From NCBI RefSeq assembly GCF_000765215.1, contig NZ_JPJE01000029.1:1-64000 (forward strand): DNA of 64,000 bases. The letters are read 5' to 3'. The notes beneath the pieces are model-generated. The model made no database searches. It was not told the origin of the DNA and saw nothing but the letters and a program-made list of their open reading frames with translations. Source of the DNA: Eubacterium sp. ER2. GTDB taxonomy: Bacteria > Bacillota > Clostridia > Lachnospirales > Lachnospiraceae. This document shows, piece by piece, positions 1 through 64,000 of the stretch; the stretch's first letter is position 1; each line of letters starts with the position of its first letter. The position numbers and the translations under genes were made by a program.

Positions 1-75
1 AGAGAAATGCCCATCTCCATGGCTCATTCATCTGAGATAGTAACTTGAAAAACCTTTATTTTAAAGGAAAATCAC

Positions 76-101
76 TTGACAATATAGGGAGGGTGTATAA
101 T
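76..101 (+). promoter_or_regulatory. Possible promoter of the DUF3810-prdD-prdE operon
   Basis: TTGACA lies at 76-81 and TATAAT at 96-101, both perfect sigma-A hexamers, but the spacer is only 14 bp instead of about 17. Either the pairing is fortuitous and only one hexamer is used, or the promoter is weak or activator-dependent. A ribosome binding site (GAGGAG, 133-138) and ATG at 145 follow. Confidence 0.35.
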
Positions 102-144
102 GTGATTACAACCAGGAAATGAAGCGACAAAAGAGGAGACGGGC

Positions 145-1287
145 ATGGGGACAGAGGAGAGAAAGGTGAGAGAAATACGGGACGAGAAGAGAAACAATGT
201 TTACGGGACAGCTGTGAGACGGGCTGTGGCGGGCATTGTCCTTTTCGCTGCGGCGTTTCTTCTTCTGTTTGCCGCCTCAGTATCCGGAGAGTTTGCCCAG
301 TGGTACACGCTTCACGTCTACTCCTTTTTTGTGGCTACACTGGGTCGTTTTTTTGGCATATTCGCCTTCTCTGCGTCTGAGTTTATGCTGTATGTGCTGA
401 TCGCCTTTCTTGTGTGGCAGATCATAAAGACTGTGTACAGATGCCGGCGGGGAAAGAATGTGAGAGAGCCCCTGGCAGCCTTTTTCTCAGGGATCTTTCT
501 GGCGGCCGGGATCTTATTCTTTCTCTATGCCGCTTTCTGCGGCGTGAACTATCACAGGAGCTCCTTCGCGCAGGAGACGGGGCTTACGTGGGAGGGGGCC
601 ACGGTGGAGGAACTGGAGGCAGTCTGTGAGGAGCTGACATCGGCGGTGAACCGGACAGGGCAGCAGGTAAAGCGGGATGAAAACGGGATCATGGTGCTGA
701 CAGAGGATGTGTCTGTCCACGCTGTGCGGGCAATGGAAAAGCTGGCACTGGAATACCCCTGCCTGGAGGGCTGCTATCCGCAGCCCAATGGCCTGGAATT
801 TTCCTGGATCCTGTCCGTCCAGCAGCTGACAGGGATTTACTCGCCCTTTACGATAGAGGCAAATTACAATACGGATATGGTTGCCTATAACATTCCTTTT
901 ACAGCCTGCCATGAGCTGGCTCACCTGCGAGGATTCATGCAGGAGCAGGAAGCGAATTTTATAGGATATCTGGCCAGCACCCGGGCAGACAGCCTGGAGT
1001 TTAACTACAGCGGCTATATGCTGGGGTGGATCTACTGTACAAATGCGCTCTATGATGTGGATCCGGATGCCTACGAGGAAGTGCGAAGTGAGCTGTCGGA
1101 GGAAGCGGAGGCGGACCTGGAAGCCAACAGCAGGTTCTGGGGGAAGTATGACACGCCGGTGGCCGAGGTGTCGGACCAGATCAACGACAGTTATCTGAAG
1201 GCCAACGGGCAGGAGGACGGAGTAGCCAGCTATGACCGGATGGTGGAGATGATCCTTACATATTACAGAGAAGAAGGACATTTATAA
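145..1287 (+). CDS. DUF3810 family membrane protein, zincin-like
   Basis: This 380-residue protein has three hydrophobic segments near its N-terminus (about residues 26-48, 62-96 and 112-131), followed by a long soluble domain. That domain holds the metallopeptidase-like motif HELAH at 256-260, with a possible third zinc ligand in EQEANF (E269). This matches the DUF3810 family, whose substrate is unknown to me. The start is supported by GAGGAG seven bases upstream. It is the first gene of an apparent operon with the two Prd-like genes, the next start lying 21 nt after its stop. The sequence shows only the motif; peptidase activity is an inference, as is the idea that it acts on a partner at the membrane. 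Confidence 0.75.
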   Translation: MGTEERKVREIRDEKRNNVYGTAVRRAVAGIVLFAAAFLLLFAASVSGEFAQWYTLHVYSFFVATLGRFFGIFAFSASEFMLYVLIAFLVWQIIKTVYRCRRGKNVREPLAAFFSGIFLAAGILFFLYAAFCGVNYHRSSFAQETGLTWEGATVEELEAVCEELTSAVNRTGQQVKRDENGIMVLTEDVSVHAVRAMEKLALEYPCLEGCYPQPNGLEFSWILSVQQLTGIYSPFTIEANYNTDMVAYNIPFTACHELAHLRGFMQEQEANFIGYLASTRADSLEFNYSGYMLGWIYCTNALYDVDPDAYEEVRSELSEEAEADLEANSRFWGKYDTPVAEVSDQINDSYLKANGQEDGVASYDRMVEMILTYYREEGHL

Positions 1288-1308
1288 AAAATACAGGAGG
1301 GATGACAG

Positions 1309-2064
1309 ATGGAGACAGGAACAAGACTTACCGTGAGGGCCTACCACATATCCTCGTTGGAATACGGGGAAGAAAACCGGGTTACACTGGACGGGCATAT
1401 GACAGTGTGTCCGTCTGTGGCGGAAAAGATCCGGGAGAAGGAACCGCTGATCAAGGACATTTCGATCCGGATCATCCGGCCCGACGAGCATGACCAGCAC
1501 ACCAACACGGTGATGGACGTTATCCCTCTCTCCGCGAAAGTGCTTGGAAAGGTGGGAGAGGGGATTACCCACACGTTGACGGGGGTGTATGTGATCCTGA
1601 CAGGGGTGGATGAGGCCGGCCGGCAGGTGTGCAATTTTGGCGCCAGCGATGGGATCCTGCGGGACAAGATCGCGTGGGGCAGGCCCGGGACTCCCCTGGA
1701 GAGTGACCTTTTGATCTCCTTTGACGTGGTGCTGCGGGAGGGGACCTGGGCGGACCGGCCCGGTCCGGAGGCGATCCACAGAGCCTGCGATGTGTTCTGC
1801 CAGATCTTCCGGGAACAGATGAAGAAATTCAACGGGTACAAGTGCACGGAAAAGCACGTGTTCCAGGAGACCTATGAGCCGGGCCGCAAGGATGTGGTGA
1901 TCGTCAAGGAAGTCTCCGGGCAGGGGGCTGTGTACGACACGAGGCTGTTTGGAAATGAGCCCTGCGGCTACGAGGGCGGACGCTCTGTCATTGATATGGG
2001 ATGGATGCCGGTGGTGGTGACGCCCAACGAATTCCGTGACGGCATTATGCACGCAATGGACTAG
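1309..2064 (+). CDS. prdD: PrdD-like protein of the D-proline reductase family
   Basis: This 251-residue protein resembles PrdD, an accessory protein of D-proline reductase related to the GrdE/PrdA proprotein family (glycine/sarcosine/betaine reductase component B). Consistent features are the NFGASDGILRDKIAWGRPGT segment and a C-terminal half rich in conserved short beta segments. I see no Thr-Cys processing site of the kind that gives the catalytic pyruvoyl group in PrdA, so it is probably not a reductase subunit itself. AGGAGGG precedes the ATG. It sits 32 nt before prdE and 21 nt after the DUF3810 gene. prdA, prdB, prdC and prdF are absent from the window, so the catalytic partner lies elsewhere or the pair does something else. 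Confidence 0.7.
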   Translation: METGTRLTVRAYHISSLEYGEENRVTLDGHMTVCPSVAEKIREKEPLIKDISIRIIRPDEHDQHTNTVMDVIPLSAKVLGKVGEGITHTLTGVYVILTGVDEAGRQVCNFGASDGILRDKIAWGRPGTPLESDLLISFDVVLREGTWADRPGPEAIHRACDVFCQIFREQMKKFNGYKCTEKHVFQETYEPGRKDVVIVKEVSGQGAVYDTRLFGNEPCGYEGGRSVIDMGWMPVVVTPNEFRDGIMHAMD

Positions 2065-2096
2065 GCGGGAGACCCTGGCGGAAAGGAGAGGAGACT

Positions 2097-2585
2097 ATGG
2101 GTATAGGTACAAGCATGAAAGAGACCACGCTCCACTATTACAGAGATCCTCTGGTGGAGGTGCTGTCGGAGGACAGGGACGTCAACCTGAGGGGGATCGT
2201 GATTGTAGGATCCCCGGATAAGAACGAAGACAAATATCTTTCGGCGGAGAGAGTGGGTGTCTCACTGGAATGTATGCGGGTGGACGGCGCCATTTTCTCC
2301 TGCAATGGGATCGGGAATAATCATGTGGATTTTGCGCATGCTATTGAGGAGACGGAAAAGCGGGGCGTCCCCACGGCAGTCTTAAGCCAGTGCCCTGCAA
2401 AGGACTTTGTAGTCCAAAACGACCACCTGGACGGCGTGATCTGCTATTACAAAGCGCTGGACAGGATGGATCAGCCGGGAGATGAGACGAAAATGCTGGC
2501 AGAAAATACTGTGACAGAGACGGACGCCAGAAAAGCGCTTGCGCTTTTAAAACTGAAAATGCGCAAGTGGGAGGAAAAGGGATAA
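2097..2585 (+). CDS. prdE: PrdE-like protein of the D-proline reductase family
   Basis: A 162-residue protein resembling PrdE, the second PrdA-related accessory protein. It contains GAIFSCNGIGNNHVDFAHAI followed by KRGVPTAVLSQCP, the pattern seen in the GrdE/PrdA family around the segment that precedes autocatalytic cleavage in true proproteins. GGAAAGGAG lies just upstream of the ATG. It is the last gene of the three-gene operon; the tRNA cluster follows after about 90 nt. By family knowledge PrdD and PrdE are linked to proline reductase maturation or stability; no selenocysteine codon or catalytic subunit is visible here. Confidence 0.7.
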   Translation: MGIGTSMKETTLHYYRDPLVEVLSEDRDVNLRGIVIVGSPDKNEDKYLSAERVGVSLECMRVDGAIFSCNGIGNNHVDFAHAIEETEKRGVPTAVLSQCPAKDFVVQNDHLDGVICYYKALDRMDQPGDETKMLAENTVTETDARKALALLKLKMRKWEEKG

Positions 2586-2600
2586 AAATAAAAAAATGCC

Positions 2601-2629
2601 TTGCAATTTACAGCGGAGTGTGATACGAT
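2601..2629 (+). promoter_or_regulatory. Predicted promoter of the tRNA-Glu/tRNA-Cys operon
   Basis: TTGCAA (2601-2606), a 17-bp spacer and TACGAT (2624-2629) lie 45 nt before the first tRNA, each matching the consensus at four of six positions. The -10 overlaps the left arm of a large hairpin. Confidence 0.45.
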
Positions 2630-2672
2630 ATCTCACAGTCAGCTTGAGAGAGCTGACTGTCTATATCGTATC
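2622..2672 (+). repeat. Two-part perfect inverted repeat directly 5' of tRNA-Glu
   Basis: GATACGATAT (2622-2631) pairs with ATATCGTATC (2663-2672), and inside it ACAGTCAGCT (2635-2644) pairs with AGCTGACTGT (2651-2660) around a 6-nt loop. That makes 20 perfect pairs ending two bases before the mature tRNA. It could be a terminator of the prd operon, though there is no T-run, a processing signal in the tRNA leader, or a protein-binding palindrome over the promoter. Confidence 0.6.
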
Positions 2673-2673
2673 T

Positions 2674-2745
2674 GGCTCCGTGGTCAAGAGGTTAAGACAT
2701 CGCCCTTTCACGGCGGTAACACGGGTTCGATTCCCGTCGGAGTCA
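2674..2745 (+). tRNA. tRNA-Glu (TTC)
   Basis: This 72-nt cloverleaf has acceptor arms GGCTCCG and CGGAGTC with discriminator A. The anticodon loop CTTTCAC carries anticodon TTC, and the T arm is ACGGGTTCGATTCCCGT. The CCA end is not encoded. It is followed 7 nt later by tRNA-Cys. Confidence 0.95.
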
Positions 2746-2752
2746 TGTATCA

Positions 2753-2824
2753 GGCGCAGTAGCCAAGTGGTAAGGCACAGGTCTGCAACACCTCGATTCA
2801 CCGGTTCAAATCCGGTCTGCGCCT
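2753..2824 (+). tRNA. tRNA-Cys (GCA)
   Basis: This 72-nt cloverleaf has acceptor arms GGCGCAG and CTGCGCC with discriminator T, which is typical for tRNA-Cys. The anticodon loop CTGCAAC carries anticodon GCA, and the T arm is ACCGGTTCAAATCCGGT. The CCA end is not encoded. Confidence 0.95.
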
Positions 2825-2826
2825 TT

Positions 2827-2883
2827 CAAATTTAAAGTGCTTCAAACTCTTTGTTTATAAGAGCTTGAAGCACTTTAAATTTG
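2827..2883. terminator. Long AT-rich hairpin between tRNA-Cys and the HEPN gene
   Basis: A 19-bp perfect inverted repeat (2827-2845 with 2865-2883) is extended inward by one mismatch and five more pairs around a 7-nt loop. It sits exactly between the plus-strand tRNA operon and the minus-strand toxin-antitoxin genes. It most likely stops transcription from both sides, although neither side has a classical T-run. Confidence 0.6.
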
Positions 2884-2935
2884 AGAAGAAGTTGTACGAT
2901 TTTGTGTCAGGACAGGAAACGGGATACTTACTGCT

Positions 2936-3337
2936 TTACAATATTTCTTTTTTCTGTAGATAGTTGGTAATAAATTCATGAAATGTTTGAGCTTTTTGAA
3001 CTTGTTACTCAGCATCCTGGCGGGAAGCAACGAAAAAATCTTCGTAGTCAGCATGTTCACGCATTTCAGAAGATGTTCGGATGATCTTCGATGCTTCTTT
3101 AGAAAAATCGCCTGTCTTAACATGGTATTGATTAAAATGGGCAATGACACCGCTATGCTTGCTGCTGTCAAATTCATCCAGGACATTTACTGCGCGCATA
3201 CCGTGAAAAATAGAATAATAGGATCGGTTAAGAGCAAGCTTATATTTACCGGTTTCCAACATTGCTTTTGCGTTTTCTAGTTCTTCAGAGGATCTTTCAT
3301 ACCGGTATCTTGATAAATCTTTTATGCTGCCGGCCAT
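2936..3337 (-). pseudogene. HEPN-domain toxin gene interrupted by an in-frame TAA
   Basis: The first 110 codons encode a HEPN protein (motifs RYERSSEELENAKAML, ALNRSYYSIFHG, REHADYEDFF), the ribonuclease toxin half of an MNT/HEPN pair. An in-frame TAA (3005-3007, read on the minus strand) stops translation. The same frame then continues for 22 more codons (QVQKAQTFHEFITNYLQKK...) to the next stop at 2936, which is exactly the helical end expected of a family of about 130 residues. A single-base change from CAA, GAA or AAA would explain it. The start overlaps the antitoxin gene by 16 nt. Alternatives are a functional shortened toxin or stop-codon readthrough. Confidence 0.75.
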
Positions 3338-3651
3338 AATACAATCCCTTCCTTTTTCACGTTTTTATAAAATGGCATTACATTTTCCCACTCTGCAAAT
3401 TTATCATGATCAATAAGGAGCACGGAAAGGACTTTGTCATATTCTAATTCCAAGTCTACGACAAGATCTGTCATCTGTTCGTGCATCTCTTTGGTATATG
3501 ATCTGACCAGGACAGCGATGTCAATATCTGATTCTTCTGTCTGAGTTCCTCTTGCCACAGAGCCATAGAGGATGATACTTGTAATTGAATCCTGAAAAAT
3601 ACGGACAAGTCCGGGGATTAATTTTTTCAGCAGATTTGTGTAATTTTCCAT
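3322..3651 (-). CDS. MNT-type nucleotidyltransferase antitoxin
   Basis: This 109-residue protein carries the minimal nucleotidyltransferase signature: GSVARG near residue 31, then the metal-binding pair in ESDIDIAV. Together these form the GSx(10)DxD motif of MNT proteins. MNT antitoxins neutralise their HEPN partner by binding it and, in studied pairs, by transferring AMP to it. It overlaps the HEPN reading frame by 16 nt, the usual coupled arrangement. It lies 106 nt downstream of the MATE exporter gene on the same strand and may be partly co-transcribed with it. Confidence 0.85.
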   Translation of the reverse strand: MENYTNLLKKLIPGLVRIFQDSITSIILYGSVARGTQTEESDIDIAVLVRSYTKEMHEQMTDLVVDLELEYDKVLSVLLIDHDKFAEWENVMPFYKNVKKEGIVLWPAA

Positions 3652-3757
3652 GGTGTGCCTCCTTTCTCCTGTTTGAAGTTATTGTACCTTATTTTAAGGA
3701 CGAAATCAATCAAGTGAGAAAAGTTGAAGGAGCGGCATACAGAATTCAGGCGGAGAA

Positions 3758-5101
3758 TTATGCTATCAGTTTCTTCTGCGTCCATTTTCCGCGGAAATAG
3801 CAGATGGCTCCGGCTGCGGATACAAGGATCCATGTGAGCCCCTCGGCCAGCCAGATTCCCCACTGTCCGATAAAGGGAATGGAGGTGAGAAGGAAGGCGC
3901 ACCCCATTCTGCCAACGACTTCCAGGATCCCGCTGACAAGGGCGAACCCTGCGTTCCCGGCTCCGTTCAGAATGCCGCGGAAGACGTAGAGGAGTCCCCA
4001 GAAGACAAAAAACAGACTGATCAGCTTCAGGGCCTGGGCGCCGGTCTCAATGACCTGCCGGTCGGCCACAAACCATCCCATGAACATGTGACCACACAGG
4101 TACATGACAAGGACCATGAGGAGCGAAAATCCTACAGTGATCTGAATGCAGCACCGGGTGCCGGCGCGGACCCTGTCTGTGTTCCCTGCTCCCAGGTTCT
4201 GGGCTGTGTAGTTGGACAGGGCCGTGTTGGCGGCTATGTAGATCTGATTTACCAGATTTTCAATGCGGTTGGTGGCAGTGAAGACAGCCATGATCATGGT
4301 GCCGAAGGAGTTGATGACACTCTGGAGCATGACGCAGGAGAAGGCAATCATGGCGTTCTGCAGCGCCAGGGGGAGTCCGATGTGCATCATCCGCCGTATC
4401 AGGCCTGTATCCGGACGGAATTCCTCTTTTTTAATATGAAAATACGAGTTTGTCTTCAGGGAGAAGACAAGGCAGGCGCAGGCGGAGGAGAACTGGGCAA
4501 TGGCCGTCGCCAGGGCGGCGCCCGCAACACCCATGTGGAATACCGTGACAAAGAGCAGGTCCAGCCCCACATTTAAAAGAGCGGCCAGAGCCAGAAAGAT
4601 CAGAGGCGTCCGGCTGTCTCCCAGCGCTCTGAGGATGGAGGAGATGCCGTTGTAAAAGGCGACGGCCACGATCCCTCCGCTGGTGATCTGGAAATAGACG
4701 GCAGCATCCTGCATGATCTCCTCCGGTGTGCCAAGGAAGGTGAGAATTGGTCTGGCAAGCGTAAGGCCGATCAGTGTCAGCAAAATAGAAGCTGCCAGCA
4801 GGATGTACACAGAGCAGGCAATGCCTTTGCGCACTGTGCTGCCGTCACCAGCGCCGAAATACTGGGAGATCACGATCCCGATTCCGGCAGAAAGCCCGAG
4901 AAAAAGGGAAAACAGCAAATAGATAACAGAGGAGCAGGCGCCGATGGAAGCAAGGGCGTCCGCGCCGACAAATTTCCCCACGATAATGGAGTCCGCCATG
5001 GTGTAAAACTGCTGGAACAGACTTCCGATAAGAAGGGGAATAGAAAAAGACAGAAGAAGCTTGAACGGAGATCCTTTTGTCATATCCTGCATAAAGTTCA
5101 T
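3758..5101 (-). CDS. MATE family efflux transporter (first copy)
   Basis: A 447-residue integral membrane protein of typical MATE length with about twelve hydrophobic helices. It opens with a short polar N-terminus, then KLLLSFSIPLLIGSLFQQFY and ADSIIVGKFVGADALASIGA, the characteristic first repeat. The second half repeats the fold, for example GLPLALQNAMIAFSC. MATE proteins export cationic or other small molecules using a Na+ or H+ gradient. GGAAAGGAT precedes the ATG. It is divergent from the PocR-type regulator at 5279, which is followed by a second MATE gene, so the regulator may control both exporters. The substrate cannot be read from the sequence. Confidence 0.9.
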   Translation of the reverse strand: MNFMQDMTKGSPFKLLLSFSIPLLIGSLFQQFYTMADSIIVGKFVGADALASIGACSSVIYLLFSLFLGLSAGIGIVISQYFGAGDGSTVRKGIACSVYILLAASILLTLIGLTLARPILTFLGTPEEIMQDAAVYFQITSGGIVAVAFYNGISSILRALGDSRTPLIFLALAALLNVGLDLLFVTVFHMGVAGAALATAIAQFSSACACLVFSLKTNSYFHIKKEEFRPDTGLIRRMMHIGLPLALQNAMIAFSCVMLQSVINSFGTMIMAVFTATNRIENLVNQIYIAANTALSNYTAQNLGAGNTDRVRAGTRCCIQITVGFSLLMVLVMYLCGHMFMGWFVADRQVIETGAQALKLISLFFVFWGLLYVFRGILNGAGNAGFALVSGILEVVGRMGCAFLLTSIPFIGQWGIWLAEGLTWILVSAAGAICYFRGKWTQKKLIA

Positions 5102-5278
5102 AGTAGATCATATCCTTTCCACGTGTTTTAAAAATATAAGTCCATTTGGATATTCCGCAAAAAATATATTATATGGAAGATAAAGGGAAAACAATGTATA
5201 ATATGTTTATGATTAGCACAATCGGACACATATGTCAGAAGATACTATTCATGTCCGGGAAGAGCAGGGGGAAGAAAT

Positions 5279-6124
5279 ATGTCAGAGATCATTTCGCTGG
5301 AAGATATTTTAAAGCAGCTGTATGCCATATCGGGCATCCTCATCGACGTGTATGACCTGGAGGGGCATTCTGTTGCCAGGTATCCGGATACAGGCGCCTA
5401 TTTTTGCAGCCTGGTGACCAGGAACTCCCAGGGATGTGAACGATGCGGCCGGGACAACAGAGAGGCTTTTGCAACGGTGCGGGAGGAGCACAAAGTACAT
5501 ATTTACCGGTGCCATATGGGGCTGTATGAGGCAGTGTTCCCCCTCTACCACTACGGGCGCCTGGCAGGGTATATGATGACCGGGCAGATGCTGGAAAAGC
5601 GGGAGGGAGCCGCGGAAGAGGTGATGCAGAAAGCCAGGCAGATGAACCTGGGGAGCGAGGAGGAGATAGCGGAGGGGGTGAAAAAGCTGGTGCGCATCGA
5701 TCTGGAAGAGATCGGGGCTTTTGTGACCATGTGCAGGGTCTGTGCGGACTATATAGCCAACCATCATCAGTTCCCGGTCACTGCCACTGGAACGGCCAAA
5801 GAGATCATCCGCTATCTGGAAGAGCATTACAGGGAGGACATTACTCTGGAAGGGCTGTGCCGCTGGTTCGGGTACAGCAAGACAAGGCTGAACCAGCTGT
5901 TCCGCGAGTACACAGGCACCTCTGTGTACCGCTATCTCATGGGTGTGCGACTTACCAATGCATGCAGAAGCCTGAGAAATTCGGAAAAGTCCATCTATTC
6001 AGTTGCTTTGGAGAACGGATTTTCCAATCAGAATTATTTCTCCCGGCAGTTTAAAAAATATATCGGATGTACGCCCGGGGAATACAGAAGAAACCAGGAG
6101 AGGGAAGGCGGTCAGAAGGCATGA
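5279..6124 (+). CDS. AraC family regulator with PocR-type sensor domain
   Basis: This 281-residue protein has two parts. Residues 1 to about 160 look like a PocR ligand-binding domain with four conserved cysteines (C43, C53, C56, C78; pattern SQGCERCGRDN ... YRCHMGLYEAVFPL). Residues about 175-275 form an AraC double helix-turn-helix (DITLEGLCRWFGYSKTRLNQ and SVALENGFSNQNYFSRQFKK). PocR-type regulators sense small metabolites; the cysteines may bind a metal or report redox state. The gene is divergent from one MATE exporter and overlaps the next by four bases (ATGA), so control of both is likely. GGGGGAAG lies upstream of the ATG. Confidence 0.88.
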   Translation: MSEIISLEDILKQLYAISGILIDVYDLEGHSVARYPDTGAYFCSLVTRNSQGCERCGRDNREAFATVREEHKVHIYRCHMGLYEAVFPLYHYGRLAGYMMTGQMLEKREGAAEEVMQKARQMNLGSEEEIAEGVKKLVRIDLEEIGAFVTMCRVCADYIANHHQFPVTATGTAKEIIRYLEEHYREDITLEGLCRWFGYSKTRLNQLFREYTGTSVYRYLMGVRLTNACRSLRNSEKSIYSVALENGFSNQNYFSRQFKKYIGCTPGEYRRNQEREGGQKA

Positions 6125-7467
6125 AAACAGAAAAAGGATTCTACAGAAATTTCTTTTCCATCTATATCATGCTGGTGCTCCAGAATGTGGTGACCATCAG
6201 TGTCAATCTGGCGGACAATGTGATGCTGGGAGGGTACAGTGAGGCCGCCCTCTCCGGCGTGGCGGCTGTGAACCAGATCCAGTTTGTCTATCAGCAGCTC
6301 CTTCTGGCTCTGGGGGACGGGCTTGTGATCTTCTGCAGCCAGTACTGGGGAAAACGGCAGACAGAGCCCATGCGGAAGATCTCCTCGGTGGCCATGCGGG
6401 CGGGACTGTTTATAGCAGTCGTTCTTTTTGCGGCGGTCAGCCTCTTTCCGCAGAGAGCGGTGGGGCTCTTTACCACGGAAGAGTCCATCATACGGGAGGG
6501 GACAGCCTATCTGGGGATCGTAAAATACACCTACGTCTTCTTCGCGGTGACTATCATCCTGCTGGCCACGCTGCGGAGCGTGGAGACGGTAAAGATCGCC
6601 TTCTGGCTGTCGGTCATGGCGTTCTGCGTCAATTGCTGTATCAATTATGTGCTGATCTACGGGAGATTCGGAGCGCCCGAGCTGGGGGCGAAAGGAGCGG
6701 CCATAGGGACGCTGGCGGCCAGGATCGCGGAGTGCGCTGTGCTCCTTGTCTATATAGCGAAAAAAGAAAAAAAGCTGCATTTGCAGCTGAAAGATTATTT
6801 CCGGGCGGACCGCCTGATGGCGGGAGACTATTTCCGGGTGTGCCTGCCCATGCTGGTGGTGCAGGGACTGTGGGGGCTCAACACAGCTCTGCAGACAGTC
6901 ATATTGGGGCACATGAGCGCTGCTGCCATTGCGGCAAACAGCGCGGCGTCCACCCTGTTCCTGCTGGTGAAATCCATGTCTGTGGGGGCTTCCTCCACCG
7001 CATCGGTCATTGTGGGAAAGACTATCGGGACGGGCAACATCCCTCTTGTGAAGCATTACTCCTCCATCATGCAGAGGATGTTCGTGGTGATCGGCCTTGT
7101 GTCCGGCCTGCTCCTCTTTCTGATCCGCATCCCCGTTATGACGCTCTATGACCTGTCCCCGGAGGCGATGGAGATGATGAATACGTTCCTCATCATCCTG
7201 AGCGTGGTCTGTGTGGGTATGTCCTACCAGATGCCCACCAACAACGGCATCATCCGTGGCGGCGGCAATGCCATGTTCGTGGTGAAGATGGACCTGGTCA
7301 GCATCTGGATGATCGTCATCCCCCTGTCCTTTGCTATGGCTTTTGTGGTGAAGGCTTCTCCGGCGGTGGTGGTGTGCTGCCTCAACGCAGACCAGATATT
7401 TAAATGCGTGCCTGCCTTTCTGGAGTCCCACTACGGGAACTGGATACGGAAGCTTACGAGAGAGTAA
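6121..7467 (+). CDS. MATE family efflux transporter (second copy)
   Basis: A 448-residue MATE protein with about twelve hydrophobic helices; the first repeat contains VNLADNVMLGGYSEAALSGV. The ATG at 6121 overlaps the stop of the regulator gene (ATGA), which argues for translational coupling and against the longer frame opening at 6067. It is clearly a different subfamily from the exporter at 3758-5101, judging by the lack of shared long stretches. Being tied to the PocR-type regulator suggests that substrate-induced export is its job; the substrate is unknown. Confidence 0.88.
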   Translation: MKTEKGFYRNFFSIYIMLVLQNVVTISVNLADNVMLGGYSEAALSGVAAVNQIQFVYQQLLLALGDGLVIFCSQYWGKRQTEPMRKISSVAMRAGLFIAVVLFAAVSLFPQRAVGLFTTEESIIREGTAYLGIVKYTYVFFAVTIILLATLRSVETVKIAFWLSVMAFCVNCCINYVLIYGRFGAPELGAKGAAIGTLAARIAECAVLLVYIAKKEKKLHLQLKDYFRADRLMAGDYFRVCLPMLVVQGLWGLNTALQTVILGHMSAAAIAANSAASTLFLLVKSMSVGASSTASVIVGKTIGTGNIPLVKHYSSIMQRMFVVIGLVSGLLLFLIRIPVMTLYDLSPEAMEMMNTFLIILSVVCVGMSYQMPTNNGIIRGGGNAMFVVKMDLVSIWMIVIPLSFAMAFVVKASPAVVVCCLNADQIFKCVPAFLESHYGNWIRKLTRE

Positions 7468-7485
7468 ACCCGCAGGACATATTGA

Positions 7486-7553
7486 TGAAAACGATAAGTG
7501 GGATCATACATGTGAAAAAACGATTAGACGCCCAATTCCCTGCTTGATATACT
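7486..7553 (+). promoter_or_regulatory. Promoter with two cre/LacI-like boxes before the ABC importer
   Basis: TAGACG (7525-7530), a 17-bp spacer and TATACT (7548-7553) form a good sigma-A promoter 45 nt before the solute-binding protein gene. TGAAAACGATAAGT (7486-7499) matches the catabolite-responsive element consensus at 12 of 14 positions. A second related box (7515-7528) overlaps the -35. Both share AAAACGAT-AG. LacI/CcpA-type control is inferred from this. Confidence 0.4.
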
Positions 7554-7597
7554 TTCTTTGATACCAGAGAAAAAGGTATGGTAGGAGGTATACAATT

Positions 7598-8875
7598 ATG
7601 AAAAAGAAACTGGTGAGCATGCTGCTCTGTGCTGCTATGGCAGCGACACTGACAGCAGGATGCGGCTCGGACAGCAGCGGTGAAAGCGGAGAGAAAAGCT
7701 CTTCATCCGGTGAAAGTAAGGAAATCACTTTTATGGCGCCTGACTGGGCAAACCCGGGAGATGAGCTGCTGGCAGAATTCACGGAGGAGACAGGTATCTC
7801 TGTCATTTTTAATGAGGTGAGCTGGGATGATATCCGGGATAAGGTGTCTATTGCGGCCAGCGGCGGAGAGGCAGCAGCTGACGTGATCGAGGTAGACTGG
7901 TCATGGGTAGGAGAGATGAACAGCGCGGGATGGCTGGAGCCTATCGAGATGACAGATGAGGACAAGGAGGACATGCCTACGCTTGAGACCTTTACCATTG
8001 ATGGTGAGATACTTGCTGTGCCTTATGCAAATGATTACCGGATCGCCTACTATAATAAAGAGCATTTTGAGCAGGCTGGAATTACAGAAGTTCCTGAGAC
8101 TTGGGATGAGGTATATGATGCTCTGAAAAAGATCAAAGAAGCAGGGATCGTAGAGTATCCCTACACAATGCCGATGAACGCGGATGAGTCTGCCACCACT
8201 TCCATGATGTGGATGGCCTTCTCAAGAAGTGGCCAGGTGTTCAATGATGACGATACACTGAATGAAGAAGCGGTCATGGATGCTCTGACATTTGAGAACC
8301 AGCTTGTGCAGGATGGATTTGTGGATCCAGCATCTATTTCTTTCAATGGCATGGATTGCTACCGCAAGATCACATCGGGCGAGGCCAGCTTTATGGTAGG
8401 TCCTACCAAGTTTGTGGGTATCAGCAATGATCCTGAGCAGTGCTCAGAGATCGGAAACATTGTTCCTATCCTTCTTCCGGGAACAGACGGAACATCTCCG
8501 CAGACAATGGCTCTTCCGGAAGCAGTTGGAATTACTTCCTTCTCAGAAAACAAAGAAGCAGCCCAGGAGTTCGTTAAATGGTACAGCTCAGCAGATGTCC
8601 AGAAGAGAATGTACGCAGTCAACAGTTCCATTCCGACAAGAAACTCAGTCTTGGCAGAAATGGTAGAAGATGGCACATTTGAAAATGCAGGGGCCATGCT
8701 GGACGAGGCAGACCTGATCAAGTCTGTTTTTCCCAATGGCGTTCCTTCCTACTATTCTGAGATGAGCAACACTATGTACAATAACATTAATCAGATGGTT
8801 CTCGGAGAGCAGACTCCCCAGGAGGCATTTGATGCGATGAATGCGAAAGTGAATGAATTAATTGAAAAGAAGTAA
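7598..8875 (+). CDS. ABC transporter substrate-binding lipoprotein (family 1)
   Basis: A 425-residue lipoprotein whose signal peptide ends in the lipobox LTAGC (C22), followed by a Ser/Gly-rich linker. The mature part is a family-1 extracellular solute-binding protein, as used for oligosaccharides (FNEVSWDDIRDKVSIAASGG, ADVIEVDWSWVGEMN, VPYANDYRIAYYNKEHFEQAG). GGAGG lies before the ATG. It begins an operon with two overlapping permease genes. No ATPase gene is present, so a shared MsmK/UgpC-type ATPase encoded elsewhere is expected. A sugar ligand is likely but its identity is unknown. Confidence 0.92.
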   Translation: MKKKLVSMLLCAAMAATLTAGCGSDSSGESGEKSSSSGESKEITFMAPDWANPGDELLAEFTEETGISVIFNEVSWDDIRDKVSIAASGGEAAADVIEVDWSWVGEMNSAGWLEPIEMTDEDKEDMPTLETFTIDGEILAVPYANDYRIAYYNKEHFEQAGITEVPETWDEVYDALKKIKEAGIVEYPYTMPMNADESATTSMMWMAFSRSGQVFNDDDTLNEEAVMDALTFENQLVQDGFVDPASISFNGMDCYRKITSGEASFMVGPTKFVGISNDPEQCSEIGNIVPILLPGTDGTSPQTMALPEAVGITSFSENKEAAQEFVKWYSSADVQKRMYAVNSSIPTRNSVLAEMVEDGTFENAGAMLDEADLIKSVFPNGVPSYYSEMSNTMYNNINQMVLGEQTPQEAFDAMNAKVNELIEKK

Positions 8876-9731
8876 GATATTACCTTATGCATTACTGGCG
8901 CCCATTATTCTTATAATGGGCGTGTTGGTGTTTTATCCGACGATCATGACATTTTCATATAGCTTAAAGGAGATGAAGCTGACCAGCCCGGAGGACACAG
9001 ACTTTGTGGGCCTGTCCAACTATGTGGATGTCCTTACTTCAGACTCTTTTATGTATAGCTTGCAAAATACTCTGTTCCTCCTTGTCGTAGTTGTTATCCT
9101 GACTACAGTCCTGGGGTTTGGTGTGGCTCTTCTGCTCAATGTGGATACAAAGATATCGGGGCTTTTGATGGCGCTGGCCGTCCTTCCCTGGGCGCTCCCG
9201 CCCATTGTGAATGGGATCATATGGCGTTTTATTTTTCATCCAGGATATGGTTTTATGAACAAGCTCCTTATCAGGCTGCATTTTATAGAAGAGCCCATTA
9301 TGTGGCTGACAGACCGGTGGCTGCTTCTTCTGATCGTGGCTATCGTGGTGGCGTGGAGGAGTATTCCGTTCTGTGCGATCGTCTGTCTCTCGGGGCTGCA
9401 CGCTATCCCGGAAGAACTCTATGAGGCAGCAAAGATAGACGGCGGCGGCAGGGTGACTGTCTTCCGATATATAACGGCACCGCTCATGATGCCTTTTATC
9501 GGTATTGGCATTACATCTGCATCGATCACGGCCATCAATATTTTTGACGAGATCGTAGCCCTTGCAGGGTACAAAGATCTGGGGAAAAATCTTCTGATCG
9601 AGAGTTATCTCACGACCTTCTCCTTTCTGGATTTTGGAAAGGGGAGCGCTCTTACTTATCTGATTATGCTGATGGCGGCCGTGCTTGGGTTCTTTTATCT
9701 TAGAAGTCTGAACAGGGAGGTGGAATTTTGA
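8862..9731 (+). CDS. ABC transporter permease, MalF/UgpA type
   Basis: A 289-residue permease with six predicted helices and the cytoplasmic EAA loop (EELYEAAKIDGGGRVTVFRY) that docks to the ATPase. The most probable start is TTG at 8862: an in-frame TAA sits immediately before it (8859-8861), and the first ATG falls inside the first membrane helix. The gene thus overlaps the substrate-binding protein gene by 14 nt, implying coupled translation. It pairs with the next permease as a heterodimeric channel. Confidence 0.9.
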   Translation: MKRSKILPYALLAPIILIMGVLVFYPTIMTFSYSLKEMKLTSPEDTDFVGLSNYVDVLTSDSFMYSLQNTLFLLVVVVILTTVLGFGVALLLNVDTKISGLLMALAVLPWALPPIVNGIIWRFIFHPGYGFMNKLLIRLHFIEEPIMWLTDRWLLLLIVAIVVAWRSIPFCAIVCLSGLHAIPEELYEAAKIDGGGRVTVFRYITAPLMMPFIGIGITSASITAINIFDEIVALAGYKDLGKNLLIESYLTTFSFLDFGKGSALTYLIMLMAAVLGFFYLRSLNREVEF

Positions 9732-10567
9732 AGAAAAAAGTTTCTCCTCTCTACTGGGTGGCGGTGGTTATCTTTCTTGTTTTGACAGTGGGACCTTTTG
9801 TGTGGGCCTTCTCGATTTCTGTCACACCGGAGTATGAGATGTTTAAAAACACTATGAACATGTTCCCCAGCGAGATTACCTGGGATAACTATCTTACGCT
9901 GTTTGATTCTATCAGTCAGCAGCATATCCGGCTTTTCCGAGGGCTTGAGAACTCTCTGAAGGCAGTGGCGTGTACACTTGTCATCGGGATTCCTGTGGCT
10001 GCAGTCACAGCCTACACTCTGAGCAGGATGGAGTTCAGGGGGAAGAAGATCATCAAGAACGCGATCTTGATTACTATGGTCATTCCGGTGTTTGCGACTA
10101 TCATTCCTCTATACAGGATGTTCTCGGCTATGGAACTGCTCAACAGCACTTTTTGGCTGAGCATGGTATATGCCAGCTCCTTTCTGCCTATGAGCATCTG
10201 GCTGATGAGCAATTACTTTTCGACGATACCCAGGGAATTAGAAGAAGCCGCCCTTGTGGACGGCTGCGGACGGCTAAGGACATTTTTCCGGATCATACTT
10301 CCGGTGTCCTATCCTATCATATGTGCCAGTATGCTCATTATGTTCCTGAGCGCCTGGAGTCAGTTTCAGATTCCCCTGATCCTGGCGTCGAATAATGACA
10401 CAAAGCCGGCGGCCATTGTGGCCTCGGAGTTTATGACAAAAGACACAGTGCTTTACGGAATTACTGCTGCTGCGGGGATGCTGATCATTCTGCCGCCGGC
10501 CATTGCAGCGCTTGTCTTCCGGAAACTTCTCGTTAGAGGAATGACAGGGGGATCTATCAAGGGGTAA
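9728..10567 (+). CDS. ABC transporter permease, MalG type
   Basis: A 279-residue permease with six helices and the EAA loop ELEEAALVDGCGRLRTFFRI. The start is TTG at 9728, overlapping the upstream stop as TTGA and preceded by a strong AGGAGGTGG. Two successive TTG starts suggest that expression of the channel subunits is kept below that of the binding protein. It ends the importer operon, 40 nt from a convergent flavodoxin gene. Confidence 0.9.
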   Translation: MKKKVSPLYWVAVVIFLVLTVGPFVWAFSISVTPEYEMFKNTMNMFPSEITWDNYLTLFDSISQQHIRLFRGLENSLKAVACTLVIGIPVAAVTAYTLSRMEFRGKKIIKNAILITMVIPVFATIIPLYRMFSAMELLNSTFWLSMVYASSFLPMSIWLMSNYFSTIPRELEEAALVDGCGRLRTFFRIILPVSYPIICASMLIMFLSAWSQFQIPLILASNNDTKPAAIVASEFMTKDTVLYGITAAAGMLIILPPAIAALVFRKLLVRGMTGGSIKG

Positions 10568-10607
10568 AAGATCATGCCAGATTGATAAAAGGAATCAGCA
10601 GATCTGT

Positions 10608-11129
10608 TTAAACACAGGAGGCATGGGAAATGCAGGATAATGCGAATTCCTGTGCCTTTTTCAGATCCTCCCGGTCCGGGTGAGTCATGGCGCAGTCAAA
10701 GTTTCGGATAAACCCGTCTACCTGCGGGGCGTTTTCGCTGGTGCGCATGTTCTCGTATTTCTGGCGGACCTGCATGGGCATCTTTCCCTGGCAGATGTAA
10801 CAGCCCAGGTAGCGGCAGCTGCTGTTGATCCATGCGCTGACATTTTTCTCAATAAGGCTGTAGTATTCCGCGGATCTTCCCATGCCGCAGGTGCCGAAGA
10901 GGGCAATGTTCTTATTCTCCAGGGAGCTGAGCAGATCGCTCACCTCTATGCAGCAGGAGCCTCTGTGAACGCAGAAGCCGATAAAATAAGTGGAAGCCTC
11001 GGGGATGGGCTTGCCGCTGTCTATGTCGATCAGATCTCTGGAGCCCTCCGGCAGGGCGGAGAAGATGGCGGCAGCTACGCTCTTTGTGTTTCCGGACTGG
11101 CTGTTGTATAAAACTAAATAATCCAACAT
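10608..11129 (-). CDS. Flavodoxin-like protein
   Basis: This protein of about 173 residues has the FMN phosphate-binding loop YNSQSGNTKSVA near the N-terminus and a flavodoxin-type continuation (NKNIALFGTCGMGRS, then CYICQGKMP). It is unusually rich in cysteine (HRGSCCIEV, SSCRYLGCYIC). ATG at 11127-11129 is preferred over the in-frame GTG six bases upstream because AGAAGG is spaced correctly for the ATG. It shares a strand with the zinc-ribbon protein 30 nt upstream and may form an operon with it. It probably carries electrons to an unknown oxidoreductase. Confidence 0.8.
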   Translation of the reverse strand: MLDYLVLYNSQSGNTKSVAAAIFSALPEGSRDLIDIDSGKPIPEASTYFIGFCVHRGSCCIEVSDLLSSLENKNIALFGTCGMGRSAEYYSLIEKNVSAWINSSCRYLGCYICQGKMPMQVRQKYENMRTSENAPQVDGFIRNFDCAMTHPDREDLKKAQEFALSCISHASCV

Positions 11130-11159
11130 ATGCACGTACCTTCTTTCATGATATCTTTA

Positions 11160-11555
11160 TCAGCTCTTCTTGATGAACCGGGTCTGGCATTTGGGACAGC
11201 GGATCTCGATCTTGCCCTTGCCTTTCGGAACCCGGATCTTCTGCCGGCAGGTGGGACATTTGTAGATGTGGTGGGTCTTGCGCTGTGCCATCAGGTTCTT
11301 CTGGGTGGCGAACCAGGTGCGGATCCGGCGTGTCTTTGCCAGGTAGGCCTGGTTCTCGGCAGAGCGCCTGTAAATGTTCCTGGAAAACAGCCGGAAGTAT
11401 GTGTAGATGATCAGAGCCCAGGAAAGGAGCGACAGGATGGCGCTCTCAAAGAAACCGGACAGGATCATCACGATAAGAGCAACGATCAGGGTTGCCTTTC
11501 CCAAAGAGTCAAAGCCGTAGCGTCCGGCCATAAATCGTATCAGTTTTTCTTTCAT
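11160..11555 (-). CDS. Membrane protein with C-terminal zinc ribbon
   Basis: This 131-residue protein has one or two hydrophobic helices near residues 20-55 (ATLIVALIVMILSGFFESAI and following). It ends in a basic tail with a four-cysteine ribbon, KCPTCRQKIRVPKGKGK then RCPKCQTRF. Such proteins are common and uncharacterised in clostridia; the ribbon probably binds zinc. GGAGG precedes the ATG. It is divergent from the sortase gene. No function can be assigned. Confidence 0.75.
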   Translation of the reverse strand: MKEKLIRFMAGRYGFDSLGKATLIVALIVMILSGFFESAILSLLSWALIIYTYFRLFSRNIYRRSAENQAYLAKTRRIRTWFATQKNLMAQRKTHHIYKCPTCRQKIRVPKGKGKIEIRCPKCQTRFIKKS

Positions 11556-11722
11556 TTTCTCATCCTCCTATCTGCAATCATACTCGCACCGCCTGCAAAG
11601 TCAATAAACTGGAAATTAAAAATATATAAAATAATAGAAGCGCATCTTTTGATGTGTTATACTGGGAAAGAACAGGCATCGTGCAATGTGACGTGTGTTT
11701 ATGAAGAAAAGGAGTTAAGACA

Positions 11723-12748
11723 TTGAGCGAAAAGAAGCATTACCATAGAGGGAGAAGGCGCTCTTCCAGCCTGGCCGGGAGCCGCGGCAGCAGCCGGGAA
11801 AGGGCTGCGCGTCAGGTGGAGAGACGGCCGGAAGAAGATTGGGAGAACGAGTGGATCGATCTGGAGGAAGATGAGGATCTGCGAACACCGGACCAGGTTA
11901 AGGCTACAGGGAAGAGAAGAGCTGCTTCCGGAGGCAAAGCGGGCGCCGGGAAAAAGAAAGGGAAAACTCCCGGAAAGGGCGAGAAAAAGAATGGACGGAA
12001 GGGGCGCATGATCAGCAACATCATCCTTGTGGTGGCTGTCATCGTCTTCTGCGTGTCTGCCTTTCAGCTTTTTCACATTATCTCGGGGTATTACGAGGGA
12101 CGCAAGGAGTACGACGAAGTGAAAGAGCTTGCTATCACGGAGGAGGAGTCTGAGGACGGAGAGAACCAGTTCACGGTGGATTTTGACACACTGATGGGGA
12201 TCAATCCGGACACGGTGGGATGGATCCGCTTTGACCCGGAACCGGCCCAGATCAATTATCCCCTGGTCCAGACGGCGGACAACAGCACCTATCTGAATAA
12301 GACTTTTTCTGCCAGTGACAACACGGTGGGGGCTATTTTTGTAAATACGTACAATAACCCGGACTTTAATGACAGAAATACCATCATATACGGACACCGT
12401 ATGAACGACAGTTCCATGTTCCACGACCTGGCCAAGTATGAGGAGCAGTCTTTCTGGGAGGCCAATCCCTACTTCTATATTTATACGCCGGACGGGCGTG
12501 AGATCACCTACCACATCTATGCGGCAGGGCAGGTGACGGAGACATCGGACACGTACCTGACGGACTTTGCCGATGATGCCGCCTACCAGGCTTTTCTGGA
12601 CTATACGAAGGAGGCATCCGCCTACGACACAGGCGTGGAGGTGACTACCCAGGACACCGTGGTGACGCTGTCTACCTGTACCCGGGCCAGCGACGAGCAC
12701 AGGATGGTAGTTGTGGGAGTGAAAGAAAGTGAAAAGCAGATTAATTAA
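11723..12748 (+). CDS. srtB: Class B sortase
   Basis: This 341-residue protein has a long, very basic cytoplasmic N-terminus (residues 1-95, Lys/Gly/Arg-rich), one membrane helix (about 97-118) and a sortase domain. The catalytic triad is visible: His225 in YGHRMNDSSMF, Cys319 in TLSTCTRAS and Arg327 in DEHRMVVVG. Class B sortases join surface proteins to the cell wall. The start is TTG at 11723, preceded by AAAAGGAG; the ATG at 11701 is followed by a stop. No obvious sortase substrate is encoded nearby. The cationic N-terminus is unusually long for this family and may bind membrane or nucleic acid. Confidence 0.9.
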   Translation: MSEKKHYHRGRRRSSSLAGSRGSSRERAARQVERRPEEDWENEWIDLEEDEDLRTPDQVKATGKRRAASGGKAGAGKKKGKTPGKGEKKNGRKGRMISNIILVVAVIVFCVSAFQLFHIISGYYEGRKEYDEVKELAITEEESEDGENQFTVDFDTLMGINPDTVGWIRFDPEPAQINYPLVQTADNSTYLNKTFSASDNTVGAIFVNTYNNPDFNDRNTIIYGHRMNDSSMFHDLAKYEEQSFWEANPYFYIYTPDGREITYHIYAAGQVTETSDTYLTDFADDAAYQAFLDYTKEASAYDTGVEVTTQDTVVTLSTCTRASDEHRMVVVGVKESEKQIN

Positions 12749-12781
12749 ATAAAAAGACAGGAGCATGAGGGAGGAAGAAAG

Positions 12782-12973
12782 ATGACACCGTACACATACG
12801 AAGTGGGAGATATTGTCAGGATGAAAAAAAAGCATCCCTGCGGGAGCTTTGAGTGGGAGATCCTCCGGGTAGGGGCGGATTTCCGCCTGAAGTGTACAGG
12901 ATGCGGGCACCAGATCATGATCGCGAGAAAACTTGTGGAGAAAAATACAAAAGATTTAAGGAAAAAAGCTTGA
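12782..12973 (+). CDS. DUF951 domain protein
   Basis: A 63-residue protein with the DUF951 pattern: VGDIVRMKKKHPCGSFEWEI, then LKCTGCGHQIMIAR, with three cysteines probably binding a metal. GGGAGGAAG precedes the ATG. In Firmicutes this gene is often found just upstream of rpsF, as here, but its role is unknown. Its stop overlaps the -35 of the rpsF promoter. Confidence 0.88.
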   Translation: MTPYTYEVGDIVRMKKKHPCGSFEWEILRVGADFRLKCTGCGHQIMIARKLVEKNTKDLRKKA

Positions 12974-12998
12974 AATAAGCAAGACCATATGATATCAT
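12970..12998 (+). promoter_or_regulatory. Promoter of rpsF-ssb-rpsR
   Basis: TTGAAA (12970-12975), a 17-bp spacer and TATCAT (12993-12998) form a strong sigma-A promoter. The -35 overlaps the stop codon of the DUF951 gene, and about 100 nt of leader follow before rpsF. Confidence 0.65.
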
Positions 12999-13021
12999 AT
13001 TAACTCGTGATATATCAGTAT

Positions 13022-13073
13022 CCGACCGGAAATCGTCCGGAAGGGTATCCTTGCTCCCGGCAGAAAGCCAGGG
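13022..13073 (+). ncRNA. Candidate S6:S18 ribosomal leader
   Basis: The rpsF leader can form two hairpins. The first pairs CCGAC (13022-13026) with GTCCGG (13035-13040) around a bulged C; the second pairs CCCGGC (13056-13061) with GCC-A-GGG (13067-13073). Autoregulatory S6:S18-binding leaders with CCG-containing stems are known before rpsF in many bacteria. The match is by position and general shape only. Confidence 0.45.
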
Positions 13074-13103
13074 GCCAAAAGACCAGAAGGAGGTGCAAAC
13101 TAC

Positions 13104-13391
13104 ATGAATAAGTATGAGTTAGCTGTTGTAGTCAATGCAAAGATCGAAGACGAAGAGAGAGCACAGGTCATCGAGAAAGTGAAAGACATGATCACTCGTT
13201 TCGGCGGCAATGTGACAGACGTTGATGAATGGGGTAAGAGAAGACTCGCTTACGAAATTCAGAAGATGAAAGAAGCTTATTACTATTTCGTCCACTTCGA
13301 AGCTGATGCTACAGTTCCAGGCGAGATCGAGCAGAGAATTCGCATCATGGATAACGTACTCAGATATTTATGCGTAAAACAAGAGGCATAG
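13104..13391 (+). CDS. rpsF: 30S ribosomal protein S6
   Basis: This 95-residue protein is typical S6: it starts MNKYELAVVVNAKIEDEERA, has DEWGKRRLAYEIQKMKEAYY in the middle and ends in IMDNVLRYLCVK. S6 binds S18 in the platform of the small subunit. GAAGGAGG precedes the ATG. The order rpsF-ssb-rpsR is the classical Firmicute arrangement, and the leader may be autoregulated. Confidence 0.98.
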   Translation: MNKYELAVVVNAKIEDEERAQVIEKVKDMITRFGGNVTDVDEWGKRRLAYEIQKMKEAYYYFVHFEADATVPGEIEQRIRIMDNVLRYLCVKQEA

Positions 13392-13409
13392 TATAAGAGA
13401 GGTAGAAGA

Positions 13410-13850
13410 ATGAATAAAGTAATTTTGATGGGACGTTTGACGAGAGACCCGGAAGTGAGATACTCACAGGGAGAGAATCCGCTGGCCATCGCCAGATTTA
13501 CACTGGCTGTAGACCGCCGGTTCAAGCGTGACGGAGAGCAGAGCGCAGATTTTATTTCCTGCGTTGCTTTCGGAAAACAGGCTGAGCATGCGGAGAGATA
13601 CTACAGACAGGGACTGAAGATCGTTGTCTGCGGACGGATCCAGACGGGCAGCTACACCAACAGGGACGGCGTGAAGGTATACACAACAGAGGTTGTAGTG
13701 GAAGAACAGGAATTTGCCGAGAGCAAAGCTGCAAGCGATGCACATGCAGGCGGTTTCCAGTCAGCTCCCCAACCGGCACCAGCCGCACCGGCCGGTGACG
13801 GCTTCATGAATATTCCAGATGGAATAGACGAAGAATTACCGTTTAATTAA
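13410..13850 (+). CDS. ssb: Single-stranded DNA-binding protein
   Basis: A 146-residue SSB with an N-terminal OB fold (MNKVILMGRLTRDPEVRYSQ, ADFISCVAFGKQAE), a Pro/Ala-rich linker and the acidic protein-interaction tail DGIDEELPFN. It covers single-stranded DNA during replication and repair. It lies 18 nt after rpsF and shares its operon. Confidence 0.97.
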   Translation: MNKVILMGRLTRDPEVRYSQGENPLAIARFTLAVDRRFKRDGEQSADFISCVAFGKQAEHAERYYRQGLKIVVCGRIQTGSYTNRDGVKVYTTEVVVEEQEFAESKAASDAHAGGFQSAPQPAPAAPAGDGFMNIPDGIDEELPFN

Positions 13851-13882
13851 GGACATATTGTGTATAGAAAGGAGAGACCATC

Positions 13883-14149
13883 ATGGCTTTCGAGAAAGGA
13901 AATCGTCCTGAAGGCGGCTTCAAGAGAAGAGGCGGCGGACGCAGAAGAAAAAAAGTTTGCGTGTTCTGTGGAAAAGAGAACAATGAGATCGATTACAAGG
14001 ATGTAGCAAAGTTAAGAAAATATATCTCTGAGAGAGGAAAGATTCTTCCCAGAAGAATTACAGGAAACTGTGCAAAACATCAGAGAGCTCTGACAGTAGC
14101 TATCAAGAGAGCAAGACATATCGCTTTAATGCCATATGTTCAGGACTAA
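13883..14149 (+). CDS. rpsR: 30S ribosomal protein S18
   Basis: An 88-residue S18 with a basic Gly/Arg N-terminus, the zinc-type [20 protein letters not shown] motif and [29 protein letters not shown] precedes the ATG. It is the last gene of the rpsF operon, with a strong intrinsic terminator 20 nt after the stop. Confidence 0.98.
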
Positions 14150-14169
14150 TCTGTAGGGTGAAATGCCGG

Positions 14170-14203
14170 GCGGCAGATGGAAATTCCATCTGCCGCTCTT
14201 TTA
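14170..14203 (+). terminator. Intrinsic terminator after rpsR
   Basis: GCGGCAGATGG (14170-14180) pairs perfectly with CCATCTGCCGC (14186-14196) around AAATT, followed by TCTTTTATT. Confidence 0.92.
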
Positions 14204-14228
14204 TTCCTATAGAATTTCGTGGAGTTGG

Positions 14229-14257
14229 TTGTGCGCAGAGGCTCCAGCATCTATAAT
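14229..14257 (+). promoter_or_regulatory. Promoter of the lipoprotein gene
   Basis: A perfect -10 (TATAAT, 14252-14257) lies 17 bp after TTGTGC (14229-14234), a -35 matching at three positions. The ATG follows at 14291. Confidence 0.5.
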
Positions 14258-14290
14258 GAAAGAAAATATGATGTTAGAAGGGGGAAGGTG

Positions 14291-15340
14291 ATGAAGAAAC
14301 GGACAGTGCTGCCAGCGTTGGCGTTCTCGCTGGCAGTGGTTCTGACAGTGGGGTGCCAAGGTTTCTCTGGGGAGACTGGTACTGGACAGGAGAGAGGTGC
14401 GGGACAATCGGAAGAGATGCAGGGAGAGACATGGAGAAAAGTGCAGGAAGGGGAACAGACAGGTCGGGCGCAAATTATAAAGGAATCTCCCAGTGACGAA
14501 AAATCCTGGGAATATTTTACATATTCCTTATCCGGAAATATGGCGGTGATAGACAAGACGCTCTATTATATAAGCGATTTGGATATGGCCCGGATGAAGG
14601 TGGATCTGACTGTTGACAGCCCTGAGGCAGAGCCGGTAGGGTACGGAGAAATCGTGGCTGTAAAGGCGGGAGGAGACATTCTATATATGGTTAGGGATGA
14701 TGGCTGCCTTATCCTCTACGATACGGTGTGCCAGACAGAAATTTCCACTCTCTTCCCAGGATACCAGATACCGATGGAAGATACGAGCGATATATGTCTA
14801 TGTACAGCAGATGACACGGGTGTATATTTTACCGTGGATGAAAGGAAATTCATGCATGTGAAATCTGACGGAAGCGTGGAGGAACTCAGGGGATTTGACG
14901 AACCTCAGACCGTAAGACTTGCAGCGGTGGATGGCAGTGTTTTTTATTATGATAAGTGGGCGGAAGATGGGAGATATGATACCGGTACGCCATACTACCT
15001 CTGGAATGGAAGAATTCTTTTTTCGTCTGGAGGCTTCCTATATTCGGTAAACGTGGATGATACAGGGGATGAGAAAAGTACAGAAATTTCTGGCAATAAC
15101 TGTACACTTATGGGAGAATATATTTATTACGTGGATTCAGGAGACAGAGGACTGTACACGGTTGACCTCTCCACTATGGAAACTAAGAAGGCGGATGATT
15201 CCTATCACGCATGGGGAGGAGTTATGGTGGCAGTGGGAGATAGTCTCCTGATCCACAGGACGGAGGCGAGAGATGTAAATGCCATGTCCCAGGGAGAGTG
15301 GGAGGAAAAAATCTACTACTTTTCCCCGGAAGACTTATAG
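14291..15340 (+). CDS. Lipoprotein with DUF5050-like beta-propeller repeats
   Basis: A protein of about 349 residues starting MKKRTVLPALAFSL, with a signal peptide ending in the lipobox LTVGC. The mature part shows repeated short aromatic beta-motifs (KTLYYISDLDMARMK, DDTGVYFTVDERKF, DGSVFYYDKWA, GEYIYYVDSGDRGLYTVDLS). These resemble the YY-containing blades of DUF5050-type surface propellers. The start is set by GGGGGAAGG before 14291, not by the longer frame opening at 14219. It is probably an extracellular sensor or binding protein; its ligand is unknown. It lies alone between the rpsR terminator and dsdA. Confidence 0.7.
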   Translation: MKKRTVLPALAFSLAVVLTVGCQGFSGETGTGQERGAGQSEEMQGETWRKVQEGEQTGRAQIIKESPSDEKSWEYFTYSLSGNMAVIDKTLYYISDLDMARMKVDLTVDSPEAEPVGYGEIVAVKAGGDILYMVRDDGCLILYDTVCQTEISTLFPGYQIPMEDTSDICLCTADDTGVYFTVDERKFMHVKSDGSVEELRGFDEPQTVRLAAVDGSVFYYDKWAEDGRYDTGTPYYLWNGRILFSSGGFLYSVNVDDTGDEKSTEISGNNCTLMGEYIYYVDSGDRGLYTVDLSTMETKKADDSYHAWGGVMVAVGDSLLIHRTEARDVNAMSQGEWEEKIYYFSPEDL

Positions 15341-15369
15341 TACTTCATACGACTACAGGAGGTATAAAA

Positions 15370-16710
15370 ATGGTAAACACAGATAGGTTGGAAGAGAAGG
15401 CCCCCATCGTGGGGAGCTTGCGGAAAGCAGAGGAAGTGACCTGGATCAACCCGCTGCTTGAGAGTACAGAGGAGGCTATGAGAAAGATCGATCTGACTAT
15501 GGAGGATGTGCGGGATGCCGAGGCGCGGCTGGAGAGGTTTGCGCCCTTTATCCGCCGGGCCTTCCCGGAGACGGAGAAGGACGGGGGACTGATCGAGTCG
15601 CCGGTCCGGGAGATCAGCGGCATGAAGGAGGAGATGAACAGCCGGCAGGCGGCAGGGCTTCGAGGGAGGCTCCTTTTGAAGATGGACTCGGATCTGGCAG
15701 TGGCCGGCTCGGTGAAAGCCCGGGGCGGGATCTATGAGATCCTGAAACATGCAGAGGAGCTGGCCATCAGGGAAGGCATGCTGGAGGAAGGGCAGAGTTA
15801 TGAAGTCTTTGCCCGGGAGCCCTTCCGGGAATTTTTTTCTCAGTATGCCGTGCATGTAGGATCCACCGGTAATCTGGGCCTGTCCATTGGGATCATCAGC
15901 GCGGCCTTGGGATTCAGGGTGTACGTCCACATGTCCCAGGATGCGAAGCAGTGGAAAAAAGACCTGCTCCGCTCCAAGGGCGTACAGGTCATCGAGTATG
16001 CCGGGGACTACGGAGCGGCGGTGAAAAAGGGCCGGGAGGAGGCCATGAGAGATCCTGCCAGCTATTTTGTGGACGATGAAAATTCTGTCAGCCTGTTTCT
16101 GGGCTACGCGGTGTCTGCGCTGCGGCTGCAGAGACAGCTGGAGGCGGCAGGTGTCAAAGTGGACGGGGAGCATCCGCTCTTTGTTTACATTCCCTGCGGG
16201 GTGGGCGGCGCGCCGGGAGGGATCACTTTTGGCCTGAAGCTGATCTACGGGGATCACGTGCATGTCTTTTATGCGGAGCCTGTCCAGGCCTGCTGCATGA
16301 TCCTTGGCATGACTACAGGCCTTCACAATGAGATCTGCGTCCAAGATATCGGCCTTTCCGGCATGACAGAGGCGGACGGGCTGGCTGTGGGAAGACCGTC
16401 AAAGTTTGTGGGCAAGACAGTGGAACACCTGCTGAGCGGTGAGGTGACGGTACAGGATGACCGGCTCTATGTGTATATGAAAGAACTGCTGGACCGGGAA
16501 GGGATCTTTATAGAGCCCAGCTCCTGCGCGGCTTTTGCGGGGCCGGCCAGGATAGAAAAAGAGGAGGTCTGTCGGGCTTATCTCAAGGAGCAGGGACTTG
16601 AGGAGAGGATGGAACAGGCGGCGCACCTTGTCTGGGCCACAGGCGGCTCCCTTGTTCCTGCGGATGTGAGGGCAGAATATGTGAAAAAAGCAGAGGAGAA
16701 GAGACCATGA
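15370..16710 (+). CDS. dsdA: D-serine ammonia-lyase
   Basis: A 446-residue fold-type II PLP enzyme converting D-serine to pyruvate and ammonia. The PLP lysine is K116 in AGSVKARGGIYE, the phosphate-binding loop is SFGSTG-like (HVGSTGNLGLSIGI), and PCGVGGAPGGITFG forms the Gly-rich cofactor pocket. Length agrees with the family. GGAGG precedes the ATG at 15370. The next gene, a D-amino-acid transaminase, overlaps it by four bases, so the two act together on D-amino acids. The role may be detoxification, nitrogen supply or trimming of the D-amino-acid pool. Confidence 0.93.
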   Translation: MVNTDRLEEKAPIVGSLRKAEEVTWINPLLESTEEAMRKIDLTMEDVRDAEARLERFAPFIRRAFPETEKDGGLIESPVREISGMKEEMNSRQAAGLRGRLLLKMDSDLAVAGSVKARGGIYEILKHAEELAIREGMLEEGQSYEVFAREPFREFFSQYAVHVGSTGNLGLSIGIISAALGFRVYVHMSQDAKQWKKDLLRSKGVQVIEYAGDYGAAVKKGREEAMRDPASYFVDDENSVSLFLGYAVSALRLQRQLEAAGVKVDGEHPLFVYIPCGVGGAPGGITFGLKLIYGDHVHVFYAEPVQACCMILGMTTGLHNEICVQDIGLSGMTEADGLAVGRPSKFVGKTVEHLLSGEVTVQDDRLYVYMKELLDREGIFIEPSSCAAFAGPARIEKEEVCRAYLKEQGLEERMEQAAHLVWATGGSLVPADVRAEYVKKAEEKRP

Positions 16711-17552
16711 AAACATTAGGCTACTATAACGGAAAATATGGCGAGCTGGAGGAGATGACGGTTCCTATGAACGACAGGGTGTGCTGGTTCGGGGATGGCG
16801 TCTACGATGCGGGGCCGGCCAGGAACTATAAGATCTTTGCTATTGACGAGCACGTGGACCGGTTTTTCAACAGCGCAGGGCTGCTGGATATCCAGGTACC
16901 GGTGACAAAAGAGGAGCTGAAAGAGATCCTCCAGGAGATGGTGAACAAGATGGACAGGGGCAACCTGTTTGTCTACTATCAGGTGACACGGGGAACAGGG
17001 ATACGCAATCATGTATTTACCGAGGGCCCCGGAAATCTGTGGATCACGCTGCGGCCTGCGGAGATCTCAGACGGGGAGAAGCCCATCAAGCTGATCACCA
17101 CAGAGGACACCCGCTTTTTACACTGCAATATCAAGACGCTGAACCTGATCCCTTCCTGCATGGCATCAGAGAAGGCGCGAAAAGCAGGATGCCAGGAGGC
17201 GGTCTTCTACAGGCCGGGCGGACGAGTGACAGAGTGTGCCCACAGCAATGTGCACATTATCAGGGATGGGAAGTTGGTGACAGCGCCGGCAGACAACCTG
17301 ATCCTTCCGGGGATCGCGAGAGCTCATCTGATCAGGATGTGCGAGAGACTGGGGATCCCGGTCAGCGAGACACCCTACACGCTGGAAGACCTGTTCAGCG
17401 CCCAGGAAGTCATTGTGACCAGCTCCAGCAATCTCTGCCTGCATGCGGATGAGATTGACGGCAGGCCGGTGGGAGGGAAGAACCGGGAACTTCTAGAAAA
17501 GCTCCGGACAGCCCTTCTGGAAGAATTCTATGAAGCGACAAAAGAGGAGTAA
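16707..17552 (+). CDS. dat: D-amino-acid transaminase
   Basis: A 281-residue fold-type IV PLP aminotransferase. K143 in NIKTLNLIPSCMAS is the Schiff-base lysine, and EAVFYRPGGRVTECAHSNVH is the signature region. These enzymes interconvert D-alanine and D-glutamate with their keto acids, and can provide D-glutamate for the cell wall. It overlaps dsdA by ATGA. The pyruvate made by DsdA is a substrate for making D-alanine here. The presence of MurL 1.6 kb downstream makes a second D-glutamate source noteworthy. Confidence 0.9.
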   Translation: MKTLGYYNGKYGELEEMTVPMNDRVCWFGDGVYDAGPARNYKIFAIDEHVDRFFNSAGLLDIQVPVTKEELKEILQEMVNKMDRGNLFVYYQVTRGTGIRNHVFTEGPGNLWITLRPAEISDGEKPIKLITTEDTRFLHCNIKTLNLIPSCMASEKARKAGCQEAVFYRPGGRVTECAHSNVHIIRDGKLVTAPADNLILPGIARAHLIRMCERLGIPVSETPYTLEDLFSAQEVIVTSSSNLCLHADEIDGRPVGGKNRELLEKLRTALLEEFYEATKEE

Positions 17553-17556
17553 GGAT

Positions 17557-19035
17557 ATGCGGAAACAATTTATTATGATTATGACAGACACGCAGCGGCT
17601 GGATATGGTCAGCTGCTATGAGAATGCGGGGATCTCAACCCCCTGTCTGGATGCGCTGGCCAGGGAGGGAGTAAAGTTTAACAAGGCGTACACCGTGCAG
17701 CCTGTGTGCGGCCCGGCCAGGAGCGCCCTGTTCACCGGCCAGTATCCCTGTGTCAATGGTTCCTACGCCAATTCCCTAGCACTTGGGGACAATGTAAAGA
17801 CCATCGGCCAGCGCCTGTCCGACAAGGGGATTGCCACAGGGTATGTGGGAAAATGGCATCTGGACGGAGGCGATTACTTTGGACTTGGCGTGTGTCCCGA
17901 GGGGTGGGATCCGGATTACTGGTACGACATGCGCAATTATCTGGATGAACTGTCGGAGGAGGATCGCAGAAAGTCCAGGGACAGCCAGACGATGTACAGA
18001 GAGTCATGGCCTCTTGAGAAGACCTATGCCTACCGCTGTTCCCAGCGGGCCATCGACTATATCAGGAAGCACAAAGACGAGGACTTTTTCTTGGTTCTCA
18101 GCTACGATGAGCCCCATGACCCGTCCCTGTGCCCGGAACCTTTTGCCAGTATGTATGAGGATTTCTGCCTGCCCAAAAAAGAAAACGTGTGGGATACGCT
18201 GGAAGAGAAACCGCCCCACCAGCAGGCCTGGAGCGGACCCCGCAGACACCAGGACAGAGACGCCCTCACCATCCGCATGAAGGAGCTTTTCGGGTGCAAC
18301 AGTTTTGTGGACAGTGAGATCGGCCGGGTGGCCGGGGCTGCCAGGGAGATCCTGGGGGATGACTTTACGCTTCTCTATACAAGCGACCACGGAGATATGG
18401 CCCAGTCCCACTGTCTCTACGCAAAAGGGCCTGCAGCCTACGAGGAGATCGCCCACATCCCCTTTATCCTGTGGGGGCAGGGATCCGGGGAGATAGACAC
18501 GCCGGTGTCCCACATCGATGTGGCTGCCACTGTGTGGGATTTCTTCGGCTTCCAGAAGCCGATGATGCTCCAGGGTGAGAGTCTTCTTCCTCTTGTGCGG
18601 AACGGGGAATGTCCGGACCGCCGGGATGTATTTGTGGAATTCGGCCGCTATGAGATCGACCATGACGGCTTTGGGGGCTGGCAGCCGCTCCGGTGCATTT
18701 TCGACGGGCGGTACAAGCTGGTGATCAACCTGCTGTCCGAAGATGAATTTTATGATCTGGAGAAAGATCCGGGTGAAATGCACAACGGTATCTGTGACGA
18801 AGAGACTGCCAGCATCCGCGACGACATGATGAAGAGACTGCTGGAACACATGAATGAGATACGAGATCCCTTCCGAGGATACTGGTGGGAGCAGCGGCCC
18901 TGGTACACTCACGCTGCCGCACCTTCTTGGGACTACACAGGTTTTACCAGGCAGAGGGAAGAGCTGGACTACGAAGTGCCGCAGCTTGACTACAACACTG
19001 GCCTGGAGCCGGACAGCCTGGTTCGCAGAAAATAG
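17557..19035 (+). CDS. Type I sulfatase
   Basis: A 492-residue arylsulfatase-family protein. C51 in VCGPARSALFTGQ fits the CxPxR signature, whose cysteine is turned into formylglycine. TDTQRLDM supplies metal-binding aspartate, GYVGKWHLDG a typical Lys/His, and YTSDHGDM the second metal site. In anaerobes the cysteine is modified by a radical-SAM maturase, which is not in this window. The ATG at 17557 follows GAGGAGTAAGG; an upstream in-frame ATG at 17530 would overlap dat. No signal peptide is visible, so it acts in the cytoplasm, perhaps on imported sulfated sugars. Its link to the D-amino-acid genes is unexplained. Confidence 0.9.
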   Translation: MRKQFIMIMTDTQRLDMVSCYENAGISTPCLDALAREGVKFNKAYTVQPVCGPARSALFTGQYPCVNGSYANSLALGDNVKTIGQRLSDKGIATGYVGKWHLDGGDYFGLGVCPEGWDPDYWYDMRNYLDELSEEDRRKSRDSQTMYRESWPLEKTYAYRCSQRAIDYIRKHKDEDFFLVLSYDEPHDPSLCPEPFASMYEDFCLPKKENVWDTLEEKPPHQQAWSGPRRHQDRDALTIRMKELFGCNSFVDSEIGRVAGAAREILGDDFTLLYTSDHGDMAQSHCLYAKGPAAYEEIAHIPFILWGQGSGEIDTPVSHIDVAATVWDFFGFQKPMMLQGESLLPLVRNGECPDRRDVFVEFGRYEIDHDGFGGWQPLRCIFDGRYKLVINLLSEDEFYDLEKDPGEMHNGICDEETASIRDDMMKRLLEHMNEIRDPFRGYWWEQRPWYTHAAAPSWDYTGFTRQREELDYEVPQLDYNTGLEPDSLVRRK

Positions 19036-19079
19036 AGAACGGATGCGCGCAAAACCTCCTGTCAACTGCCCGGAATGAC

Positions 19080-19108
19080 TTGAGAAAAGGGGCAAAATGA
19101 GATAAGAT
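19080..19108 (+). promoter_or_regulatory. Promoter of murL-murD2
   Basis: TTGAGA (19080-19085), a 17-bp spacer and TAAGAT (19103-19108) lie 34 nt before the murL start, giving these two genes their own promoter. Confidence 0.55.
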
Positions 19109-19141
19109 ATACAAAGAAAAAATGACGAGGAAGGTGCATGT

Positions 19142-20512
19142 ATGTATTCATATACAGAACTGAGAAAAGAACATCCGGAATTTATTTATCGCGGATATGA
19201 GATAGAAGAGAGTGCAGACAAGGTGGGGATCGTCTATGATTTTGAGATCCCCGGGCTTGCCTCCTTTCACCCCACCTGGGAGTTCCCGAAGAAGCGGGGA
19301 GAGCAGAGGTGCTTTAAGGAGAACGGCACATTTCAGAAGCTGGTCTTTTCCCTGGGTATGGTGGAGCTGATCAGCTACTGGAAGACAGCCTGCCCCCCTG
19401 TGGTCAAGGTGGAGGCGGGAAGCCTGACAGAGGAGCAGTGTGAATGGTGGAAGGATCTGTATTTTAACGGGCTTGGAGAATTCTACTATACAAACGGCAT
19501 CCAGGAGAACCAGGAGGACTTTATGGAGATCCGGTCTCTGGGCGGAGATGTCGAGGGGGCTGAGCAGCCTCTGAGCCGGGAGGCGGAAGGCTTCCTGATC
19601 CCTGTGGGAGGCGGCAAAGACTCGGCTGTGACCCTGTCTCTTCTGGAAGGGGAGAAGGAAAAGAACTGTTGCTATATCATCAATCCCCGGGGCGCTACCT
19701 TAAAGACGGTGGAGAGAGCCGGATATGGTGAAGACCAGCTGGTGACTGTAAAGCGGACCCTGGACAAGAACATGCTGGAGCTGAACCGCCAGGGCTATTT
19801 AAACGGGCATACGCCCTACTCCGCCATTGTGGCTTTTTCTTCTACAATAGCAGCCTACATGAGTGGGCTGAGGTACATCGCCCTGTCCAACGAGTCCAGT
19901 GCCAATGAGAGCACAGTGGAGGGGAGCACCGTGAACCACCAGTACTCCAAGAGCTTCCGCTTTGAGAAGGCCTTCCACGACTACGAGGCGGCGCATATAG
20001 GAAGCGGGACTTACTATTTCAGTATGCTGCGTCCTTTAAGCGAATTTCAGATCGCCCGGTATTTTGCCCGGTGCCGCCAGTTCCACGACATTTTCCGCAG
20101 CTGCAACGCCGGCAGCAAGGAGGACAAGTGGTGCGGACACTGTCCCAAGTGCCTCTTTGTCTGCCTGATCCTGTCTCCCTTCCTGACAAGGGAGGAGATC
20201 ATCGCCATCTTTGGGCGGGATATGCTGGATGACCCGGATATGCTGGAGGATTTCCGCAAGCTCACGGGGATGGAAAAAGAGAAACCATTTGAATGCGTGG
20301 GCAGCAGGGATGAGGTGAACGCAGCCGTATCCCTCACCATTGACAAACTGGAAAAAGAAGGACAGGCTCTGCCGGAGCTTTTTGCATACTATAAAAATTC
20401 CGGCCTCTACAGGAAAGAGGACCCGGAAAACCGACGTTTCTTTACTTACTTTGACGGGGAAAATCTTCTGCCGCCGTCCTGTCTTGCTCTGATAAAGGAA
20501 AAGTGTTTATAA
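19142..20512 (+). CDS. murL: UDP-MurNAc-L-Ala-L-Glu epimerase (MurL-like)
   Basis: This 456-residue protein has an ATP-pyrophosphatase-type loop (IPVGGGKDSAVTLSLL, GGGKDS at 156-161) and a later cysteine motif (DKWCGHCPKCLFVCLI) as in MurL. MurL, described from Xanthomonas, uses ATP to invert the terminal L-Glu of UDP-MurNAc-L-Ala-L-Glu to D-Glu. It lies 16 nt upstream of a MurD-family ligase, the expected partner that adds L-Glu. AGGAAGGTG precedes the ATG. The assignment rests on these motifs plus the MurD neighbour; activity in this organism is inferred. Confidence 0.82.
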   Translation: MYSYTELRKEHPEFIYRGYEIEESADKVGIVYDFEIPGLASFHPTWEFPKKRGEQRCFKENGTFQKLVFSLGMVELISYWKTACPPVVKVEAGSLTEEQCEWWKDLYFNGLGEFYYTNGIQENQEDFMEIRSLGGDVEGAEQPLSREAEGFLIPVGGGKDSAVTLSLLEGEKEKNCCYIINPRGATLKTVERAGYGEDQLVTVKRTLDKNMLELNRQGYLNGHTPYSAIVAFSSTIAAYMSGLRYIALSNESSANESTVEGSTVNHQYSKSFRFEKAFHDYEAAHIGSGTYYFSMLRPLSEFQIARYFARCRQFHDIFRSCNAGSKEDKWCGHCPKCLFVCLILSPFLTREEIIAIFGRDMLDDPDMLEDFRKLTGMEKEKPFECVGSRDEVNAAVSLTIDKLEKEGQALPELFAYYKNSGLYRKEDPENRRFFTYFDGENLLPPSCLALIKEKCL

Positions 20513-20528
20513 AGGGGGAGACAAAAGG

Positions 20529-21953
20529 ATGCTGAAGAAGATACGTCAGACGATAGAAGGTAAGAAAGTGCTGATCCTGGGATTTGGAAGAGAGGGAAGA
20601 TCCAGTCTGCGGTTGGTCTGCAAAGCCGGCGGCTGGGAGAGACTGGCCGTGTCAGACTTAAGGAAGGTGGACCCGTCCAGGGAGGCCGGCGGAAACAAGG
20701 TGGAGCTGTTCACCGGCGAACACTACCTGGACAGGGAGCTTCTGGACTCCTTTGACATTGTGTTCAAGACCCCGGGCATCGTCCTGCCGGAGGAGCCGAA
20801 AGTCTACCGGTGCCGGTTCGTGTCCCAGACAGAGCTCTTCATCGAGAGGTTCCGGGACCAGATCGTGGGGATCACCGGGACAAAGGGGAAGAGCACCACG
20901 TCCTCCCTTTTGTACCATATCCTGAAGGAGACGGGGGAGGATACCGTGCTTGCGGGAAATATCGGGATCCCCGTGTTCGACATCGCGGAGGATATTATGC
21001 CGGGGGAGGTCATCGTGCTGGAGCTCTCCTGCCACCAGCTGGAGCACATCCAGGTGTCCCCCCGCATCGCGGTTCTTCTCAACCTGTACGAGGAGCATCT
21101 GGACCACTACGGAACCATGGCAAAATACGTCCGGGCCAAGCAGAACATCTACGCCTGGCAGCGGGAGGGGGACATCCTCTTCTGCAATGTGGACGTACTG
21201 CCCGGGAAGGAGATAGAGGGAGCCGGAAAGGAGAGCGCCTGCGTGCCCTGCCGGGGCGAGATCATCTCCGCCGTTATGGTGCCGGAGGGCGAAAAAGCCC
21301 GGGGCGCCGGGGACATCGAGGTGGCCGGGAACGCGGTCCGTTACAGGGGCAGCGGCCTGCGGATCCCGGAGGAGGGCATCTCTCTGTTCGGGCGGCACAA
21401 CTACTTTGACATCGGCGTGGTCTACGGGATCTGCAAGGAGTTTTCCGTGACAGACGAGAAATTCCTGAAGGCCCTGCGCACCTTCCAGACCCTTCCCCAC
21501 AGGCTTCAGTACCTTGGCGTGAAGGAGGGACTGCGCTTCTACGACGACTCCATCTCCACCATCGGGGAGACCACCATCCAGGCTCTGGAGAGCGTGAAGA
21601 ATGTGGACAGCATCCTGATCGGCGGGATGGACCGGGGCGTGGATTACAGCCAGCTGGAGGAGTATCTGACGGGCAGCAGCGTGCGCCATATCATCCTCAT
21701 GGAGGCCACGGGAAAGAGGATTTACAGGGAGATCAAAGAAAAGTATCCCACCCTGTTTGCCAGCGGAAGGCTGGCTCTGACAGAGCACCTGGAGGAGGCT
21801 GTGGATCTGGCCAGGGAGCTGGGGGAGGAGGGCGGCGCCTGCGTGCTGTCGCCGGCGGCCGCCAGCTACGGGATATTCAAAAATTTTGAAGAGCGCGGAG
21901 AGTATTTCAGACAATATATTTTCGGGCAGGAGGGCCGGCAGGCGGCCCGCTGA
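20529..21953 (+). CDS. murD2: MurD-family ligase, probably L-glutamate-specific (MurD2)
   Basis: This 474-residue Mur ligase has an N-terminal Rossmann domain (KVLILGFGREGRSS), the ATP loop GITGTKGKSTTSSLLY (residues 114-129), LELSCHQLEHI, NLYEEHLDHYG and a C-terminal domain with YDDSISTIGETTIQALES. Classical MurD adds D-Glu to UDP-MurNAc-L-Ala; the MurD2 form paired with MurL adds L-Glu. The pairing with murL (16 nt apart, same promoter) is the reason for the MurD2 call. The normal dcw cluster is not here, so a standard murD may exist elsewhere. Confidence 0.85.
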   Translation: MLKKIRQTIEGKKVLILGFGREGRSSLRLVCKAGGWERLAVSDLRKVDPSREAGGNKVELFTGEHYLDRELLDSFDIVFKTPGIVLPEEPKVYRCRFVSQTELFIERFRDQIVGITGTKGKSTTSSLLYHILKETGEDTVLAGNIGIPVFDIAEDIMPGEVIVLELSCHQLEHIQVSPRIAVLLNLYEEHLDHYGTMAKYVRAKQNIYAWQREGDILFCNVDVLPGKEIEGAGKESACVPCRGEIISAVMVPEGEKARGAGDIEVAGNAVRYRGSGLRIPEEGISLFGRHNYFDIGVVYGICKEFSVTDEKFLKALRTFQTLPHRLQYLGVKEGLRFYDDSISTIGETTIQALESVKNVDSILIGGMDRGVDYSQLEEYLTGSSVRHIILMEATGKRIYREIKEKYPTLFASGRLALTEHLEEAVDLARELGEEGGACVLSPAAASYGIFKNFEERGEYFRQYIFGQEGRQAAR

Positions 21954-21962
21954 CCGGATCGG

Positions 21963-22010
21963 AAAAAGACGGACGGGGATTCCGGACCTTACGGTTTGAA
22001 ATCCCCGTCC
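21963..22010 (-). terminator. Terminator of the AraC gene, stem overlapping its coding end
   Basis: GGACGGGGATT (21971-21981) pairs with AATCCCCGTCC (22000-22010). Read on the minus strand, the stem is followed by GTCTTTTTCC. Half of the stem lies inside the last codons of the AraC gene. It may also slow read-through from murD2. Confidence 0.8.
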
Positions 22011-22909
22011 GCCATTGCCTTTATGGAGGAGGCATACTCCGAGGGAGTCATGCCTGTGACTTTCTTGAACTGCCGGGAGAAGTAGTGGATGGAGGTGTAG
22101 CCCAGCTGCTCGGAGATCTGGGTGAAATTCATCTTGTTTGTCCGGATGAGCTGCTTGGCCGCGTTGACCTTCATGAGAGAAAAGTACTCGATGATGCCAA
22201 GACCGCTCTGCTCCCGGAAAATCTTCTGGAGCTGGGAGCGGCCGATGAGATTTTCACGGCACACCTGCTCGATGGTGACGTGGCCCCCCAGGTGGGCCTC
22301 CAGGTAGTCCACCACCCGGTTGAAGAGCTCGATGTCGCTCTTTTTCTTGGTGGCCTTCTGGGGCTGGGGCCGGAGGGCTGATTTCACCAGGGGGATGGGC
22401 TGGGAGCAGCGGCGCAGCAGATGGATCAGGAAGTGCTCCAGGTAGAGGCGGATGAGCTGCTCCGCCCCGAACTGCTCTGCCTCCTTCTGGGGCATGTTCT
22501 GGAGATAGGGGTCGTCCAGCCGGCAGTCAAAGCAGTGCCGGGCCTCGATGACGATATCCGCCAGGAGGTTGCGCTCCGTCTCGTCCACCTGGAGGACCTT
22601 CTCGCGGAAAAAGTCCATGGCCGGGCTGTCGCACTGGAAGGAGATGACCACCAGGTTGGGGGCGCTGTGGCCCGTGGCCTGGACAGTGTGGAACTCCCCG
22701 GGCTGGTGGAAGGCCACCTCGCCCCGGTTCAGGATCATCTGTCTGTCTCCCCCGGTGACGGCCACGTCCCCCTTGTCCACGCAGATAAACTCCCAGAAGT
22801 CGTGGGACTCCCCGGGAAATTTAAAGTCGCTCATGTATTCAAAATAGTGGATGCTGTACAGCTTTCCCACGGTGATGGAGTCTTTCAGGTCGATCCCAAT
22901 ATAGGGCAC
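21989..22909 (-). CDS. AraC family regulator with cupin domain
   Basis: A protein of about 306 residues with an N-terminal cupin sensor (HDFWEFICVDKGDVAVTGGD, RGEVAFHQPGEFHTVQA) and a C-terminal AraC double helix-turn-helix (VTIEQVCRENLIGRSQLQKI and EQLGYTSIHYFSRQFKKVTG). GTG at 22907-22909, after AAAGGGGGAG, is the best start; the frame continues upstream but encodes an unlikely hydrophobic leader. It is divergent from the sugar nucleotidyltransferase gene and may control it and galE in response to a sugar. Confidence 0.85.
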   Translation of the reverse strand: MPYIGIDLKDSITVGKLYSIHYFEYMSDFKFPGESHDFWEFICVDKGDVAVTGGDRQMILNRGEVAFHQPGEFHTVQATGHSAPNLVVISFQCDSPAMDFFREKVLQVDETERNLLADIVIEARHCFDCRLDDPYLQNMPQKEAEQFGAEQLIRLYLEHFLIHLLRRCSQPIPLVKSALRPQPQKATKKKSDIELFNRVVDYLEAHLGGHVTIEQVCRENLIGRSQLQKIFREQSGLGIIEYFSLMKVNAAKQLIRTNKMNFTQISEQLGYTSIHYFSRQFKKVTGMTPSEYASSIKAMADGDFKP

Positions 22910-23087
22910 GGCGCACTCCCCCTTTCCTGTTTTTAACCTTATGCTTATCATAGCCCAATTTTGCAGAAAAAGCAAAAAGAAAATGCAGATTGTACAAATC
23001 AATCACAAAATAGGATAAAGATTTTTTAGTACATTTATACTACAATAAGCGTAGAAATCGAGAACATCAGAAATATTCAGAAAGGAT

Positions 23088-24023
23088 ATGAAAGAGATGA
23101 AAAAACCAGTATTAGTGATCATGGCGGCAGGAATGGGAAGCCGCTACGGCGGACTCAAGCAGATTGACCCGGTGGACAATGAGGGACACATTATCATGGA
23201 TTTCTCCATGTACGACGCGAAGAGAGCCGGATTTGAGAAGGTGATCTTCATTATAAAGAAGGAGATCGAGAAGGACTTCAAGGAGTCTGTGGGCAACCGC
23301 ATGAGCCAGATCATGGAGGTGGAGTACGCCTACCAGGATCTCCACAATATCCCGGAGGGCTTTGAGGTGCCGGAGGGGAGAGTGAAGCCGTGGGGAACCG
23401 CTCACGCTGTCCTCTCTGCCATTGACCTGATCGACGGGCCCTTCGCGGTCATCAACGCGGACGACTACTATGGAAAAGAGGCCTTCCAGGTGATCTACGA
23501 CTACCTGGCCACCCACGAGGACGATGAGAAATACCGCTACACCATGGTGGGATACCAGCTCGGCAACACAGTGACGGACAACGGCCATGTGGCCAGGGGA
23601 CTGTGCGACATGAACGCGGCGGGAGAGCTGACAGGCATCCACGAGAGGACACGCATCGAGAAGCGCGACGGCGGCATCGCCTACTCCGAGGATGGCGGGG
23701 AGACATGGGTATCCGTGCCCGCGGACACAACCGTCTCCATGAATATGTGGGGATTTACAAGGAGCATCCTGGAGGAGATCCGCAAGGGCTTTCCGGCCTT
23801 CCTGGAGGAGGGGCTGAAGACCAACCCCATGAAGTGCGAGTACTTCCTTCCCTCTGTGGTCAGTGACCTGATCGGACAGGACAAGGCCACCGTGGCTGTG
23901 CTCCACTCCGCTGACAAATGGTACGGCGTCACCTACAAGGAGGACAAGCCGGTAGTCATGGCCGCCATCCAGAAGCTGAAGGACGAGGGCGTGTACCCCC
24001 AGCATCTGTGGGAGCAGAGGTAA
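23088..24023 (+). CDS. Sugar-1-phosphate nucleotidyltransferase family protein
   Basis: This protein of about 311 residues has the nucleotidyltransferase signature near its start (LVIMAAGMGSRYGGLKQIDP) and the metal-binding aspartates in VINADDYYGKEAF. It likely joins a sugar phosphate to a nucleotide, in the UTP-hexose-1-phosphate type group. Start choice is between ATG 23088 and ATG 23097; AAAGGAT is too close to the first, so 23097 is quite possible. The neighbouring galE suggests a UDP-glucose/UDP-galactose step. Expression may be controlled by the divergent AraC regulator. Confidence 0.75.
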   Translation: MKEMKKPVLVIMAAGMGSRYGGLKQIDPVDNEGHIIMDFSMYDAKRAGFEKVIFIIKKEIEKDFKESVGNRMSQIMEVEYAYQDLHNIPEGFEVPEGRVKPWGTAHAVLSAIDLIDGPFAVINADDYYGKEAFQVIYDYLATHEDDEKYRYTMVGYQLGNTVTDNGHVARGLCDMNAAGELTGIHERTRIEKRDGGIAYSEDGGETWVSVPADTTVSMNMWGFTRSILEEIRKGFPAFLEEGLKTNPMKCEYFLPSVVSDLIGQDKATVAVLHSADKWYGVTYKEDKPVVMAAIQKLKDEGVYPQHLWEQR

Positions 24024-24040
24024 AAAGTACACAAGAAAAT

Positions 24041-24104
24041 CCGCAATATTTTTATAGTTTCAGCCACTATTATTATAGAAATTGCGGGCTGTCCAAACTA
24101 TAAT
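24041..24104 (+). promoter_or_regulatory. galE leader: interleaved inverted repeats and promoter
   Basis: CCGCAAT (24041-24047) complements ATTGCGG (24081-24087), and TATAGTTT (24053-24060) complements AAACTATA (24095-24102). The order A-B-A'-B' would allow an H-type pseudoknot in RNA. TATAAT (24099-24104) lies 17 bp after TAGAAA (24076-24081), so the same bases may be a galE promoter with operator palindromes. Confidence 0.45.
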
Positions 24105-24148
24105 TACAGTAGATACAGGAAAACAGATCCAAAAAGGAGGAGACCATC

Positions 24149-25165
24149 ATGACGATTTTAATCACAGGAGGAGCCGGCTACATCGGAAGCCACACGGCTC
24201 TGGAGCTGCTGAACGAGGGATATGACGTGGTTGTATACGACAATCTGTGCAATTCTTCCAAGGAGTCCATCAAGAGAGTGGAGGAGCTGACGGGCAAGAA
24301 GATCCGTTTTTACGAGGGGGATGTGCAGGACGAGGAAGCGCTCCTTGAGATGTTCAAGATACAGAAGATCGACGCGGTCATTCACTGCGCGGCCCTGAAG
24401 GCTGTGGGCGAGTCCGTGCAGAAGCCTCTGGAGTACTACCAGAACAATATCGCCGGCACGCTGACACTCCTGAAGGTGATGCGTGAGGTTGGCGTGAAGA
24501 ACATTGTGTTCAGCTCTTCCGCTACGGTATACGGAAGTCCGGAGGAGATGCCCATCACAGAGGAGTGCCCCAAGGGACAGTGCACCAATCCTTACGGCTG
24601 GACAAAATCCATGATGGAGCAGATCATGTCGGATGTACAGAAGGCGGATCCCTCCTGGAACGTGATTCTCCTGCGCTACTTCAACCCGGTGGGAGCTCAC
24701 AAGAGCGGCCGCATCGGTGAGGATCCGAAGGGCATCCCCAACAACCTGATGCCCTACATCTCACAGGTGGCAGTGGGCAAGCTGGAGAAGCTGGGCGTGT
24801 TCGGAGACGACTACGACACACCGGACGGAACCGGAGTGAGAGACTACATCCACGTAGTGGATCTGGCCATCGGACACGTGAAGGCCATCAACTACATCTT
24901 TACCAACCCGGGACTGGATGTCATCAATCTGGGAACCGGACAGGGCTACTCCGTCCTGGATATGGTGAAGGCCTTCTCCAAGGCCTGCGGCAAGGAGATC
25001 CCCTATGAGATCAAGCCCCGCCGGGCGGGAGATATCGCTATGTGCTACGCAGATCCATCCAAGGCGGCCAGAGTGCTCGGCTGGAAGGCCGAGAGAGGGC
25101 TGGACGAGATGTGCGAGGACACATGGAGATGGCAGTCACAGAACCCCAACGGATACGAGAAATAA
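24149..25165 (+). CDS. galE: UDP-glucose 4-epimerase
   Basis: A 338-residue SDR enzyme with the NAD loop [17 protein letters not shown], the catalytic Ser/Thr region [13 protein letters not shown] and [10 protein letters not shown] holding the catalytic Tyr-Lys pair. Length and the RYFNPVGAH motif are those of GalE, which interconverts UDP-glucose and UDP-galactose. AAAAAGGAGG precedes the ATG. A terminator follows. Together with the upstream nucleotidyltransferase it supplies activated sugars, perhaps also for the surface polysaccharide genes at the window end. Confidence 0.96.
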
Positions 25166-25203
25166 GCTGAAAAGGACAGGACATAAGACACAGCAGGACA
25201 CAC

Positions 25204-25247
25204 AGGCAGGGACGCGGGCCGTCAGAAGGCTCCTCCCTGCCTTTTCT
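25204..25247 (+). terminator. Terminator after galE
   Basis: AGGCAGGGA (25204-25212) pairs with TCCCTGCCT (25234-25242), with inner GGGCC/GGCTC pairing, followed by TTTTCTCTTTTCTTTT. Confidence 0.88.
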
Positions 25248-25315
25248 CTTTTCTTTTCCGCGGAAAAGTGCTATAATACGGTGAGCAGCTTTTTAGTTTT
25301 TTCGAGGGAACGAAT

Positions 25316-27376
25316 ATGAAGAAGAAAGCAAAACAAAATGTGCGCCTGAAGGGACAGCTGAAGCTCTATATGCAGTGGCCGGCGTTCATGACGATCCTGC
25401 TGATCGCCATGAATGTGTGGATCTACCGCCTGGACAGGAAGGCGGGGCTTCTCATGCTGATCTTTGTCCTGATTTACATTGTGATCGTGGGGGTTATGTA
25501 TTTCTACAACAAGTCCCTTGTCATGAAGGATCTGGTGGACTTTGCGGCGCAGTACGGCATCATACAGAATACGCTTCTGAAAAAGCTGGCAGTGCCCTAC
25601 GCTCTCCTGCTGGAGGATGGCCGTCTCATGTGGATGAACGACCAGTTCCGGGAGATACTGGGCAGCAAGCTGAAGGGGGAGGCGGTGCTGAGCAGGTATA
25701 TACCTGAGCTGAACCGGAGCATTTTCCCCAAGGAAGAGGATCAGATCGTGGAGATGGAGGTCTACTACCACGATAAGGAGTACCGGGCGGAGCTGCGCAA
25801 GGTGTCCGTGGAGGGGTTCAGCGACTCCGAGCGGCTGCTGGACATGCCGGAGGAGAAGGAGTATTTTATCGCCGTCTATCTGTCCGACGTGACCGAGCTG
25901 AACACCGCGCTGCGGCAGAATGAGGAGCAGCGCCTCGTGGCGGGGCTCATCTACATCGACAACTACGACGAGATGATCGACAGCGTGGAGGAGGTGCGCC
26001 AGAGTCTTCTGGTGGCTCTCATCGACAGGAAGATCAACCAGTATATCGCGCGTCTGGACGGTATTGTCAAGAAGATGGAGACAGATAAATATTTTATCGT
26101 CATGAAAAAATCCTGTTTCAAGGAGCTGGAGGCGGACCGCTTCTCCCTCCTCGAGGACGTGAAGGCCATCAACATCGGCAACAGTATCCCGGCCACCCTG
26201 AGCATCGGCCTGGGACTGAGCAAGAACGCCTACGTGCAGAGCTACACCTACGCCCGGGCGGCTATCGACCTGGCCCTTGCCAGGGGCGGCGACCAGGCGG
26301 TCATCAAGGACTGCAACGGCATTACCTACTACGGCGGCAAGAGGGAGCAGACCTCCAAGAACACCCGGGTGAAGGCAAGGGTGAAGGCGGAGGCTCTCCG
26401 GGAGTTCATCACCGTGAACGACACGATCCTTGTCATGGGGCACAGGATGACGGACATGGACTCCTTCGGGGCGGCCATCGGCATCTACCGGGCTGCCGCG
26501 GCGCTGGAGAAAAAGGCACACATTGTCATCAACGACGTGTCGGCCACCATCCGGCCCCTGTATGAGGAGTTTGTGGAGCATCCCTCCTACCCGGAGGATA
26601 TGTTTGTCACCTCCGGGGAGGCCAAGGAGATGATCGATGACACCTCCATGGTCATTGTGGTGGATACCAACCGGCCGGGCATGACAGAGTGTCCCGAGCT
26701 TCTGGGCATGACCCGCACCATCGTGGTCTTCGACCACCACAGGCAGAGCAGCGACAATATTGACAATGCCCTGCTGTCCTATATCGAGCCCTACGCCTCC
26801 TCGGCCTGCGAGATGGTGTCCGAGGTGCTCCAGTATATTACGGACGATGTGAAGATCCCCGCCGTGGAGGCCAACAGCCTGTACGCGGGCATTGTCATCG
26901 ATACAAACAACTTTATGAACAAGACCGGCGTGCGCACCTTTGAGGCGGCCGCCTTCCTGCGCCGCTGCGGAGCGGACATTCCCTTTGTCCGGAAGATGCT
27001 GCGGGACGACATGAAGTCCTACCAGGCCAAGGCCGGCATCATCAGCAGCGCGGAGGTCTACAGAGACAGATTTGCCATCGCCAGGGGAGAGAATCTCCAT
27101 ATAGAGAGCCCCACCATCATCGGCGCCCAGGCGGCCAACGAGCTTCTGGACATCGACGGCATCAAGGCCACCTTTGTGCTGACGGTCTACAACGGAAGGA
27201 TCTACGTCAGCGCCAGGTCCATTGATGAGGTCAATGTGCAGGTGATCATGGAGAAGCTGGGAGGAGGCGGACATATGAACGCGTCCGGAGCCCAGTTTGA
27301 CCACACCAACATGGACGAGGCGGTGACATCCCTCAAGAGGGTCATTGACCAGATGATAGAAAAAGGAGATTTATAA
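25316..27376 (+). CDS. gdpP: Cyclic-di-AMP phosphodiesterase GdpP
   Basis: A 686-residue membrane protein that hydrolyses cyclic di-AMP. It has two N-terminal membrane helices (residues about 22-65), a PAS-like segment, a degenerate GGDEF domain and a DHH/DHHA1 catalytic part (VMGHRMTDMDSFGAAIG, VVDTNRPGM, VFDHHRQSSDN, GGGGHMNASGAQF). A perfect TATAAT lies at 25272-25277. Its stop is immediately followed by the rplI start, the usual gdpP-rplI-dnaB order of Firmicutes. Confidence 0.97.
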   Translation: MKKKAKQNVRLKGQLKLYMQWPAFMTILLIAMNVWIYRLDRKAGLLMLIFVLIYIVIVGVMYFYNKSLVMKDLVDFAAQYGIIQNTLLKKLAVPYALLLEDGRLMWMNDQFREILGSKLKGEAVLSRYIPELNRSIFPKEEDQIVEMEVYYHDKEYRAELRKVSVEGFSDSERLLDMPEEKEYFIAVYLSDVTELNTALRQNEEQRLVAGLIYIDNYDEMIDSVEEVRQSLLVALIDRKINQYIARLDGIVKKMETDKYFIVMKKSCFKELEADRFSLLEDVKAINIGNSIPATLSIGLGLSKNAYVQSYTYARAAIDLALARGGDQAVIKDCNGITYYGGKREQTSKNTRVKARVKAEALREFITVNDTILVMGHRMTDMDSFGAAIGIYRAAAALEKKAHIVINDVSATIRPLYEEFVEHPSYPEDMFVTSGEAKEMIDDTSMVIVVDTNRPGMTECPELLGMTRTIVVFDHHRQSSDNIDNALLSYIEPYASSACEMVSEVLQYITDDVKIPAVEANSLYAGIVIDTNNFMNKTGVRTFEAAAFLRRCGADIPFVRKMLRDDMKSYQAKAGIISSAEVYRDRFAIARGENLHIESPTIIGAQAANELLDIDGIKATFVLTVYNGRIYVSARSIDEVNVQVIMEKLGGGGHMNASGAQFDHTNMDEAVTSLKRVIDQMIEKGDL

Positions 27377-27826
27377 ATGAAAGTTATTTTACTGCAGGAC
27401 GTAAAATCCCTTGGAAAAAAGGGAGACATCGTGGAAGTCAACGACGGATACGCAAGAAACTTTCTTCTGAAGACAAAGAAGGGAGTGGAGGCAAACAATA
27501 AAAATATGAACGACCTGAAGCTTCACAAGGCCAACCAGGACAAGATCGCCCAGGAGCAGCTGGAGGCTGCAAAGGAGCTGGGAAAGAAGCTGGGAGAGAG
27601 CAAGGTGACTGTCTCCATCAAGACAGGAGAGGGCGGCAGGGCCTTCGGTTCCGTGTCTTCCAAGGAGATCGCGGCGGCCGCCCAGGAGCAGCTGGGGCTG
27701 GACATTGACAAGAAGAAGGTTCAGCTAAAGGAGCAGCTGAAATCCCTGGGGACCTTCCATGTGCCCGTAAAGCTTCACCCGAAGGTAACTGCAGAGCTTA
27801 CAGTAATCGTTGTGGAGGAGGCATAG
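27377..27826 (+). CDS. rplI: 50S ribosomal protein L9
   Basis: A 149-residue L9: N-terminal [20 protein letters not shown], then [11 protein letters not shown], a long charged helix and a C-terminal domain ([20 protein letters not shown]). The ATG directly follows the gdpP stop, so translation is probably coupled. The dnaB start follows four nucleotides after its stop. Confidence 0.98.
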
Positions 27827-27830
27827 GAAG

Positions 27831-29180
27831 ATGCCGGATATGGAGGAAGCCCTCATCAAGCGTGTCCCGCCCCACAGTATAGAGGCGGAGCAGTCGGTAG
27901 TCGGCGCCATGCTGATGGACAAGGATGCCATCATGACCGCTTCCGAGATCATCAGCGGCAGTGATTTTTACCAGACCTCATACGGAGTCATCTTTGACTC
28001 CATGACAGAGCTTTTCAACGAAGGCAAGCCGGTGGATCTGATCACCCTGCAGGAGCGGCTGAAGGAGAAAAATGTGCCGGAGGAGATCTCCAGCCTGGAG
28101 TTTGTCCGCGAGCTGGTAGCCGCTGTGCCCACATCCGCCAATGTGAAATACTACGCGGAGATCGTGTTTGAGAAATCCATGCTCAGAAAGCTCATCAAGG
28201 TGAACGATGAGATTTCTAATGCCTGCTACGCGGGCAGCGAGCCTATGGAGGCCGTCCTTGAGACGGCGGAGAAAAATATTTTCGAGCTGGCCCAGAAGCG
28301 GGGCACCGGAGACTATGTGCCCATCAAGGAAGTGGTGCTGAACGCCCTGGAGAAGATCGAGAAGGCGTCCAAGACAAAGGGGACTGTGACCGGTATCCCC
28401 ACCGGGTTCCTGGATCTGGATTACAAGCTGTCCGGCCTGCAGCCCTCGGACTTCATCCTTGTGGCGGCCAGGCCCTCCATGGGAAAGACGGCCTTTGTCC
28501 TGAACATCGCCCAGCACGCCGCCTTCAAGAGCGGCAAGACGGTGGCCATCTTCAGTCTGGAGATGTCAAAGGAGCAGCTTGTGAACCGTCTCTTCTCCCT
28601 GGAGTCCCAGGTGGACTCCCAGTCCCTGCGTACAGGAAATCTGAAGGATGACGACTGGGAGAAGCTCATAGAGAGCGCCGGGATCATCGGAAAATCCCAC
28701 CTGATCATAGACGATACGCCGGGTATCTCCATCTCGGAGCTCCGGTCCAAGTGCCGCAAGTTCAAGCTGGAGCAGGGACTGGACCTCATCATCATCGACT
28801 ACCTGCAGCTCATGAGCGGCCGGGTAGGAGGACGCTCTGAGTCGAGACAGCAGGAGATCTCGGACATTTCCCGATCCCTGAAAGGCGTGGCAAGGGAGCT
28901 GAATGTCCCTGTCATCTCCCTGTCGCAGCTGAGCCGTGCGGTGGAGCAGCGCCCCGACCACAGGCCCATGCTCTCGGATCTGCGTGAGTCCGGAGCCATC
29001 GAGCAGGATGCGGACGTGGTCATGTTCATTTACCGGGACGATTATTACAACAAAGATACAGAGACCCCCAACCAGGCGGAGATCATTATCGCAAAACAAA
29101 GAAACGGCCCCATAGGGACCGTTCACCTGGCATGGCTGCCGGACTACACAAAGTTTGCGAACCTAACCTGGAAGGAATAG
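27831..29180 (+). CDS. dnaB: Replicative DNA helicase DnaB
   Basis: A 449-residue hexameric helicase with the DnaB N-terminal domain (PPHSIEAEQSVVGAMLMDKD), Walker A (ARPSMGKTAFVLNIA), Walker B (LIIIDYLQLMSG) and SRAVEQRPDHRPMLSDLRES. It unwinds DNA at the replication fork. ATG at 27831 after GGAGGAGGCATAGGAAG is preferred to the in-frame ATG at 27810, which lies inside rplI. Its last 18 bases overlap a convergent minus-strand gene. Confidence 0.97.
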   Translation: MPDMEEALIKRVPPHSIEAEQSVVGAMLMDKDAIMTASEIISGSDFYQTSYGVIFDSMTELFNEGKPVDLITLQERLKEKNVPEEISSLEFVRELVAAVPTSANVKYYAEIVFEKSMLRKLIKVNDEISNACYAGSEPMEAVLETAEKNIFELAQKRGTGDYVPIKEVVLNALEKIEKASKTKGTVTGIPTGFLDLDYKLSGLQPSDFILVAARPSMGKTAFVLNIAQHAAFKSGKTVAIFSLEMSKEQLVNRLFSLESQVDSQSLRTGNLKDDDWEKLIESAGIIGKSHLIIDDTPGISISELRSKCRKFKLEQGLDLIIIDYLQLMSGRVGGRSESRQQEISDISRSLKGVARELNVPVISLSQLSRAVEQRPDHRPMLSDLRESGAIEQDADVVMFIYRDDYYNKDTETPNQAEIIIAKQRNGPIGTVHLAWLPDYTKFANLTWKE

Positions 29181-29528
29181 GCGTTTTAACCGCTGGGCCG
29201 CTCCCTGGTGGCTGGCAGTCTCTTTTCGGAAGGACTGCTGCTGCCGGATGAGCTGGTCCAGCTTTTTAAACTGTTCCTCCTCCTGCCGCTCCTTTGCGTC
29301 CAGGAGGAAGGACATTTCTTTCGTGATCATGGCCGCAAGCACTTCGTTGTTGTTCTCCAGCATGCGTTTGATGCGGAGCTGCTCCCTTGTCCGCTTCATA
29401 TCGGGAATGAGAGCCTTCAGCTCGTCAAAGGGAACACCCTGCTCGTACAGTTCTTTGATGCAGTTATACAGCTTTGTGTCTTCTTTTGTTGCGCTGCTTA
29501 AAGTGTTCAGTGCATTTCCCATATTCAT
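29163..29528 (-). CDS. Hypothetical small protein convergent with dnaB
   Basis: I do not recognise this protein of about 121 residues (MNMGNALNTLSSATKEDTKL...). It is hydrophilic and helical, with a possible helix-turn-helix-like stretch (YEQGVPFDELKALIPDMKRT) and a charged Glu/Gln/Arg-rich coiled segment at the end (KERQEEEQFKKLDQLIRQQQ). GGGGG precedes the ATG at 29526-29528; ATG at 29520-29522 is equally possible. The last six codons overlap the 3' end of dnaB on the other strand. It could bind DNA, but that is speculation. Confidence 0.6.
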   Translation of the reverse strand: MNMGNALNTLSSATKEDTKLYNCIKELYEQGVPFDELKALIPDMKRTREQLRIKRMLENNNEVLAAMITKEMSFLLDAKERQEEEQFKKLDQLIRQQQSFRKETASHQGAAQRLKRLFLPG

Positions 29529-29613
29529 ACCCCCTTTACACATAAGAGAGTATAGCATGTACCAAGTGGGCAAGACTGTCAAAACAGGTCGGCATCGTGT
29601 ACGAAAATACGGC

Positions 29614-29651
29614 AAAAAAACGGACCACCTGCACTTTTTGCAGACAGTCCG
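29614..29651 (-). terminator. Terminator after the ferredoxin gene
   Basis: CGGAC (29621-29625) and GTCCG (29647-29651) enclose TGCA/TGCA pairs. Read on the minus strand, the stem is followed by seven T (29614-29620). Confidence 0.75.
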
Positions 29652-29699
29652 CCTTTTTGCTATGTTCATATGCCGTATGTGGAAAAATCCCAATCAGGA

Positions 29700-29870
29700 T
29701 TAGCCCTGAGAGATAGCTCCTGTAGGACACTGAGCTGCGCAAGCACCGCAGTCTACACAAGCGTCCGGATCGATCTCGTAGTGATCAGCTCCCTGAGAGA
29801 TAGCTCCTACTGGACATTCAGCTTCGCAAGCGCCGCAGCTTACACATTCATCACTAATTACATGTGCCAT
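29700..29870 (-). CDS. 2[4Fe-4S] ferredoxin
   Basis: A complete 56-residue gene that is short enough to be missed. The protein starts MAHVISDECVSCGACEAECP and has a second cluster motif CVDCGACAAQCP. The two CxxCxxCxxxCP motifs are of the clostridial ferredoxin type. The two halves are internal duplicates, both ending in GAISQG. GGAGGAAG lies before the ATG, and a terminator follows on the minus strand. This soluble low-potential electron carrier would serve pyruvate:ferredoxin oxidoreductase, hydrogenase or radical-SAM enzymes such as the PflA encoded next to it. Confidence 0.96.
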   Translation of the reverse strand: MAHVISDECVSCGACEAECPVGAISQGADHYEIDPDACVDCGACAAQCPTGAISQG

Positions 29871-29901
29871 GATATCTTCCTCCTTTGACTGTTGTCAGTT
29901 G

Positions 29902-29931
29902 TTTATACATATAATAATACAAAAGCTTCAA
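29902..29931 (-). promoter_or_regulatory. Promoter of the ferredoxin gene
   Basis: On the minus strand TTGAAG (29926-29931), an 18-bp spacer and TATAAA (29902-29907) lie about 32 nt before the ATG. Confidence 0.5.
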
Positions 29932-29985
29932 ATATACAAGACTTAGTGATGTTCTAAATTTAGCACAAGAGATTGAGTATCATCC

Positions 29986-30762
29986 TCAATTTTCTCTGGC
30001 CCTTTTGTAGGCTTTAAGGATGATCTGCCGGGCCGCTGCTGCCTCTTCCTTTGTGGCCTCCCGGGTCCCCTCCAGGGGATAGGGGAGGCCTAAACTGTCA
30101 TATTTTGCCCTTCCCATCGTATGGTAGGGGAGGACGTCCAGGGCCCGCACGTTGTGGAGGGAGGCCATGAAGGTGCCCAGCTCCTCCAGGTATTCACGAT
30201 AGAGGGTGATGCCCGGCACCACCACGTGGCGGATCCACACAGGGACACCCTGCTCATCCAGATACCTGGCAAAGGAGAGGATCTGCCGGTTGGTGTGGCC
30301 TGTCAGCTTCCGGTGCCTCTCGTCGGACATGTGCTTGATGTCCAGCAGCACCAGGTCGGTCAGGGGAAGGAGCTCCCCCAGCTGTGCCATAAAGCGCTCG
30401 CTGTGGGGGTTGAACATGATCCCGGAGGTGTCCACACAGGTGTGGATGCCGCTGCGCTTCAGATCCCGGAACAGCTCCGTGAGGAAAGCCATCTGCATCA
30501 TGGGTTCCCCGCCTGTCACAGTGACGCCCCCGTTCCGGTAGAAGGGGAGGTTGGAATAAAATCCTTCCAGCACCTCATGGACGCTCATGAGTTCCCCCTT
30601 CCCGTACTCCCAGGTGTCCGGATTGTGGCAGTACTGACACCGCATGGGACAGCCCTGGAGGAAGACCACGTACCGTATGCCCGGCCCGTCTACGGTGCCG
30701 CAGCTCTCGATGGAGTGGATCCAGCCCTTACATTCCCTCGTGGAAGGTACGGGAGATGACAT
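29986..30762 (-). CDS. pflA: Pyruvate formate-lyase activating enzyme
   Basis: A 258-residue radical-SAM enzyme with the cluster motif C38-x3-C42-x2-C45 ([12 protein letters not shown]), [13 protein letters not shown] and [15 protein letters not shown]. It places the glycyl radical on pyruvate formate-lyase. Its start overlaps the end of the separate glycyl-radical subunit gene by 35 nt, with AAGGAACAG spaced before ATG 30760-30762. The gene order on the minus strand, pfl then radical subunit then pflA, puts enzyme, radical domain and activator in one operon. Confidence 0.95.
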
Positions 30763-30970
30763 CGTCCTGCTGTTCCTTTGTCAGTTTGTTGAAGTTGACC
30801 GCATATCCGGACACGCGGACTGTGAGCTGGGGGTATTTCTCCGGGTGCTTCTGGGCGTCCAGAAGGGTCTCCCGGGTGAATACGTTCACGTTCAGGTGGT
30901 GTCCCCCCTGCTCCACATATCCGTCCAACATTGCTACAAGATTGTCTACCTGCTGCTGATTTACTGCCAT
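30728..30970 (-). CDS. grcA: Separate glycyl-radical subunit of pyruvate formate-lyase (GrcA-like)
   Basis: This 80-residue protein corresponds to the C-terminal end of pyruvate formate-lyase. It includes [39 protein letters not shown] with the radical glycine G55, and the ending [10 protein letters not shown]. It has its own AAAGGAGA and ATG, 56 nt after the large-subunit stop, so this is a real split and not a sequencing frameshift. It resembles the E. coli repair protein GrcA/YfiD, but here the large subunit lacks its own glycyl-radical end, so this protein must supply it permanently. Confidence 0.88.
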
Positions 30971-31026
30971 AATGATATTCTCCTTTCACGTCTTACTTTT
31001 AATGCTCTGCTGTTTATTCTCTGTCA

Positions 31027-33144
31027 CTATTCTCTGTCGATGCTCTCCTCGATATTGGGGATGCTGCACGCCATGTTGGCGCACTCGTCCTCCAGCCTGT
31101 CCACATCCAGGTCGCCTGCGAAGATGCGGTCATCTTTGCCAAGAGCCCCCGGGATGATGGAGAAGGTGTTGGAGATGCCGTCCTGGGCGTGGCGGAAGGG
31201 GATCTTCGCCACAGAGGCCAGGGACGCCAGGGCGCCGTGGGTATCCCGCCTGTGCATGGGGTTGGCTCCAGGAGCCAGAGGCTCGCCCTGTTTCCTTCCG
31301 TCCGGTGTGTTTCCGGTCTTCTTGCCGTACACCACGTTGGAGGTGATAGTCAGGATGGACATGGTGGGGATGGAGTGGCGGTAGGTATGGTGCTTGCGGA
31401 TCTTGTCCATAAAGGTCCGGACGATCTCCACGGCGATCTCATCCACTCTGTCATCGTTGTTTCCGTATTTGGGGAAATCTCCCTCCACCTGGTAGTCCAC
31501 CACGAGGCCGTCCTCATCCCGGACAGGCTTCACCTTCGCGTACCTGATTGCGGACAGGGAGTCGGCTACAACAGAAAGGCCGGCGATGCCGGTGGCAAAG
31601 TAGCGCTTCACCTCCCTGTCGTGGAGGGCCATCTGGAGCTTCTCGTAGCAGTACTTGTCGTGCATGTAGTGGATGACATTGAGGGTATTGACATAGAGCT
31701 CCGCCAGCCACTCCATCATATCGTCAAATTTCTGCATCACATCATCGTACTCCAGGTACTCCGTGTCCACCGGGCGATACCTCGGTCCCACCTGCACCTT
31801 CATGCGCTCATCCATGCCGCCGTTGATGGCGTAGAGCAGGCACTTGGCCAGATTGGCCCGGGCGCCGAAGAACTGCATCTCCTTTCCCACCCGCATGGAG
31901 GACACGCAGCAGGCGATGGCGTAGTCGTCGCCATGTGTAGCCCTCATCAGGTCGTCGTTCTCGTACTGGATGGAGGAGGTCTTGATGGACATTTTCGCGC
32001 AGTACTCCTTGAAGGCCCTGGGAAGTCTTGTGGACCACAGGACAGTCAGGTTGGGCTCCGGCGCTGTCCCTAAGTTGTCCAGGGTGTGGAGGTAGCGGAA
32101 GGATGTCCTTGTCACAAGCGGGCGTCCGTCTATGCCCACGCCTCCGATGGACTCTGTCACCCAGGTTGGATCCCCGGAGAAGAGGGAATTGTACTCCGGC
32201 GTGCGGGCGAATTTTACAAGCCGCAGCTTCATGATAAAGTGGTCAATGTACTCCTGGGCCTGCTCCTCTGTGATGAGGCCTCTGTCCAGATCCCTCTGGA
32301 TGTAGATGTCCAGGAAGGTGGAGGTGCGGCCAAGACTCATAGCGGCGCCGTTCTGCTCCTTGACGGCCGCAAGATAGCCGAAGTAGAGCCACTGGATGGC
32401 CTCCTTCGCGTTTCTGGCCGGCCTGCTGATGTCAAAGCCGTAAATGTCTCCCAGCTCCTTTAACTCGCCCAGAGCCCGGATCTGCTCGGCCAGCTCCTCC
32501 CGCAGACGGATGTTGTCGCCGGTCATGCGGACAAGGGATGTGGCCAGCTGCTGCTTTTTGTCCTCGATGAGCCAGTCTGTCCCGTAGAGGGCCACCCGGC
32601 GGTAGTCTCCGATGATGCGGCCTCTGCCGTAGGCGTCCGGAAGACCGGTGATAATGGCGGATTTTCTGGCAAGGCGCATTTCCGGTGTATACACGTCAAA
32701 GACGCCCTGGTTGTGTGTCTTTCTGTATTTGGTAAAGATCTCCACCACCTCCGGATCCACCTCGTAGCCGTTCTCGCGGCAGGCGTTCTGGGCCATGCGG
32801 ATGCCGCCGAAGGGCTGCAGGGAGCGCTTGAAGGGTTTGTCCGTCTGAAAGCCCACGATCTGCTCCAGGTTCTTGTCCAGGTAGCCCGGTCCGTGGGAGG
32901 TGATGCCGGAGACGATCCTGGTGTCCATGTCAAGGACGCCGCCTGCCTCCCGCTCCTTCGCGGACAGATCCAAGACCTGGTCCCAGAGCTTTTTCGTGGC
33001 GTCCGTGGGGCCCGCCAGGAAGGACTCGTCTCCCTCGTAGGGTGCGTAGTTGTTCTGAATAAAGTCCCGCACATTTACGGAGGTGCGGTTCCATCTGCCC
33101 GGGCGGAAGCCGTCCCAGCTCTCCGCGATCCAATGTTTTTCCAT
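31027..33144 (-). CDS. pflB: Pyruvate formate-lyase large part, lacking the glycyl-radical end
   Basis: A 705-residue formate C-acetyltransferase that makes acetyl-CoA and formate from pyruvate. The catalytic cysteine pair is C412-C413 in [13 protein letters not shown]. The chain ends [14 protein letters not shown], before the segment that carries RVSGYA in full-length enzymes of about 750 residues; that segment is the next gene. ATG at 33142-33144 follows GGAGGAACC. A strong promoter with a Fur-like box lies upstream. The similarity to PFL rather than to glycerol or choline lyases rests on the pflA neighbour and the motif set. Confidence 0.92.
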
Positions 33145-33214
33145 ATAGGTTCCTCCTCTGAAATATGTGAATATAAGATCATAAAATAAATAGTTGAACA
33201 GCTGTTGTGGCACT

Positions 33215-33244
33215 ATTATATGAGAATGACTATCATTTAGTCAA
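33215..33244 (-). promoter_or_regulatory. Promoter of the pfl operon with a Fur-like box
   Basis: On the minus strand TTGACT (33239-33244), an 18-bp spacer and TATAAT (33215-33220) form a strong promoter. Within the spacer and -35, 33222-33240 (plus strand GAGAATGACTATCATTTAG) matches the 19-base Fur consensus at about 14 positions. A perfect 10-bp palindrome AACAGCTGTT lies just downstream. Confidence 0.55.
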
Positions 33245-33391
33245 TAGATAGATTGTATTTATTTGTATACAGTATACAAATATGATAAAAATTATACATC
33301 TTGCAAATTTAAGAAATTTTTCAACATTTTTTTGATATTTTGGTGTATAGTGTTTGTAGTCAAAATTTCAATGATGTGGAGTGTAGAGAAA

Positions 33392-34597
33392 ATGAAAAGG
33401 TTATGGAGAGCTTCGGCGCTCCTGGCCGGCGCGGCCATCGCGCTGGCAGGGTGCAGTCAGACAAGGATCAATGACGGGGAGGAGCAGACCACTACCGTCA
33501 ACAGAACCGAGGAGAAGGTGGACGAGGAGAAGGTCCGCCTTGATGCTCTGGACCCTTCCGCCTACGGCAATGTGGAGGGGCTGAATCTGGAAGCAGGCAC
33601 GTATCTATCCATTATCGGAAAGGCCTCCGGCGGAGATTTCTGGGACGATGTGAAGGAGGGGGCCCAGAAGGCGGTCTCCGATATCAACGACGCGCTGGGC
33701 TACAAGGGGGAGGACCGGGTGCGCATGGTGTACAGCGGCCCCTCCGAGTCGGGGGATGTGGATGAGCAGGTGAACATTCTGGACGAGGAGCTGGCCAGAT
33801 ATCCCCAGGCGGTTGGTATCGCCATCATAGACTCCCAGTCCGGGGACGTGCAGTTTGACCTGGCGGCGGAGAACGGCATATCTGTGGTGACCTACGACTC
33901 TCTTAGCAACTATCAGAACGTGATGGCCAAGATCAGCACGGACAACACCGCCGCGGCGGCAGAGGCGGCGGATCACCTGGCGGAAATCCTGGGAGAGAGC
34001 GGGGAGATCCTTATATTTGCACACGACTCCCGCTCCGTGACCACCCAGCAGAGAGTGGATGGCTTTACCCAGAAGCTGGCGGCGGACCACCCGGAGATCA
34101 AAGTGGGAACTACCTACTATCTGGATGAGCTGGAGGATCTGAAGAAGACCATCGCGGACGAGATCAACGCGGGAACCTACGCGAAGGAGGGGCAGGAGGC
34201 CGCTCCCATAGAGGACGAGGAGAGCCAGCTCACCGCGGAGGATATTTCCGACGAGGAGGCTATGGATTATATCTTTGAGAAAAACCCCGATGTCACGGCC
34301 ATCTACGGCACAAGCGGGGAGGCTGTTATGGATGCTGTGGAGAACACCCAGCGGCTGGAGAAGGAGGACGTGAGCATTGTGGGCTTTGACGCCACAAAGG
34401 AGGAGGCTCAGGCCCTGGAGGAGGGGCTGGTGGACGGCCTTGTGGCCCAGAACCCCTACGGCATGGGCTATGCCACAGTGGTGGCCTGCTCAAGGGCCAT
34501 CCTGGAGCTGGGAAATGAGGCGGAGGTGGACTCCGGCTACACCTGGATCACCGCGGACAACATGGAGGACCCGGAAGTGGCGGCCATGCTGTACTAA
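33392..34597 (+). CDS. Sugar-binding lipoprotein, periplasmic-binding-protein type, orphan
   Basis: This protein of about 401 residues starts MKRLWRASALLAGAAIALAG and has the lipobox ALAGC. The rest is a type-I sugar-binding fold (TYLSIIGKASGGDFWDDVKE, VGIAIIDSQSGDVQFDLAAE, ISVVTYDS, VSIVGFDATKEE). An acidic insert near residues 240-270 (EGQEAAPIEDEESQLTAEDI) is unusual. No permease or ATPase gene is adjacent, so it is either a receptor or works with a distant transporter. The adjoining convergent two-component system could be its signalling partner. The start is set by the signal peptide; the ribosome binding site is weak. Confidence 0.82.
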   Translation: MKRLWRASALLAGAAIALAGCSQTRINDGEEQTTTVNRTEEKVDEEKVRLDALDPSAYGNVEGLNLEAGTYLSIIGKASGGDFWDDVKEGAQKAVSDINDALGYKGEDRVRMVYSGPSESGDVDEQVNILDEELARYPQAVGIAIIDSQSGDVQFDLAAENGISVVTYDSLSNYQNVMAKISTDNTAAAAEAADHLAEILGESGEILIFAHDSRSVTTQQRVDGFTQKLAADHPEIKVGTTYYLDELEDLKKTIADEINAGTYAKEGQEAAPIEDEESQLTAEDISDEEAMDYIFEKNPDVTAIYGTSGEAVMDAVENTQRLEKEDVSIVGFDATKEEAQALEEGLVDGLVAQNPYGMGYATVVACSRAILELGNEAEVDSGYTWITADNMEDPEVAAMLY

Positions 34598-34672
34598 GTG
34601 GGATGGGATTTTCCGCTCAAGAGAGAGTCTTTATCCTGTGCAGGAAAAGAGAATGACTTTGCGTATAAACAG

Positions 34673-34782
34673 AAAAAGGAGGGCCACATTTCCGAATAGG
34701 ATATTCCGGCGGGAGGGGTGAGAGACTGTCATACAGGCTCGAACCCCGGAGCCGGCCTCAAGGGAATGTGGCCCTCCTTTTT
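34673..34782. terminator. 110-bp nested hairpin, bidirectional terminator
   Basis: An 18-bp outer stem (34673-34690 with 34765-34782) has five A on one side and five T on the other. Inside are CCGGC/GCCGG (34706-34710, 34751-34755), GGGG/CCCC (34715-34718, 34744-34747), GAG/CTC and CTGT/ACAG with a CAT loop. It lies between two convergent genes and can end both transcripts, but it is far more elaborate than a terminator needs to be. Confidence 0.8.
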
Positions 34783-34801
34783 CGTGCGTTTTTATAGAAA
34801 G

Positions 34802-36256
34802 CTAATTGCTCTTTTTGGGCAGGGAGAAGATGAACTCCGTCCCCACCCCCTCGGTGCTGATGACGTTGATGTTCTCCCCGTGGGCCTGGATGGCCTCCTT
34901 CACGATGGACAGGCCCAGGCCGGTGCCCTTCTTGTCCTTCCCCCTGGAGGCGTCTGTCTTGTAGAAGCGCTCCCAGATCTTGTTCAGGGAGTCCCTGGGG
35001 ATGCCGATGCCGTAGTCCTTGACAGAGATGTAGACCTTGTCGCCCCGGTCCGTGGTCTCCACCGTGATGCTGGAGTCGGAGTCGCTGAACTTGATGGCAT
35101 TGTCGATCAGGTTGTAGAGGACCTGCTGGATCTTTTTCCGGTCCGCGTACACGTTCAGGTGGCGGGCGGCCAGAATGAGCTCAATGGAAATCTTCCTCTT
35201 TGTGCAGATGCCCTCAAAGGTGGCGGCCGTGTTCTTGATGACCTCGTGTATGTCGAAAACCTCCTTGTTCAGGAGGATGTCCTTTGTGTCAAACTCGTTC
35301 AGCGTCAGCAGATCCTGGGTCAGGTCCGTCAGCCGCTCTGTCTCAAAGAGGATGATGTTCAGGTATTTCTGCTGCATTTCCGGAGGGATGGTCCCGTCTG
35401 CCATGGCCTCCACATAGCCCTTGATGGAGGTGAGAGGGGAGCGGAAATCGTGGGATACATTTGCCACGAACTTTTTCTGGTAGTCCTCCATGTCCCGCAG
35501 CTGCGCGGACATATAGTTCAGGGAGGCGGACAGATACCCCATCTCGTCCTGGGTGGTCACCGGGATCTCGTACTCCAGGTTGCCGGAGGCGTACTGGGTG
35601 GCAGCCTCCGTTATTTTGCGCAGAGGCCGGTACACGAGAAACTGGAAGGCCAGCAGCACGATGAAGGAGAGAAGATAAATGATGATCACCGTGGCGTAGA
35701 CAGAGCGCATCAGGGTGTCCCTGAAATCCGTCAGGTCAGAGACCTCCTTGTGGATCAGCAGGTAGCCCTTTGTGGAAAAGCCCTGGATCACCGGGGCGCT
35801 GACTGTGAGTACATCCTCCTCAAAATAGCCGTGGTAGTTTCCCTCCTGATATGTGGCGCTGCCGCTGGCGGCGGGATCAAAGCCCCGGATCTGGGCCGGG
35901 GCGGTGGGGTAGCTGTCAGGGCGGGAGGAGACCAGCACATTGCCCTCCCGGTCCACCAGCCAGACGGCGGCCTTTGCGTAGGCGGAAATGCCGTTCAGCT
36001 GCATCTTTACGTCAGAGCCTGTGAGCAGATCGCTGAAGTACCCCGGCAGGTAGTCGTTGGCCATGGCAGTGGCCTGGGCGTAGAGCCGGTCCGCCTCCGA
36101 GGACTTGAGGCCGCTGTAGGTCAGCCCCGAGGCCAGGGTGGCGGCGGTGAAAAGGCTCAGGAACCCGAGAATGATGTAGACGATGATAAATTTCAGATAC
36201 AGCGTGCTGTTCAGAGGAAGATTATTCTTTTTTGCTTTTTTTCGTCTGAAAAACAT
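34802..36256 (-). CDS. Sensor histidine kinase
   Basis: A 484-residue membrane kinase with a helix at about 20-45, an extracytoplasmic sensor of about 135 residues, a second helix (about 188-212), a HAMP linker and a HisKA domain with the phospho-His in VANVSHDFRSPLTSIKGY. It ends in an ATPase domain (YNLIDNAIKFS, DYGIGIPRDSL, KKGTGLGLSIVKEA). It is encoded 16 nt after the response regulator gene and forms a two-component system with it. The signal is unknown; the neighbouring orphan sugar-binding lipoprotein is a candidate ligand receptor. Confidence 0.93.
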   Translation of the reverse strand: MFFRRKKAKKNNLPLNSTLYLKFIIVYIILGFLSLFTAATLASGLTYSGLKSSEADRLYAQATAMANDYLPGYFSDLLTGSDVKMQLNGISAYAKAAVWLVDREGNVLVSSRPDSYPTAPAQIRGFDPAASGSATYQEGNYHGYFEEDVLTVSAPVIQGFSTKGYLLIHKEVSDLTDFRDTLMRSVYATVIIIYLLSFIVLLAFQFLVYRPLRKITEAATQYASGNLEYEIPVTTQDEMGYLSASLNYMSAQLRDMEDYQKKFVANVSHDFRSPLTSIKGYVEAMADGTIPPEMQQKYLNIILFETERLTDLTQDLLTLNEFDTKDILLNKEVFDIHEVIKNTAATFEGICTKRKISIELILAARHLNVYADRKKIQQVLYNLIDNAIKFSDSDSSITVETTDRGDKVYISVKDYGIGIPRDSLNKIWERFYKTDASRGKDKKGTGLGLSIVKEAIQAHGENINVISTEGVGTEFIFSLPKKSN

Positions 36257-36272
36257 TCGTTTACCTCGAACA

Positions 36273-36974
36273 CTATTTTACCTCGAATTTATAGCCGATG
36301 CCCCACACGGTGGCAAGAGACCAGGACGGATGGTCCTTGATCTTCTCCCGGAGTCGTTTGATGTGCACGTCCACAGTCCGGGTGTCGCCGATGTACTCAT
36401 AGCCCCAGATCTGGTCCAGAAGCTGTTCCCTTGTGAAGACCTGGTTCGGGGAGGAGGCCAGGAAATAGAGGAGCTCCAGCTCCTTTGGAGGCATATCCAC
36501 ATTTTTTCCGTCCAGGAGGACAGAGTAGTTGGTGAGATTGATGACAATGCCCGGATACTCCACACATTTTCCCCGCTCCTCCTTCGGAGTCTCCTGGCGG
36601 GCCGGCTGGTAGCGCCGAAGGACGGCCCTCACTCTGGCCACCATCTCCTTGGAGTCAAAGGGCTTCATGATGTAGTCGTCCGCCCCCAGCTCCAGTCCCA
36701 GCACCTTGTCAAACACCTCCCCCTTGGCGGAGAGCATGATGATGGGGGTCTGGGAGCGGCTGCGGATCTCCCGGCACACCTGGTACCCGTCGATGCCGGG
36801 CAGCATCAGATCCAGGAGGATCAGGCTGGGATGGTACAGGTCAAATGCCTTCAGAGCCTCCTCCCCGTCGTGGACGATCATGGTGTCAAAGCACTCCTTC
36901 GTCAGGTACAGGGAGATCAGCTCCGCAATATTTTCATCGTCATCTACGATCAGTATTTTCTGTTTGTTTACCAT
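36273..36974 (-). CDS. OmpR/PhoB family response regulator
   Basis: A 233-residue regulator: receiver domain with acidic pocket D11-D13, phospho-acceptor D55 in ILLDLMLPGIDG and the lysine in GADDYIMKPFDSKE, followed by a winged-helix DNA-binding domain (FTREQLLDQIWGYEYIGDTR, VDVHIKRLREKI). It is the partner of the kinase encoded directly downstream and would act as a transcription activator or repressor. Confidence 0.95.
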   Translation of the reverse strand: MVNKQKILIVDDDENIAELISLYLTKECFDTMIVHDGEEALKAFDLYHPSLILLDLMLPGIDGYQVCREIRSRSQTPIIMLSAKGEVFDKVLGLELGADDYIMKPFDSKEMVARVRAVLRRYQPARQETPKEERGKCVEYPGIVINLTNYSVLLDGKNVDMPPKELELLYFLASSPNQVFTREQLLDQIWGYEYIGDTRTVDVHIKRLREKIKDHPSWSLATVWGIGYKFEVK

Positions 36975-37006
36975 AAATATCCTCCCTCTTAAGATGATGT
37001 CGGTCT

Positions 37007-39385
37007 CTATTTGAATTCCACGATGGTGACGCCCGCATCGCCCTCGCCGAAGGCGGCCAGGTGGAAATCCTTCACGTGCTTCTGTCTGCGCAGATATTTG
37101 TGGATGCCGCTGCGCAGGGCGCCGGTGCCCTTGCCGTGCACGATGCGCACCTGGTTTATGTGGGCCAGGTAGGCATCGTCCAGATATTTGTCCAGCTCCG
37201 CCACGGCCTCGTCCACAGTCTTCCCGAGGAGGTTGATCTCCGGGCTGACGGACAGGGATTTGCCCATCTTCATCTTGCCCTGTGAGGTGCGCCGCAGGTT
37301 TTTCGCCGCTGAGTACACGGGCTGCTCCTCAATGATCTCCAGGTCGGAGATGTTGACCTGGGAGTTGAGGATCCCCATCTGCACGTTCACATTTCCCTTC
37401 GCGTCAGGCAGGGAGGTGACGGTGCCGTTCAGGTTCAGGCTCAGCACACGGACAGACTCGCCCAGCTTGAAATCGCCGGGCTTATGCTGCTTCCTGGGCT
37501 TTGCGGCCGCCAGCTTTTTGCCGGAGCCGGTGGAGGCGATCTTCTTGCGGAGACGCTCCCTTTCCTTCTCCATCTCCGCAGCGGAGATGTTCTCCTTGCC
37601 GAATTTGCGGAAATTTTTCATGGTCTCGTCGGCCATCTCCTTGGCCTCCTCCAGGATGGCCCGGGCCTTGTCGTTTGCCTCCTCCAGGATGCGGTCCCTC
37701 TGGGCGTCCAGCTTCTCCTGGCGGGCGGCAGTCTCGTTCTTCAGCTTCTCCAGCTCCCGGCGGTAGGCGCTGATCTCCTCCTTCTCCCTGTCGATGGTGC
37801 GGCGGCTCTGCTCCAGGTTCGTCAGCAGGTCCTCAAAGGACTCCTCCTGCTCGGAGAGCTGCTTTTTCGCCTCGTCGATGATGTAGTCCGGCAGCCCCAG
37901 CCTGCTGGAGATGGCAAAGGCGTTGCTCTTGCCGGGGATGCCGATGAGGAGCCGGTAGGTGGGCCGCAGGGTGGCCACGTCGAACTCGCAGCAGGCATTT
38001 TCCACTCCCTCTGTGGAGAGGGCAAACACCTTCAGCTCGCTGTAGTGGGTGGTGGCCATGGTGCGGATGCCCTGCCTGTGGAGATGCTCCAGGATGGCGA
38101 TGGCCAGGGCGGCTCCCTCGGTGGGGTCTGTGCCGGCCCCCAGCTCGTCGAAGAGCACCAGGCTGTCCGGGGTGATATGCTTCAAAAAGGACACGATGTT
38201 TGTCATGTGGGAGGAGAAGGTGCTGAGGCTCTGCTCAATGCTCTGCTCGTCCCCGATGTCCGCGAACACATTGGTAAATACGCCCAGCTCGGAGCGGTCC
38301 AGGGCCGGGATGTGGAGGCCTGCCTGGCCCATCAGGGTGAAAAGCCCCACGGTTTTCAGGGAGACTGTCTTTCCTCCTGTGTTGGGGCCTGTGATGATGA
38401 GCAGGTCAAAATCCTCCCCCAGCGTGAGAGAGATGGGAACCACGGACTTCGGGTCCAGAAGGGGATGGCGTCCCTGGCGGATCCGGATCCTCCGCTCGCT
38501 GTTAAAGAGGGGGCGGCTGGCGTTCATGGAGAGGGCCAGGGCTCCCCGCGCGAAGATGAAGTCCAGCTCTGTCATGGCCTTGTAGTCCGCCCGGATAGCG
38601 TCCACGTGCTGAGCAGTCTCATTGCTTAAGTCCGCCAGGATGACCTGGATCTCCTCCTGCTCTTTTCCGTAGAGCTCCTTCAGGTCATTGTTCAGCTTGA
38701 CGATGGACATGGGCTCGATGAACAGGGTGGAGCCGGTGGAGGACTGGTCGTGGATCATGCCCGGCACCTGGCTTCTGTACTCGGCCTTCACAGGGATGCA
38801 GTACCGATCCCCCCTCATGGTGATGAGGGCGTCCTGCAGATAGCTGCGCAGAGGGCCGTTCACAAGGGAGGTCAGGGTGGAGTGTATCTTATCACCGGCC
38901 AGACTGATCTGGCGGCGGATGTGCTTCAGCCCCGGGCTGGCCTCGTCGCTGATCTCCTCCTCGCTGATGATGCAGCGGTCAATCTCGCCCGCCAGATTGG
39001 TGAGGGGTTCGATCTGGTCAAAATAGACGTCCAGGCAGTCGGCGGCCTCGTCCACTGTCTCGTGGCGGCCGTAGGACTTTGCCCTGCCGGCTGCTTTCAG
39101 GACCTTGCAGATGCGAAGGAGTTCTCCGGCCCCCAGGGTTCCGCCGATCTCCAGGCGCTTCAGGGAGTCGCTCACCGGATCGCAGCCGGAGAAGGACAGG
39201 CGGCCTTTTTTTACAATCCTTGTGAAGGCGGCCTGGGTCTGCTCCTGGGCGGTCTCGATCTTATTGATGTCCGTGTATGGCTTCAGGGAGCGGCAGGACC
39301 GCACGCCTCCCGGGCAGGTCGCCTGGGCGGTGAGAAGGTCCACCACTTTGTCAAATTCCAGTTTTGTCAGTGTCTTATGATTCAT
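37007..39385 (-). CDS. mutS2: Endonuclease MutS2
   Basis: A 792-residue MutS2 with the ATPase core (Walker A ITGPNTGGKTVSLKTVG, FDELGAGTDPTEGAALAIAI), a coiled-coil, and a C-terminal Smr nuclease domain (VRIVHGKGTGALRSGIHKYL). Family roles are ribosome-collision rescue and suppression of recombination. The ATG at 39383-39385, after AGGTGAACC, starts MNHKTLTKLEFDKVV, as expected. The upstream leader on this strand holds three adjacent hairpins. Confidence 0.95.
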   Translation of the reverse strand: MNHKTLTKLEFDKVVDLLTAQATCPGGVRSCRSLKPYTDINKIETAQEQTQAAFTRIVKKGRLSFSGCDPVSDSLKRLEIGGTLGAGELLRICKVLKAAGRAKSYGRHETVDEAADCLDVYFDQIEPLTNLAGEIDRCIISEEEISDEASPGLKHIRRQISLAGDKIHSTLTSLVNGPLRSYLQDALITMRGDRYCIPVKAEYRSQVPGMIHDQSSTGSTLFIEPMSIVKLNNDLKELYGKEQEEIQVILADLSNETAQHVDAIRADYKAMTELDFIFARGALALSMNASRPLFNSERRIRIRQGRHPLLDPKSVVPISLTLGEDFDLLIITGPNTGGKTVSLKTVGLFTLMGQAGLHIPALDRSELGVFTNVFADIGDEQSIEQSLSTFSSHMTNIVSFLKHITPDSLVLFDELGAGTDPTEGAALAIAILEHLHRQGIRTMATTHYSELKVFALSTEGVENACCEFDVATLRPTYRLLIGIPGKSNAFAISSRLGLPDYIIDEAKKQLSEQEESFEDLLTNLEQSRRTIDREKEEISAYRRELEKLKNETAARQEKLDAQRDRILEEANDKARAILEEAKEMADETMKNFRKFGKENISAAEMEKERERLRKKIASTGSGKKLAAAKPRKQHKPGDFKLGESVRVLSLNLNGTVTSLPDAKGNVNVQMGILNSQVNISDLEIIEEQPVYSAAKNLRRTSQGKMKMGKSLSVSPEINLLGKTVDEAVAELDKYLDDAYLAHINQVRIVHGKGTGALRSGIHKYLRRQKHVKDFHLAAFGEGDAGVTIVEFK

Positions 39386-39455
39386 GATAGGTTCACCTGT
39401 ATTCCATGTTTTTTTGTCAGATTTTGTCGCACTTTGCCGTGTCCTGTCGGTATAT

Positions 39456-39511
39456 CCCTGCGCAGCAGGGTGAAGCGAGTTCCTCGCTTCAGATTGCGCT
39501 TTTGCGCAATC
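39456..39511 (-). repeat. Three back-to-back hairpins in the mutS2 leader
   Basis: CCCTGC/GCAGGG (39456-39461, 39465-39470), TGAAGCGAG/CTCGCTTCA (39471-39479, 39483-39491) and GATTGCGC/GCGCAATC (39492-39499, 39504-39511) are all perfect. They have loops of 3, 3 and 4 nt and no linker between stems. No T-run follows on either side. A TATAAT on the minus strand directly precedes them, so they probably form the start of the mutS2 mRNA leader. Confidence 0.6.
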
Positions 39512-39549
39512 ATTATACCGCATTTACAGGGGAAAGGAAAGGATAATTA

Positions 39550-39578
39550 TTGAACATTGCGGGGGGATATTGTATACT
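39550..39578 (+). promoter_or_regulatory. Promoter of the protease-like gene
   Basis: TTGAAC (39550-39555), a 17-bp spacer and TATACT (39573-39578), preceded by TG, form a strong sigma-A promoter. AAGGAG (39595-39600) and ATG 39610 follow. Confidence 0.65.
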
Positions 39579-39609
39579 AAAACAAGGATTGCACAAGGAG
39601 AAGATGGTC

Positions 39610-40896
39610 ATGGAATATCATGAAAATCCTGAGGAGAGCAGAGAGGAAAACGAAGAGGAAAAGAAAGAAGAATTTTCCTTTATGCAGGAAACCATCAAGG
39701 ATGAGAACGTAGGATACAGGAAGATCCGAAACATGGTCTTGAGATATGCGGGCCTTGGTCTGATATTCGGACTTGCGGCCTGCCTGGGATTTTATGCCCT
39801 CAGGCCATGGGCGGAGGACCGGTTTTCCAGCAATCCCAGGAAAATCACCATCCCGGAGGAGGAAGAGGAGGAGACCCAGGAAGGAGAGGAATGACAGACA
39901 GAAGAGACCTCCCCTGTTCTCACAGTGGATGATTACGAGGAACTGAACCAGGCTCTTGTGACTGTGGCCAACACGGTAAACAGGAGCATGGCGGAGATAT
40001 CTGTCCAGGTTTCCCAGCCGGAAGGGCAGGACCAGGCGCTTGTGGACGAGGACAGCGTGGCGGGCGTCATCTTTGAGGACAACGGCGTGGAGCTCCTGGT
40101 GGCGGCCAAAAGTCTGGCCGTGCCTGAGGGAGGCTCTCTGCAGGCCCGGCTTGTGGACGGCAATTCCTACAGCGTCAGTGTGAAGAGGCAGGATACCAAC
40201 CTTGGCATTGCGGTCTACGCCATTGCGAAAAACACCCTGTCGGAAAATGCCTGGAACCAGATCCAGACAGTGGCTCTGGGTAGCTCCGGGAGCGTCTCAA
40301 AGGGAGATCCTGTCATTGCCATCGGCAGCCCCTTCGGGTATTATGGAGGCATGGGCATTGGCGTTGTCTCCTCCACCAGGGAGACGGTCAGCCGGGCGGA
40401 CGGAGACTACAGCCTGCTGTGCACGGACATTGGCGGCAGCACAAGCGGCACCGGGATCCTGCTCAACACGGACGGTCAGATCATCGGCCTGATCGACCAG
40501 GAGCGCTTCTACGGGGACGGGGAGTCCGGGCCTGTGGCGGCCTACGGCATCTCTGACCTGAAGGACGCCCTGGAATTTCTGTCCAACGGGCAGGCGGTGC
40601 CCTACATCGGCATACAGGGGGTCACAGTGACAGAGGAGCTGACAGACAGCCAGGGCATTCCTGCCGGCGTTTACGTGCAGGAGGTCAGCGCCGACTCGCC
40701 GGCCATGGCGGCGGGCATCCAGAGCGGCGATGTGATCGCCGAGGTGGACGGCACTTCAGTGACCACTCTGTCCGGCTACAACAACGCCCTGATGCAGCAG
40801 GAGACAGGCAATGAGATACGGATCCGGGGGCAGCGCCAGGGAACCGGCGGCTATGTGGACATCACTTTCCGGGTGACTGTGGGAAGTAAAGAGTAA
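39610..40896 (+). pseudogene. HtrA-like pseudoprotease with PDZ domain, split by in-frame TGA
   Basis: The frame starts at ATG 39610, encodes a charged N-terminus and one membrane helix, and meets TGA at 39892-39894. The same frame then runs on (QTEETSPVLTVDDYEELNQA) to 40896 without another stop. The second part is a trypsin-like HtrA fold (GDPVIAIGSPFGYYGGMGIG, DIGGSTSGTGILLNTDGQII) followed by a PDZ domain (VSADSPAMAAGIQSGDVIAE). The serine region remains, but the catalytic His and Asp segments read LVAAKSLAV and NLGIAVYAI, so it would be inactive as a protease. The TGA falls in an acidic linker, suggesting a nonsense mutation. GTG or ATG restarts downstream could still give a soluble product. 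Confidence 0.75.
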
Positions 40897-40966
40897 GAAA
40901 ACGCAAAAGACGCAAACCTTAAAAGACGCAAGACAATTAGAAAATTATCAGAAAGAGGCATTTTAT

Positions 40967-41911
40967 ATGAGATATATCAACACTCTCTGCGAGGGAGAGA
41001 CCATCAGGAACATTTACCTGTGCAAGGGCAAACGTTCCGCTGAGACAAGAAACGGCAAACCATACGACAACCTGATCCTCCAGGACAAGACAGGAACACT
41101 GGACGGAAAGGTGTGGGATCCCAACTCCAGCGGCATCGCGGACTATGAGGAGATGGATTTCATCGAGGTGTACGGCGAGGTCATCAGCTACAACAACGCG
41201 CTGCAGCTGAATATCAAGCAGATCCGCAGGGCCTACGAGGACGAGTACAACCCGGCGGACTATATGCCTTCCACGGAGAAGGATCCGGAGGCCATGTACC
41301 AGGAGCTCTTATCCTACGGCCGCCAGGTGAAAAATCCGTATCTCCGGAAGATCATAGAGTACTACTTTGAAAATGACATGGATTTCATCAAGAAATTCAA
41401 GAACCACTCTGCGGCCAAGACGGTCCACCACGGCTTTGCCGGCGGCCTTCTGGAGCACACCCTCAGCGTGGTGAAGTTCTGCGAGTACATGGTGGGAGCC
41501 TACCCCATCCTGAACAGGGATCTTCTCTACACCGCGGCCATGTGCCATGACATCGGGAAGATCAAGGAGCTGTCTCCCTTCCCGGCAAACGACTACACAG
41601 ACGACGGCCAGCTTCTGGGCCACATCGTCATCGGCGTGGAGATGATCAGCGACGCCATCCGCACCATCCCGGATTTCCCGGAGGTGCTGGCGAGCGAGCT
41701 GAAGCACTGCGTCATCGCCCACCACGGCGAGCTGGAGTACGGCTCCCCGAAGAAGCCGGCCCTGGCCGAGGCCATGGCCCTCAACTTCGCGGACTGCACA
41801 GACGCCAAGATGCAGACGCTGACCGAGATCTTCAAGGATAAGCAGGGCAGCAGGGAATGGCTGGGATATAACCGGCTCTTCGAGACAAACCTGCGCCGGA
41901 CGGAGATGTAA
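40967..41911 (+). CDS. yhaM: 3'-5' exoribonuclease YhaM family protein
   Basis: A 314-residue protein with an N-terminal OB-fold nucleic-acid-binding domain (LILQDKTGTLDGKVWDPNSS) and an HD phosphohydrolase domain (LEHTLSVVKFCEYM, MCHDIGKIKELSPF, CVIAHHGELEYGSPKKP). This is the YhaM architecture, a 3'-to-5' exonuclease acting on RNA and single-stranded DNA. GAAAGAGG precedes the ATG. A palindrome follows 20 nt downstream. Confidence 0.93.
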   Translation: MRYINTLCEGETIRNIYLCKGKRSAETRNGKPYDNLILQDKTGTLDGKVWDPNSSGIADYEEMDFIEVYGEVISYNNALQLNIKQIRRAYEDEYNPADYMPSTEKDPEAMYQELLSYGRQVKNPYLRKIIEYYFENDMDFIKKFKNHSAAKTVHHGFAGGLLEHTLSVVKFCEYMVGAYPILNRDLLYTAAMCHDIGKIKELSPFPANDYTDDGQLLGHIVIGVEMISDAIRTIPDFPEVLASELKHCVIAHHGELEYGSPKKPALAEAMALNFADCTDAKMQTLTEIFKDKQGSREWLGYNRLFETNLRRTEM

Positions 41912-41930
41912 ATAGTATTAAATGTATTTG

Positions 41931-41963
41931 GGGACGTAACAAAGTTTAAAAGTGTTACGTCCC
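41931..41963 (+). terminator. Palindrome after yhaM, possible terminator
   Basis: GGGACGTAACA (41931-41941) pairs perfectly with TGTTACGTCCC (41953-41963) around an 11-nt loop, flanked by TTTG/CAAA. There is no T-run, so it could be a binding site as well as a weak terminator. Confidence 0.55.
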
Positions 41964-42009
41964 AAATTCATATAACTGGTGCGTAAAAGTGACACAAAGG
42001 GGAATATTT

Positions 42010-43434
42010 ATGCAGAAAAATGATTTGGTGACAGTGCGGATAGAGGACATGGGCACTGGTGGAGAGGGCATCGGAAAGGCAGACGGATGCGCTCTTTTTA
42101 TTAAGGATGCGATCATCGGGGACCTGGTGGAAGCAAAGATCATGAAGATGAAGAAAAACTATGGGTATGCAAGATTAATGAATATTCTTGCGCCCTCACC
42201 CGCCCGTCAAAATGCAAGGTGCAAGGAGGCCAGAAGATGCGGCGGCTGCCAGATCCAGGAGATGGATTACAGGCAGCAGCTTGCCTTTAAAAAGGGCAAG
42301 GTGGAGAACAACCTTCTGCGGCTCGGCGCAGTGCCAAAAGAGGTGCTGGACGCCGCCATGGAGGGGATCATCGGAATGGACGAGCCCTTCCGTTACCGCA
42401 ATAAAGCCCAGTATCCCATTGGCAGAGACAGAGAAGGCCATCTGACGGCAGGCTTCTATGCCGGACGGACCCATCAGATCATCCCCCTGCCGGACATGGA
42501 CTGCGCTCTGGGGGCAGAGGAAAATCAGCCTATCCTGCAGGAGATTCTGGCCTTTATGGGGGAATACCACGTGCAGCCCTACGACGAGGAGTCCCACGCC
42601 GGGCTGGTGCGCCATGTGCTGATCCGCAAGGGCTTTGCCACCGGAGAGCTGATGGTCTGTCTAGTCATCAACGGAGACGCCCTTCCCCACAGCGATGTGC
42701 TGGCAGAGCGGCTGTCCTCCATCCAGGGCATGACGAGCATCACCTGCAGCGTCAACAGGGAGAAGACAAATGTGATCATGGGAAAGGACATAAAAACCAT
42801 CTGGGGGCAGGACTATATCACAGACTACATCGGCGATGTGAAATTCCACATTTCTCCCCTCTCCTTTTATCAGGTGAACCCGGTGCAGACGGAGCGGCTC
42901 TACGGCACGGCCCTGGAGTTCGCCGGCCTGACGGGAAAGGAGACGGTGTGGGATCTGTACTGCGGCATCGGCACCATCTCCCTCTTCCTCGCCCGGAGGG
43001 CAGGCCGCGTCTGCGGGGTGGAGATCGTCCCCCAGGCCATCCGGGATGCCAAAAACAACGCCGCTATCAACGACATTTCCAACGCCCGGTTTTATGTGGG
43101 AAAGGCGGAGGAGGTGCTGCCTGGCATGTACGAAAAAGAGGGGGTGCAGGCGGATGTGATCGTGGTGGACCCGCCCCGGAAGGGCTGCGAGCAGATTGTG
43201 CTGGAGACCATGGTGAAGATGCGGCCGGATCGGATCGTGTACGTCAGCTGCGACCCCGCCACCCTGGCCCGGGACGTGAAGTACCTGCGGGGGAACGGGT
43301 ATGAGCTGGACAGGGTGAAGGCGGTGGATATGTTCCCGCATACGGTGCATGTGGAAGTTGTGTGTTTGCTTTCCAAACTTAAAACTTATAAACATATTGA
43401 TGTGAAATTAGAGATGGATGAATTAATGATATAG
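42010..43434 (+). CDS. rlmD: 23S rRNA (uracil-5-)-methyltransferase RlmD family
   Basis: A protein of about 474 residues with an N-terminal TRAM RNA-binding domain (DMGTGGEGIGKADGCALFIK), cysteines for an iron-sulfur cluster (CKEARRCGGC), SAM motifs (WDLYCGIGTISLFLARR, VVDPPRKGCEQIVL) and the catalytic cysteine in VYVSCDPATLARD. It methylates uracil in ribosomal RNA. ATG at 42010 follows AAAGGGGAA; a GTG at 41989 is less likely. It is the last core gene before the AT-rich accessory patch. Confidence 0.94.
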   Translation: MQKNDLVTVRIEDMGTGGEGIGKADGCALFIKDAIIGDLVEAKIMKMKKNYGYARLMNILAPSPARQNARCKEARRCGGCQIQEMDYRQQLAFKKGKVENNLLRLGAVPKEVLDAAMEGIIGMDEPFRYRNKAQYPIGRDREGHLTAGFYAGRTHQIIPLPDMDCALGAEENQPILQEILAFMGEYHVQPYDEESHAGLVRHVLIRKGFATGELMVCLVINGDALPHSDVLAERLSSIQGMTSITCSVNREKTNVIMGKDIKTIWGQDYITDYIGDVKFHISPLSFYQVNPVQTERLYGTALEFAGLTGKETVWDLYCGIGTISLFLARRAGRVCGVEIVPQAIRDAKNNAAINDISNARFYVGKAEEVLPGMYEKEGVQADVIVVDPPRKGCEQIVLETMVKMRPDRIVYVSCDPATLARDVKYLRGNGYELDRVKAVDMFPHTVHVEVVCLLSKLKTYKHIDVKLEMDELMI

Positions 43435-43711
43435 TCTATACTTAACCATAGATAGGTGTTAAGAAAAACAAATTATTAGCTGGGTCAGCACCTAAAGTTC
43501 ATTGAATTCTAACATTTTACTATTGAACATGATACGGAAATAGGTTTGGATAAGCAGGGTAAGGTGTAAGTATAGCATTCAATCATTCGTGGGATATGTT
43601 TGAAGGAAGCGATAAATCGGAAGTTAATATTGGTGAAAAATTGAAGAACGATATTATGATTTATAGGGGGCTGATTGTATATAAAAGAGAAGATACTAGG
43701 AGAGGTGAAAG
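43435..43711. other. 277-bp AT-rich intergenic start of the accessory patch
   Basis: No complete gene is visible. A short coding-like stretch at 43596-43690 (MFEGSDKSEVNIGEKLKNDI) may be a remnant of another gene. Base composition drops here compared with rlmD. Confidence 0.4.
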
Positions 43712-44731
43712 GTGGAGAATAAAAGAGATATTTCTAAAAACGTTGAGAGCGAAATTATCATATATCAGACGGAAGATGGACACACAAAAATTGACGTTAA
43801 GTTTGAAGATGAGACCGTTTGGCTTACACAGGCACAATTATGCGAACTATACAAAACCAGTAAATCCAATATCAGCGAGCATATCAAACACATTTTTGAA
43901 GAGGGAGAACTGGAAGAAAATTCAGTTGTTCGGAAACTCCGAACAACTGCTACTGATGGGAAAAAATATAATACAACACATTATAATCTTGATATGATTA
44001 TTTCTCTTGGATATAGAGTGAGATCCAAGATTGCTACAAATTTCCGCCGGTGGGCTACCGAACGATTAAAAGAGTACATGATCAAAGGCTTTATAATGGA
44101 TGATGAGCGGTTGAAAAATCTGGGCGGAGGTAACTACTGGAAAGAGCTGTTAGACCGCATACGGGATATACGTTCGTCTGAAAAGGTTATGTACCGGCAG
44201 GTTCTTGACCTTTATGCAACGAGTGTTGACTATGATCCCAAGAGCAGTGAATCTATTGCCTTTTTTAAAATGGTGCAGAACAAATTGCATTATGCAGCAC
44301 ACGGACATACAGCAGCAGAGGTTATATACGAGCGTGCGGATGCGAGTCAGCCTTTCATGGGATTAAAGAGTTTTCCTGGTGACTTTCCTGCTTTAAAGGA
44401 TATAGGCATTGCAAAGAATTACCTTAATGATGAAGAATTAAAAATATTGAATAATATTGTATCAGGATATTTTGATTTTGCGGAAATACAGGCTATGCGT
44501 CATCATCCTATGTATATGTCAGATTATGTGGAGCATCTTGATAATGTTTTGAAGACTACAGGGGAAAAGGTGCTGCAGGGTGCAGGTACAATCAGCCATG
44601 CGCAGGCAATTGAGAAGGCGACAGAAGAGTATAGAAAATATCAGACACAGAATTTGTCGCCAGTTGAAGAGGAATATTTGGAAAGCATTAAAAATATTCA
44701 AAGCATAGTGAAGAAAAAAGATAATAATTAA
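43712..44731 (+). CDS. RhuM family protein
   Basis: A 339-residue protein of the RhuM type: an N-terminal DNA-binding-like segment (VWLTQAQLCELYKTSKSNIS, ISEHIKHIFEEGELEENSVV), YNLDMIISLGYRVRSKIATN, then a helical C-terminal half. RhuM proteins are widespread on islands and phage remnants and resemble phage antirepressor-like factors; their role is unclear. The likely start is GTG at 43712 after AGGAGAGGTGAAAG. Neighbours are a KilA-N protein and broken mobile genes. Confidence 0.88.
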   Translation: MENKRDISKNVESEIIIYQTEDGHTKIDVKFEDETVWLTQAQLCELYKTSKSNISEHIKHIFEEGELEENSVVRKLRTTATDGKKYNTTHYNLDMIISLGYRVRSKIATNFRRWATERLKEYMIKGFIMDDERLKNLGGGNYWKELLDRIRDIRSSEKVMYRQVLDLYATSVDYDPKSSESIAFFKMVQNKLHYAAHGHTAAEVIYERADASQPFMGLKSFPGDFPALKDIGIAKNYLNDEELKILNNIVSGYFDFAEIQAMRHHPMYMSDYVEHLDNVLKTTGEKVLQGAGTISHAQAIEKATEEYRKYQTQNLSPVEEEYLESIKNIQSIVKKKDNN

Positions 44732-44871
44732 TAGAACAGGATACTTCCATGTAAATAGCAGAGTTGAAGAGGTTTTTGGGAAAATAGTGTAAATATTAGT
44801 TTGGACAACGAAGAACATGTGGAGACGGCGTCGCTTTTATCCTGCAAATCCCCAGACAGTGTAATGTAAAG

Positions 44872-45183
44872 GTGGAATTTGGAGAAGGTGATGATAAGAT
44901 ATCGTCAGATGCGATTACAGAGCAGATAGTCCCATTACATCAGAAAGCCTATGAGGTTTATTTGCCGTTGGTTGAAGATGTGTGCAGCAGAACCGTGTCA
45001 GAAGATGAATTGTCACATTTGTTAGATTATTTACTGGACTTTGCGTGTGATGAAAAAATGTTGAGATTGTACAAAAGGGTATGTAGAAAGTATTTGGATG
45101 TATATCCCAGTTGTATTAGGGATTATATTGAAGCATATTGGGAAATGTGGGAAGATGAAGGTGAATTGGAAAACGATTTATGA
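44872..45183 (+). CDS. Hypothetical protein, possibly the end of a larger lost gene
   Basis: I do not recognise this acidic protein of about 103 residues (AYEVYLPLVEDVCSRTVSED, RDYIEAYWEMWEDEGELEND). The only start is GTG 44872, without a good ribosome binding site. The frame stays open upstream to 44800 and encodes coding-like residues (GDGVAFILQIPRQCNVKVEF), so it may be the 3' part of a truncated gene. Confidence 0.45.
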   Translation: MEFGEGDDKISSDAITEQIVPLHQKAYEVYLPLVEDVCSRTVSEDELSHLLDYLLDFACDEKMLRLYKRVCRKYLDVYPSCIRDYIEAYWEMWEDEGELENDL

Positions 45184-45251
45184 ATTAGGCGGAGGATGTA
45201 TGTTCTAAAAGATATGTTGCCTCAGTTTATGCTGGGGAGAGGAGGATGTTT

Positions 45252-46100
45252 ATGGCGAAAATTGTTAAGGAGACTATCCATGCAAAAGGTATTGACATAG
45301 GAATCTATACTACAAATTTTGAAAATGAATTTATTTCATTAACGGATATTGCAAAATATCGAAATGAGGACGACCCGCGATTTGTGATTCAAAACTGGAT
45401 GCGAAATAGAAATACGATTGAGTTTTTAGGCGTTTGGGAAGAATTGCATAATCCAGATTTTAACCGTGTGCAATTCGAGGCGGTTAAAAATGAGGCTGGA
45501 TTAAACCGTTTTGTTATGACACCGACAAAGTGGATTACGCAGATGAATGCTATCGGTATTGTCTCAAAAGCAGGACGTTATGGCGGAACATATGCCCATA
45601 GCGATATTGCTATGTCTTTTGCAACCTGGATTTCGCCTGAATTCCAGTTATATATCATGAAAGATTACAGGAGATTAAAGACTGATGAGAATAGTCGGCT
45701 ATCTCTGAATTGGAATTTGAACAGAGAGATTTCTAAGTTGAATTACAAGATACATACTGACGCGATTAAGGATAATTTGCTACCGCCAGAATTAACACCC
45801 GCACAGGTAGCGTATACCTATGCTAATGAAGCGGATCTGTTGAATGTTGTTTTGTTTGGAAAGACCGCAAAGCAATGGAAAGAAGAAAATCCGAATGTTA
45901 AGGGGAATATGCGGGATGTAGCAACGCTGAATCAATTACTGGTACTTTCAAATCTGGAAAGCTATAATGCGGTTTTAATTAGTCAAGAAAAGAACCAGAA
46001 AGAGCGGATGGAATTGTTGCGGCAGTTGGCAGTACAGCAGTTACAGACGTTGGAAACGATGAGCTTGAATAATTTACCGAATTTGGAAGTTGAAATGTAA
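45252..46100 (+). CDS. KilA-N domain protein
   Basis: A protein of about 282 residues with a KilA-N domain in its first 140 residues (FISLTDIAKYRNEDDPRFVI, QNWMRNRNTIEFLGVWEELH, GRYGGTYAHSDIAMSFATWI) and a helical C-terminus ending in a Gln/Leu-rich stretch. KilA-N is a DNA-binding domain common in phages and mobile elements. AGGAGG sits six bases before ATG 45252. Together with RhuM it marks former mobile DNA. Confidence 0.9.
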   Translation: MAKIVKETIHAKGIDIGIYTTNFENEFISLTDIAKYRNEDDPRFVIQNWMRNRNTIEFLGVWEELHNPDFNRVQFEAVKNEAGLNRFVMTPTKWITQMNAIGIVSKAGRYGGTYAHSDIAMSFATWISPEFQLYIMKDYRRLKTDENSRLSLNWNLNREISKLNYKIHTDAIKDNLLPPELTPAQVAYTYANEADLLNVVLFGKTAKQWKEENPNVKGNMRDVATLNQLLVLSNLESYNAVLISQEKNQKERMELLRQLAVQQLQTLETMSLNNLPNLEVEM

Positions 46101-46212
46101 GAAGAAAGTTTTGGCTATTTGTGTATTAGTAAAGATAGTGGAGAGGTGAAAGGTCATGAGATTGTACTCCCAGAAAAGTATAAAGAGTAGCTTATGATCA
46201 TAAAGCTGGCAG

Positions 46213-46564
46213 AATCCGACCAATTGGTACTATGATCCGGAAACTGAAGAGTTCGTGGATTTCGGAGAGAATAAATCTATTCCTTGCGCGGTGATTGATC
46301 TACATAACCCAGTATGCAGTCCTGTTATTGAGAGCCGGAATAAAAGCGACGAATATAAAAGAGACGGACAAGGAGAAAACGGCACCTACAGAGGATGAAA
46401 TCATCCGCCATCTTGCTGGATTCGTATCCAGACTGTGGCAGATCCATGTGTTTGGCGAGGGCAACACCAGAACGACAGCGGTGTTCTTCATTAAGTATTT
46501 ACGAACGCTGGTCTTTGACCTGTTTTCGAAAACGGATAAAGGGAAAAATCGGAGGACGTCAAAC
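46213..46564 (+). pseudogene. Gene fragments, including a Fic-domain motif
   Basis: Two coding pieces in different frames abut here. From about 46213 one frame reads NWYYDPETEEFVDFGENKSI and onwards, of unknown family. From about 46400 another frame reads DEIIRHLAGFVSRLWQIHVF, then GEGNTRTTAVFFIKYLRTL. The latter is the core Fic motif (HxFxxGNxRxxxxF), normally part of an AMP-transferase. Neither piece has a start or a full domain, so this is a decayed Fic gene fused to other debris. The frame continues into the next real gene only by chance. Confidence 0.7.
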
Positions 46565-47395
46565 ATGAGTTATTTCAAAAATATTACAGTAGGAGAAATG
46601 TGCGTTTGGAGGAACGAAATCATAAGGTTTGATCCGGACAGTTCTCCGTCGGCGTGGACACATTATCGCACAATTTATGAAGGCAGAATCGAAGGATATG
46701 ATTTTAGCCGTCTGTCCTTTTATATCAGATACAGTGAATTCGGTGATTTAAATAGATGCTTTTGTGGCGAAAGAAACATTTGGCTTAATTACATTGATCT
46801 GCCATCGCCTGACAGCAGGGACTACAATCGTTTGTTTGCTTTAAAAGATGACACAGTAAGGATTGAAAAAGAAGGTGTGACCTACATAGAGCCGGCCTAT
46901 AGATACGGGGGAGAATGTGACTTCAATTTTAATGAAAAGAAGTATAAACTGTTTAAAGAAATCATAGGCGGTGACGCGTATGCACTGGACAGACTAGAAA
47001 AGTGCAGGGCAAAGCATCATACCCTCATTAATTTTTCGTTGATGCAGGCATTGGGTAATATGCAGGGAGTCAAGGGCGAAGAGGATTATGACCGACTTGA
47101 TGTGTTTATTCATAAGCTGAACCAGTATTTTGAGGGGAGTTCAGATGAGGTAGTTTGCTCGGCGGGCAGAAACCGGGAATTCTTAGAAAAATATTTGCAT
47201 AGTTTTTGCGATATATATGACTATTGCGAAAAAATATATTTTATTGACAGTAAAGAATTTGTTGATGAAATAATAAGGCAAGGAGCCCTGCCAATAGCAG
47301 GATGTAGAGATGTCATAAGGTACATGAACCTGGCAGACGAGTTTTGGAGGAGGAAGAGGATAAAAATAGAGGAAATCTATCGCAAAAGAAGTTAA
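46565..47395 (+). CDS. Hypothetical protein (possible DUF6994-like)
   Basis: This 276-residue protein has no motif I can name with confidence. It is rich in aromatic and charged residues (YFKNITVGEMCVWRNEIIRF, LINFSLMQALGNMQGVKGEE, DRLDVFIHKLNQYFEG). It vaguely resembles small uncharacterised Firmicute proteins of the DUF6994 type, but I am unsure. GGAGGA before ATG 46565 supports this start, although the frame is open upstream through Fic debris. The gene seems intact and may be a passenger of the accessory patch. Confidence 0.6.
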   Translation: MSYFKNITVGEMCVWRNEIIRFDPDSSPSAWTHYRTIYEGRIEGYDFSRLSFYIRYSEFGDLNRCFCGERNIWLNYIDLPSPDSRDYNRLFALKDDTVRIEKEGVTYIEPAYRYGGECDFNFNEKKYKLFKEIIGGDAYALDRLEKCRAKHHTLINFSLMQALGNMQGVKGEEDYDRLDVFIHKLNQYFEGSSDEVVCSAGRNREFLEKYLHSFCDIYDYCEKIYFIDSKEFVDEIIRQGALPIAGCRDVIRYMNLADEFWRRKRIKIEEIYRKRS

Positions 47396-47883
47396 GCGAG
47401 CTCTCGGCGAATATAATTTGGGCCTGTTTCTCTTTCACATTGTGGATAAGAGGGTGAGGCAGCAGTATGAGGTGAGGAAGAGGTGAGGACCACAAAGACC
47501 GCCGGTTCCCGGAGAACAAAATTCAATCAATGACAAAATATTTATGGAAACTGTCTGGGATGTGTGCTAGTATATATAAAGCATTATATTTCTGGCAGTT
47601 TTTTCCTTGCTTTTTATTTTGAAAATAGTTTACGTGGAAGGAAAATTGATGGTGAGCTGATTGAGTGTTGGTAAAAATTTAGCTTATGGATAGTTTGTAA
47701 GAGAAGGTACATTACGAATAAAATATACAAAAATACTTTATACAGAATGTGCTTTCTTGGTTTCACATCCACAAAAATGTGAGATTGTGGTGTGGGATTA
47801 AATGATATATTATCCTCCCATCCCGCCCCTCTCCCCTCCCTGTGTTACACTACCCTCATACCAAACAACAAGGAGGAAAAGAG
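47396..47883. other. 488-bp low-GC intergenic stretch
   Basis: Only a short coding-like remnant is seen at its left end (about 47379-47486: KEVKRALGEYNLGLFLFHIV, then DKRVRQQYEVRKR and a stop), without a start. The rest is AT-rich with no gene. CAAGGAGG at the right end serves the recombinase remnant. Confidence 0.45.
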
Positions 47884-48473
47884 ATGAATCTTACGACGGC
47901 ACTCAGAGATTACCTTGAATTTTGCAGATACCGGAAGGAATTGGATGTGAAGACGCTGAAAGCGTACCGGATCAACCTGCGGCAGATGGCAGAGTATCTG
48001 GACGGGCGTGAATGTACCCGGCAGAACCTGGAGAAATACGTAACGCACCTTCATAAGCAGTTCGGGAAAAAGACCGTTAAGCGGAAAATAGCCAGCATGA
48101 AGGCCTTCTTCAGTTACCTTGAAGAGGAGGAGCGGATTGAAAGAAATCCCTTTGAGAAGATCAAAGTGCGATTGCCAGCAGCAGCCATTTCTTTGTGAAC
48201 CGGAGAGGCAGGGCCATGTCCGAGCAGTCTATAAGAAATATGCTTCACAGCTATCAGGAAAAGGCCCATTTGCCGGGAAATATCACGCCGCACATGTTCC
48301 GACATTCAGTGGCTACCTATCTGCTGGAGGAGGATGTGGATATTGCCTATATCCAAAAGCTGCTGGGACACAGCTCCATTAAGACGACGCAGATCTATAT
48401 ACACGTGGCGTCCAAAAAGCAGGCGGAGCTTTTGAAGGAGAGGCATCCGAGAAATAAAATGAGTATCCGCTGA
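47884..48473 (+). pseudogene. Tyrosine recombinase with internal deletion
   Basis: The first part (47884-48198) encodes the N-terminal core-binding domain (LTTALRDYLEFCRYRKELDV ... NPFEKIKVRLP). The second part, in another frame from about 48183, encodes the C-terminal catalytic end (FFVNRRGRAMSEQSIRNML, TPHMFRHSVATYLL with the HxxR pair, QKLLGHSSIKTTQIYIHV with the Tyr nucleophile). About 130-150 residues between them, including the first catalytic arginine, are missing and the join shifts frame. It is a dead XerC/D-type integrase. Its presence marks an old integration between rlmD and the polysaccharide locus. Confidence 0.85.
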
Positions 48474-48672
48474 GCACAGATTGTCTCTGATAAGTGGAGA
48501 CACTGGCGGCAAGGTAAAATAACTGTAAAACTCAGGTGAAGTCTCATCATTTGGAAACAGATAAAAAATATCAATAACATAATGCCGCCTGCACAATCGC
48601 ATAAAAAAATCGTCTCCTACAGTTGGAAAAACAATGAAATTGTACAAAAAAATGGGATGTTTTGGCGGGGGA

Positions 48673-48701
48673 TTGAAAAAAATGAGGTAAACCATTATAA
48701 T
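48673..48701 (+). promoter_or_regulatory. Promoter of the small membrane protein gene
   Basis: TTGAAA (48673-48678), a 17-bp spacer and TATAAT (48696-48701) form a near-consensus promoter 40 nt before the ATG. Confidence 0.7.
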
Positions 48702-48740
48702 AGAAACAGTCTCTAAAGGGTAAAAAAGGAGAAGACGATT

Positions 48741-48935
48741 ATGAAACATGCTGGAACTGCTTTGAAAATGCTGGTGCTCTGCTGTTTAGTGCTGTGCAGC
48801 GCAGGTATTGTCATGTATATTGGGGCAGGGACTGTTGTGACAGAGACAGTAGATCCGCTCCGGGCGGTGATCGCTGCGGTGATTGCTCTGGCAGCCGGAT
48901 TGATTATTTTTTTCAAACGACACATTGTGAACTAG
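48741..48935 (+). CDS. Small two-helix membrane protein
   Basis: A 64-residue protein made almost entirely of two hydrophobic helices (about residues 9-29 and 41-58) with a short basic end KRHIVN. AAAAGGAGAAG precedes the ATG and a strong promoter lies upstream, so it is probably expressed. I do not recognise the family. It precedes the polysaccharide locus by 90 nt and may mark its boundary. Confidence 0.6.
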   Translation: MKHAGTALKMLVLCCLVLCSAGIVMYIGAGTVVTETVDPLRAVIAAVIALAAGLIIFFKRHIVN

Positions 48936-49027
48936 AATGAGAACTGACTGGCTGCAGGATGAGACAGATCAGTTTTTTTCACGTGACATGACGTGTCTGA
49001 TACTGAATGGAAAAAAGGAACAGGGAA

Positions 49028-50941
49028 ATGAGTGGAGAAAAACAGGGAAAACAATTAAAATGGATACATAAAGCGCTGATCCTAGCCGCCGCGGATGTGG
49101 CGATCATCCTGGCGTCCTATCTGGGAGCGCTTTTGCTGCGGTTTGATTTTGTGCTCTCCAGCATCCCGCCGGAGTATATCCAGGGCTATCTGTGGTCCAT
49201 GCCCTTCTGGGTCGCCGCAACGCTGGTCGTGTTTTACGGCTGCCGACTGTACCACAGTATCTGGAGCCTGGCCAGTGTGGCAGAGTTCAGAAGGATACTG
49301 GCAGCCTATGTCATATTGCTGGTGGTCTATGTGGCGGGCATGATCTTTATGGGGCTTCGCATGCCCAGATCCTACTATTTCATGGGATATATCATCAGCT
49401 TCTGCCTGACGACGGGGGTGCGCTTCTCCTACCGGATCCTGCGGATGTACGCGATCCGGGAGGACAATGCGGCAAACGCGGACAAGATTCATGACCGGGT
49501 TATGATCATCGGAGCCGGAAGCGCGGGTCAGGTTCTGATCAAGGAGCTGCTGAGCTCTGAGAAGACCCATGTGCAGGTGTGCTGTGTCATTGACGATAAC
49601 CCCAACAAGCTGGGCCGGTCGCTGGAGGGGATTCCCATCGTGGGAAACCGGTACGATATTGTGGAGATGGCGGAAAAATATAACATCAATCGCATTATCT
49701 ACGCCATTCCCGCAACAACAGGCAAAAACCGCAAGGATATCCTGAACATCTGCAAGGAGACAAAATGCCGGATGCAGACAGTGCCTGGCGTCTATCAGCT
49801 GGTAAACGGCGAGGTCAGCGTCAGCACGCTGCGCAATGTAGAGATCACAGATCTGCTGGGCCGCGCCCAGGTCCGGGTCAATAACGAAGAGATCTTTGCC
49901 GCTATTAAAGGTTTGAACGTACTAGTAACAGGTGGTGGAGGCTCTATTGGGTCAGAACTTTGCCGGCAGATCGCCCAGGCACAGCCCAGGAGGCTGATCA
50001 TCTTTGATATATATGAAAATAACGCCTATGAGATACAGCAGGAGCTGATCCGGAAATACGGGGACACGCTGGACCTGGTAGTGCTCATCGGCTCTGTCAG
50101 AAATACCAACCGGATCGGCTGGGTGATGGATAAATATAAACCCGATGTGGTGTTCCATGCGGCGGCACACAAGCATGTACCGCTGATGGAGGACAGCCCT
50201 AACGAGGCCATCAAGAACAATGTCCTTGGCACCTACAAGACAGCAAAGGCAGCAGCCAGGGCGGGGGTAAGAAAATTTGTCCTCATCTCTACTGACAAGG
50301 CTGTCAACCCCACCAACATCATGGGGGCGTCCAAGCGCCTCTGTGAGATGGTGGTGCAGATGATGAACCGGAAATGCCCGGATACAGATTTCGTGGCAGT
50401 CAGGTTCGGAAACGTACTGGGAAGCAACGGAAGCGTCATCCCGCTCTTTAAGAAACAGATTGCGGCGGGCGGACCGGTTACCGTTACTGATAAAAATATC
50501 ATCCGCTACTTTATGACCATTCCTGAGGCGGTCTCACTGGTGCTCCAGGCGTCCTACTACGCAAAGGGCGGTGAGATATTTGTCCTGGACATGGGGGCTC
50601 CTGTCCGGATCGACGACATGGCGCGAAATCTGATCCGCCTGTCAGGCTACGAGCCGGATGTGGACATCATGATCGAGTACACCGGCCTGCGTCCGGGTGA
50701 GAAGCTCTTTGAGGAGCTGCTCATGGACGAGGAAGGGCTGCAGGATACAGAAAATGAGCTGATCCACATTGGAAAGCCCATAGAGATGGATGATGAGTGG
50801 TTTGAGGTACAGCTCAAGAGGCTGGACCGGGAGAGCAAGATAGAAAACGGCCATATCAAAGAGCTGGTGGCAGAGATCGTGCCAACCTATCACCCAAAGC
50901 CCTCCGACCTGGGAGAACAGGAACCACAGCAGGCTTCATAG
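49028..50941 (+). CDS. Membrane-bound UDP-GlcNAc 4,6-dehydratase-like enzyme (CapD/PglF type)
   Basis: A protein of about 637 residues with four N-terminal membrane helices, a first Rossmann-like domain (RVMIIGAGSAGQVLIKELLS) and a second SDR domain (VTGGGGSIGSELCRQIAQ, VFHAAAHKHVPLMED, STDKAVNPTNIMGASKR, RPGEKLFEELLMDEEGL). The family makes UDP-4-keto-6-deoxy-HexNAc, the substrate for the aminotransferases encoded downstream. ATG 49028 after AAGGAACAGG is preferred to ATG 49007, which has no ribosome binding site. It is followed by a terminator before the loaP gene. Confidence 0.9.
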   Translation: MSGEKQGKQLKWIHKALILAAADVAIILASYLGALLLRFDFVLSSIPPEYIQGYLWSMPFWVAATLVVFYGCRLYHSIWSLASVAEFRRILAAYVILLVVYVAGMIFMGLRMPRSYYFMGYIISFCLTTGVRFSYRILRMYAIREDNAANADKIHDRVMIIGAGSAGQVLIKELLSSEKTHVQVCCVIDDNPNKLGRSLEGIPIVGNRYDIVEMAEKYNINRIIYAIPATTGKNRKDILNICKETKCRMQTVPGVYQLVNGEVSVSTLRNVEITDLLGRAQVRVNNEEIFAAIKGLNVLVTGGGGSIGSELCRQIAQAQPRRLIIFDIYENNAYEIQQELIRKYGDTLDLVVLIGSVRNTNRIGWVMDKYKPDVVFHAAAHKHVPLMEDSPNEAIKNNVLGTYKTAKAAARAGVRKFVLISTDKAVNPTNIMGASKRLCEMVVQMMNRKCPDTDFVAVRFGNVLGSNGSVIPLFKKQIAAGGPVTVTDKNIIRYFMTIPEAVSLVLQASYYAKGGEIFVLDMGAPVRIDDMARNLIRLSGYEPDVDIMIEYTGLRPGEKLFEELLMDEEGLQDTENELIHIGKPIEMDDEWFEVQLKRLDRESKIENGHIKELVAEIVPTYHPKPSDLGEQEPQQAS

Positions 50942-51016
50942 TTTGATATTTTCAGGATTCCAAAGGAAGTCAGATCGTCGCCTTGCCGCGTCTGGCTTCG
51001 TTGGATGATATAGTGT

Positions 51017-51070
51017 CTCCGCAGTTTCTGCCTTTTTTCGGGGCAGAAATGGCGGAGCCTGCTCTTTTTT
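51017..51070 (+). terminator. Terminator after the dehydratase gene
   Basis: CTCCGCAGTTTCTGCC (51017-51032) pairs with GGCAGAAATGGCGGAG (51042-51057) with two mismatches, followed shortly by CTCTTTTTT. Confidence 0.82.
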
Positions 51071-51141
51071 ACCTGTTTAACAGGAAATTTCATAAATGAT
51101 CATAAGGCAAGGGATAATTAAACAAGGAGAAATACCAGACT

Positions 51142-51648
51142 ATGTGGTACGTCATGCAGGTGCGCACAGGCACCGAAGAGAGTATCCGCATCCAGTGCCA
51201 GAGCAATATACCCGCCGGCGTGCTGGAGAGATGCTTTGTCCCTTACTATGAAGAGAGAAAACATATCCGGGGTACATGGATCACACAGAAGAAGGTCCTG
51301 TTTCCCGGGTATGTTTTTGTCGTTACAGACAAATTGGATCAGCTCTACGAGTCTCTGCGAACTGTCATCGGCCTCACAAAGCTGATCGGCACCGGCCGGG
51401 ATATCGTTCCCCTGACAGACCAGGAGAAGCACTTCCTCCTGGAGTTTGGCGGCGAGGAGCAGATGGTCGCCATGTCCGAGGGGATCATAGAGAATTCCAA
51501 GGTGCACGTCTACTCCGGGCCCCTCAAGGGCAAGGAGGGCTACATCCGGAAGATCGACCGGCACAAGCGCAAGGCCTGGCTGGAGATCGAGATGTTCGGC
51601 AGGCTGCAGAAGGTGCAGGTGGGATTGGAGATCGTGGTGAAGACGTAG
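51142..51648 (+). CDS. loaP: NusG-family processive antiterminator, LoaP type
   Basis: This 168-residue NusG paralogue begins MWYVMQVRTGTEESIRIQCQ (NGN domain), has KKVLFPGYVFVVTDKLDQLY and ends with a KOW domain (VYSGPLKGKEGYIRKIDRHK). LoaP proteins bind RNA hairpins in the leader of long biosynthetic operons and let RNA polymerase pass terminators. Here it sits directly upstream of a polysaccharide operon of at least 11 kb, with an intrinsic terminator in between (51676-51700). AAGGAG lies 14 nt before the ATG, somewhat far. Confidence 0.85.
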   Translation: MWYVMQVRTGTEESIRIQCQSNIPAGVLERCFVPYYEERKHIRGTWITQKKVLFPGYVFVVTDKLDQLYESLRTVIGLTKLIGTGRDIVPLTDQEKHFLLEFGGEEQMVAMSEGIIENSKVHVYSGPLKGKEGYIRKIDRHKRKAWLEIEMFGRLQKVQVGLEIVVKT

Positions 51649-51675
51649 GGATAAGAAGTAATATGAGAAGAAATG

Positions 51676-51700
51676 AGAGCCTTTAGGGGCTCTTATTTTT
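51676..51700 (+). terminator. Terminator between loaP and the polysaccharide operon
   Basis: AGAGCC (51676-51681) pairs with GGCTCT (51688-51693) around TTTAGG, followed by TATTTTT. It is placed where LoaP-type antitermination would decide expression of the downstream genes. Confidence 0.75.
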
Positions 51701-51760
51701 GTGGGGAAAATGCATAGCCCATATATGAATTTATATTAAAAAGGTGAGAGGAACAAAACA

Positions 51761-53035
51761 ATGGCATTTCAAACAGAGAGCACAGGGATCAGTCCATTTG
51801 AAAAGAAAATATGGCTTTCCAGCCCGACCATGCACGGTCCGGAGCTGGAATATGTGACAGAGGCGTATAAGACAAACTGGATGTCTACGGTGGGCGAGAA
51901 TATAAATGAGGTCGAGAGACTTGCATGTGAAAAAATCGGATGTGGATATGCAGTCGGGCTCTCTGCCGGAACCGCCGCCCTACATATGGCGGTAAAGCTT
52001 GCAGGGGTAAAGGCGGGAGACAGGGTGTTCTGTTCGGATATGACATTTGACGCCACAGTGAACCCGGTTGCATATGAAGGAGGTATCCCTGTGTTCATTG
52101 ACACAGAATATGATACATGGAATATGGATCCCGCAGCTTTGGAGAAGGCGTTTGCGCTTTATCCGGATGTGAAGGTTGTAGTGATTGCTCATCTCTATGG
52201 AACACCGGGAAAAATTGATGAGTTGAAGGAAATATGCGACAGACACGGAGCGGTGATCATTGAAGACGCGGCTGAGTCGCTGGGAGCGGAATATAAAGGG
52301 AAACAGACCGGGAGCTTCGGGCGGTATAACTGTATTTCCTTCAACGGCAACAAAATTATTACAGGCTCTTCCGGCGGAATGTTATTGACAGATGACAAAG
52401 AAGCGGCAGACAAAGTGAGAAAGTGGTCCACTCAGTCCCGGGAAAACGCGCCCTGGTATCAGCACGAGGAGCTGGGCTATAACTACAGGATGAGTAATGT
52501 GATTGCCGGGGTTGTACGAGGGCAGTTCCCCTATCTGGAGGAGCATATCGAGCAGAAAAAAGCCATCTATGAGAGATACCGGGAGGGCTTTAAAGACCTT
52601 CCGGTTGTGATGAATCCCTATGACGCAGAGAACAGCGAGCCTAACTTCTGGCTCAGCTGCATGCTGATCAAGCCGGAGGGAATGTGCCGGCAGGTAAGAG
52701 GAGAGCAGGAGGCAATCTATATAAGCGAACCGGGGAAATCCTGTCCGACAGAGATTCTGGAAACACTTGCAGAATATAATGCCGAGGGAAGACCTATCTG
52801 GAAGCCAATGCATATGCAGCCGATTTACCGGATGAATGGATTTGTCACAAGGGAGGGTAATGGAAGAGCAGTGACCAATGCGTATATTGCCGGCGGTGCT
52901 CTTGGAAAGGACGGCAGGCCGCTGGACGTGGGAATGGATATCTTCCAGAGAGGGCTGTGTCTGCCCAGTGACAATAAGATGACGGCGGCGGAGCAGGAGC
53001 AAGTGATTGAGATTGTGAAGAGATGTTTTGAGTAA
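51761..53035 (+). CDS. DegT/DnrJ/EryC1 family sugar aminotransferase, copy A
   Basis: A 424-residue PLP enzyme of the PglE type: LSSPTMHGPELEYVTEAYKT, NWMSTVGENINEVE, VGLSAGTAALHMAVKLA, EDAAESLGAEYKGKQTGSFG, and the PLP lysine in SFNGNKIITGSSGGM. It would transfer an amino group to the 4-keto sugar nucleotide made by the dehydratase. It is closely similar along its whole length to copy B at 53709, showing a duplication; copy A has more GC-rich codons. GAGAGG precedes the ATG. Confidence 0.93.
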   Translation: MAFQTESTGISPFEKKIWLSSPTMHGPELEYVTEAYKTNWMSTVGENINEVERLACEKIGCGYAVGLSAGTAALHMAVKLAGVKAGDRVFCSDMTFDATVNPVAYEGGIPVFIDTEYDTWNMDPAALEKAFALYPDVKVVVIAHLYGTPGKIDELKEICDRHGAVIIEDAAESLGAEYKGKQTGSFGRYNCISFNGNKIITGSSGGMLLTDDKEAADKVRKWSTQSRENAPWYQHEELGYNYRMSNVIAGVVRGQFPYLEEHIEQKKAIYERYREGFKDLPVVMNPYDAENSEPNFWLSCMLIKPEGMCRQVRGEQEAIYISEPGKSCPTEILETLAEYNAEGRPIWKPMHMQPIYRMNGFVTREGNGRAVTNAYIAGGALGKDGRPLDVGMDIFQRGLCLPSDNKMTAAEQEQVIEIVKRCFE

Positions 53036-53065
53036 AATGAAGTATTTGGAAGAGAGTTTTTAAAA

Positions 53066-53467
53066 ATGGGGAATAGGCATAAACCATACGGACCATATGA
53101 AAAATACATAAAACGTCCAATTGATTTTTTGTGTGCTCTTGCAGCTATTGTGGTTTTCAGCTGGCTTTATATTATTGTGGCTGTCCTTGTAAGGCTGAAA
53201 TTGGGAAGTCCGGTTCTCTTTACGCAGGAGCGCCCGGGAAAAGACGGGAAAATATTCAAATTATATAAGTTTAGAACAATGACAGATGAAAAAGATAAAA
53301 ATGGGAAGCTCCTGCCGGATGAGGTTAGGCTGACTAAATTTGGAAGACTGCTCAGAGCTACAAGCCTGGATGAACTTCCTGAAGCTTTTAACATATTGAA
53401 GGGGGATAGAGGTATAATAGGGACAACCAAGAGAAACATTGATTTTTCAAGCGTTGTCACGGCATAA
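53066..53467 (+). pseudogene. Truncated sugar-phosphate transferase (copy A)
   Basis: The first 115 residues match the intact transferase at 54992 (start HKPYGPYEKYIKRPIDFLCA, membrane segment, QERPGKDGKIFKLYKFRTMT, TSLDELPEAFNILKGD). After LKGD the sequence becomes unrelated (RGIIGTTKRNIDFSSVVTA) and stops. The missing part contains the GPRP and RPGLSGLAQVNGRN motifs needed for catalysis, so the product cannot be an active transferase. The break marks a recombination join. Confidence 0.88.
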
Positions 53468-53708
53468 GTCAGCCCCGTTCTTAGGTTTTGTGCGAATTGG
53501 GTAGAATAGCGGTTGAGAACGGTGAAAAGTCAAAATGGCTTCTTGATTGCTTATTTTGACCCAATCTGATAAGCGTACAAAATTTGATAAGGAGGTTGAC
53601 TTAGCCGAGGCATGGTAGCTTTACCATTCTCGGCTAATTGTCGTGTTATAGCTCAGATATGAACCTGTTAATTTAGATGATATTGAATGCGAAAGGTAGA
53701 AAAAAGAG
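53468..53708. repeat. Recombination junction with three inverted repeats
   Basis: CCGTTCT/AGAACGG (53475-53481, 53516-53522), GTCAAAAT/ATTTTGAC (53529-53536, 53553-53560), and a strong hairpin TTAGCCGAG-gc-ATGGTA / TACCAT-t-CTCGGCTAA (53601-53617, 53622-53637) fill this non-coding gap. It lies exactly between the truncated copy A module and copy B, where codon style also changes. Confidence 0.7.
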
Positions 53709-54977
53709 ATGTTGATTAATCCGTTTAAACACAAAATTTGGCTGTCATCGCCCACGATGCACGGTGACGAATTGAAGTACGTTACCGAAGCGTATGAAAC
53801 AAACTGGATGTCCACGGTAGGAAAGAATATTAACGAAGTAGAGCGATTGATTGCTGAAAGAATAGGTGTCCGATATGCAGTCGCATTATCGGCAGGAACG
53901 GCATCTCTCCATCTTGCCATGAAGCTTGCCGGAGAAGCCATGTATGGTCAGCCGGAAATTGGAAAAGGTGCACTGAGCAATAAGAAAATTTTCTGTTCCG
54001 ATGTCACTTTCGATGCCACGGTGAACCCGGTTGTCTATGAGGGTGGTATCCCTGTTTTCATTGATACCGAGCGTGACACCTGGAATATGGACCCGGTGGC
54101 GCTGGAAAAGGCATTTGAGATTTACCCGGATGTCAAGGTGATTGTAGTAGCTCATCTGTATGGAACACCGGGCAAGATTGATGAAATTAAGAAGATAGCA
54201 ACTGCCCACGGAGCTGTGATCGTTGAAGATGCAGCGGAGTCCCTGGGTGCTACATATAAAGGAAAAGAAACTGGCAGCGTTGGCGATTACGGCTGCATCA
54301 GTTTCAATGGAAATAAGATCATTACCGGTTCGTCCGGCGGGATGTTCCTCACTGATTCTAAAGCGGATGCCGAGAAGGTACGCAAGTGGTCAACCCAAAG
54401 CCGAGAAGCAGCGCCGTGGTATCAGCATGAGGAGCTGGGCTATAACTACCGCATGAGCAATGTGATTGCCGGAGTTGTGCGTGGGCAGATTCCATATTTG
54501 GAAGAACACATTGCGCAGAAGAAAGACATCTATATGCGCTACAAGGAAGGCTTGAAAGACCTTCCGGTGCAGATGAATCCTTACGATGTGAAGAACAGCG
54601 AACCTAATTTCTGGCTGAGCTGTATGTTGATCGACAAGGATGCCATGTGCCAGCAGGTTCGTGGGGAACAGAAAGCACTCTACATCAGCGAACCGGGCAA
54701 GAGTTGCCCGACAGAGATTCTGGAAACTTTGGCGAAGTATAATGCGGAAGGTCGTCCGATCTGGAAGCCGATGCACGAACAGCCAATCTTCCGAATGAAT
54801 CCGTTTATCACAATAGAAGGCAATGGCAGAGCCAAGACCAATGCCTATATCGAAGGTGGTAGTGAGGATGTGGGCATGGATATATTCGAGAGAGGTCTGT
54901 GCCTGCCAAGTGATAACAAGATGACTGCTGAGGAGCAGAATGTTGTAATTGAAATTATCAGAAGATGTTTTGAGTAA
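53709..54977 (+). CDS. DegT/DnrJ/EryC1 family sugar aminotransferase, copy B
   Basis: This 422-residue aminotransferase has the same motifs as copy A (KIWLSSPTMHGDELKYVTEA, NWMSTVGKNINEVERLIAE, EDAAESLGATYKGKETGSVG, SFNGNKIITGSSGGM with the PLP lysine). It has a short insert after KLAGEAMYGQPEIGKGALSN and lacks a few residues near its end. It should make a 4-amino-4,6-dideoxy-HexNAc nucleotide. AAAGG precedes the ATG. It begins a tightly packed, more AT-rich gene series that was probably acquired with its partner transferase. Confidence 0.93.
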   Translation: MLINPFKHKIWLSSPTMHGDELKYVTEAYETNWMSTVGKNINEVERLIAERIGVRYAVALSAGTASLHLAMKLAGEAMYGQPEIGKGALSNKKIFCSDVTFDATVNPVVYEGGIPVFIDTERDTWNMDPVALEKAFEIYPDVKVIVVAHLYGTPGKIDEIKKIATAHGAVIVEDAAESLGATYKGKETGSVGDYGCISFNGNKIITGSSGGMFLTDSKADAEKVRKWSTQSREAAPWYQHEELGYNYRMSNVIAGVVRGQIPYLEEHIAQKKDIYMRYKEGLKDLPVQMNPYDVKNSEPNFWLSCMLIDKDAMCQQVRGEQKALYISEPGKSCPTEILETLAKYNAEGRPIWKPMHEQPIFRMNPFITIEGNGRAKTNAYIEGGSEDVGMDIFERGLCLPSDNKMTAEEQNVVIEIIRRCFE

Positions 54978-54991
54978 AAGAGGGAAAGTAT

Positions 54992-55645
54992 ATGAACAAT
55001 CAGCATAAACCATACGGGCCATATGAGAAATATTTCAAGAGAGTGCTTGATGTATTTTGTGGTCTTGCGGCGTTGCTTGTATTCTGGTGGCTTTATATTA
55101 TCGTAGCGGTTTTAGTCAGAATTAAATTGGGTAGCCCGGTGTTGTTTAAGCAGGAACGTCCGGGGAAAAACGAGGAGATATTTAAGCTATATAAATTCCG
55201 TACTATGACGGATACACGAGACGAAAACGGAAATCTTTTGCCGGATGAGGTTCGTCTAACGAAATTTGGAAGAGCATTGAGGACAACCAGTCTGGATGAA
55301 TTGCCTGAAGTTTTTAATATTTTGAAGGGCGAGATGAGCCTGGTGGGACCCCGCCCGCTGACGATACAATACTTGCCCTATTACAGCGAAGAAGAACGAC
55401 ACCGCCATGATGTCAGACCAGGGCTTAGTGGTTTAGCTCAGGTAAATGGTAGAAACTTTATTGATTGGGATCATCGGCTCGCATTTGACGTTCAATATGT
55501 AAAGAAAATCACATTTATTGGCGATTTGCGCATTATTCTTCAAACGGCTCTAAAGTTCGTTAAGAAAGAGGACATTGCGGTAGATACCAATAAAGTCGAA
55601 CCTAATTTCGCTGAGGAAAGACGCTTAAAAATGCAAGTAAAGTAA
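54992..55645 (+). CDS. Undecaprenyl-phosphate sugar-phosphate transferase (PglC-like)
   Basis: This 217-residue small monotopic phosphoglycosyl transferase starts HKPYGPYEKYFKRVLDVFCG, has one membrane segment and the motifs GSPVLFKQERPGK, KFRTMTDTRDE, TTSLDELPEVFNILKGEMSL, VGPRPL and RPGLSGLAQVNGRN. It starts the repeat unit by moving a sugar phosphate, probably the 4-amino-dideoxy-HexNAc, onto undecaprenyl phosphate at the membrane. It starts 14 nt after the aminotransferase stop, and the pair is the intact form of the broken copy A module. Confidence 0.95.
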   Translation: MNNQHKPYGPYEKYFKRVLDVFCGLAALLVFWWLYIIVAVLVRIKLGSPVLFKQERPGKNEEIFKLYKFRTMTDTRDENGNLLPDEVRLTKFGRALRTTSLDELPEVFNILKGEMSLVGPRPLTIQYLPYYSEEERHRHDVRPGLSGLAQVNGRNFIDWDHRLAFDVQYVKKITFIGDLRIILQTALKFVKKEDIAVDTNKVEPNFAEERRLKMQVK

Positions 55646-55656
55646 GGGAGATATTT

Positions 55657-56619
55657 ATGAACATTTTGATACTGAGTGCGGGAACTCGAAATAAAATTGT
55701 CCAATATTTTGTAAAGACTTTGAATGGAACCGGGAAAGTCATTGCGACAGATATGAGTAATTTAGCTCCCGCTATCTATGAAGCTGATAAATACTATATT
55801 GTTCCGAAGATGACTGCACCTGAGTATCTGGATGTAGTGTTGGATATTTGTAAGAAGGAAGAAATTACTGGTGTGCTTTCACTGATTGACCCGGAGCTTT
55901 CCCTTCTGGCAGAAAATAGAGAAAAATTTGAAGCCATAGGTACGACTGTAATTGGTTCGTCTTATGCGCTTTGTGAAATGTCTTTGGACAAGTTCCAGAT
56001 GTATAGATGGTTGGAAACACACAGATACCGGTGCGCCAAATCCTATATGGATAAGGAAGCTTTCTTTGCGGATGTTGACGCTGGGGTGATTACCTATCCT
56101 GTGTTTGTAAAACCGGCAAGAGGCAGTGCCAGCATCTCTATCTCCAAGGTTTATGACCGGGAGACGGTTGAATTGTTGTTTGCCCATGAGGATGGCCTGA
56201 TGATTCAGGAGTTCCTGGATGGACAGGAAATCGGTGCGGATGTGTATATTGATATGGTGTCTCACGAAGTGGTATCCATCTTCACAAAGAAAAAGTTGAA
56301 AATGCGTGCCGGTGAGACAGATAAGGCAGTTTCTTTTAAGGATGAAAAGTTGTTCGCTCTGATTGAACGGTTTGTCAAGGATGCAGGCTACAATGGTCAG
56401 ATCGACATCGACATTTTTGACGTGAATGACGAGTATTACATTTCTGAGGTCAATCCCCGCTTTGGCGGTGGGTATCCTCATGCATTTGAGAGCGGCGCAG
56501 ATCATATGAAGCTTATCATTAATAATCTTGATGGAAAGGTGAATGAGTGTTCCATTGGAGAGTATAACGATGACATATATATGATGAAGTATAATGAGGT
56601 CATGTTTAAGAGGGGATAA
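55657..56619 (+). CDS. ATP-grasp domain protein
   Basis: A 320-residue ATP-grasp enzyme with an N-terminal nucleotide-fold part (MNILILSAGTRNKIVQYFVK), a central segment (YPVFVKPARGSASISISKVY, MIQEFLDGQEIGADVYIDM) and metal/ATP ligands in IDIDIFDVNDEYYISEVNPR FGGG. These enzymes join a carboxylate to an amine using ATP. Set between the sugar-phosphate transferase and a glycosyltransferase, it may attach an amino acid to the amino sugar or a uronic acid. Substrate and product are not known. It starts 11 nt after the transferase stop. Confidence 0.85.
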   Translation: MNILILSAGTRNKIVQYFVKTLNGTGKVIATDMSNLAPAIYEADKYYIVPKMTAPEYLDVVLDICKKEEITGVLSLIDPELSLLAENREKFEAIGTTVIGSSYALCEMSLDKFQMYRWLETHRYRCAKSYMDKEAFFADVDAGVITYPVFVKPARGSASISISKVYDRETVELLFAHEDGLMIQEFLDGQEIGADVYIDMVSHEVVSIFTKKKLKMRAGETDKAVSFKDEKLFALIERFVKDAGYNGQIDIDIFDVNDEYYISEVNPRFGGGYPHAFESGADHMKLIINNLDGKVNECSIGEYNDDIYMMKYNEVMFKRG

Positions 56620-56622
56620 GTG

Positions 56623-57828
56623 ATGAATATTCTATTTCTTTCGATAGGAGACATACCGAGTATAAAACATAGAGAAATATATCCGGATTTAATGAGAGAG
56701 TTTATCAAAAATAATCATAACGTTTATGTGATCTGCTCCAGAGAGAAGCGAAATAATTTAGCCACCGAATTTGTAGAGGAAGATGGAGCAAAACTTGTTA
56801 AAGTAAAGATTGGGAACATTACAAAAACAAATTTAATTGAGAAAGGTGTATCAACTCTTCTTGTAAGTATTCAATATAAGTTAGCTATAAAAAAATTTTT
56901 CCCTGATGTACAGTTTGATTTGATCATGTACTCAACTCCTCCTATTACTTTAGTTGATTGTATTGAATATGTGAAGAAAAGGGATGACGCTAAAACATAT
57001 TTGCTTTTAAAGGACATTTTTCCGCAAAATGCAGTGGATCTTGGTATGTTTACTCAAACAGGACTTAAATCTGCTATATATAAATATTTTAGAAATAAAG
57101 AGTCTAAGATATACAGAATATCTGATCATATTGGATGTATGAGTCAAGCTAACGTTGAATATGTGCTTAAGCATAATTCCGAATTGGATGAAAATATTGT
57201 TGAAGTATGTCCAAACAGTGTCGATGTTGTTGATATGAGTGTTGATGCAAAAACACGTGAGAACATTAGAAAAAAATATGATATTCCGACTAACAAAAAG
57301 ATATTAATTTATGGAGGAAATCTTGGAAAACCTCAAGGAATTGATTTTTTGATAGAGTGCTTAAAAAGCCAATATAATAGGGATGATGTGTATTTTTTGA
57401 TTGTCGGTGACGGTACTGAGTTCGGAAAACTCGAGAGTTATATGAAAGCTGAAAAGCCGATGAATGTAAAATTGATGAAAAGACTTCCAAAGGATGACTA
57501 TGACACCATGGTAGCTGCATGTGATGTTGGAATGATTTTTCTGGATTATAGATTCACAATTCCTAATTTTCCATCACGACTTTTGGCATATATGCAAGCA
57601 AAAATCCCGGTATTGGCATGTACTGATCCTAATACAGATATTGGAAAGGTGATTACTGAAGGTGGCTTTGGTTGGTGGTGTGAGAGTAATTCTATTCAGG
57701 AATTTACGAAAATAGTAGATTGCATATGTTCAGCAGACCTTAAAGCCTTAGGAGATAATGCATATCGGGTATTGAATGAAAAGTATTCTGTTAGCGAGAG
57801 CTACAACACTATAGTAAACCATTTCTAA
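56623..57828 (+). CDS. Glycosyltransferase family 4 (WbuB-like)
   Basis: A 401-residue GT-B glycosyltransferase with the retaining-type signature KILIYGGNLGKPQGIDFLIE, VGDGTEFGKLESYM and a C-terminal ANFPSRLLAYMQAKIPVLAC-like region (IPNFPSRLLAYMQAKIPVLA). AGGGGA precedes ATG 56623; GTG 56620 directly before it is less likely. The gene is markedly AT-rich. It would add a sugar to the lipid-linked chain at the cytoplasmic face of the membrane. Confidence 0.9.
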   Translation: MNILFLSIGDIPSIKHREIYPDLMREFIKNNHNVYVICSREKRNNLATEFVEEDGAKLVKVKIGNITKTNLIEKGVSTLLVSIQYKLAIKKFFPDVQFDLIMYSTPPITLVDCIEYVKKRDDAKTYLLLKDIFPQNAVDLGMFTQTGLKSAIYKYFRNKESKIYRISDHIGCMSQANVEYVLKHNSELDENIVEVCPNSVDVVDMSVDAKTRENIRKKYDIPTNKKILIYGGNLGKPQGIDFLIECLKSQYNRDDVYFLIVGDGTEFGKLESYMKAEKPMNVKLMKRLPKDDYDTMVAACDVGMIFLDYRFTIPNFPSRLLAYMQAKIPVLACTDPNTDIGKVITEGGFGWWCESNSIQEFTKIVDCICSADLKALGDNAYRVLNEKYSVSESYNTIVNHF

Positions 57829-57883
57829 TAAGAGCAGCGCTTGACGATAAACAGTATTGCAAAATAAAAGGAAGGTAAAAACA

Positions 57884-59206
57884 ATGTCTTTGTATGAAAA
57901 TTTAATTTCGGGAAAAGAGAAGCTTTCATTGATCGGTTTAGGCTATGTCGGAATGCCCCTTGCTGTCGCCTTTGCCGAGCACAACATTAAGGTGATCGGG
58001 TTTGACTTGAACAGCAAAAAAATCGAATTGTATAAATCCGGCATCGATCCTACACACGAAGTGGGGGACGAGGCAATCAAAGCATCGACAGTGGAGTTCA
58101 CATGCGATGAGGCTAAGCTGAAAGAAGCAAAATTCCATATCGTAGCTGTACCGACGCCTGTCAATGTTGACCATACTCCTGACTTGGTTCCGGTAGAAGG
58201 TGCATCAACGATTGTGGGACGCAATCTGACCAAAGGCTCCGTTGTGGTATACGAATCTACAGTATATCCCGGTGTGACAGAAGATGTATGTGTTCCGATT
58301 CTGGAAAAAGAGTCCGGTTTAAAGTGTGGAGTTGATTTCAAAATCGGATATTCTCCGGAACGAATCAATCCCGGTGATAAGGTACATCGTTTGGAAACTA
58401 TCAAAAAGATCGTTTCCGGTATGGATGAAGAGACTTGCGATATCATTTCCGATGTTTATAATATTGTCATTAAGGCTGGGACCCATAAGGTCAGCAGTAT
58501 CAAAACTGCAGAAGCAGTAAAAGTGGTGGAAAATAGTCAGAGAGACATTAACATTGCATTTATGAATGAATTGGCAATGGTTTTCGATCGAATGGGAATT
58601 GATACTGCTGAAGTGGTTGATGGTATGAATACGAAATGGAATGCGCTTGGTTTTCGTCCTGGTCTGGTTGGCGGTCATTGCATTGGTGTTGACCCCTACT
58701 ATTTCACCTATGAAGCAGAAAAGCTTGGGTATCATAGCCAGATTATTCTCAACGGGCGTATTGTCAATGACGGCATGGGTGCCTTTGTTGCCGATGCAAC
58801 GATCAAGCAGCTTGTACTTGCAGGCAAAGCGCCTCGCAGTTGCAAGGTTGTTGTTTTGGGAATCACATTCAAGGAGAATTGCCCTGACACCAGAAATTCC
58901 AAGGTAAACGATGTTCTCAAAAAGTTACAGGAATATGGTATTGAGCCGCTTGTTATTGACCCTGTGGCCTGCGCGGAAGATGCAGAGCGCGAATATGGAG
59001 TAAAACTGGTCAATTTTGATGATGTGCATGATGCGGATTGTGTCATCATGGCTGTTGCGCACAATGAATTTAAAGCTATGGGAATAGAAGGCGTTGCCAA
59101 GCTTTTCGGCAGCGTGGATGTAAACAGCAAGGTACTTATTGATGTAAAGAGCTTGTTTGATAGAAAAAAAGTTGACCAGGCAGGATATCGTTATTGGCGG
59201 CTGTAA
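57884..59206 (+). CDS. UDP-sugar 6-dehydrogenase (TviB/WbpO/WbpA type)
   Basis: A protein of about 440 residues with the NAD loop LIGLGYVGMPLAVAFAEHNI, the catalytic lysine region KVVENSQRDINIAFMNELAM and the catalytic cysteine in GLVGGHCIGVDPYYFTY. The GGHCIGVDPYY form is typical of enzymes oxidising UDP-HexNAc to the uronic acid rather than of UDP-glucose dehydrogenases. It would supply a charged uronic acid to the polysaccharide. ATG 57884 after GGAAGGTAAAA is preferred to 57857. Confidence 0.9.
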   Translation: MSLYENLISGKEKLSLIGLGYVGMPLAVAFAEHNIKVIGFDLNSKKIELYKSGIDPTHEVGDEAIKASTVEFTCDEAKLKEAKFHIVAVPTPVNVDHTPDLVPVEGASTIVGRNLTKGSVVVYESTVYPGVTEDVCVPILEKESGLKCGVDFKIGYSPERINPGDKVHRLETIKKIVSGMDEETCDIISDVYNIVIKAGTHKVSSIKTAEAVKVVENSQRDINIAFMNELAMVFDRMGIDTAEVVDGMNTKWNALGFRPGLVGGHCIGVDPYYFTYEAEKLGYHSQIILNGRIVNDGMGAFVADATIKQLVLAGKAPRSCKVVVLGITFKENCPDTRNSKVNDVLKKLQEYGIEPLVIDPVACAEDAEREYGVKLVNFDDVHDADCVIMAVAHNEFKAMGIEGVAKLFGSVDVNSKVLIDVKSLFDRKKVDQAGYRYWRL

Positions 59207-59235
59207 TACTATAAAAATAAATATAAGGAGCGGCA

Positions 59236-60120
59236 ATGATAGAAGAAATTCGAATTTGTATTACACAGGCTTTTATTAAAATATTCGGTAAGAATACTCG
59301 GATTAGTGATAGACAGTATAATCAGATACTTTATCGCCTGCGTACGGGGAAAAAAGCCAACTTGGATTGCCCTAAGACCTTTAACGAGCATATACTTGCG
59401 CGAAAGGTTTTTATGAACGAGGACGATCTTACACGGTATACCGATAAATATGAAGTCAGATTTTACGTCGGAAAGGTAATCGGGTCACAATTTCTGGTTA
59501 AAAATTTTGGCGTTTGGGAAAATCCAGAAGAAATCTCTTTTGACAAACTTCCACAACAATATGTCTTGAAAGCAACGCATGGATCAGGATGGAATATCAT
59601 TGTGCGCAATGGTCAAAAAGTTGATGCAATGGAAATCATTCCAAAACTGAAGGGTTTTCTGAAGGAAAATTATTACACATATGGTCGTGAAAAAAACTAT
59701 CGTTTAATCAAGCCGAGAATTGTCTGCGAAGAATTCATTGAGGGCGTTTCCGGCAGAAGTATTATTGATTTCAAGGTTTTCTGCTTTGGCGGCTGCGCAA
59801 AATTTTATTCGGTTACATACTTTGAAAACGGAAAACAGCACTTCAATATCTTTGACCTGTCAGACGGATGCCTGGAGATAAGGGATCGGTATGAAAAGGT
59901 GAACTGCGCCTGTCTGCCCCCGAATATTGACGAGATCATCCATCTGGCACAGAAGCTTGCGAAGCCGTTCGACTTTGTCAGAGTTGATTTTTATATCGCA
60001 AAGCAGGGAATTTTCTTTTCTGAGCTTACATTCCATTCAGGCGGAGGGATACGCCCTATTAAGCCGATGGAATTTGATTATAAGTTGGGAAGGTATTTTG
60101 ATACGATAGGGGGTTCATAA
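59236..60120 (+). CDS. TupA-like ATP-grasp protein
   Basis: A 294-residue protein of the TupA-like ATP-grasp group: LRTGKKANLDCPKTFNEHIL, ARKVFMNEDDLTRYTDKYEV, KATHGSGWNIIVRNG, EEFIEGVSGRSIIDFKVFCF, and KPFDFVRVDFYIAKQGIFFS ELTFHSGGG. TupA was linked to teichuronopeptide synthesis in alkaliphilic Bacillus, where a peptide is attached to a uronic-acid polymer. Its place next to the uronic-acid dehydrogenase gene and 2.6 kb after a second ATP-grasp gene supports amide decoration of the polymer. The next gene starts immediately after its stop. Confidence 0.88.
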   Translation: MIEEIRICITQAFIKIFGKNTRISDRQYNQILYRLRTGKKANLDCPKTFNEHILARKVFMNEDDLTRYTDKYEVRFYVGKVIGSQFLVKNFGVWENPEEISFDKLPQQYVLKATHGSGWNIIVRNGQKVDAMEIIPKLKGFLKENYYTYGREKNYRLIKPRIVCEEFIEGVSGRSIIDFKVFCFGGCAKFYSVTYFENGKQHFNIFDLSDGCLEIRDRYEKVNCACLPPNIDEIIHLAQKLAKPFDFVRVDFYIAKQGIFFSELTFHSGGGIRPIKPMEFDYKLGRYFDTIGGS

Positions 60121-61236
60121 ATGAGGCTGCTGCTACTTACACATTGCTTTTATCCATCTCAGAAAAGAGGCGGTCCCACTGTCAGTATGACGAATATGGC
60201 AAAGTTTGCTGCCGAATTTATGGATGTTTCGGTGGTGACAATCGGATATGATTCCGACGGAACCAAATATAAAGGGATTAATGAAGGGAAGAACTCCATT
60301 TTCGGATGTGATGTATACTATCTGCAAAACAATAGGATGGCAGACTTCTCTGAAATGATTCAAAACATAAATCCCGATGTGATATACATCAGCAGTTTGT
60401 TTAGCTGGCAATACTGTGTACCGGCTCTGCGAATTGCAAAAAAGAAAAAAATCAGAACGATTCTTGCACCAAGAGGAGAGTTGATGCCTTCGGCATTCAG
60501 CATGAAGCATTTTAGAAAAATACTTTATGTGAACTTTTTGAAATGCTTGGGATTATTTCGCAATGTTGAAATTCATGCAACTTCGAGTGATGAATGCAAT
60601 GAGGTTAAGAAGTTTCTTCCTCATGTAAAGATTTTCACTGTGCAGAATTTGCCTATGGTTTCTGCGCTTGTTTCTCAATACATAAAAAAGTCAGTGGGAC
60701 AACTTGAGGTTGCGTTTGTCGGAAGAATCCATCCAATTAAGAATCTGGATGTTGCTTTGAGCATATTAAAGAATATTCGCGGAAATGTTACCATGTATGT
60801 TTACGGTTCATGTGAAGTTCCAGAGTATTATAGTAAATGTAAGGAGATTGCGGATTCTTTACCAGAGAATATTCAGGTTCGTTTTGAAGGCAATGTGCCG
60901 CATGACAGCATACCGCAGATTCTTTCAGGTTATCATGTCTTGCTGTCGCCAACGCAGAGCGAGAATTTTGGACAAGCCATCGTTGAAATGCTGATGCAGC
61001 ACCGACCGGTCGTTATCAGTACAAATACGCCGTGGCGTGAACTAGCGCCTAATCGTGCAGGATATGATATTGCGTTAGATCAGTTAGAAACGTTTGCCGA
61101 GGCAATCAATGGTTTTGTGGATATGACTGACGCAGAATTCAGAGAATGGTGTGATGGTGCAGGAGCATATATCTCAGAAAGATTGAAATTAGGCGAGCTT
61201 GTTGTACAGTATCGTCAAATGTTGGTAGGAGAATAA
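60121..61236 (+). CDS. Glycosyltransferase family 4
   Basis: A 371-residue GT-B enzyme: LLLLTHCFYPSQKRGGPTVS at the N-terminus, VAFVGRIHPIKNLDVALSIL, RFEGNVPHDSIPQILSGYHV, LLSPTQSENFGQAIVEMLMQ. It is a retaining glycosyltransferase that builds the repeat unit. The ATG directly follows the upstream TAA. The next gene starts one base after its stop. Confidence 0.93.
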   Translation: MRLLLLTHCFYPSQKRGGPTVSMTNMAKFAAEFMDVSVVTIGYDSDGTKYKGINEGKNSIFGCDVYYLQNNRMADFSEMIQNINPDVIYISSLFSWQYCVPALRIAKKKKIRTILAPRGELMPSAFSMKHFRKILYVNFLKCLGLFRNVEIHATSSDECNEVKKFLPHVKIFTVQNLPMVSALVSQYIKKSVGQLEVAFVGRIHPIKNLDVALSILKNIRGNVTMYVYGSCEVPEYYSKCKEIADSLPENIQVRFEGNVPHDSIPQILSGYHVLLSPTQSENFGQAIVEMLMQHRPVVISTNTPWRELAPNRAGYDIALDQLETFAEAINGFVDMTDAEFREWCDGAGAYISERLKLGELVVQYRQMLVGE

Positions 61237-62451
61237 ATGATGAAACTGCTTTATATAGGAACGGTCAGTGAAAGTCAGGAATATGAGCGGATCGTTAGAG
61301 AATCCAAGGTAAAACCGTCAGTTGCACCGCAGGCATTTGAAACGGCATTTTTGAACGGAGTAAAAGCAAACGGAGTAAACGATGTTGAGTGTTTTGCCTT
61401 CCCTATGATTGCGTCTTTTCCAGGCAGTAAACTGCTGTATTGGAAAAAAAAGAAGCAAACACTAGAATGCGGTTTCTCTGCAACATGGATTCCATCCATC
61501 AATCTGCCGGTTCTCAAGATGATCAGTCAGGCATTTTCTTCTAAAAAAATGATTAGATCATGGCTGAAAAAACAGGAAAACCCGGAGGATGCCTGCATAT
61601 TGATGTATTCCATCTATGCGCCGATTGCAAAGAATATCCTTCGTTTTGGAAAGAAATATCATTGTAAAACAGTGGTATTTGTTCCGGATTTGCCGGAACA
61701 TATGTATGCTGCCAAGCGGGGATTGCAGGGAATCGGCGCCAGATACTATTATCACTTAGTCAAGAAGCTTCAATCTGAGTTTGACGGATATATCTATCTG
61801 ACTGAAGAAATGAAAAACAGAATTTCTGCTGAGAAGCCATATATTGTTGTAGAGGGTCTGGCAGATGAGAGCCTGTTTGCTGCACCGACTAAGTTATCTG
61901 ACTCTGCAAACTTGCCGATAATTATGTATGCCGGTACACTAAGCAAAAGATATGGGATTGCCGAGCTTGTGGAAGGGTTTCGGCAAACGAATCTTGATGT
62001 ACAACTGCATATTTATGGCTATGGTGATTTTGTATCGGAATTGGAAAAACACATTCAAGCGGATGCTCGCATTCATTATAAAGGTAGAGTCAGCAGAGAG
62101 GTTATTTTGGAAAAAGAGAGAGCAGCAACACTGCTTGTGAACGTCAGGAATCCCAAAGATGATTTTACAGCATATTCCTTTCCCTCAAAAACAATAGAGT
62201 ATATGTCATCAGGAACGCCGTTGCTTACTTCTCGTTTGCCGGGGATACCGCAGGCATATTTTGACTTCTGCTATTCTATTTCCGGGAATGATGTTGCCGA
62301 GATTAAATCTGCACTCGAAACAATTATGGGGTATTCGGATGAGGTTCGCCGAGACATGGGGCAGCGCGCAAGAGATTACATATACGAGAATAAGACGGCA
62401 TTCAAACAGGCGGAGAGAGTACTGAATTTCATAGACCATTTCGAGGATTGA
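61237..62451 (+). CDS. Glycosyltransferase family 4
   Basis: A 404-residue glycosyltransferase with GT-B features (PIIMYAGTLSKRYGIAELVE, LHIYGYGDFVSELEKHIQAD, RIHYKGRVSREVIL, TAYSFPSKTIEYMSSGTPLL). Two ATGs (61237, 61240) follow GGAG; either could start it. It is the third transferase of the locus and is directly coupled to the preceding one. Confidence 0.9.
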   Translation: MMKLLYIGTVSESQEYERIVRESKVKPSVAPQAFETAFLNGVKANGVNDVECFAFPMIASFPGSKLLYWKKKKQTLECGFSATWIPSINLPVLKMISQAFSSKKMIRSWLKKQENPEDACILMYSIYAPIAKNILRFGKKYHCKTVVFVPDLPEHMYAAKRGLQGIGARYYYHLVKKLQSEFDGYIYLTEEMKNRISAEKPYIVVEGLADESLFAAPTKLSDSANLPIIMYAGTLSKRYGIAELVEGFRQTNLDVQLHIYGYGDFVSELEKHIQADARIHYKGRVSREVILEKERAATLLVNVRNPKDDFTAYSFPSKTIEYMSSGTPLLTSRLPGIPQAYFDFCYSISGNDVAEIKSALETIMGYSDEVRRDMGQRARDYIYENKTAFKQAERVLNFIDHFED

Positions 62452-62525
62452 TCAGAGTGTAATATCGCTTTTATAATCCGAAGCGGAGAACGACGCATTT
62501 TTATGCAGTGAAGGGAGAAAGACTG

Positions 62526-63746
62526 ATGAAATATAAAAAACAAAAGTGGATTTGTATAGCGATAGGTCTTTTTCTATGTTTCCCATCGCTAAACTCTGCA
62601 ATTGGCAGCATCATCAAGTTTTTTTTGGGTGCTCAGCTTAAGTTGGGAACATATGTAATTTATACGATATACTTTCTTGTGATGCTGTATGCGTTATATA
62701 AAAATATTCGCAGGATTTCGGTAAGCACCTTTGTAATCACAGTATTTATGATTATTTCATTTATACTGTCAAGTGCTCTGAATAATGTTACGCAATATGT
62801 ATGGACTTCTTTCGGCGATATCATGGGAAATCCGATGTATTTGTTCCTGTTCTATGGATTTTTGGGACTGTACTTAGCGCAATATTTGAAAGATATGCAC
62901 TTACTTTGTTTTTATTTGGATAAATTCACTCTAGCAACGATTATGTTGGCACTGGTTCAATACATTATCGCGCTGCAAAGCGATTTATCTCCGCAGTATA
63001 TGGTTTTCTCGTACAACCTTCTGTTCCCAGCGACGTATTTTTCTTTGAGATGTATGTCAAATTTTAGCCTTAAAAGACTGCTTGGAACAGCAATCGGAGC
63101 TGGATTGATATTGATTGCCGGATGTCGCGGTGCACTTGTTTGTTATATGGTCGCGATTCTTTTATATGTCATTTTTTCAGGCGGTGTTTTCAGGATACGG
63201 AAGGTGGTATCGATTTTATTGTTGCTCCTTGCGATTGTTGTGATCAGTATTTTCTGGGATGAGATTTTAGATGTAGCGATAAAACTGCTTGAATCGATGA
63301 ATATAGACAGTCGAACGCTCACAATGCTGTCAGAGCAGTCCTTTTTTGATGACAGCGGACGCTCTGACATTCAGAAAACAATCATGGATAACATTGGCTT
63401 TTTGCCCAAAGGGCTCTACTATGATCGCATTGTGGCAGATGGCAGCTATGCACACAATTTGTTCTTGGAGCTTGCAATACAGTATGGCATTCTCCTCGGA
63501 GGGGCGATTATAGTATGGTTGTGCTATCATGTGGTACGAAGTGCATTTGTGGCTAGAAAGAATCCGACAGCAAGCATTGTTTTGTATAGCCTGATTGCAA
63601 GCGGACTTATGAGACTGATGTTCTCTAGCAGTTATCTTTTGAACGAACCGGGGCTTTGGTTGCTTATCGGTTTGATATTAAATTTCTATAATGCAAAATA
63701 CGCAAATTCGAGTGAACAGTCAGGAGAAGTATGTTTCAAAAAGTAA
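62526..63746 (+). CDS. Wzy-like polysaccharide polymerase
   Basis: A protein of about 406 residues with around ten membrane helices and a longer outside loop near residues 270-310 (LTMLSEQSFFDDSGRSDIQK, then ...YAHNLFLELAIQYGILLGG). HNLFLELAIQYGI before a helix is typical of the O-antigen ligase/polymerase fold. It joins flipped repeat units outside the membrane. ATG 62526 after AAGGGAGAAAG is preferred to GTG 62508. No Wzx flippase is seen within the window; it should lie beyond the right end. Confidence 0.85.
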   Translation: MKYKKQKWICIAIGLFLCFPSLNSAIGSIIKFFLGAQLKLGTYVIYTIYFLVMLYALYKNIRRISVSTFVITVFMIISFILSSALNNVTQYVWTSFGDIMGNPMYLFLFYGFLGLYLAQYLKDMHLLCFYLDKFTLATIMLALVQYIIALQSDLSPQYMVFSYNLLFPATYFSLRCMSNFSLKRLLGTAIGAGLILIAGCRGALVCYMVAILLYVIFSGGVFRIRKVVSILLLLLAIVVISIFWDEILDVAIKLLESMNIDSRTLTMLSEQSFFDDSGRSDIQKTIMDNIGFLPKGLYYDRIVADGSYAHNLFLELAIQYGILLGGAIIVWLCYHVVRSAFVARKNPTASIVLYSLIASGLMRLMFSSSYLLNEPGLWLLIGLILNFYNAKYANSSEQSGEVCFKK

Positions 63747-64000
63747 AAAGAGTGCTGAAATTGGCATATTATTGGAAAAAATATCATAAATTAGGGGTTC
63801 AATGGTCTGAAGGAGTTGAACTGGGGGGATTTTCAACTATCTTTGAAGGTTACAACAGGTTGGGGCGTAATACTTCGTTCACAGGCAGTATCGGTCGATA
63901 CAGCTATATGGGAGCTGATTGTAAAATCAACGCCGATATTGGCCGCTATTGCTCCATTGCTTCGGATGTATGTACCGTCAACGGGCGTCACCCTACAACA
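63731..64000 (+). CDS. Hexapeptide-repeat acyltransferase, cut by the window end
   Basis: An open frame begins at ATG 63731 after AGGAG, overlaps the polymerase gene by 16 nt and runs off the window after 90 codons. The protein (GVQWSEGVELGGFSTIFEGY, LGRNTSFTGSIGRYSYMGAD, INADIGRYCSIASDVCTVNG, RHPTT) shows the left-handed beta-helix repeats and the NGRHPTT end typical of CatB/Vat-like acetyltransferases. It may O- or N-acetylate the polysaccharide. Confidence 0.88.
   Translation, partial: MFQKVKRVLKLAYYWKKYHKLGVQWSEGVELGGFSTIFEGYNRLGRNTSFTGSIGRYSYMGADCKINADIGRYCSIASDVCTVNGRHPTT

Follow-up and report, generated by a model that had tools for sequence, protein, structure and literature searches.

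Known systems and the layout of the locus

The closest described counterpart is PglB2 of Neisseria, an ATP-grasp/phosphoglycosyl transferase (PGT) protein that makes the glyceramido sugar GATDH, according to the excerpted text of PMC11130364. Its pathway includes a PglE-type aminotransferase and a PglF-type dehydratase, and the ATP-grasp occupies the slot of the PglD acetyltransferase domain. The same dehydratase, aminotransferase and PGT families are used by the C. jejuni PglF-PglE-PglD-PglC pathway leading to UDP-diNAcBac. In C. jejuni capsules, the glucuronate amide ligase Cj1438C couples glucuronate with serinol phosphate or ethanolamine phosphate (excerpts of PMC11800379), and a homologue, HS19.11C, is found in HS:19 (excerpts of PMC13276843).

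At its far end the window (the whole analysed stretch of 64,000 nucleotides) holds a locus for a Wzy-type surface polysaccharide; the host is one of the Lachnospiraceae and, by kinship, a congener of Claveliimonas bilis. Profile searches placed all named genes, which lie on the + strand, in the expected families:

49007..50941, +, CapD: CapD/FlaA1/PglF-type membrane UDP-HexNAc 4,6-dehydratase, 644 aa (PF02719, 406 bits)
51142..51648, +, LoaP-family transcription antiterminator (NF033641, 179 bits, cut-off 125)
51761..53035, +, AT1: DegT/PglE-LegC-like sugar 4-aminotransferase (PF01041, 273 bits)
53066..53467, +, PGT1: truncated PglC-like transferase, likely pseudogene, 133 aa
53709..54977, +, AT2: DegT/PglE-LegC-like sugar 4-aminotransferase (PF01041, 250 bits)
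54992..55645, +, PGT2: PglC-like monotopic phosphoglycosyl transferase, 217 aa, predicted chain starter (PF02397, 196.8 bits, full length)
55657..56619, +, ATPG: PRK12767.1-5 ATP-grasp ligase, proposed 4-amino-sugar N-acylase (NF009406, 527.3 bits, cut-off 271)
56620..57828, +, GT_A: GT4 glycosyltransferase (PF00534, 61.5 bits)
57857..59206, +, UGD: TviB/WbpA-like UDP-HexNAc 6-dehydrogenase, uronic acid (best equivalog TviB, 438.7 bits, below the 592 cut-off)
59236..60120, +, TupA-like ATP-grasp ligase (PF14305, 146.3 bits, cut-off 25)
60121..61236, +, GT_B: GT4 glycosyltransferase (PF13692, 55 bits)
61237..62451, +, GT_C: GT4 glycosyltransferase (PF00534, 41 bits)
62508..63746, +, Wzy-like polymerase (PF04932, 29.5 bits, just below the 31.7 cut-off)
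63731..64000, continuing to 64393, +, hexapeptide acyltransferase, CatB/Vat-like (PF00132 and NF000490 on the full gene)

The locus was scanned up to 74.6 kb (the contig ends at 76627), and beyond the window it goes on with a glycosyltransferase, a flippase, a pyruvyl transferase, a UDP-ManNAc-dehydrogenase-like protein, and WecB and FnlA/WbcJ/WecB-like proteins. An Rfam scan of positions 44000-64000 returned nothing at gathering score. The existence of the locus, the positions of the two ATP-grasp genes and the families given for the dehydratase, aminotransferase, PglC-like transferase, UDP-HexNAc-type dehydrogenase and both ATP-grasps in a preliminary description all agree with these matches; the dehydratase gene is present as described, but its start had been placed 21 bases inside the true gene. 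The antiterminator gene had been missed.

That description had also stated that no PglD-type N-acetyltransferase adjoins the aminotransferases, and profile searches of the locus up to 74.6 kb indeed found no PglD-type gene. Compared with the UDP-diNAcBac pathway, the window thus has an ATP-grasp ligase instead of PglD alongside the shared enzymes. In naming no characterised pathway with this exact gene set, the description had overlooked PglB2 and Cj1438C. We know of no example of the complete gene combination.

The ATP-grasp ligase behind the phosphoglycosyl transferase

ATPG begins 11 bases after PGT2 and scores well above the curated cut-off of its family, NF009406. Structure searches of both ATP-grasp proteins had been proposed as a check on the preliminary description. 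Among the matches listed for the ATPG model (pLDDT 93), the closest was 2pn1, a solved Exiguobacterium 'carbamoylphosphate synthase large subunit' that is 44-48% identical to ATPG (Z 38.5, with 290 residues superposed at rmsd 1.9). The ATP-grasp residues are kept in at least 97% of the aligned ligase rows.

For the comparison of neighbourhoods, the window was combined with the best 80 of 319 confirmed relatives, selected by ATPG sequence alone; these 80 loci come mostly from metagenome-assembled genomes, some on short contigs, and in three of them the ligase is preceded by one gene at most. Proteins were clustered by single linkage at 28% identity and 60% coverage. A PglC-like PGT lies near the ligase or is fused to it in 76 of the 81 loci, and a DegT aminotransferase is nearby in 67. 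The PGT stands immediately 5' of the ligase in 11 loci, with gaps from -80 to +18 bases, and in one locus (L100:3720-5426) the two form a natural fusion whose ligase part is 69.6% identical to that of the window. No aminotransferase was found in the 13.4 kb examined around the fusion, which counts against an N-acylase function. Relatives of CapD (29/81), GT_A (19/81) and the TupA-like gene (17/81) co-occur less often, and a relative of the window's UGD was seen within the available stretches of 10 loci, a count restricted to relatives of this particular UGD. The order CapD-AT-PGT-ATP-grasp occurs also on a Priestia plasmid, and Phocaeicola has a PGT-ATP-grasp...AT-CapD arrangement. Among 398 Pseudomonadota genomes, six (including the starting genome) matched the ligase at 1e-15, with no frame long enough for a PGT-ligase fusion.

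A PRK12767-group ATP-grasp directly follows the PGT or is fused to it in 25 of 46 genomes of a genus that we take to be Neisseria on account of its uptake-sequence hairpins and of a 413-aa PglB-type protein in one member, 88.9% identical to a named N. gonorrhoeae record. In another genome of this genus the PGT is fused to a PglD domain (L149), which points to ATP-grasp and PglD as alternatives there. The resemblance to PglB2 thus includes the joined or adjacent PGT and PRK12767-group ATP-grasp (11 bases separate them in the window, and the relative L100 has them fused), the aminotransferase and dehydratase types, and the position taken by PglD elsewhere. The differences are that PglB2 belongs to a protein-glycan locus and not to a polysaccharide locus, that ATPG is a separate gene, and that its relatives have acid supply cassettes. 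Moreover, the neisserial proteins score best in NF009405 (approximately 380 bits) and reach only 174-185 bits, under the cut-off, in NF009406; their identity to ATPG is about 27% (26-30%), and the PRK12767.1-3 group is slightly nearer to ATPG than they are. Judged by these scores, ATPG belongs to a sister subfamily of the PglB2 ATP-grasp and is not a member of it.

In open-licence PMC we found no activity for any NF009406 protein, which also counts against N-acylation, and no paper linking ATP-grasp proteins with bacillosamine, ATP-grasp with a phosphoglycosyl transferase plus aminotransferase, or PRK12767-type names with a sugar transferase. The broader ATP-grasp literature in the same collection contained, among the matches listed, a Neisseria review and nothing on these loci.

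Putative acid supply cassettes and the proposed role of ATPG

In 55 of the 81 loci a putative supply cassette of one of three kinds stands directly upstream of the ligase: PALP (31), aminotransferase/2-hydroxyacid dehydrogenase (14) or a LysA-like decarboxylase (10). The three never occur together in one locus, and none of 200,000 random draws gave equal exclusivity. It seems that the cassettes of these relatives supply the acid that the ligase joins. A supply gene is absent from the remaining 26 loci, the window included, which speaks against the N-acylase function and leaves the window without a cassette pointing to its acyl group. In the ligase tree (81 rows, five without label), cassette type changed 34 times compared with 40.4 in shuffled trees, a number as low being reached in one of 200 shuffles. 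The decarboxylase group was clustered (6 changes vs 9.5 shuffled), the PALP and GNAT-only groups were unclustered, and the rows nearest to the window ligase were of mixed cassette types. The idea that the ligase tree tracks cassette type was therefore not borne out, and with so weak a match the cassettes cannot predict the acid used in the window.

Taken together, these observations suggest that ATPG probably N-acylates a 4-amino sugar with which PGT2 then starts the chain. CapD and AT2 (or AT1) would produce a UDP-2-acetamido-4-amino-trideoxyhexose, and ATPG would join the carboxyl of a small acid, an amino or hydroxy acid, to its 4-amino group at the expense of ATP, filling the slot held by PglD-type acetyltransferases in other pathways. 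PGT2 would transfer the acylated sugar phosphate to undecaprenyl phosphate. The acid would derive from general metabolism in the window and from the ligase-adjacent cassette in the relatives. Should the acid be an amino acid, it would keep a free amino group of its own, which together with the uronic acids could still make the polymer zwitterionic. In this scheme the genes, their families and linkage, the fusion and the exclusivity of the cassettes are observed, whereas the reaction, the sequence of steps and the substrate are deduced.

Zwitterionic capsules with free 4-amino sugars are known. B. fragilis PSA is termed zwitterionic in the excerpted text of PMC12355684. The preliminary description had considered that the 4-amino group stays free and forms a zwitterion with the uronic acids, in which case ATPG would act elsewhere. 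The lack of an acetyltransferase next to the aminotransferases fits this, as does a genome search, run without a positive control, that gave no PseH-like GNAT relative; a dedicated ligase only 11 bases past the PGT, linked to PGT and aminotransferase in most of the 81 loci and once fused to the PGT, makes a free amine unlikely. It was also proposed that an ATP-grasp ligase caps this group or else amidates the uronic acid. The first proposal gains support for ATPG; the second is not supported for this protein and is very improbable, since a UGD relative is present in so few of the loci that nearly always contain a PGT and mostly an aminotransferase, even if in the window the uronate dehydrogenase lies two genes downstream. 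Capping is favoured over both on the strength of these frequencies, the fusion and the PglB2 precedent.

PseH-like GNATs, present in 30 of the 81 loci, could acylate the 4-amino group themselves, giving ATPG another target. Alternatively, a PglD-type enzyme encoded elsewhere in the genome might acetylate this group in trans while ATPG modifies another site. A candidate for this is the PglD_N domain protein encoded on contig C38, where its gene has a PGT gene and a broken DegT gene for neighbours, and a second PglD-type protein, fused to a kinase-like domain, is encoded on contig C2. Both score under the NeuD/PglD family cut-off and belong to other loci, and near-full-length PglD-type matches occur in only three of the 81 ligase loci (L114, L046, L091), so that we regard acetylation in trans as quite unlikely.

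If ATPG is an N-acylase as proposed, the many ATP-grasp proteins of gut Clostridia described as 'carbamoyl phosphate synthase-like' would gain a function, the neisserial GATDH chemistry would extend to polysaccharides, and the exclusive cassettes would predict, testably, which acid is attached in each strain. Very tentatively, and with more doubt than trust, one may envisage that gut Clostridia swap, in a modular way, the N-acyl group of the sugar that starts their surface polysaccharides: a highly conserved ATP-grasp ligase of broad specificity would keep its place beside the PGT and the aminotransferase, with exchange of the adjoining cassettes for different amino or hydroxy acids, the window using a housekeeping amino acid whose free alpha-amino group and two uronic acids form the zwitterion. 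It is just as doubtful that the zwitterion would, on such a modular scheme, come about without a free amine on the sugar itself. Both the N-acyl groups of the initial sugar and the charge balance with uronic acids influence how the immune system, phages and glycosidases recognise commensal polysaccharides.

The TupA-like protein and the two aminotransferase/PGT pairs

The model of the TupA-like protein (pLDDT 91.4) has an ATP-grasp fold of the Ddl/LysX/ArgX type. The best of the matches listed reached Z 13.5 with an rmsd of 4.0 over 213 residues, and ATP-grasp ligases fill its list of structural matches. Its gene starts 29 bases after UGD. By analogy with Cj1438C, with which it has the Pfam family in common, it may attach an amine to the carboxyl of a HexNAcA or ManNAcA residue. 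The uronate amidation foreseen in the preliminary description has a biochemical analogue in Cj1438C (PMC11800379), which in turn has the HS:19 homologue (PMC13276843), as far as the excerpted texts go, and the ATP-grasp fold or family, the capsule locus and the uronic acid are common to both; in contrast to the C. jejuni proteins, the TupA-like protein is free-standing, without GT2 fusion, and no serinol phosphate genes were seen in the window locus. The tie between TupA and a uronate dehydrogenase did not reach significance: in the 50 of the 80 relatives' loci covered, a UGD relative was present in 6 of the 14 genomes whose locus contains TupA and in 9 of the 36 whose locus lacks it (p = 0.30). 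The four TupA proteins most similar to the window's (43-49% identity) come from two genomes with a UGD match at 1e-40 (L084, L089) and two without one (L073, L082). On balance we consider such amidation possible rather than probable.

The aminotransferase/PGT pair is present twice in the locus, which had gone unnoticed. The best solved relatives of AT2 are 1o61 and 4ztc, which we take to be C. jejuni PglE. PGT1 aligns to residues 1-127 of PGT2 at 72% and ends at about residue 119-127 of 217; the remainder was absent downstream when 53041-53720 was compared with PGT2, and from its sequence PGT1 is likely a pseudogene. A recent duplication as the origin of the two pairs was not borne out, as the AT1 and AT2 regions have 71% DNA identity. 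At the protein level AT1 is 80% identical to AT2, and 87% and 86% identical to its counterparts in the relative L064 and in C. bilis (L113), respectively.

The polysaccharide locus

Gene calling and family profile matches located all genes named in the preliminary description, both ATP-grasp ligases among them, in a polysaccharide locus that spans 49007-64000 and runs on past the window in a contig of 76,627 bases. G+C content is 0.54-0.58 across most of 16-42 kb and 0.37-0.46 across much of 52-64 kb. The gene order is:

membrane 4,6-dehydratase
LoaP
51761-53035, DegT aminotransferase AT1
53066-53467, truncated PglC-like transferase PGT1
53709-54977, DegT aminotransferase AT2
54992-55645, PglC-like transferase PGT2
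55657-56619, first ATP-grasp ligase, ATPG
56620-57828, GT4 (GT_A)
57857-59206, TviB-like dehydrogenase UGD
59236-60120, TupA-like ATP-grasp protein TupA
two GT4, Wzy-like protein, hexapeptide transferase
beyond the window: GT4, flippase, pyruvyl transferase, UDP-ManNAc-dehydrogenase-like protein, WecB (499 bits, cut-off 210), FnlA-like protein, WbcJ-like protein, second WecB family protein

By family role the last three resemble an L-FucNAc set; the FnlA-like and WbcJ-like proteins score under their equivalog cut-offs.

PGT1 aligns at 72% to the first 127 residues of PGT2 and then stops. The DNA identity between AT1/PGT1 and AT2/PGT2 is 71%, thus the pairs are old relatives and a fresh duplication was rejected. 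Aminotransferase 3'-end pieces also lie between unrelated genes in the ligase locus of a relative (L034, 15335-15547 and 17502-17588); given their likeness to the AT1/PGT1 remnant, the aminotransferase/PGT junction may be a recombination site. A search of the source genome with AT2 at 0.001 returned only AT1 and AT2, and missed a broken DegT piece on contig C38 that was detected by Pfam. This contig carries a second polysaccharide locus with a NusG/LoaP-like gene, the broken DegT aminotransferase, a PglD_N-domain protein and a PGT-GT2 fusion.

Strong hairpins after loaP (51671-51698, z about -2.9) and before AT2 (53601-53637, z about -2.8) are, from sequence, candidate LoaP or terminator elements. 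Just 5' of the locus, a tyrosine recombinase in two overlapping frames (47842-48473; N-terminal SAM-like and catalytic) is probably broken, and the low-G+C region 43712-47395 before it, which matches RhuM, KilA-N and, weakly, the Fic family, is likely a mobile or defence-type island.

The ligase and its neighbours in relatives

ATPG scored 527 bits against NF009406 (cut-off 271), and its AlphaFold model has a mean pLDDT of 93. The nearest solved structure among the matches listed was 2pn1, whose function is unassigned (Z 38.5, rmsd 1.9, 290 residues), followed by biotin carboxylases, PurK and the amino acid ligase PylC (Z about 25-26).

With an alignment of four ligases as the only query, 84,980 species genomes were searched. 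This confirmed 319 loci, of which the 80 best, each extended by at most 8 kb per side, were compared together with the window. In these 81 ligases 111 positions are at least 97% conserved; they include K112, K152, E185, D250, D252, E264 and N266, positions that we take to be consistent with an intact ATP-grasp site.

Genes near the ligase in 81 loci (window plus best 80 of 319)
PGT: 75, plus one fusion
DegT aminotransferase (AT): 67
PALP: 31
PseH-like GNAT: 30
4,6-dehydratase: 29
GT_A relative: 19
TupA relative: 17
2-hydroxyacid dehydrogenase: 13
class I aminotransferase: 13
UGD relative: 10
LysA-like decarboxylase: 10
second ATP-grasp: 8
LoaP: 6

In 63 of these 81 loci a PGT stands upstream of the ligase in an unbroken co-directional run; a DegT aminotransferase does so in 57, and 49 have both. 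A separate PGT gene is missing from L042, L067, L071, L105 and L108, some of them cut by contig ends, and from L100, where a single 568-aa frame (3720-5426) consists of a PGT (54.6% identical to PGT2) followed by a ligase (69.6% to ATPG).

The preliminary description was right to single out the ligases and the absence of PglD. PglD-type relatives near full length occur in only three of the 81 loci (L114, L046, L091), partial hits to hexapeptide proteins of other kinds being commoner; this scarcity agrees with the ligase standing in for PglD. The fusion locus has no aminotransferase within its 13.4 kb stretch, which counts against the reading that the ligase N-acylates the 4-amino sugar. Of the three fates proposed earlier, capping of the 4-amino group by an ATP-grasp ligase is the favoured one; a free amino group and, for ATPG, amidation of the uronic acid are less likely.

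Two further ATP-grasp families without close kinship to ATPG adjoin the PGT or ligase in 6 and 8 loci (L045, 10316-11470; L080, 8997-10271). The near-identical ligase loci L112 and L117, from horse-faeces bins labelled Alphaproteobacteria and Fibrobacter (end branches 0.04 and 0.006), reflect either recent transfer or mis-binned contigs.

Putative acid-supply cassettes

PALP sits upstream of the ligase, at a distance of no more than three genes, in all 31 loci that carry it, and so does the LysA-like decarboxylase in all 10 of its loci; for the 2-hydroxyacid dehydrogenase this holds in 12 of 13. Ahead of PALP, the dehydrogenase and the decarboxylase a PGT was found in 27, 11 and 7 loci, respectively. 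PALP (31 loci), aminotransferase and/or 2-hydroxyacid dehydrogenase (14) and decarboxylase (10) never shared a locus among the 81, an exclusivity matched in 0 of 200,000 random draws, which is not a strict probability since the loci are related by descent. The GNAT occurred with PALP in 18 loci, with the hydroxyacid set in 5, alone in 7 and with the decarboxylase in none. In the relatives these genes look like exchangeable acid suppliers; the ligase phylogeny barely tracks cassette kind, and this, like the spread of the GNAT, speaks against a simple account. Judged by family chemistry, the transaminase and 2-hydroxyacid dehydrogenase would convert an amino acid to a 2-hydroxy acid, a product resembling the glycerate of GATDH. 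PALP's nearest named models, D-cysteate sulfo-lyase and D-cysteine desulfhydrase, both scored under cut-off. The window locus has neither a cassette nor the GNAT.

Precedents

The earlier remark that no characterised pathway is known with this gene set overlooked PglB2 and Cj1438C. The review PMC11130364 describes PglB as acetyltransferase/PGT and PglB2 as ATP-grasp/PGT making GATDH, with a common N-terminal PGT domain; glyceroyl transfer is the role proposed for the C-terminal domain (PMC6959607). For a sequence comparison, a Neisseria-like genome was singled out by its 299 forward matches to uptake-sequence hairpins, none of the other 397 genomes having more than 2, and its genus was searched. 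Of 46 genomes there, 25 have a PGT with an ATP-grasp of the PRK12767 group behind it, in one of them (L138) as a fusion. A named N. gonorrhoeae record is matched at 88.9% identity by the 413-aa L149 protein (PGT plus PglD_N domain) of the same genus, and at 85% over 199 residues by the PGT adjoining the L143 ATP-grasp. The neisserial ATP-grasps have NF009405 as top model, fall under the NF009406 cut-off and are 26-30% identical to ATPG. ATPG thus has a position like that of the ATP-grasp in PglB2 and belongs to a sister subfamily of the neisserial one. We conclude that the locus is a variant built from ordinary parts, in which the PglB2 arrangement recurs in a polysaccharide setting. The PRK12767.1-3 group (L037, L133, L134) has BLAST scores to ATPG slightly above the neisserial ones; DegT aminotransferases adjoin L133, L134 and also L132 (NF009406).

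Cj1438C, termed a TupA-like ATP-grasp in PMC11800379, forms an amide between glucuronate and either serinol phosphate or ethanolamine phosphate, and its HS:19 homologue is described as catalysing the same reaction (PMC13276843). The TupA model is confident, and its fold resembles that of Ddl, LysX/ArgX and RimK ligases. The window's TupA gene begins 29 bases downstream of UGD. Genomes with TupA in the locus had UGD relatives in 6 of 14 cases and those lacking it there in 9 of 36, not a significant difference (p = 0.30); among the window and the best 80 of 319 loci, the two occur together within the compared stretches in L084 and the window only.
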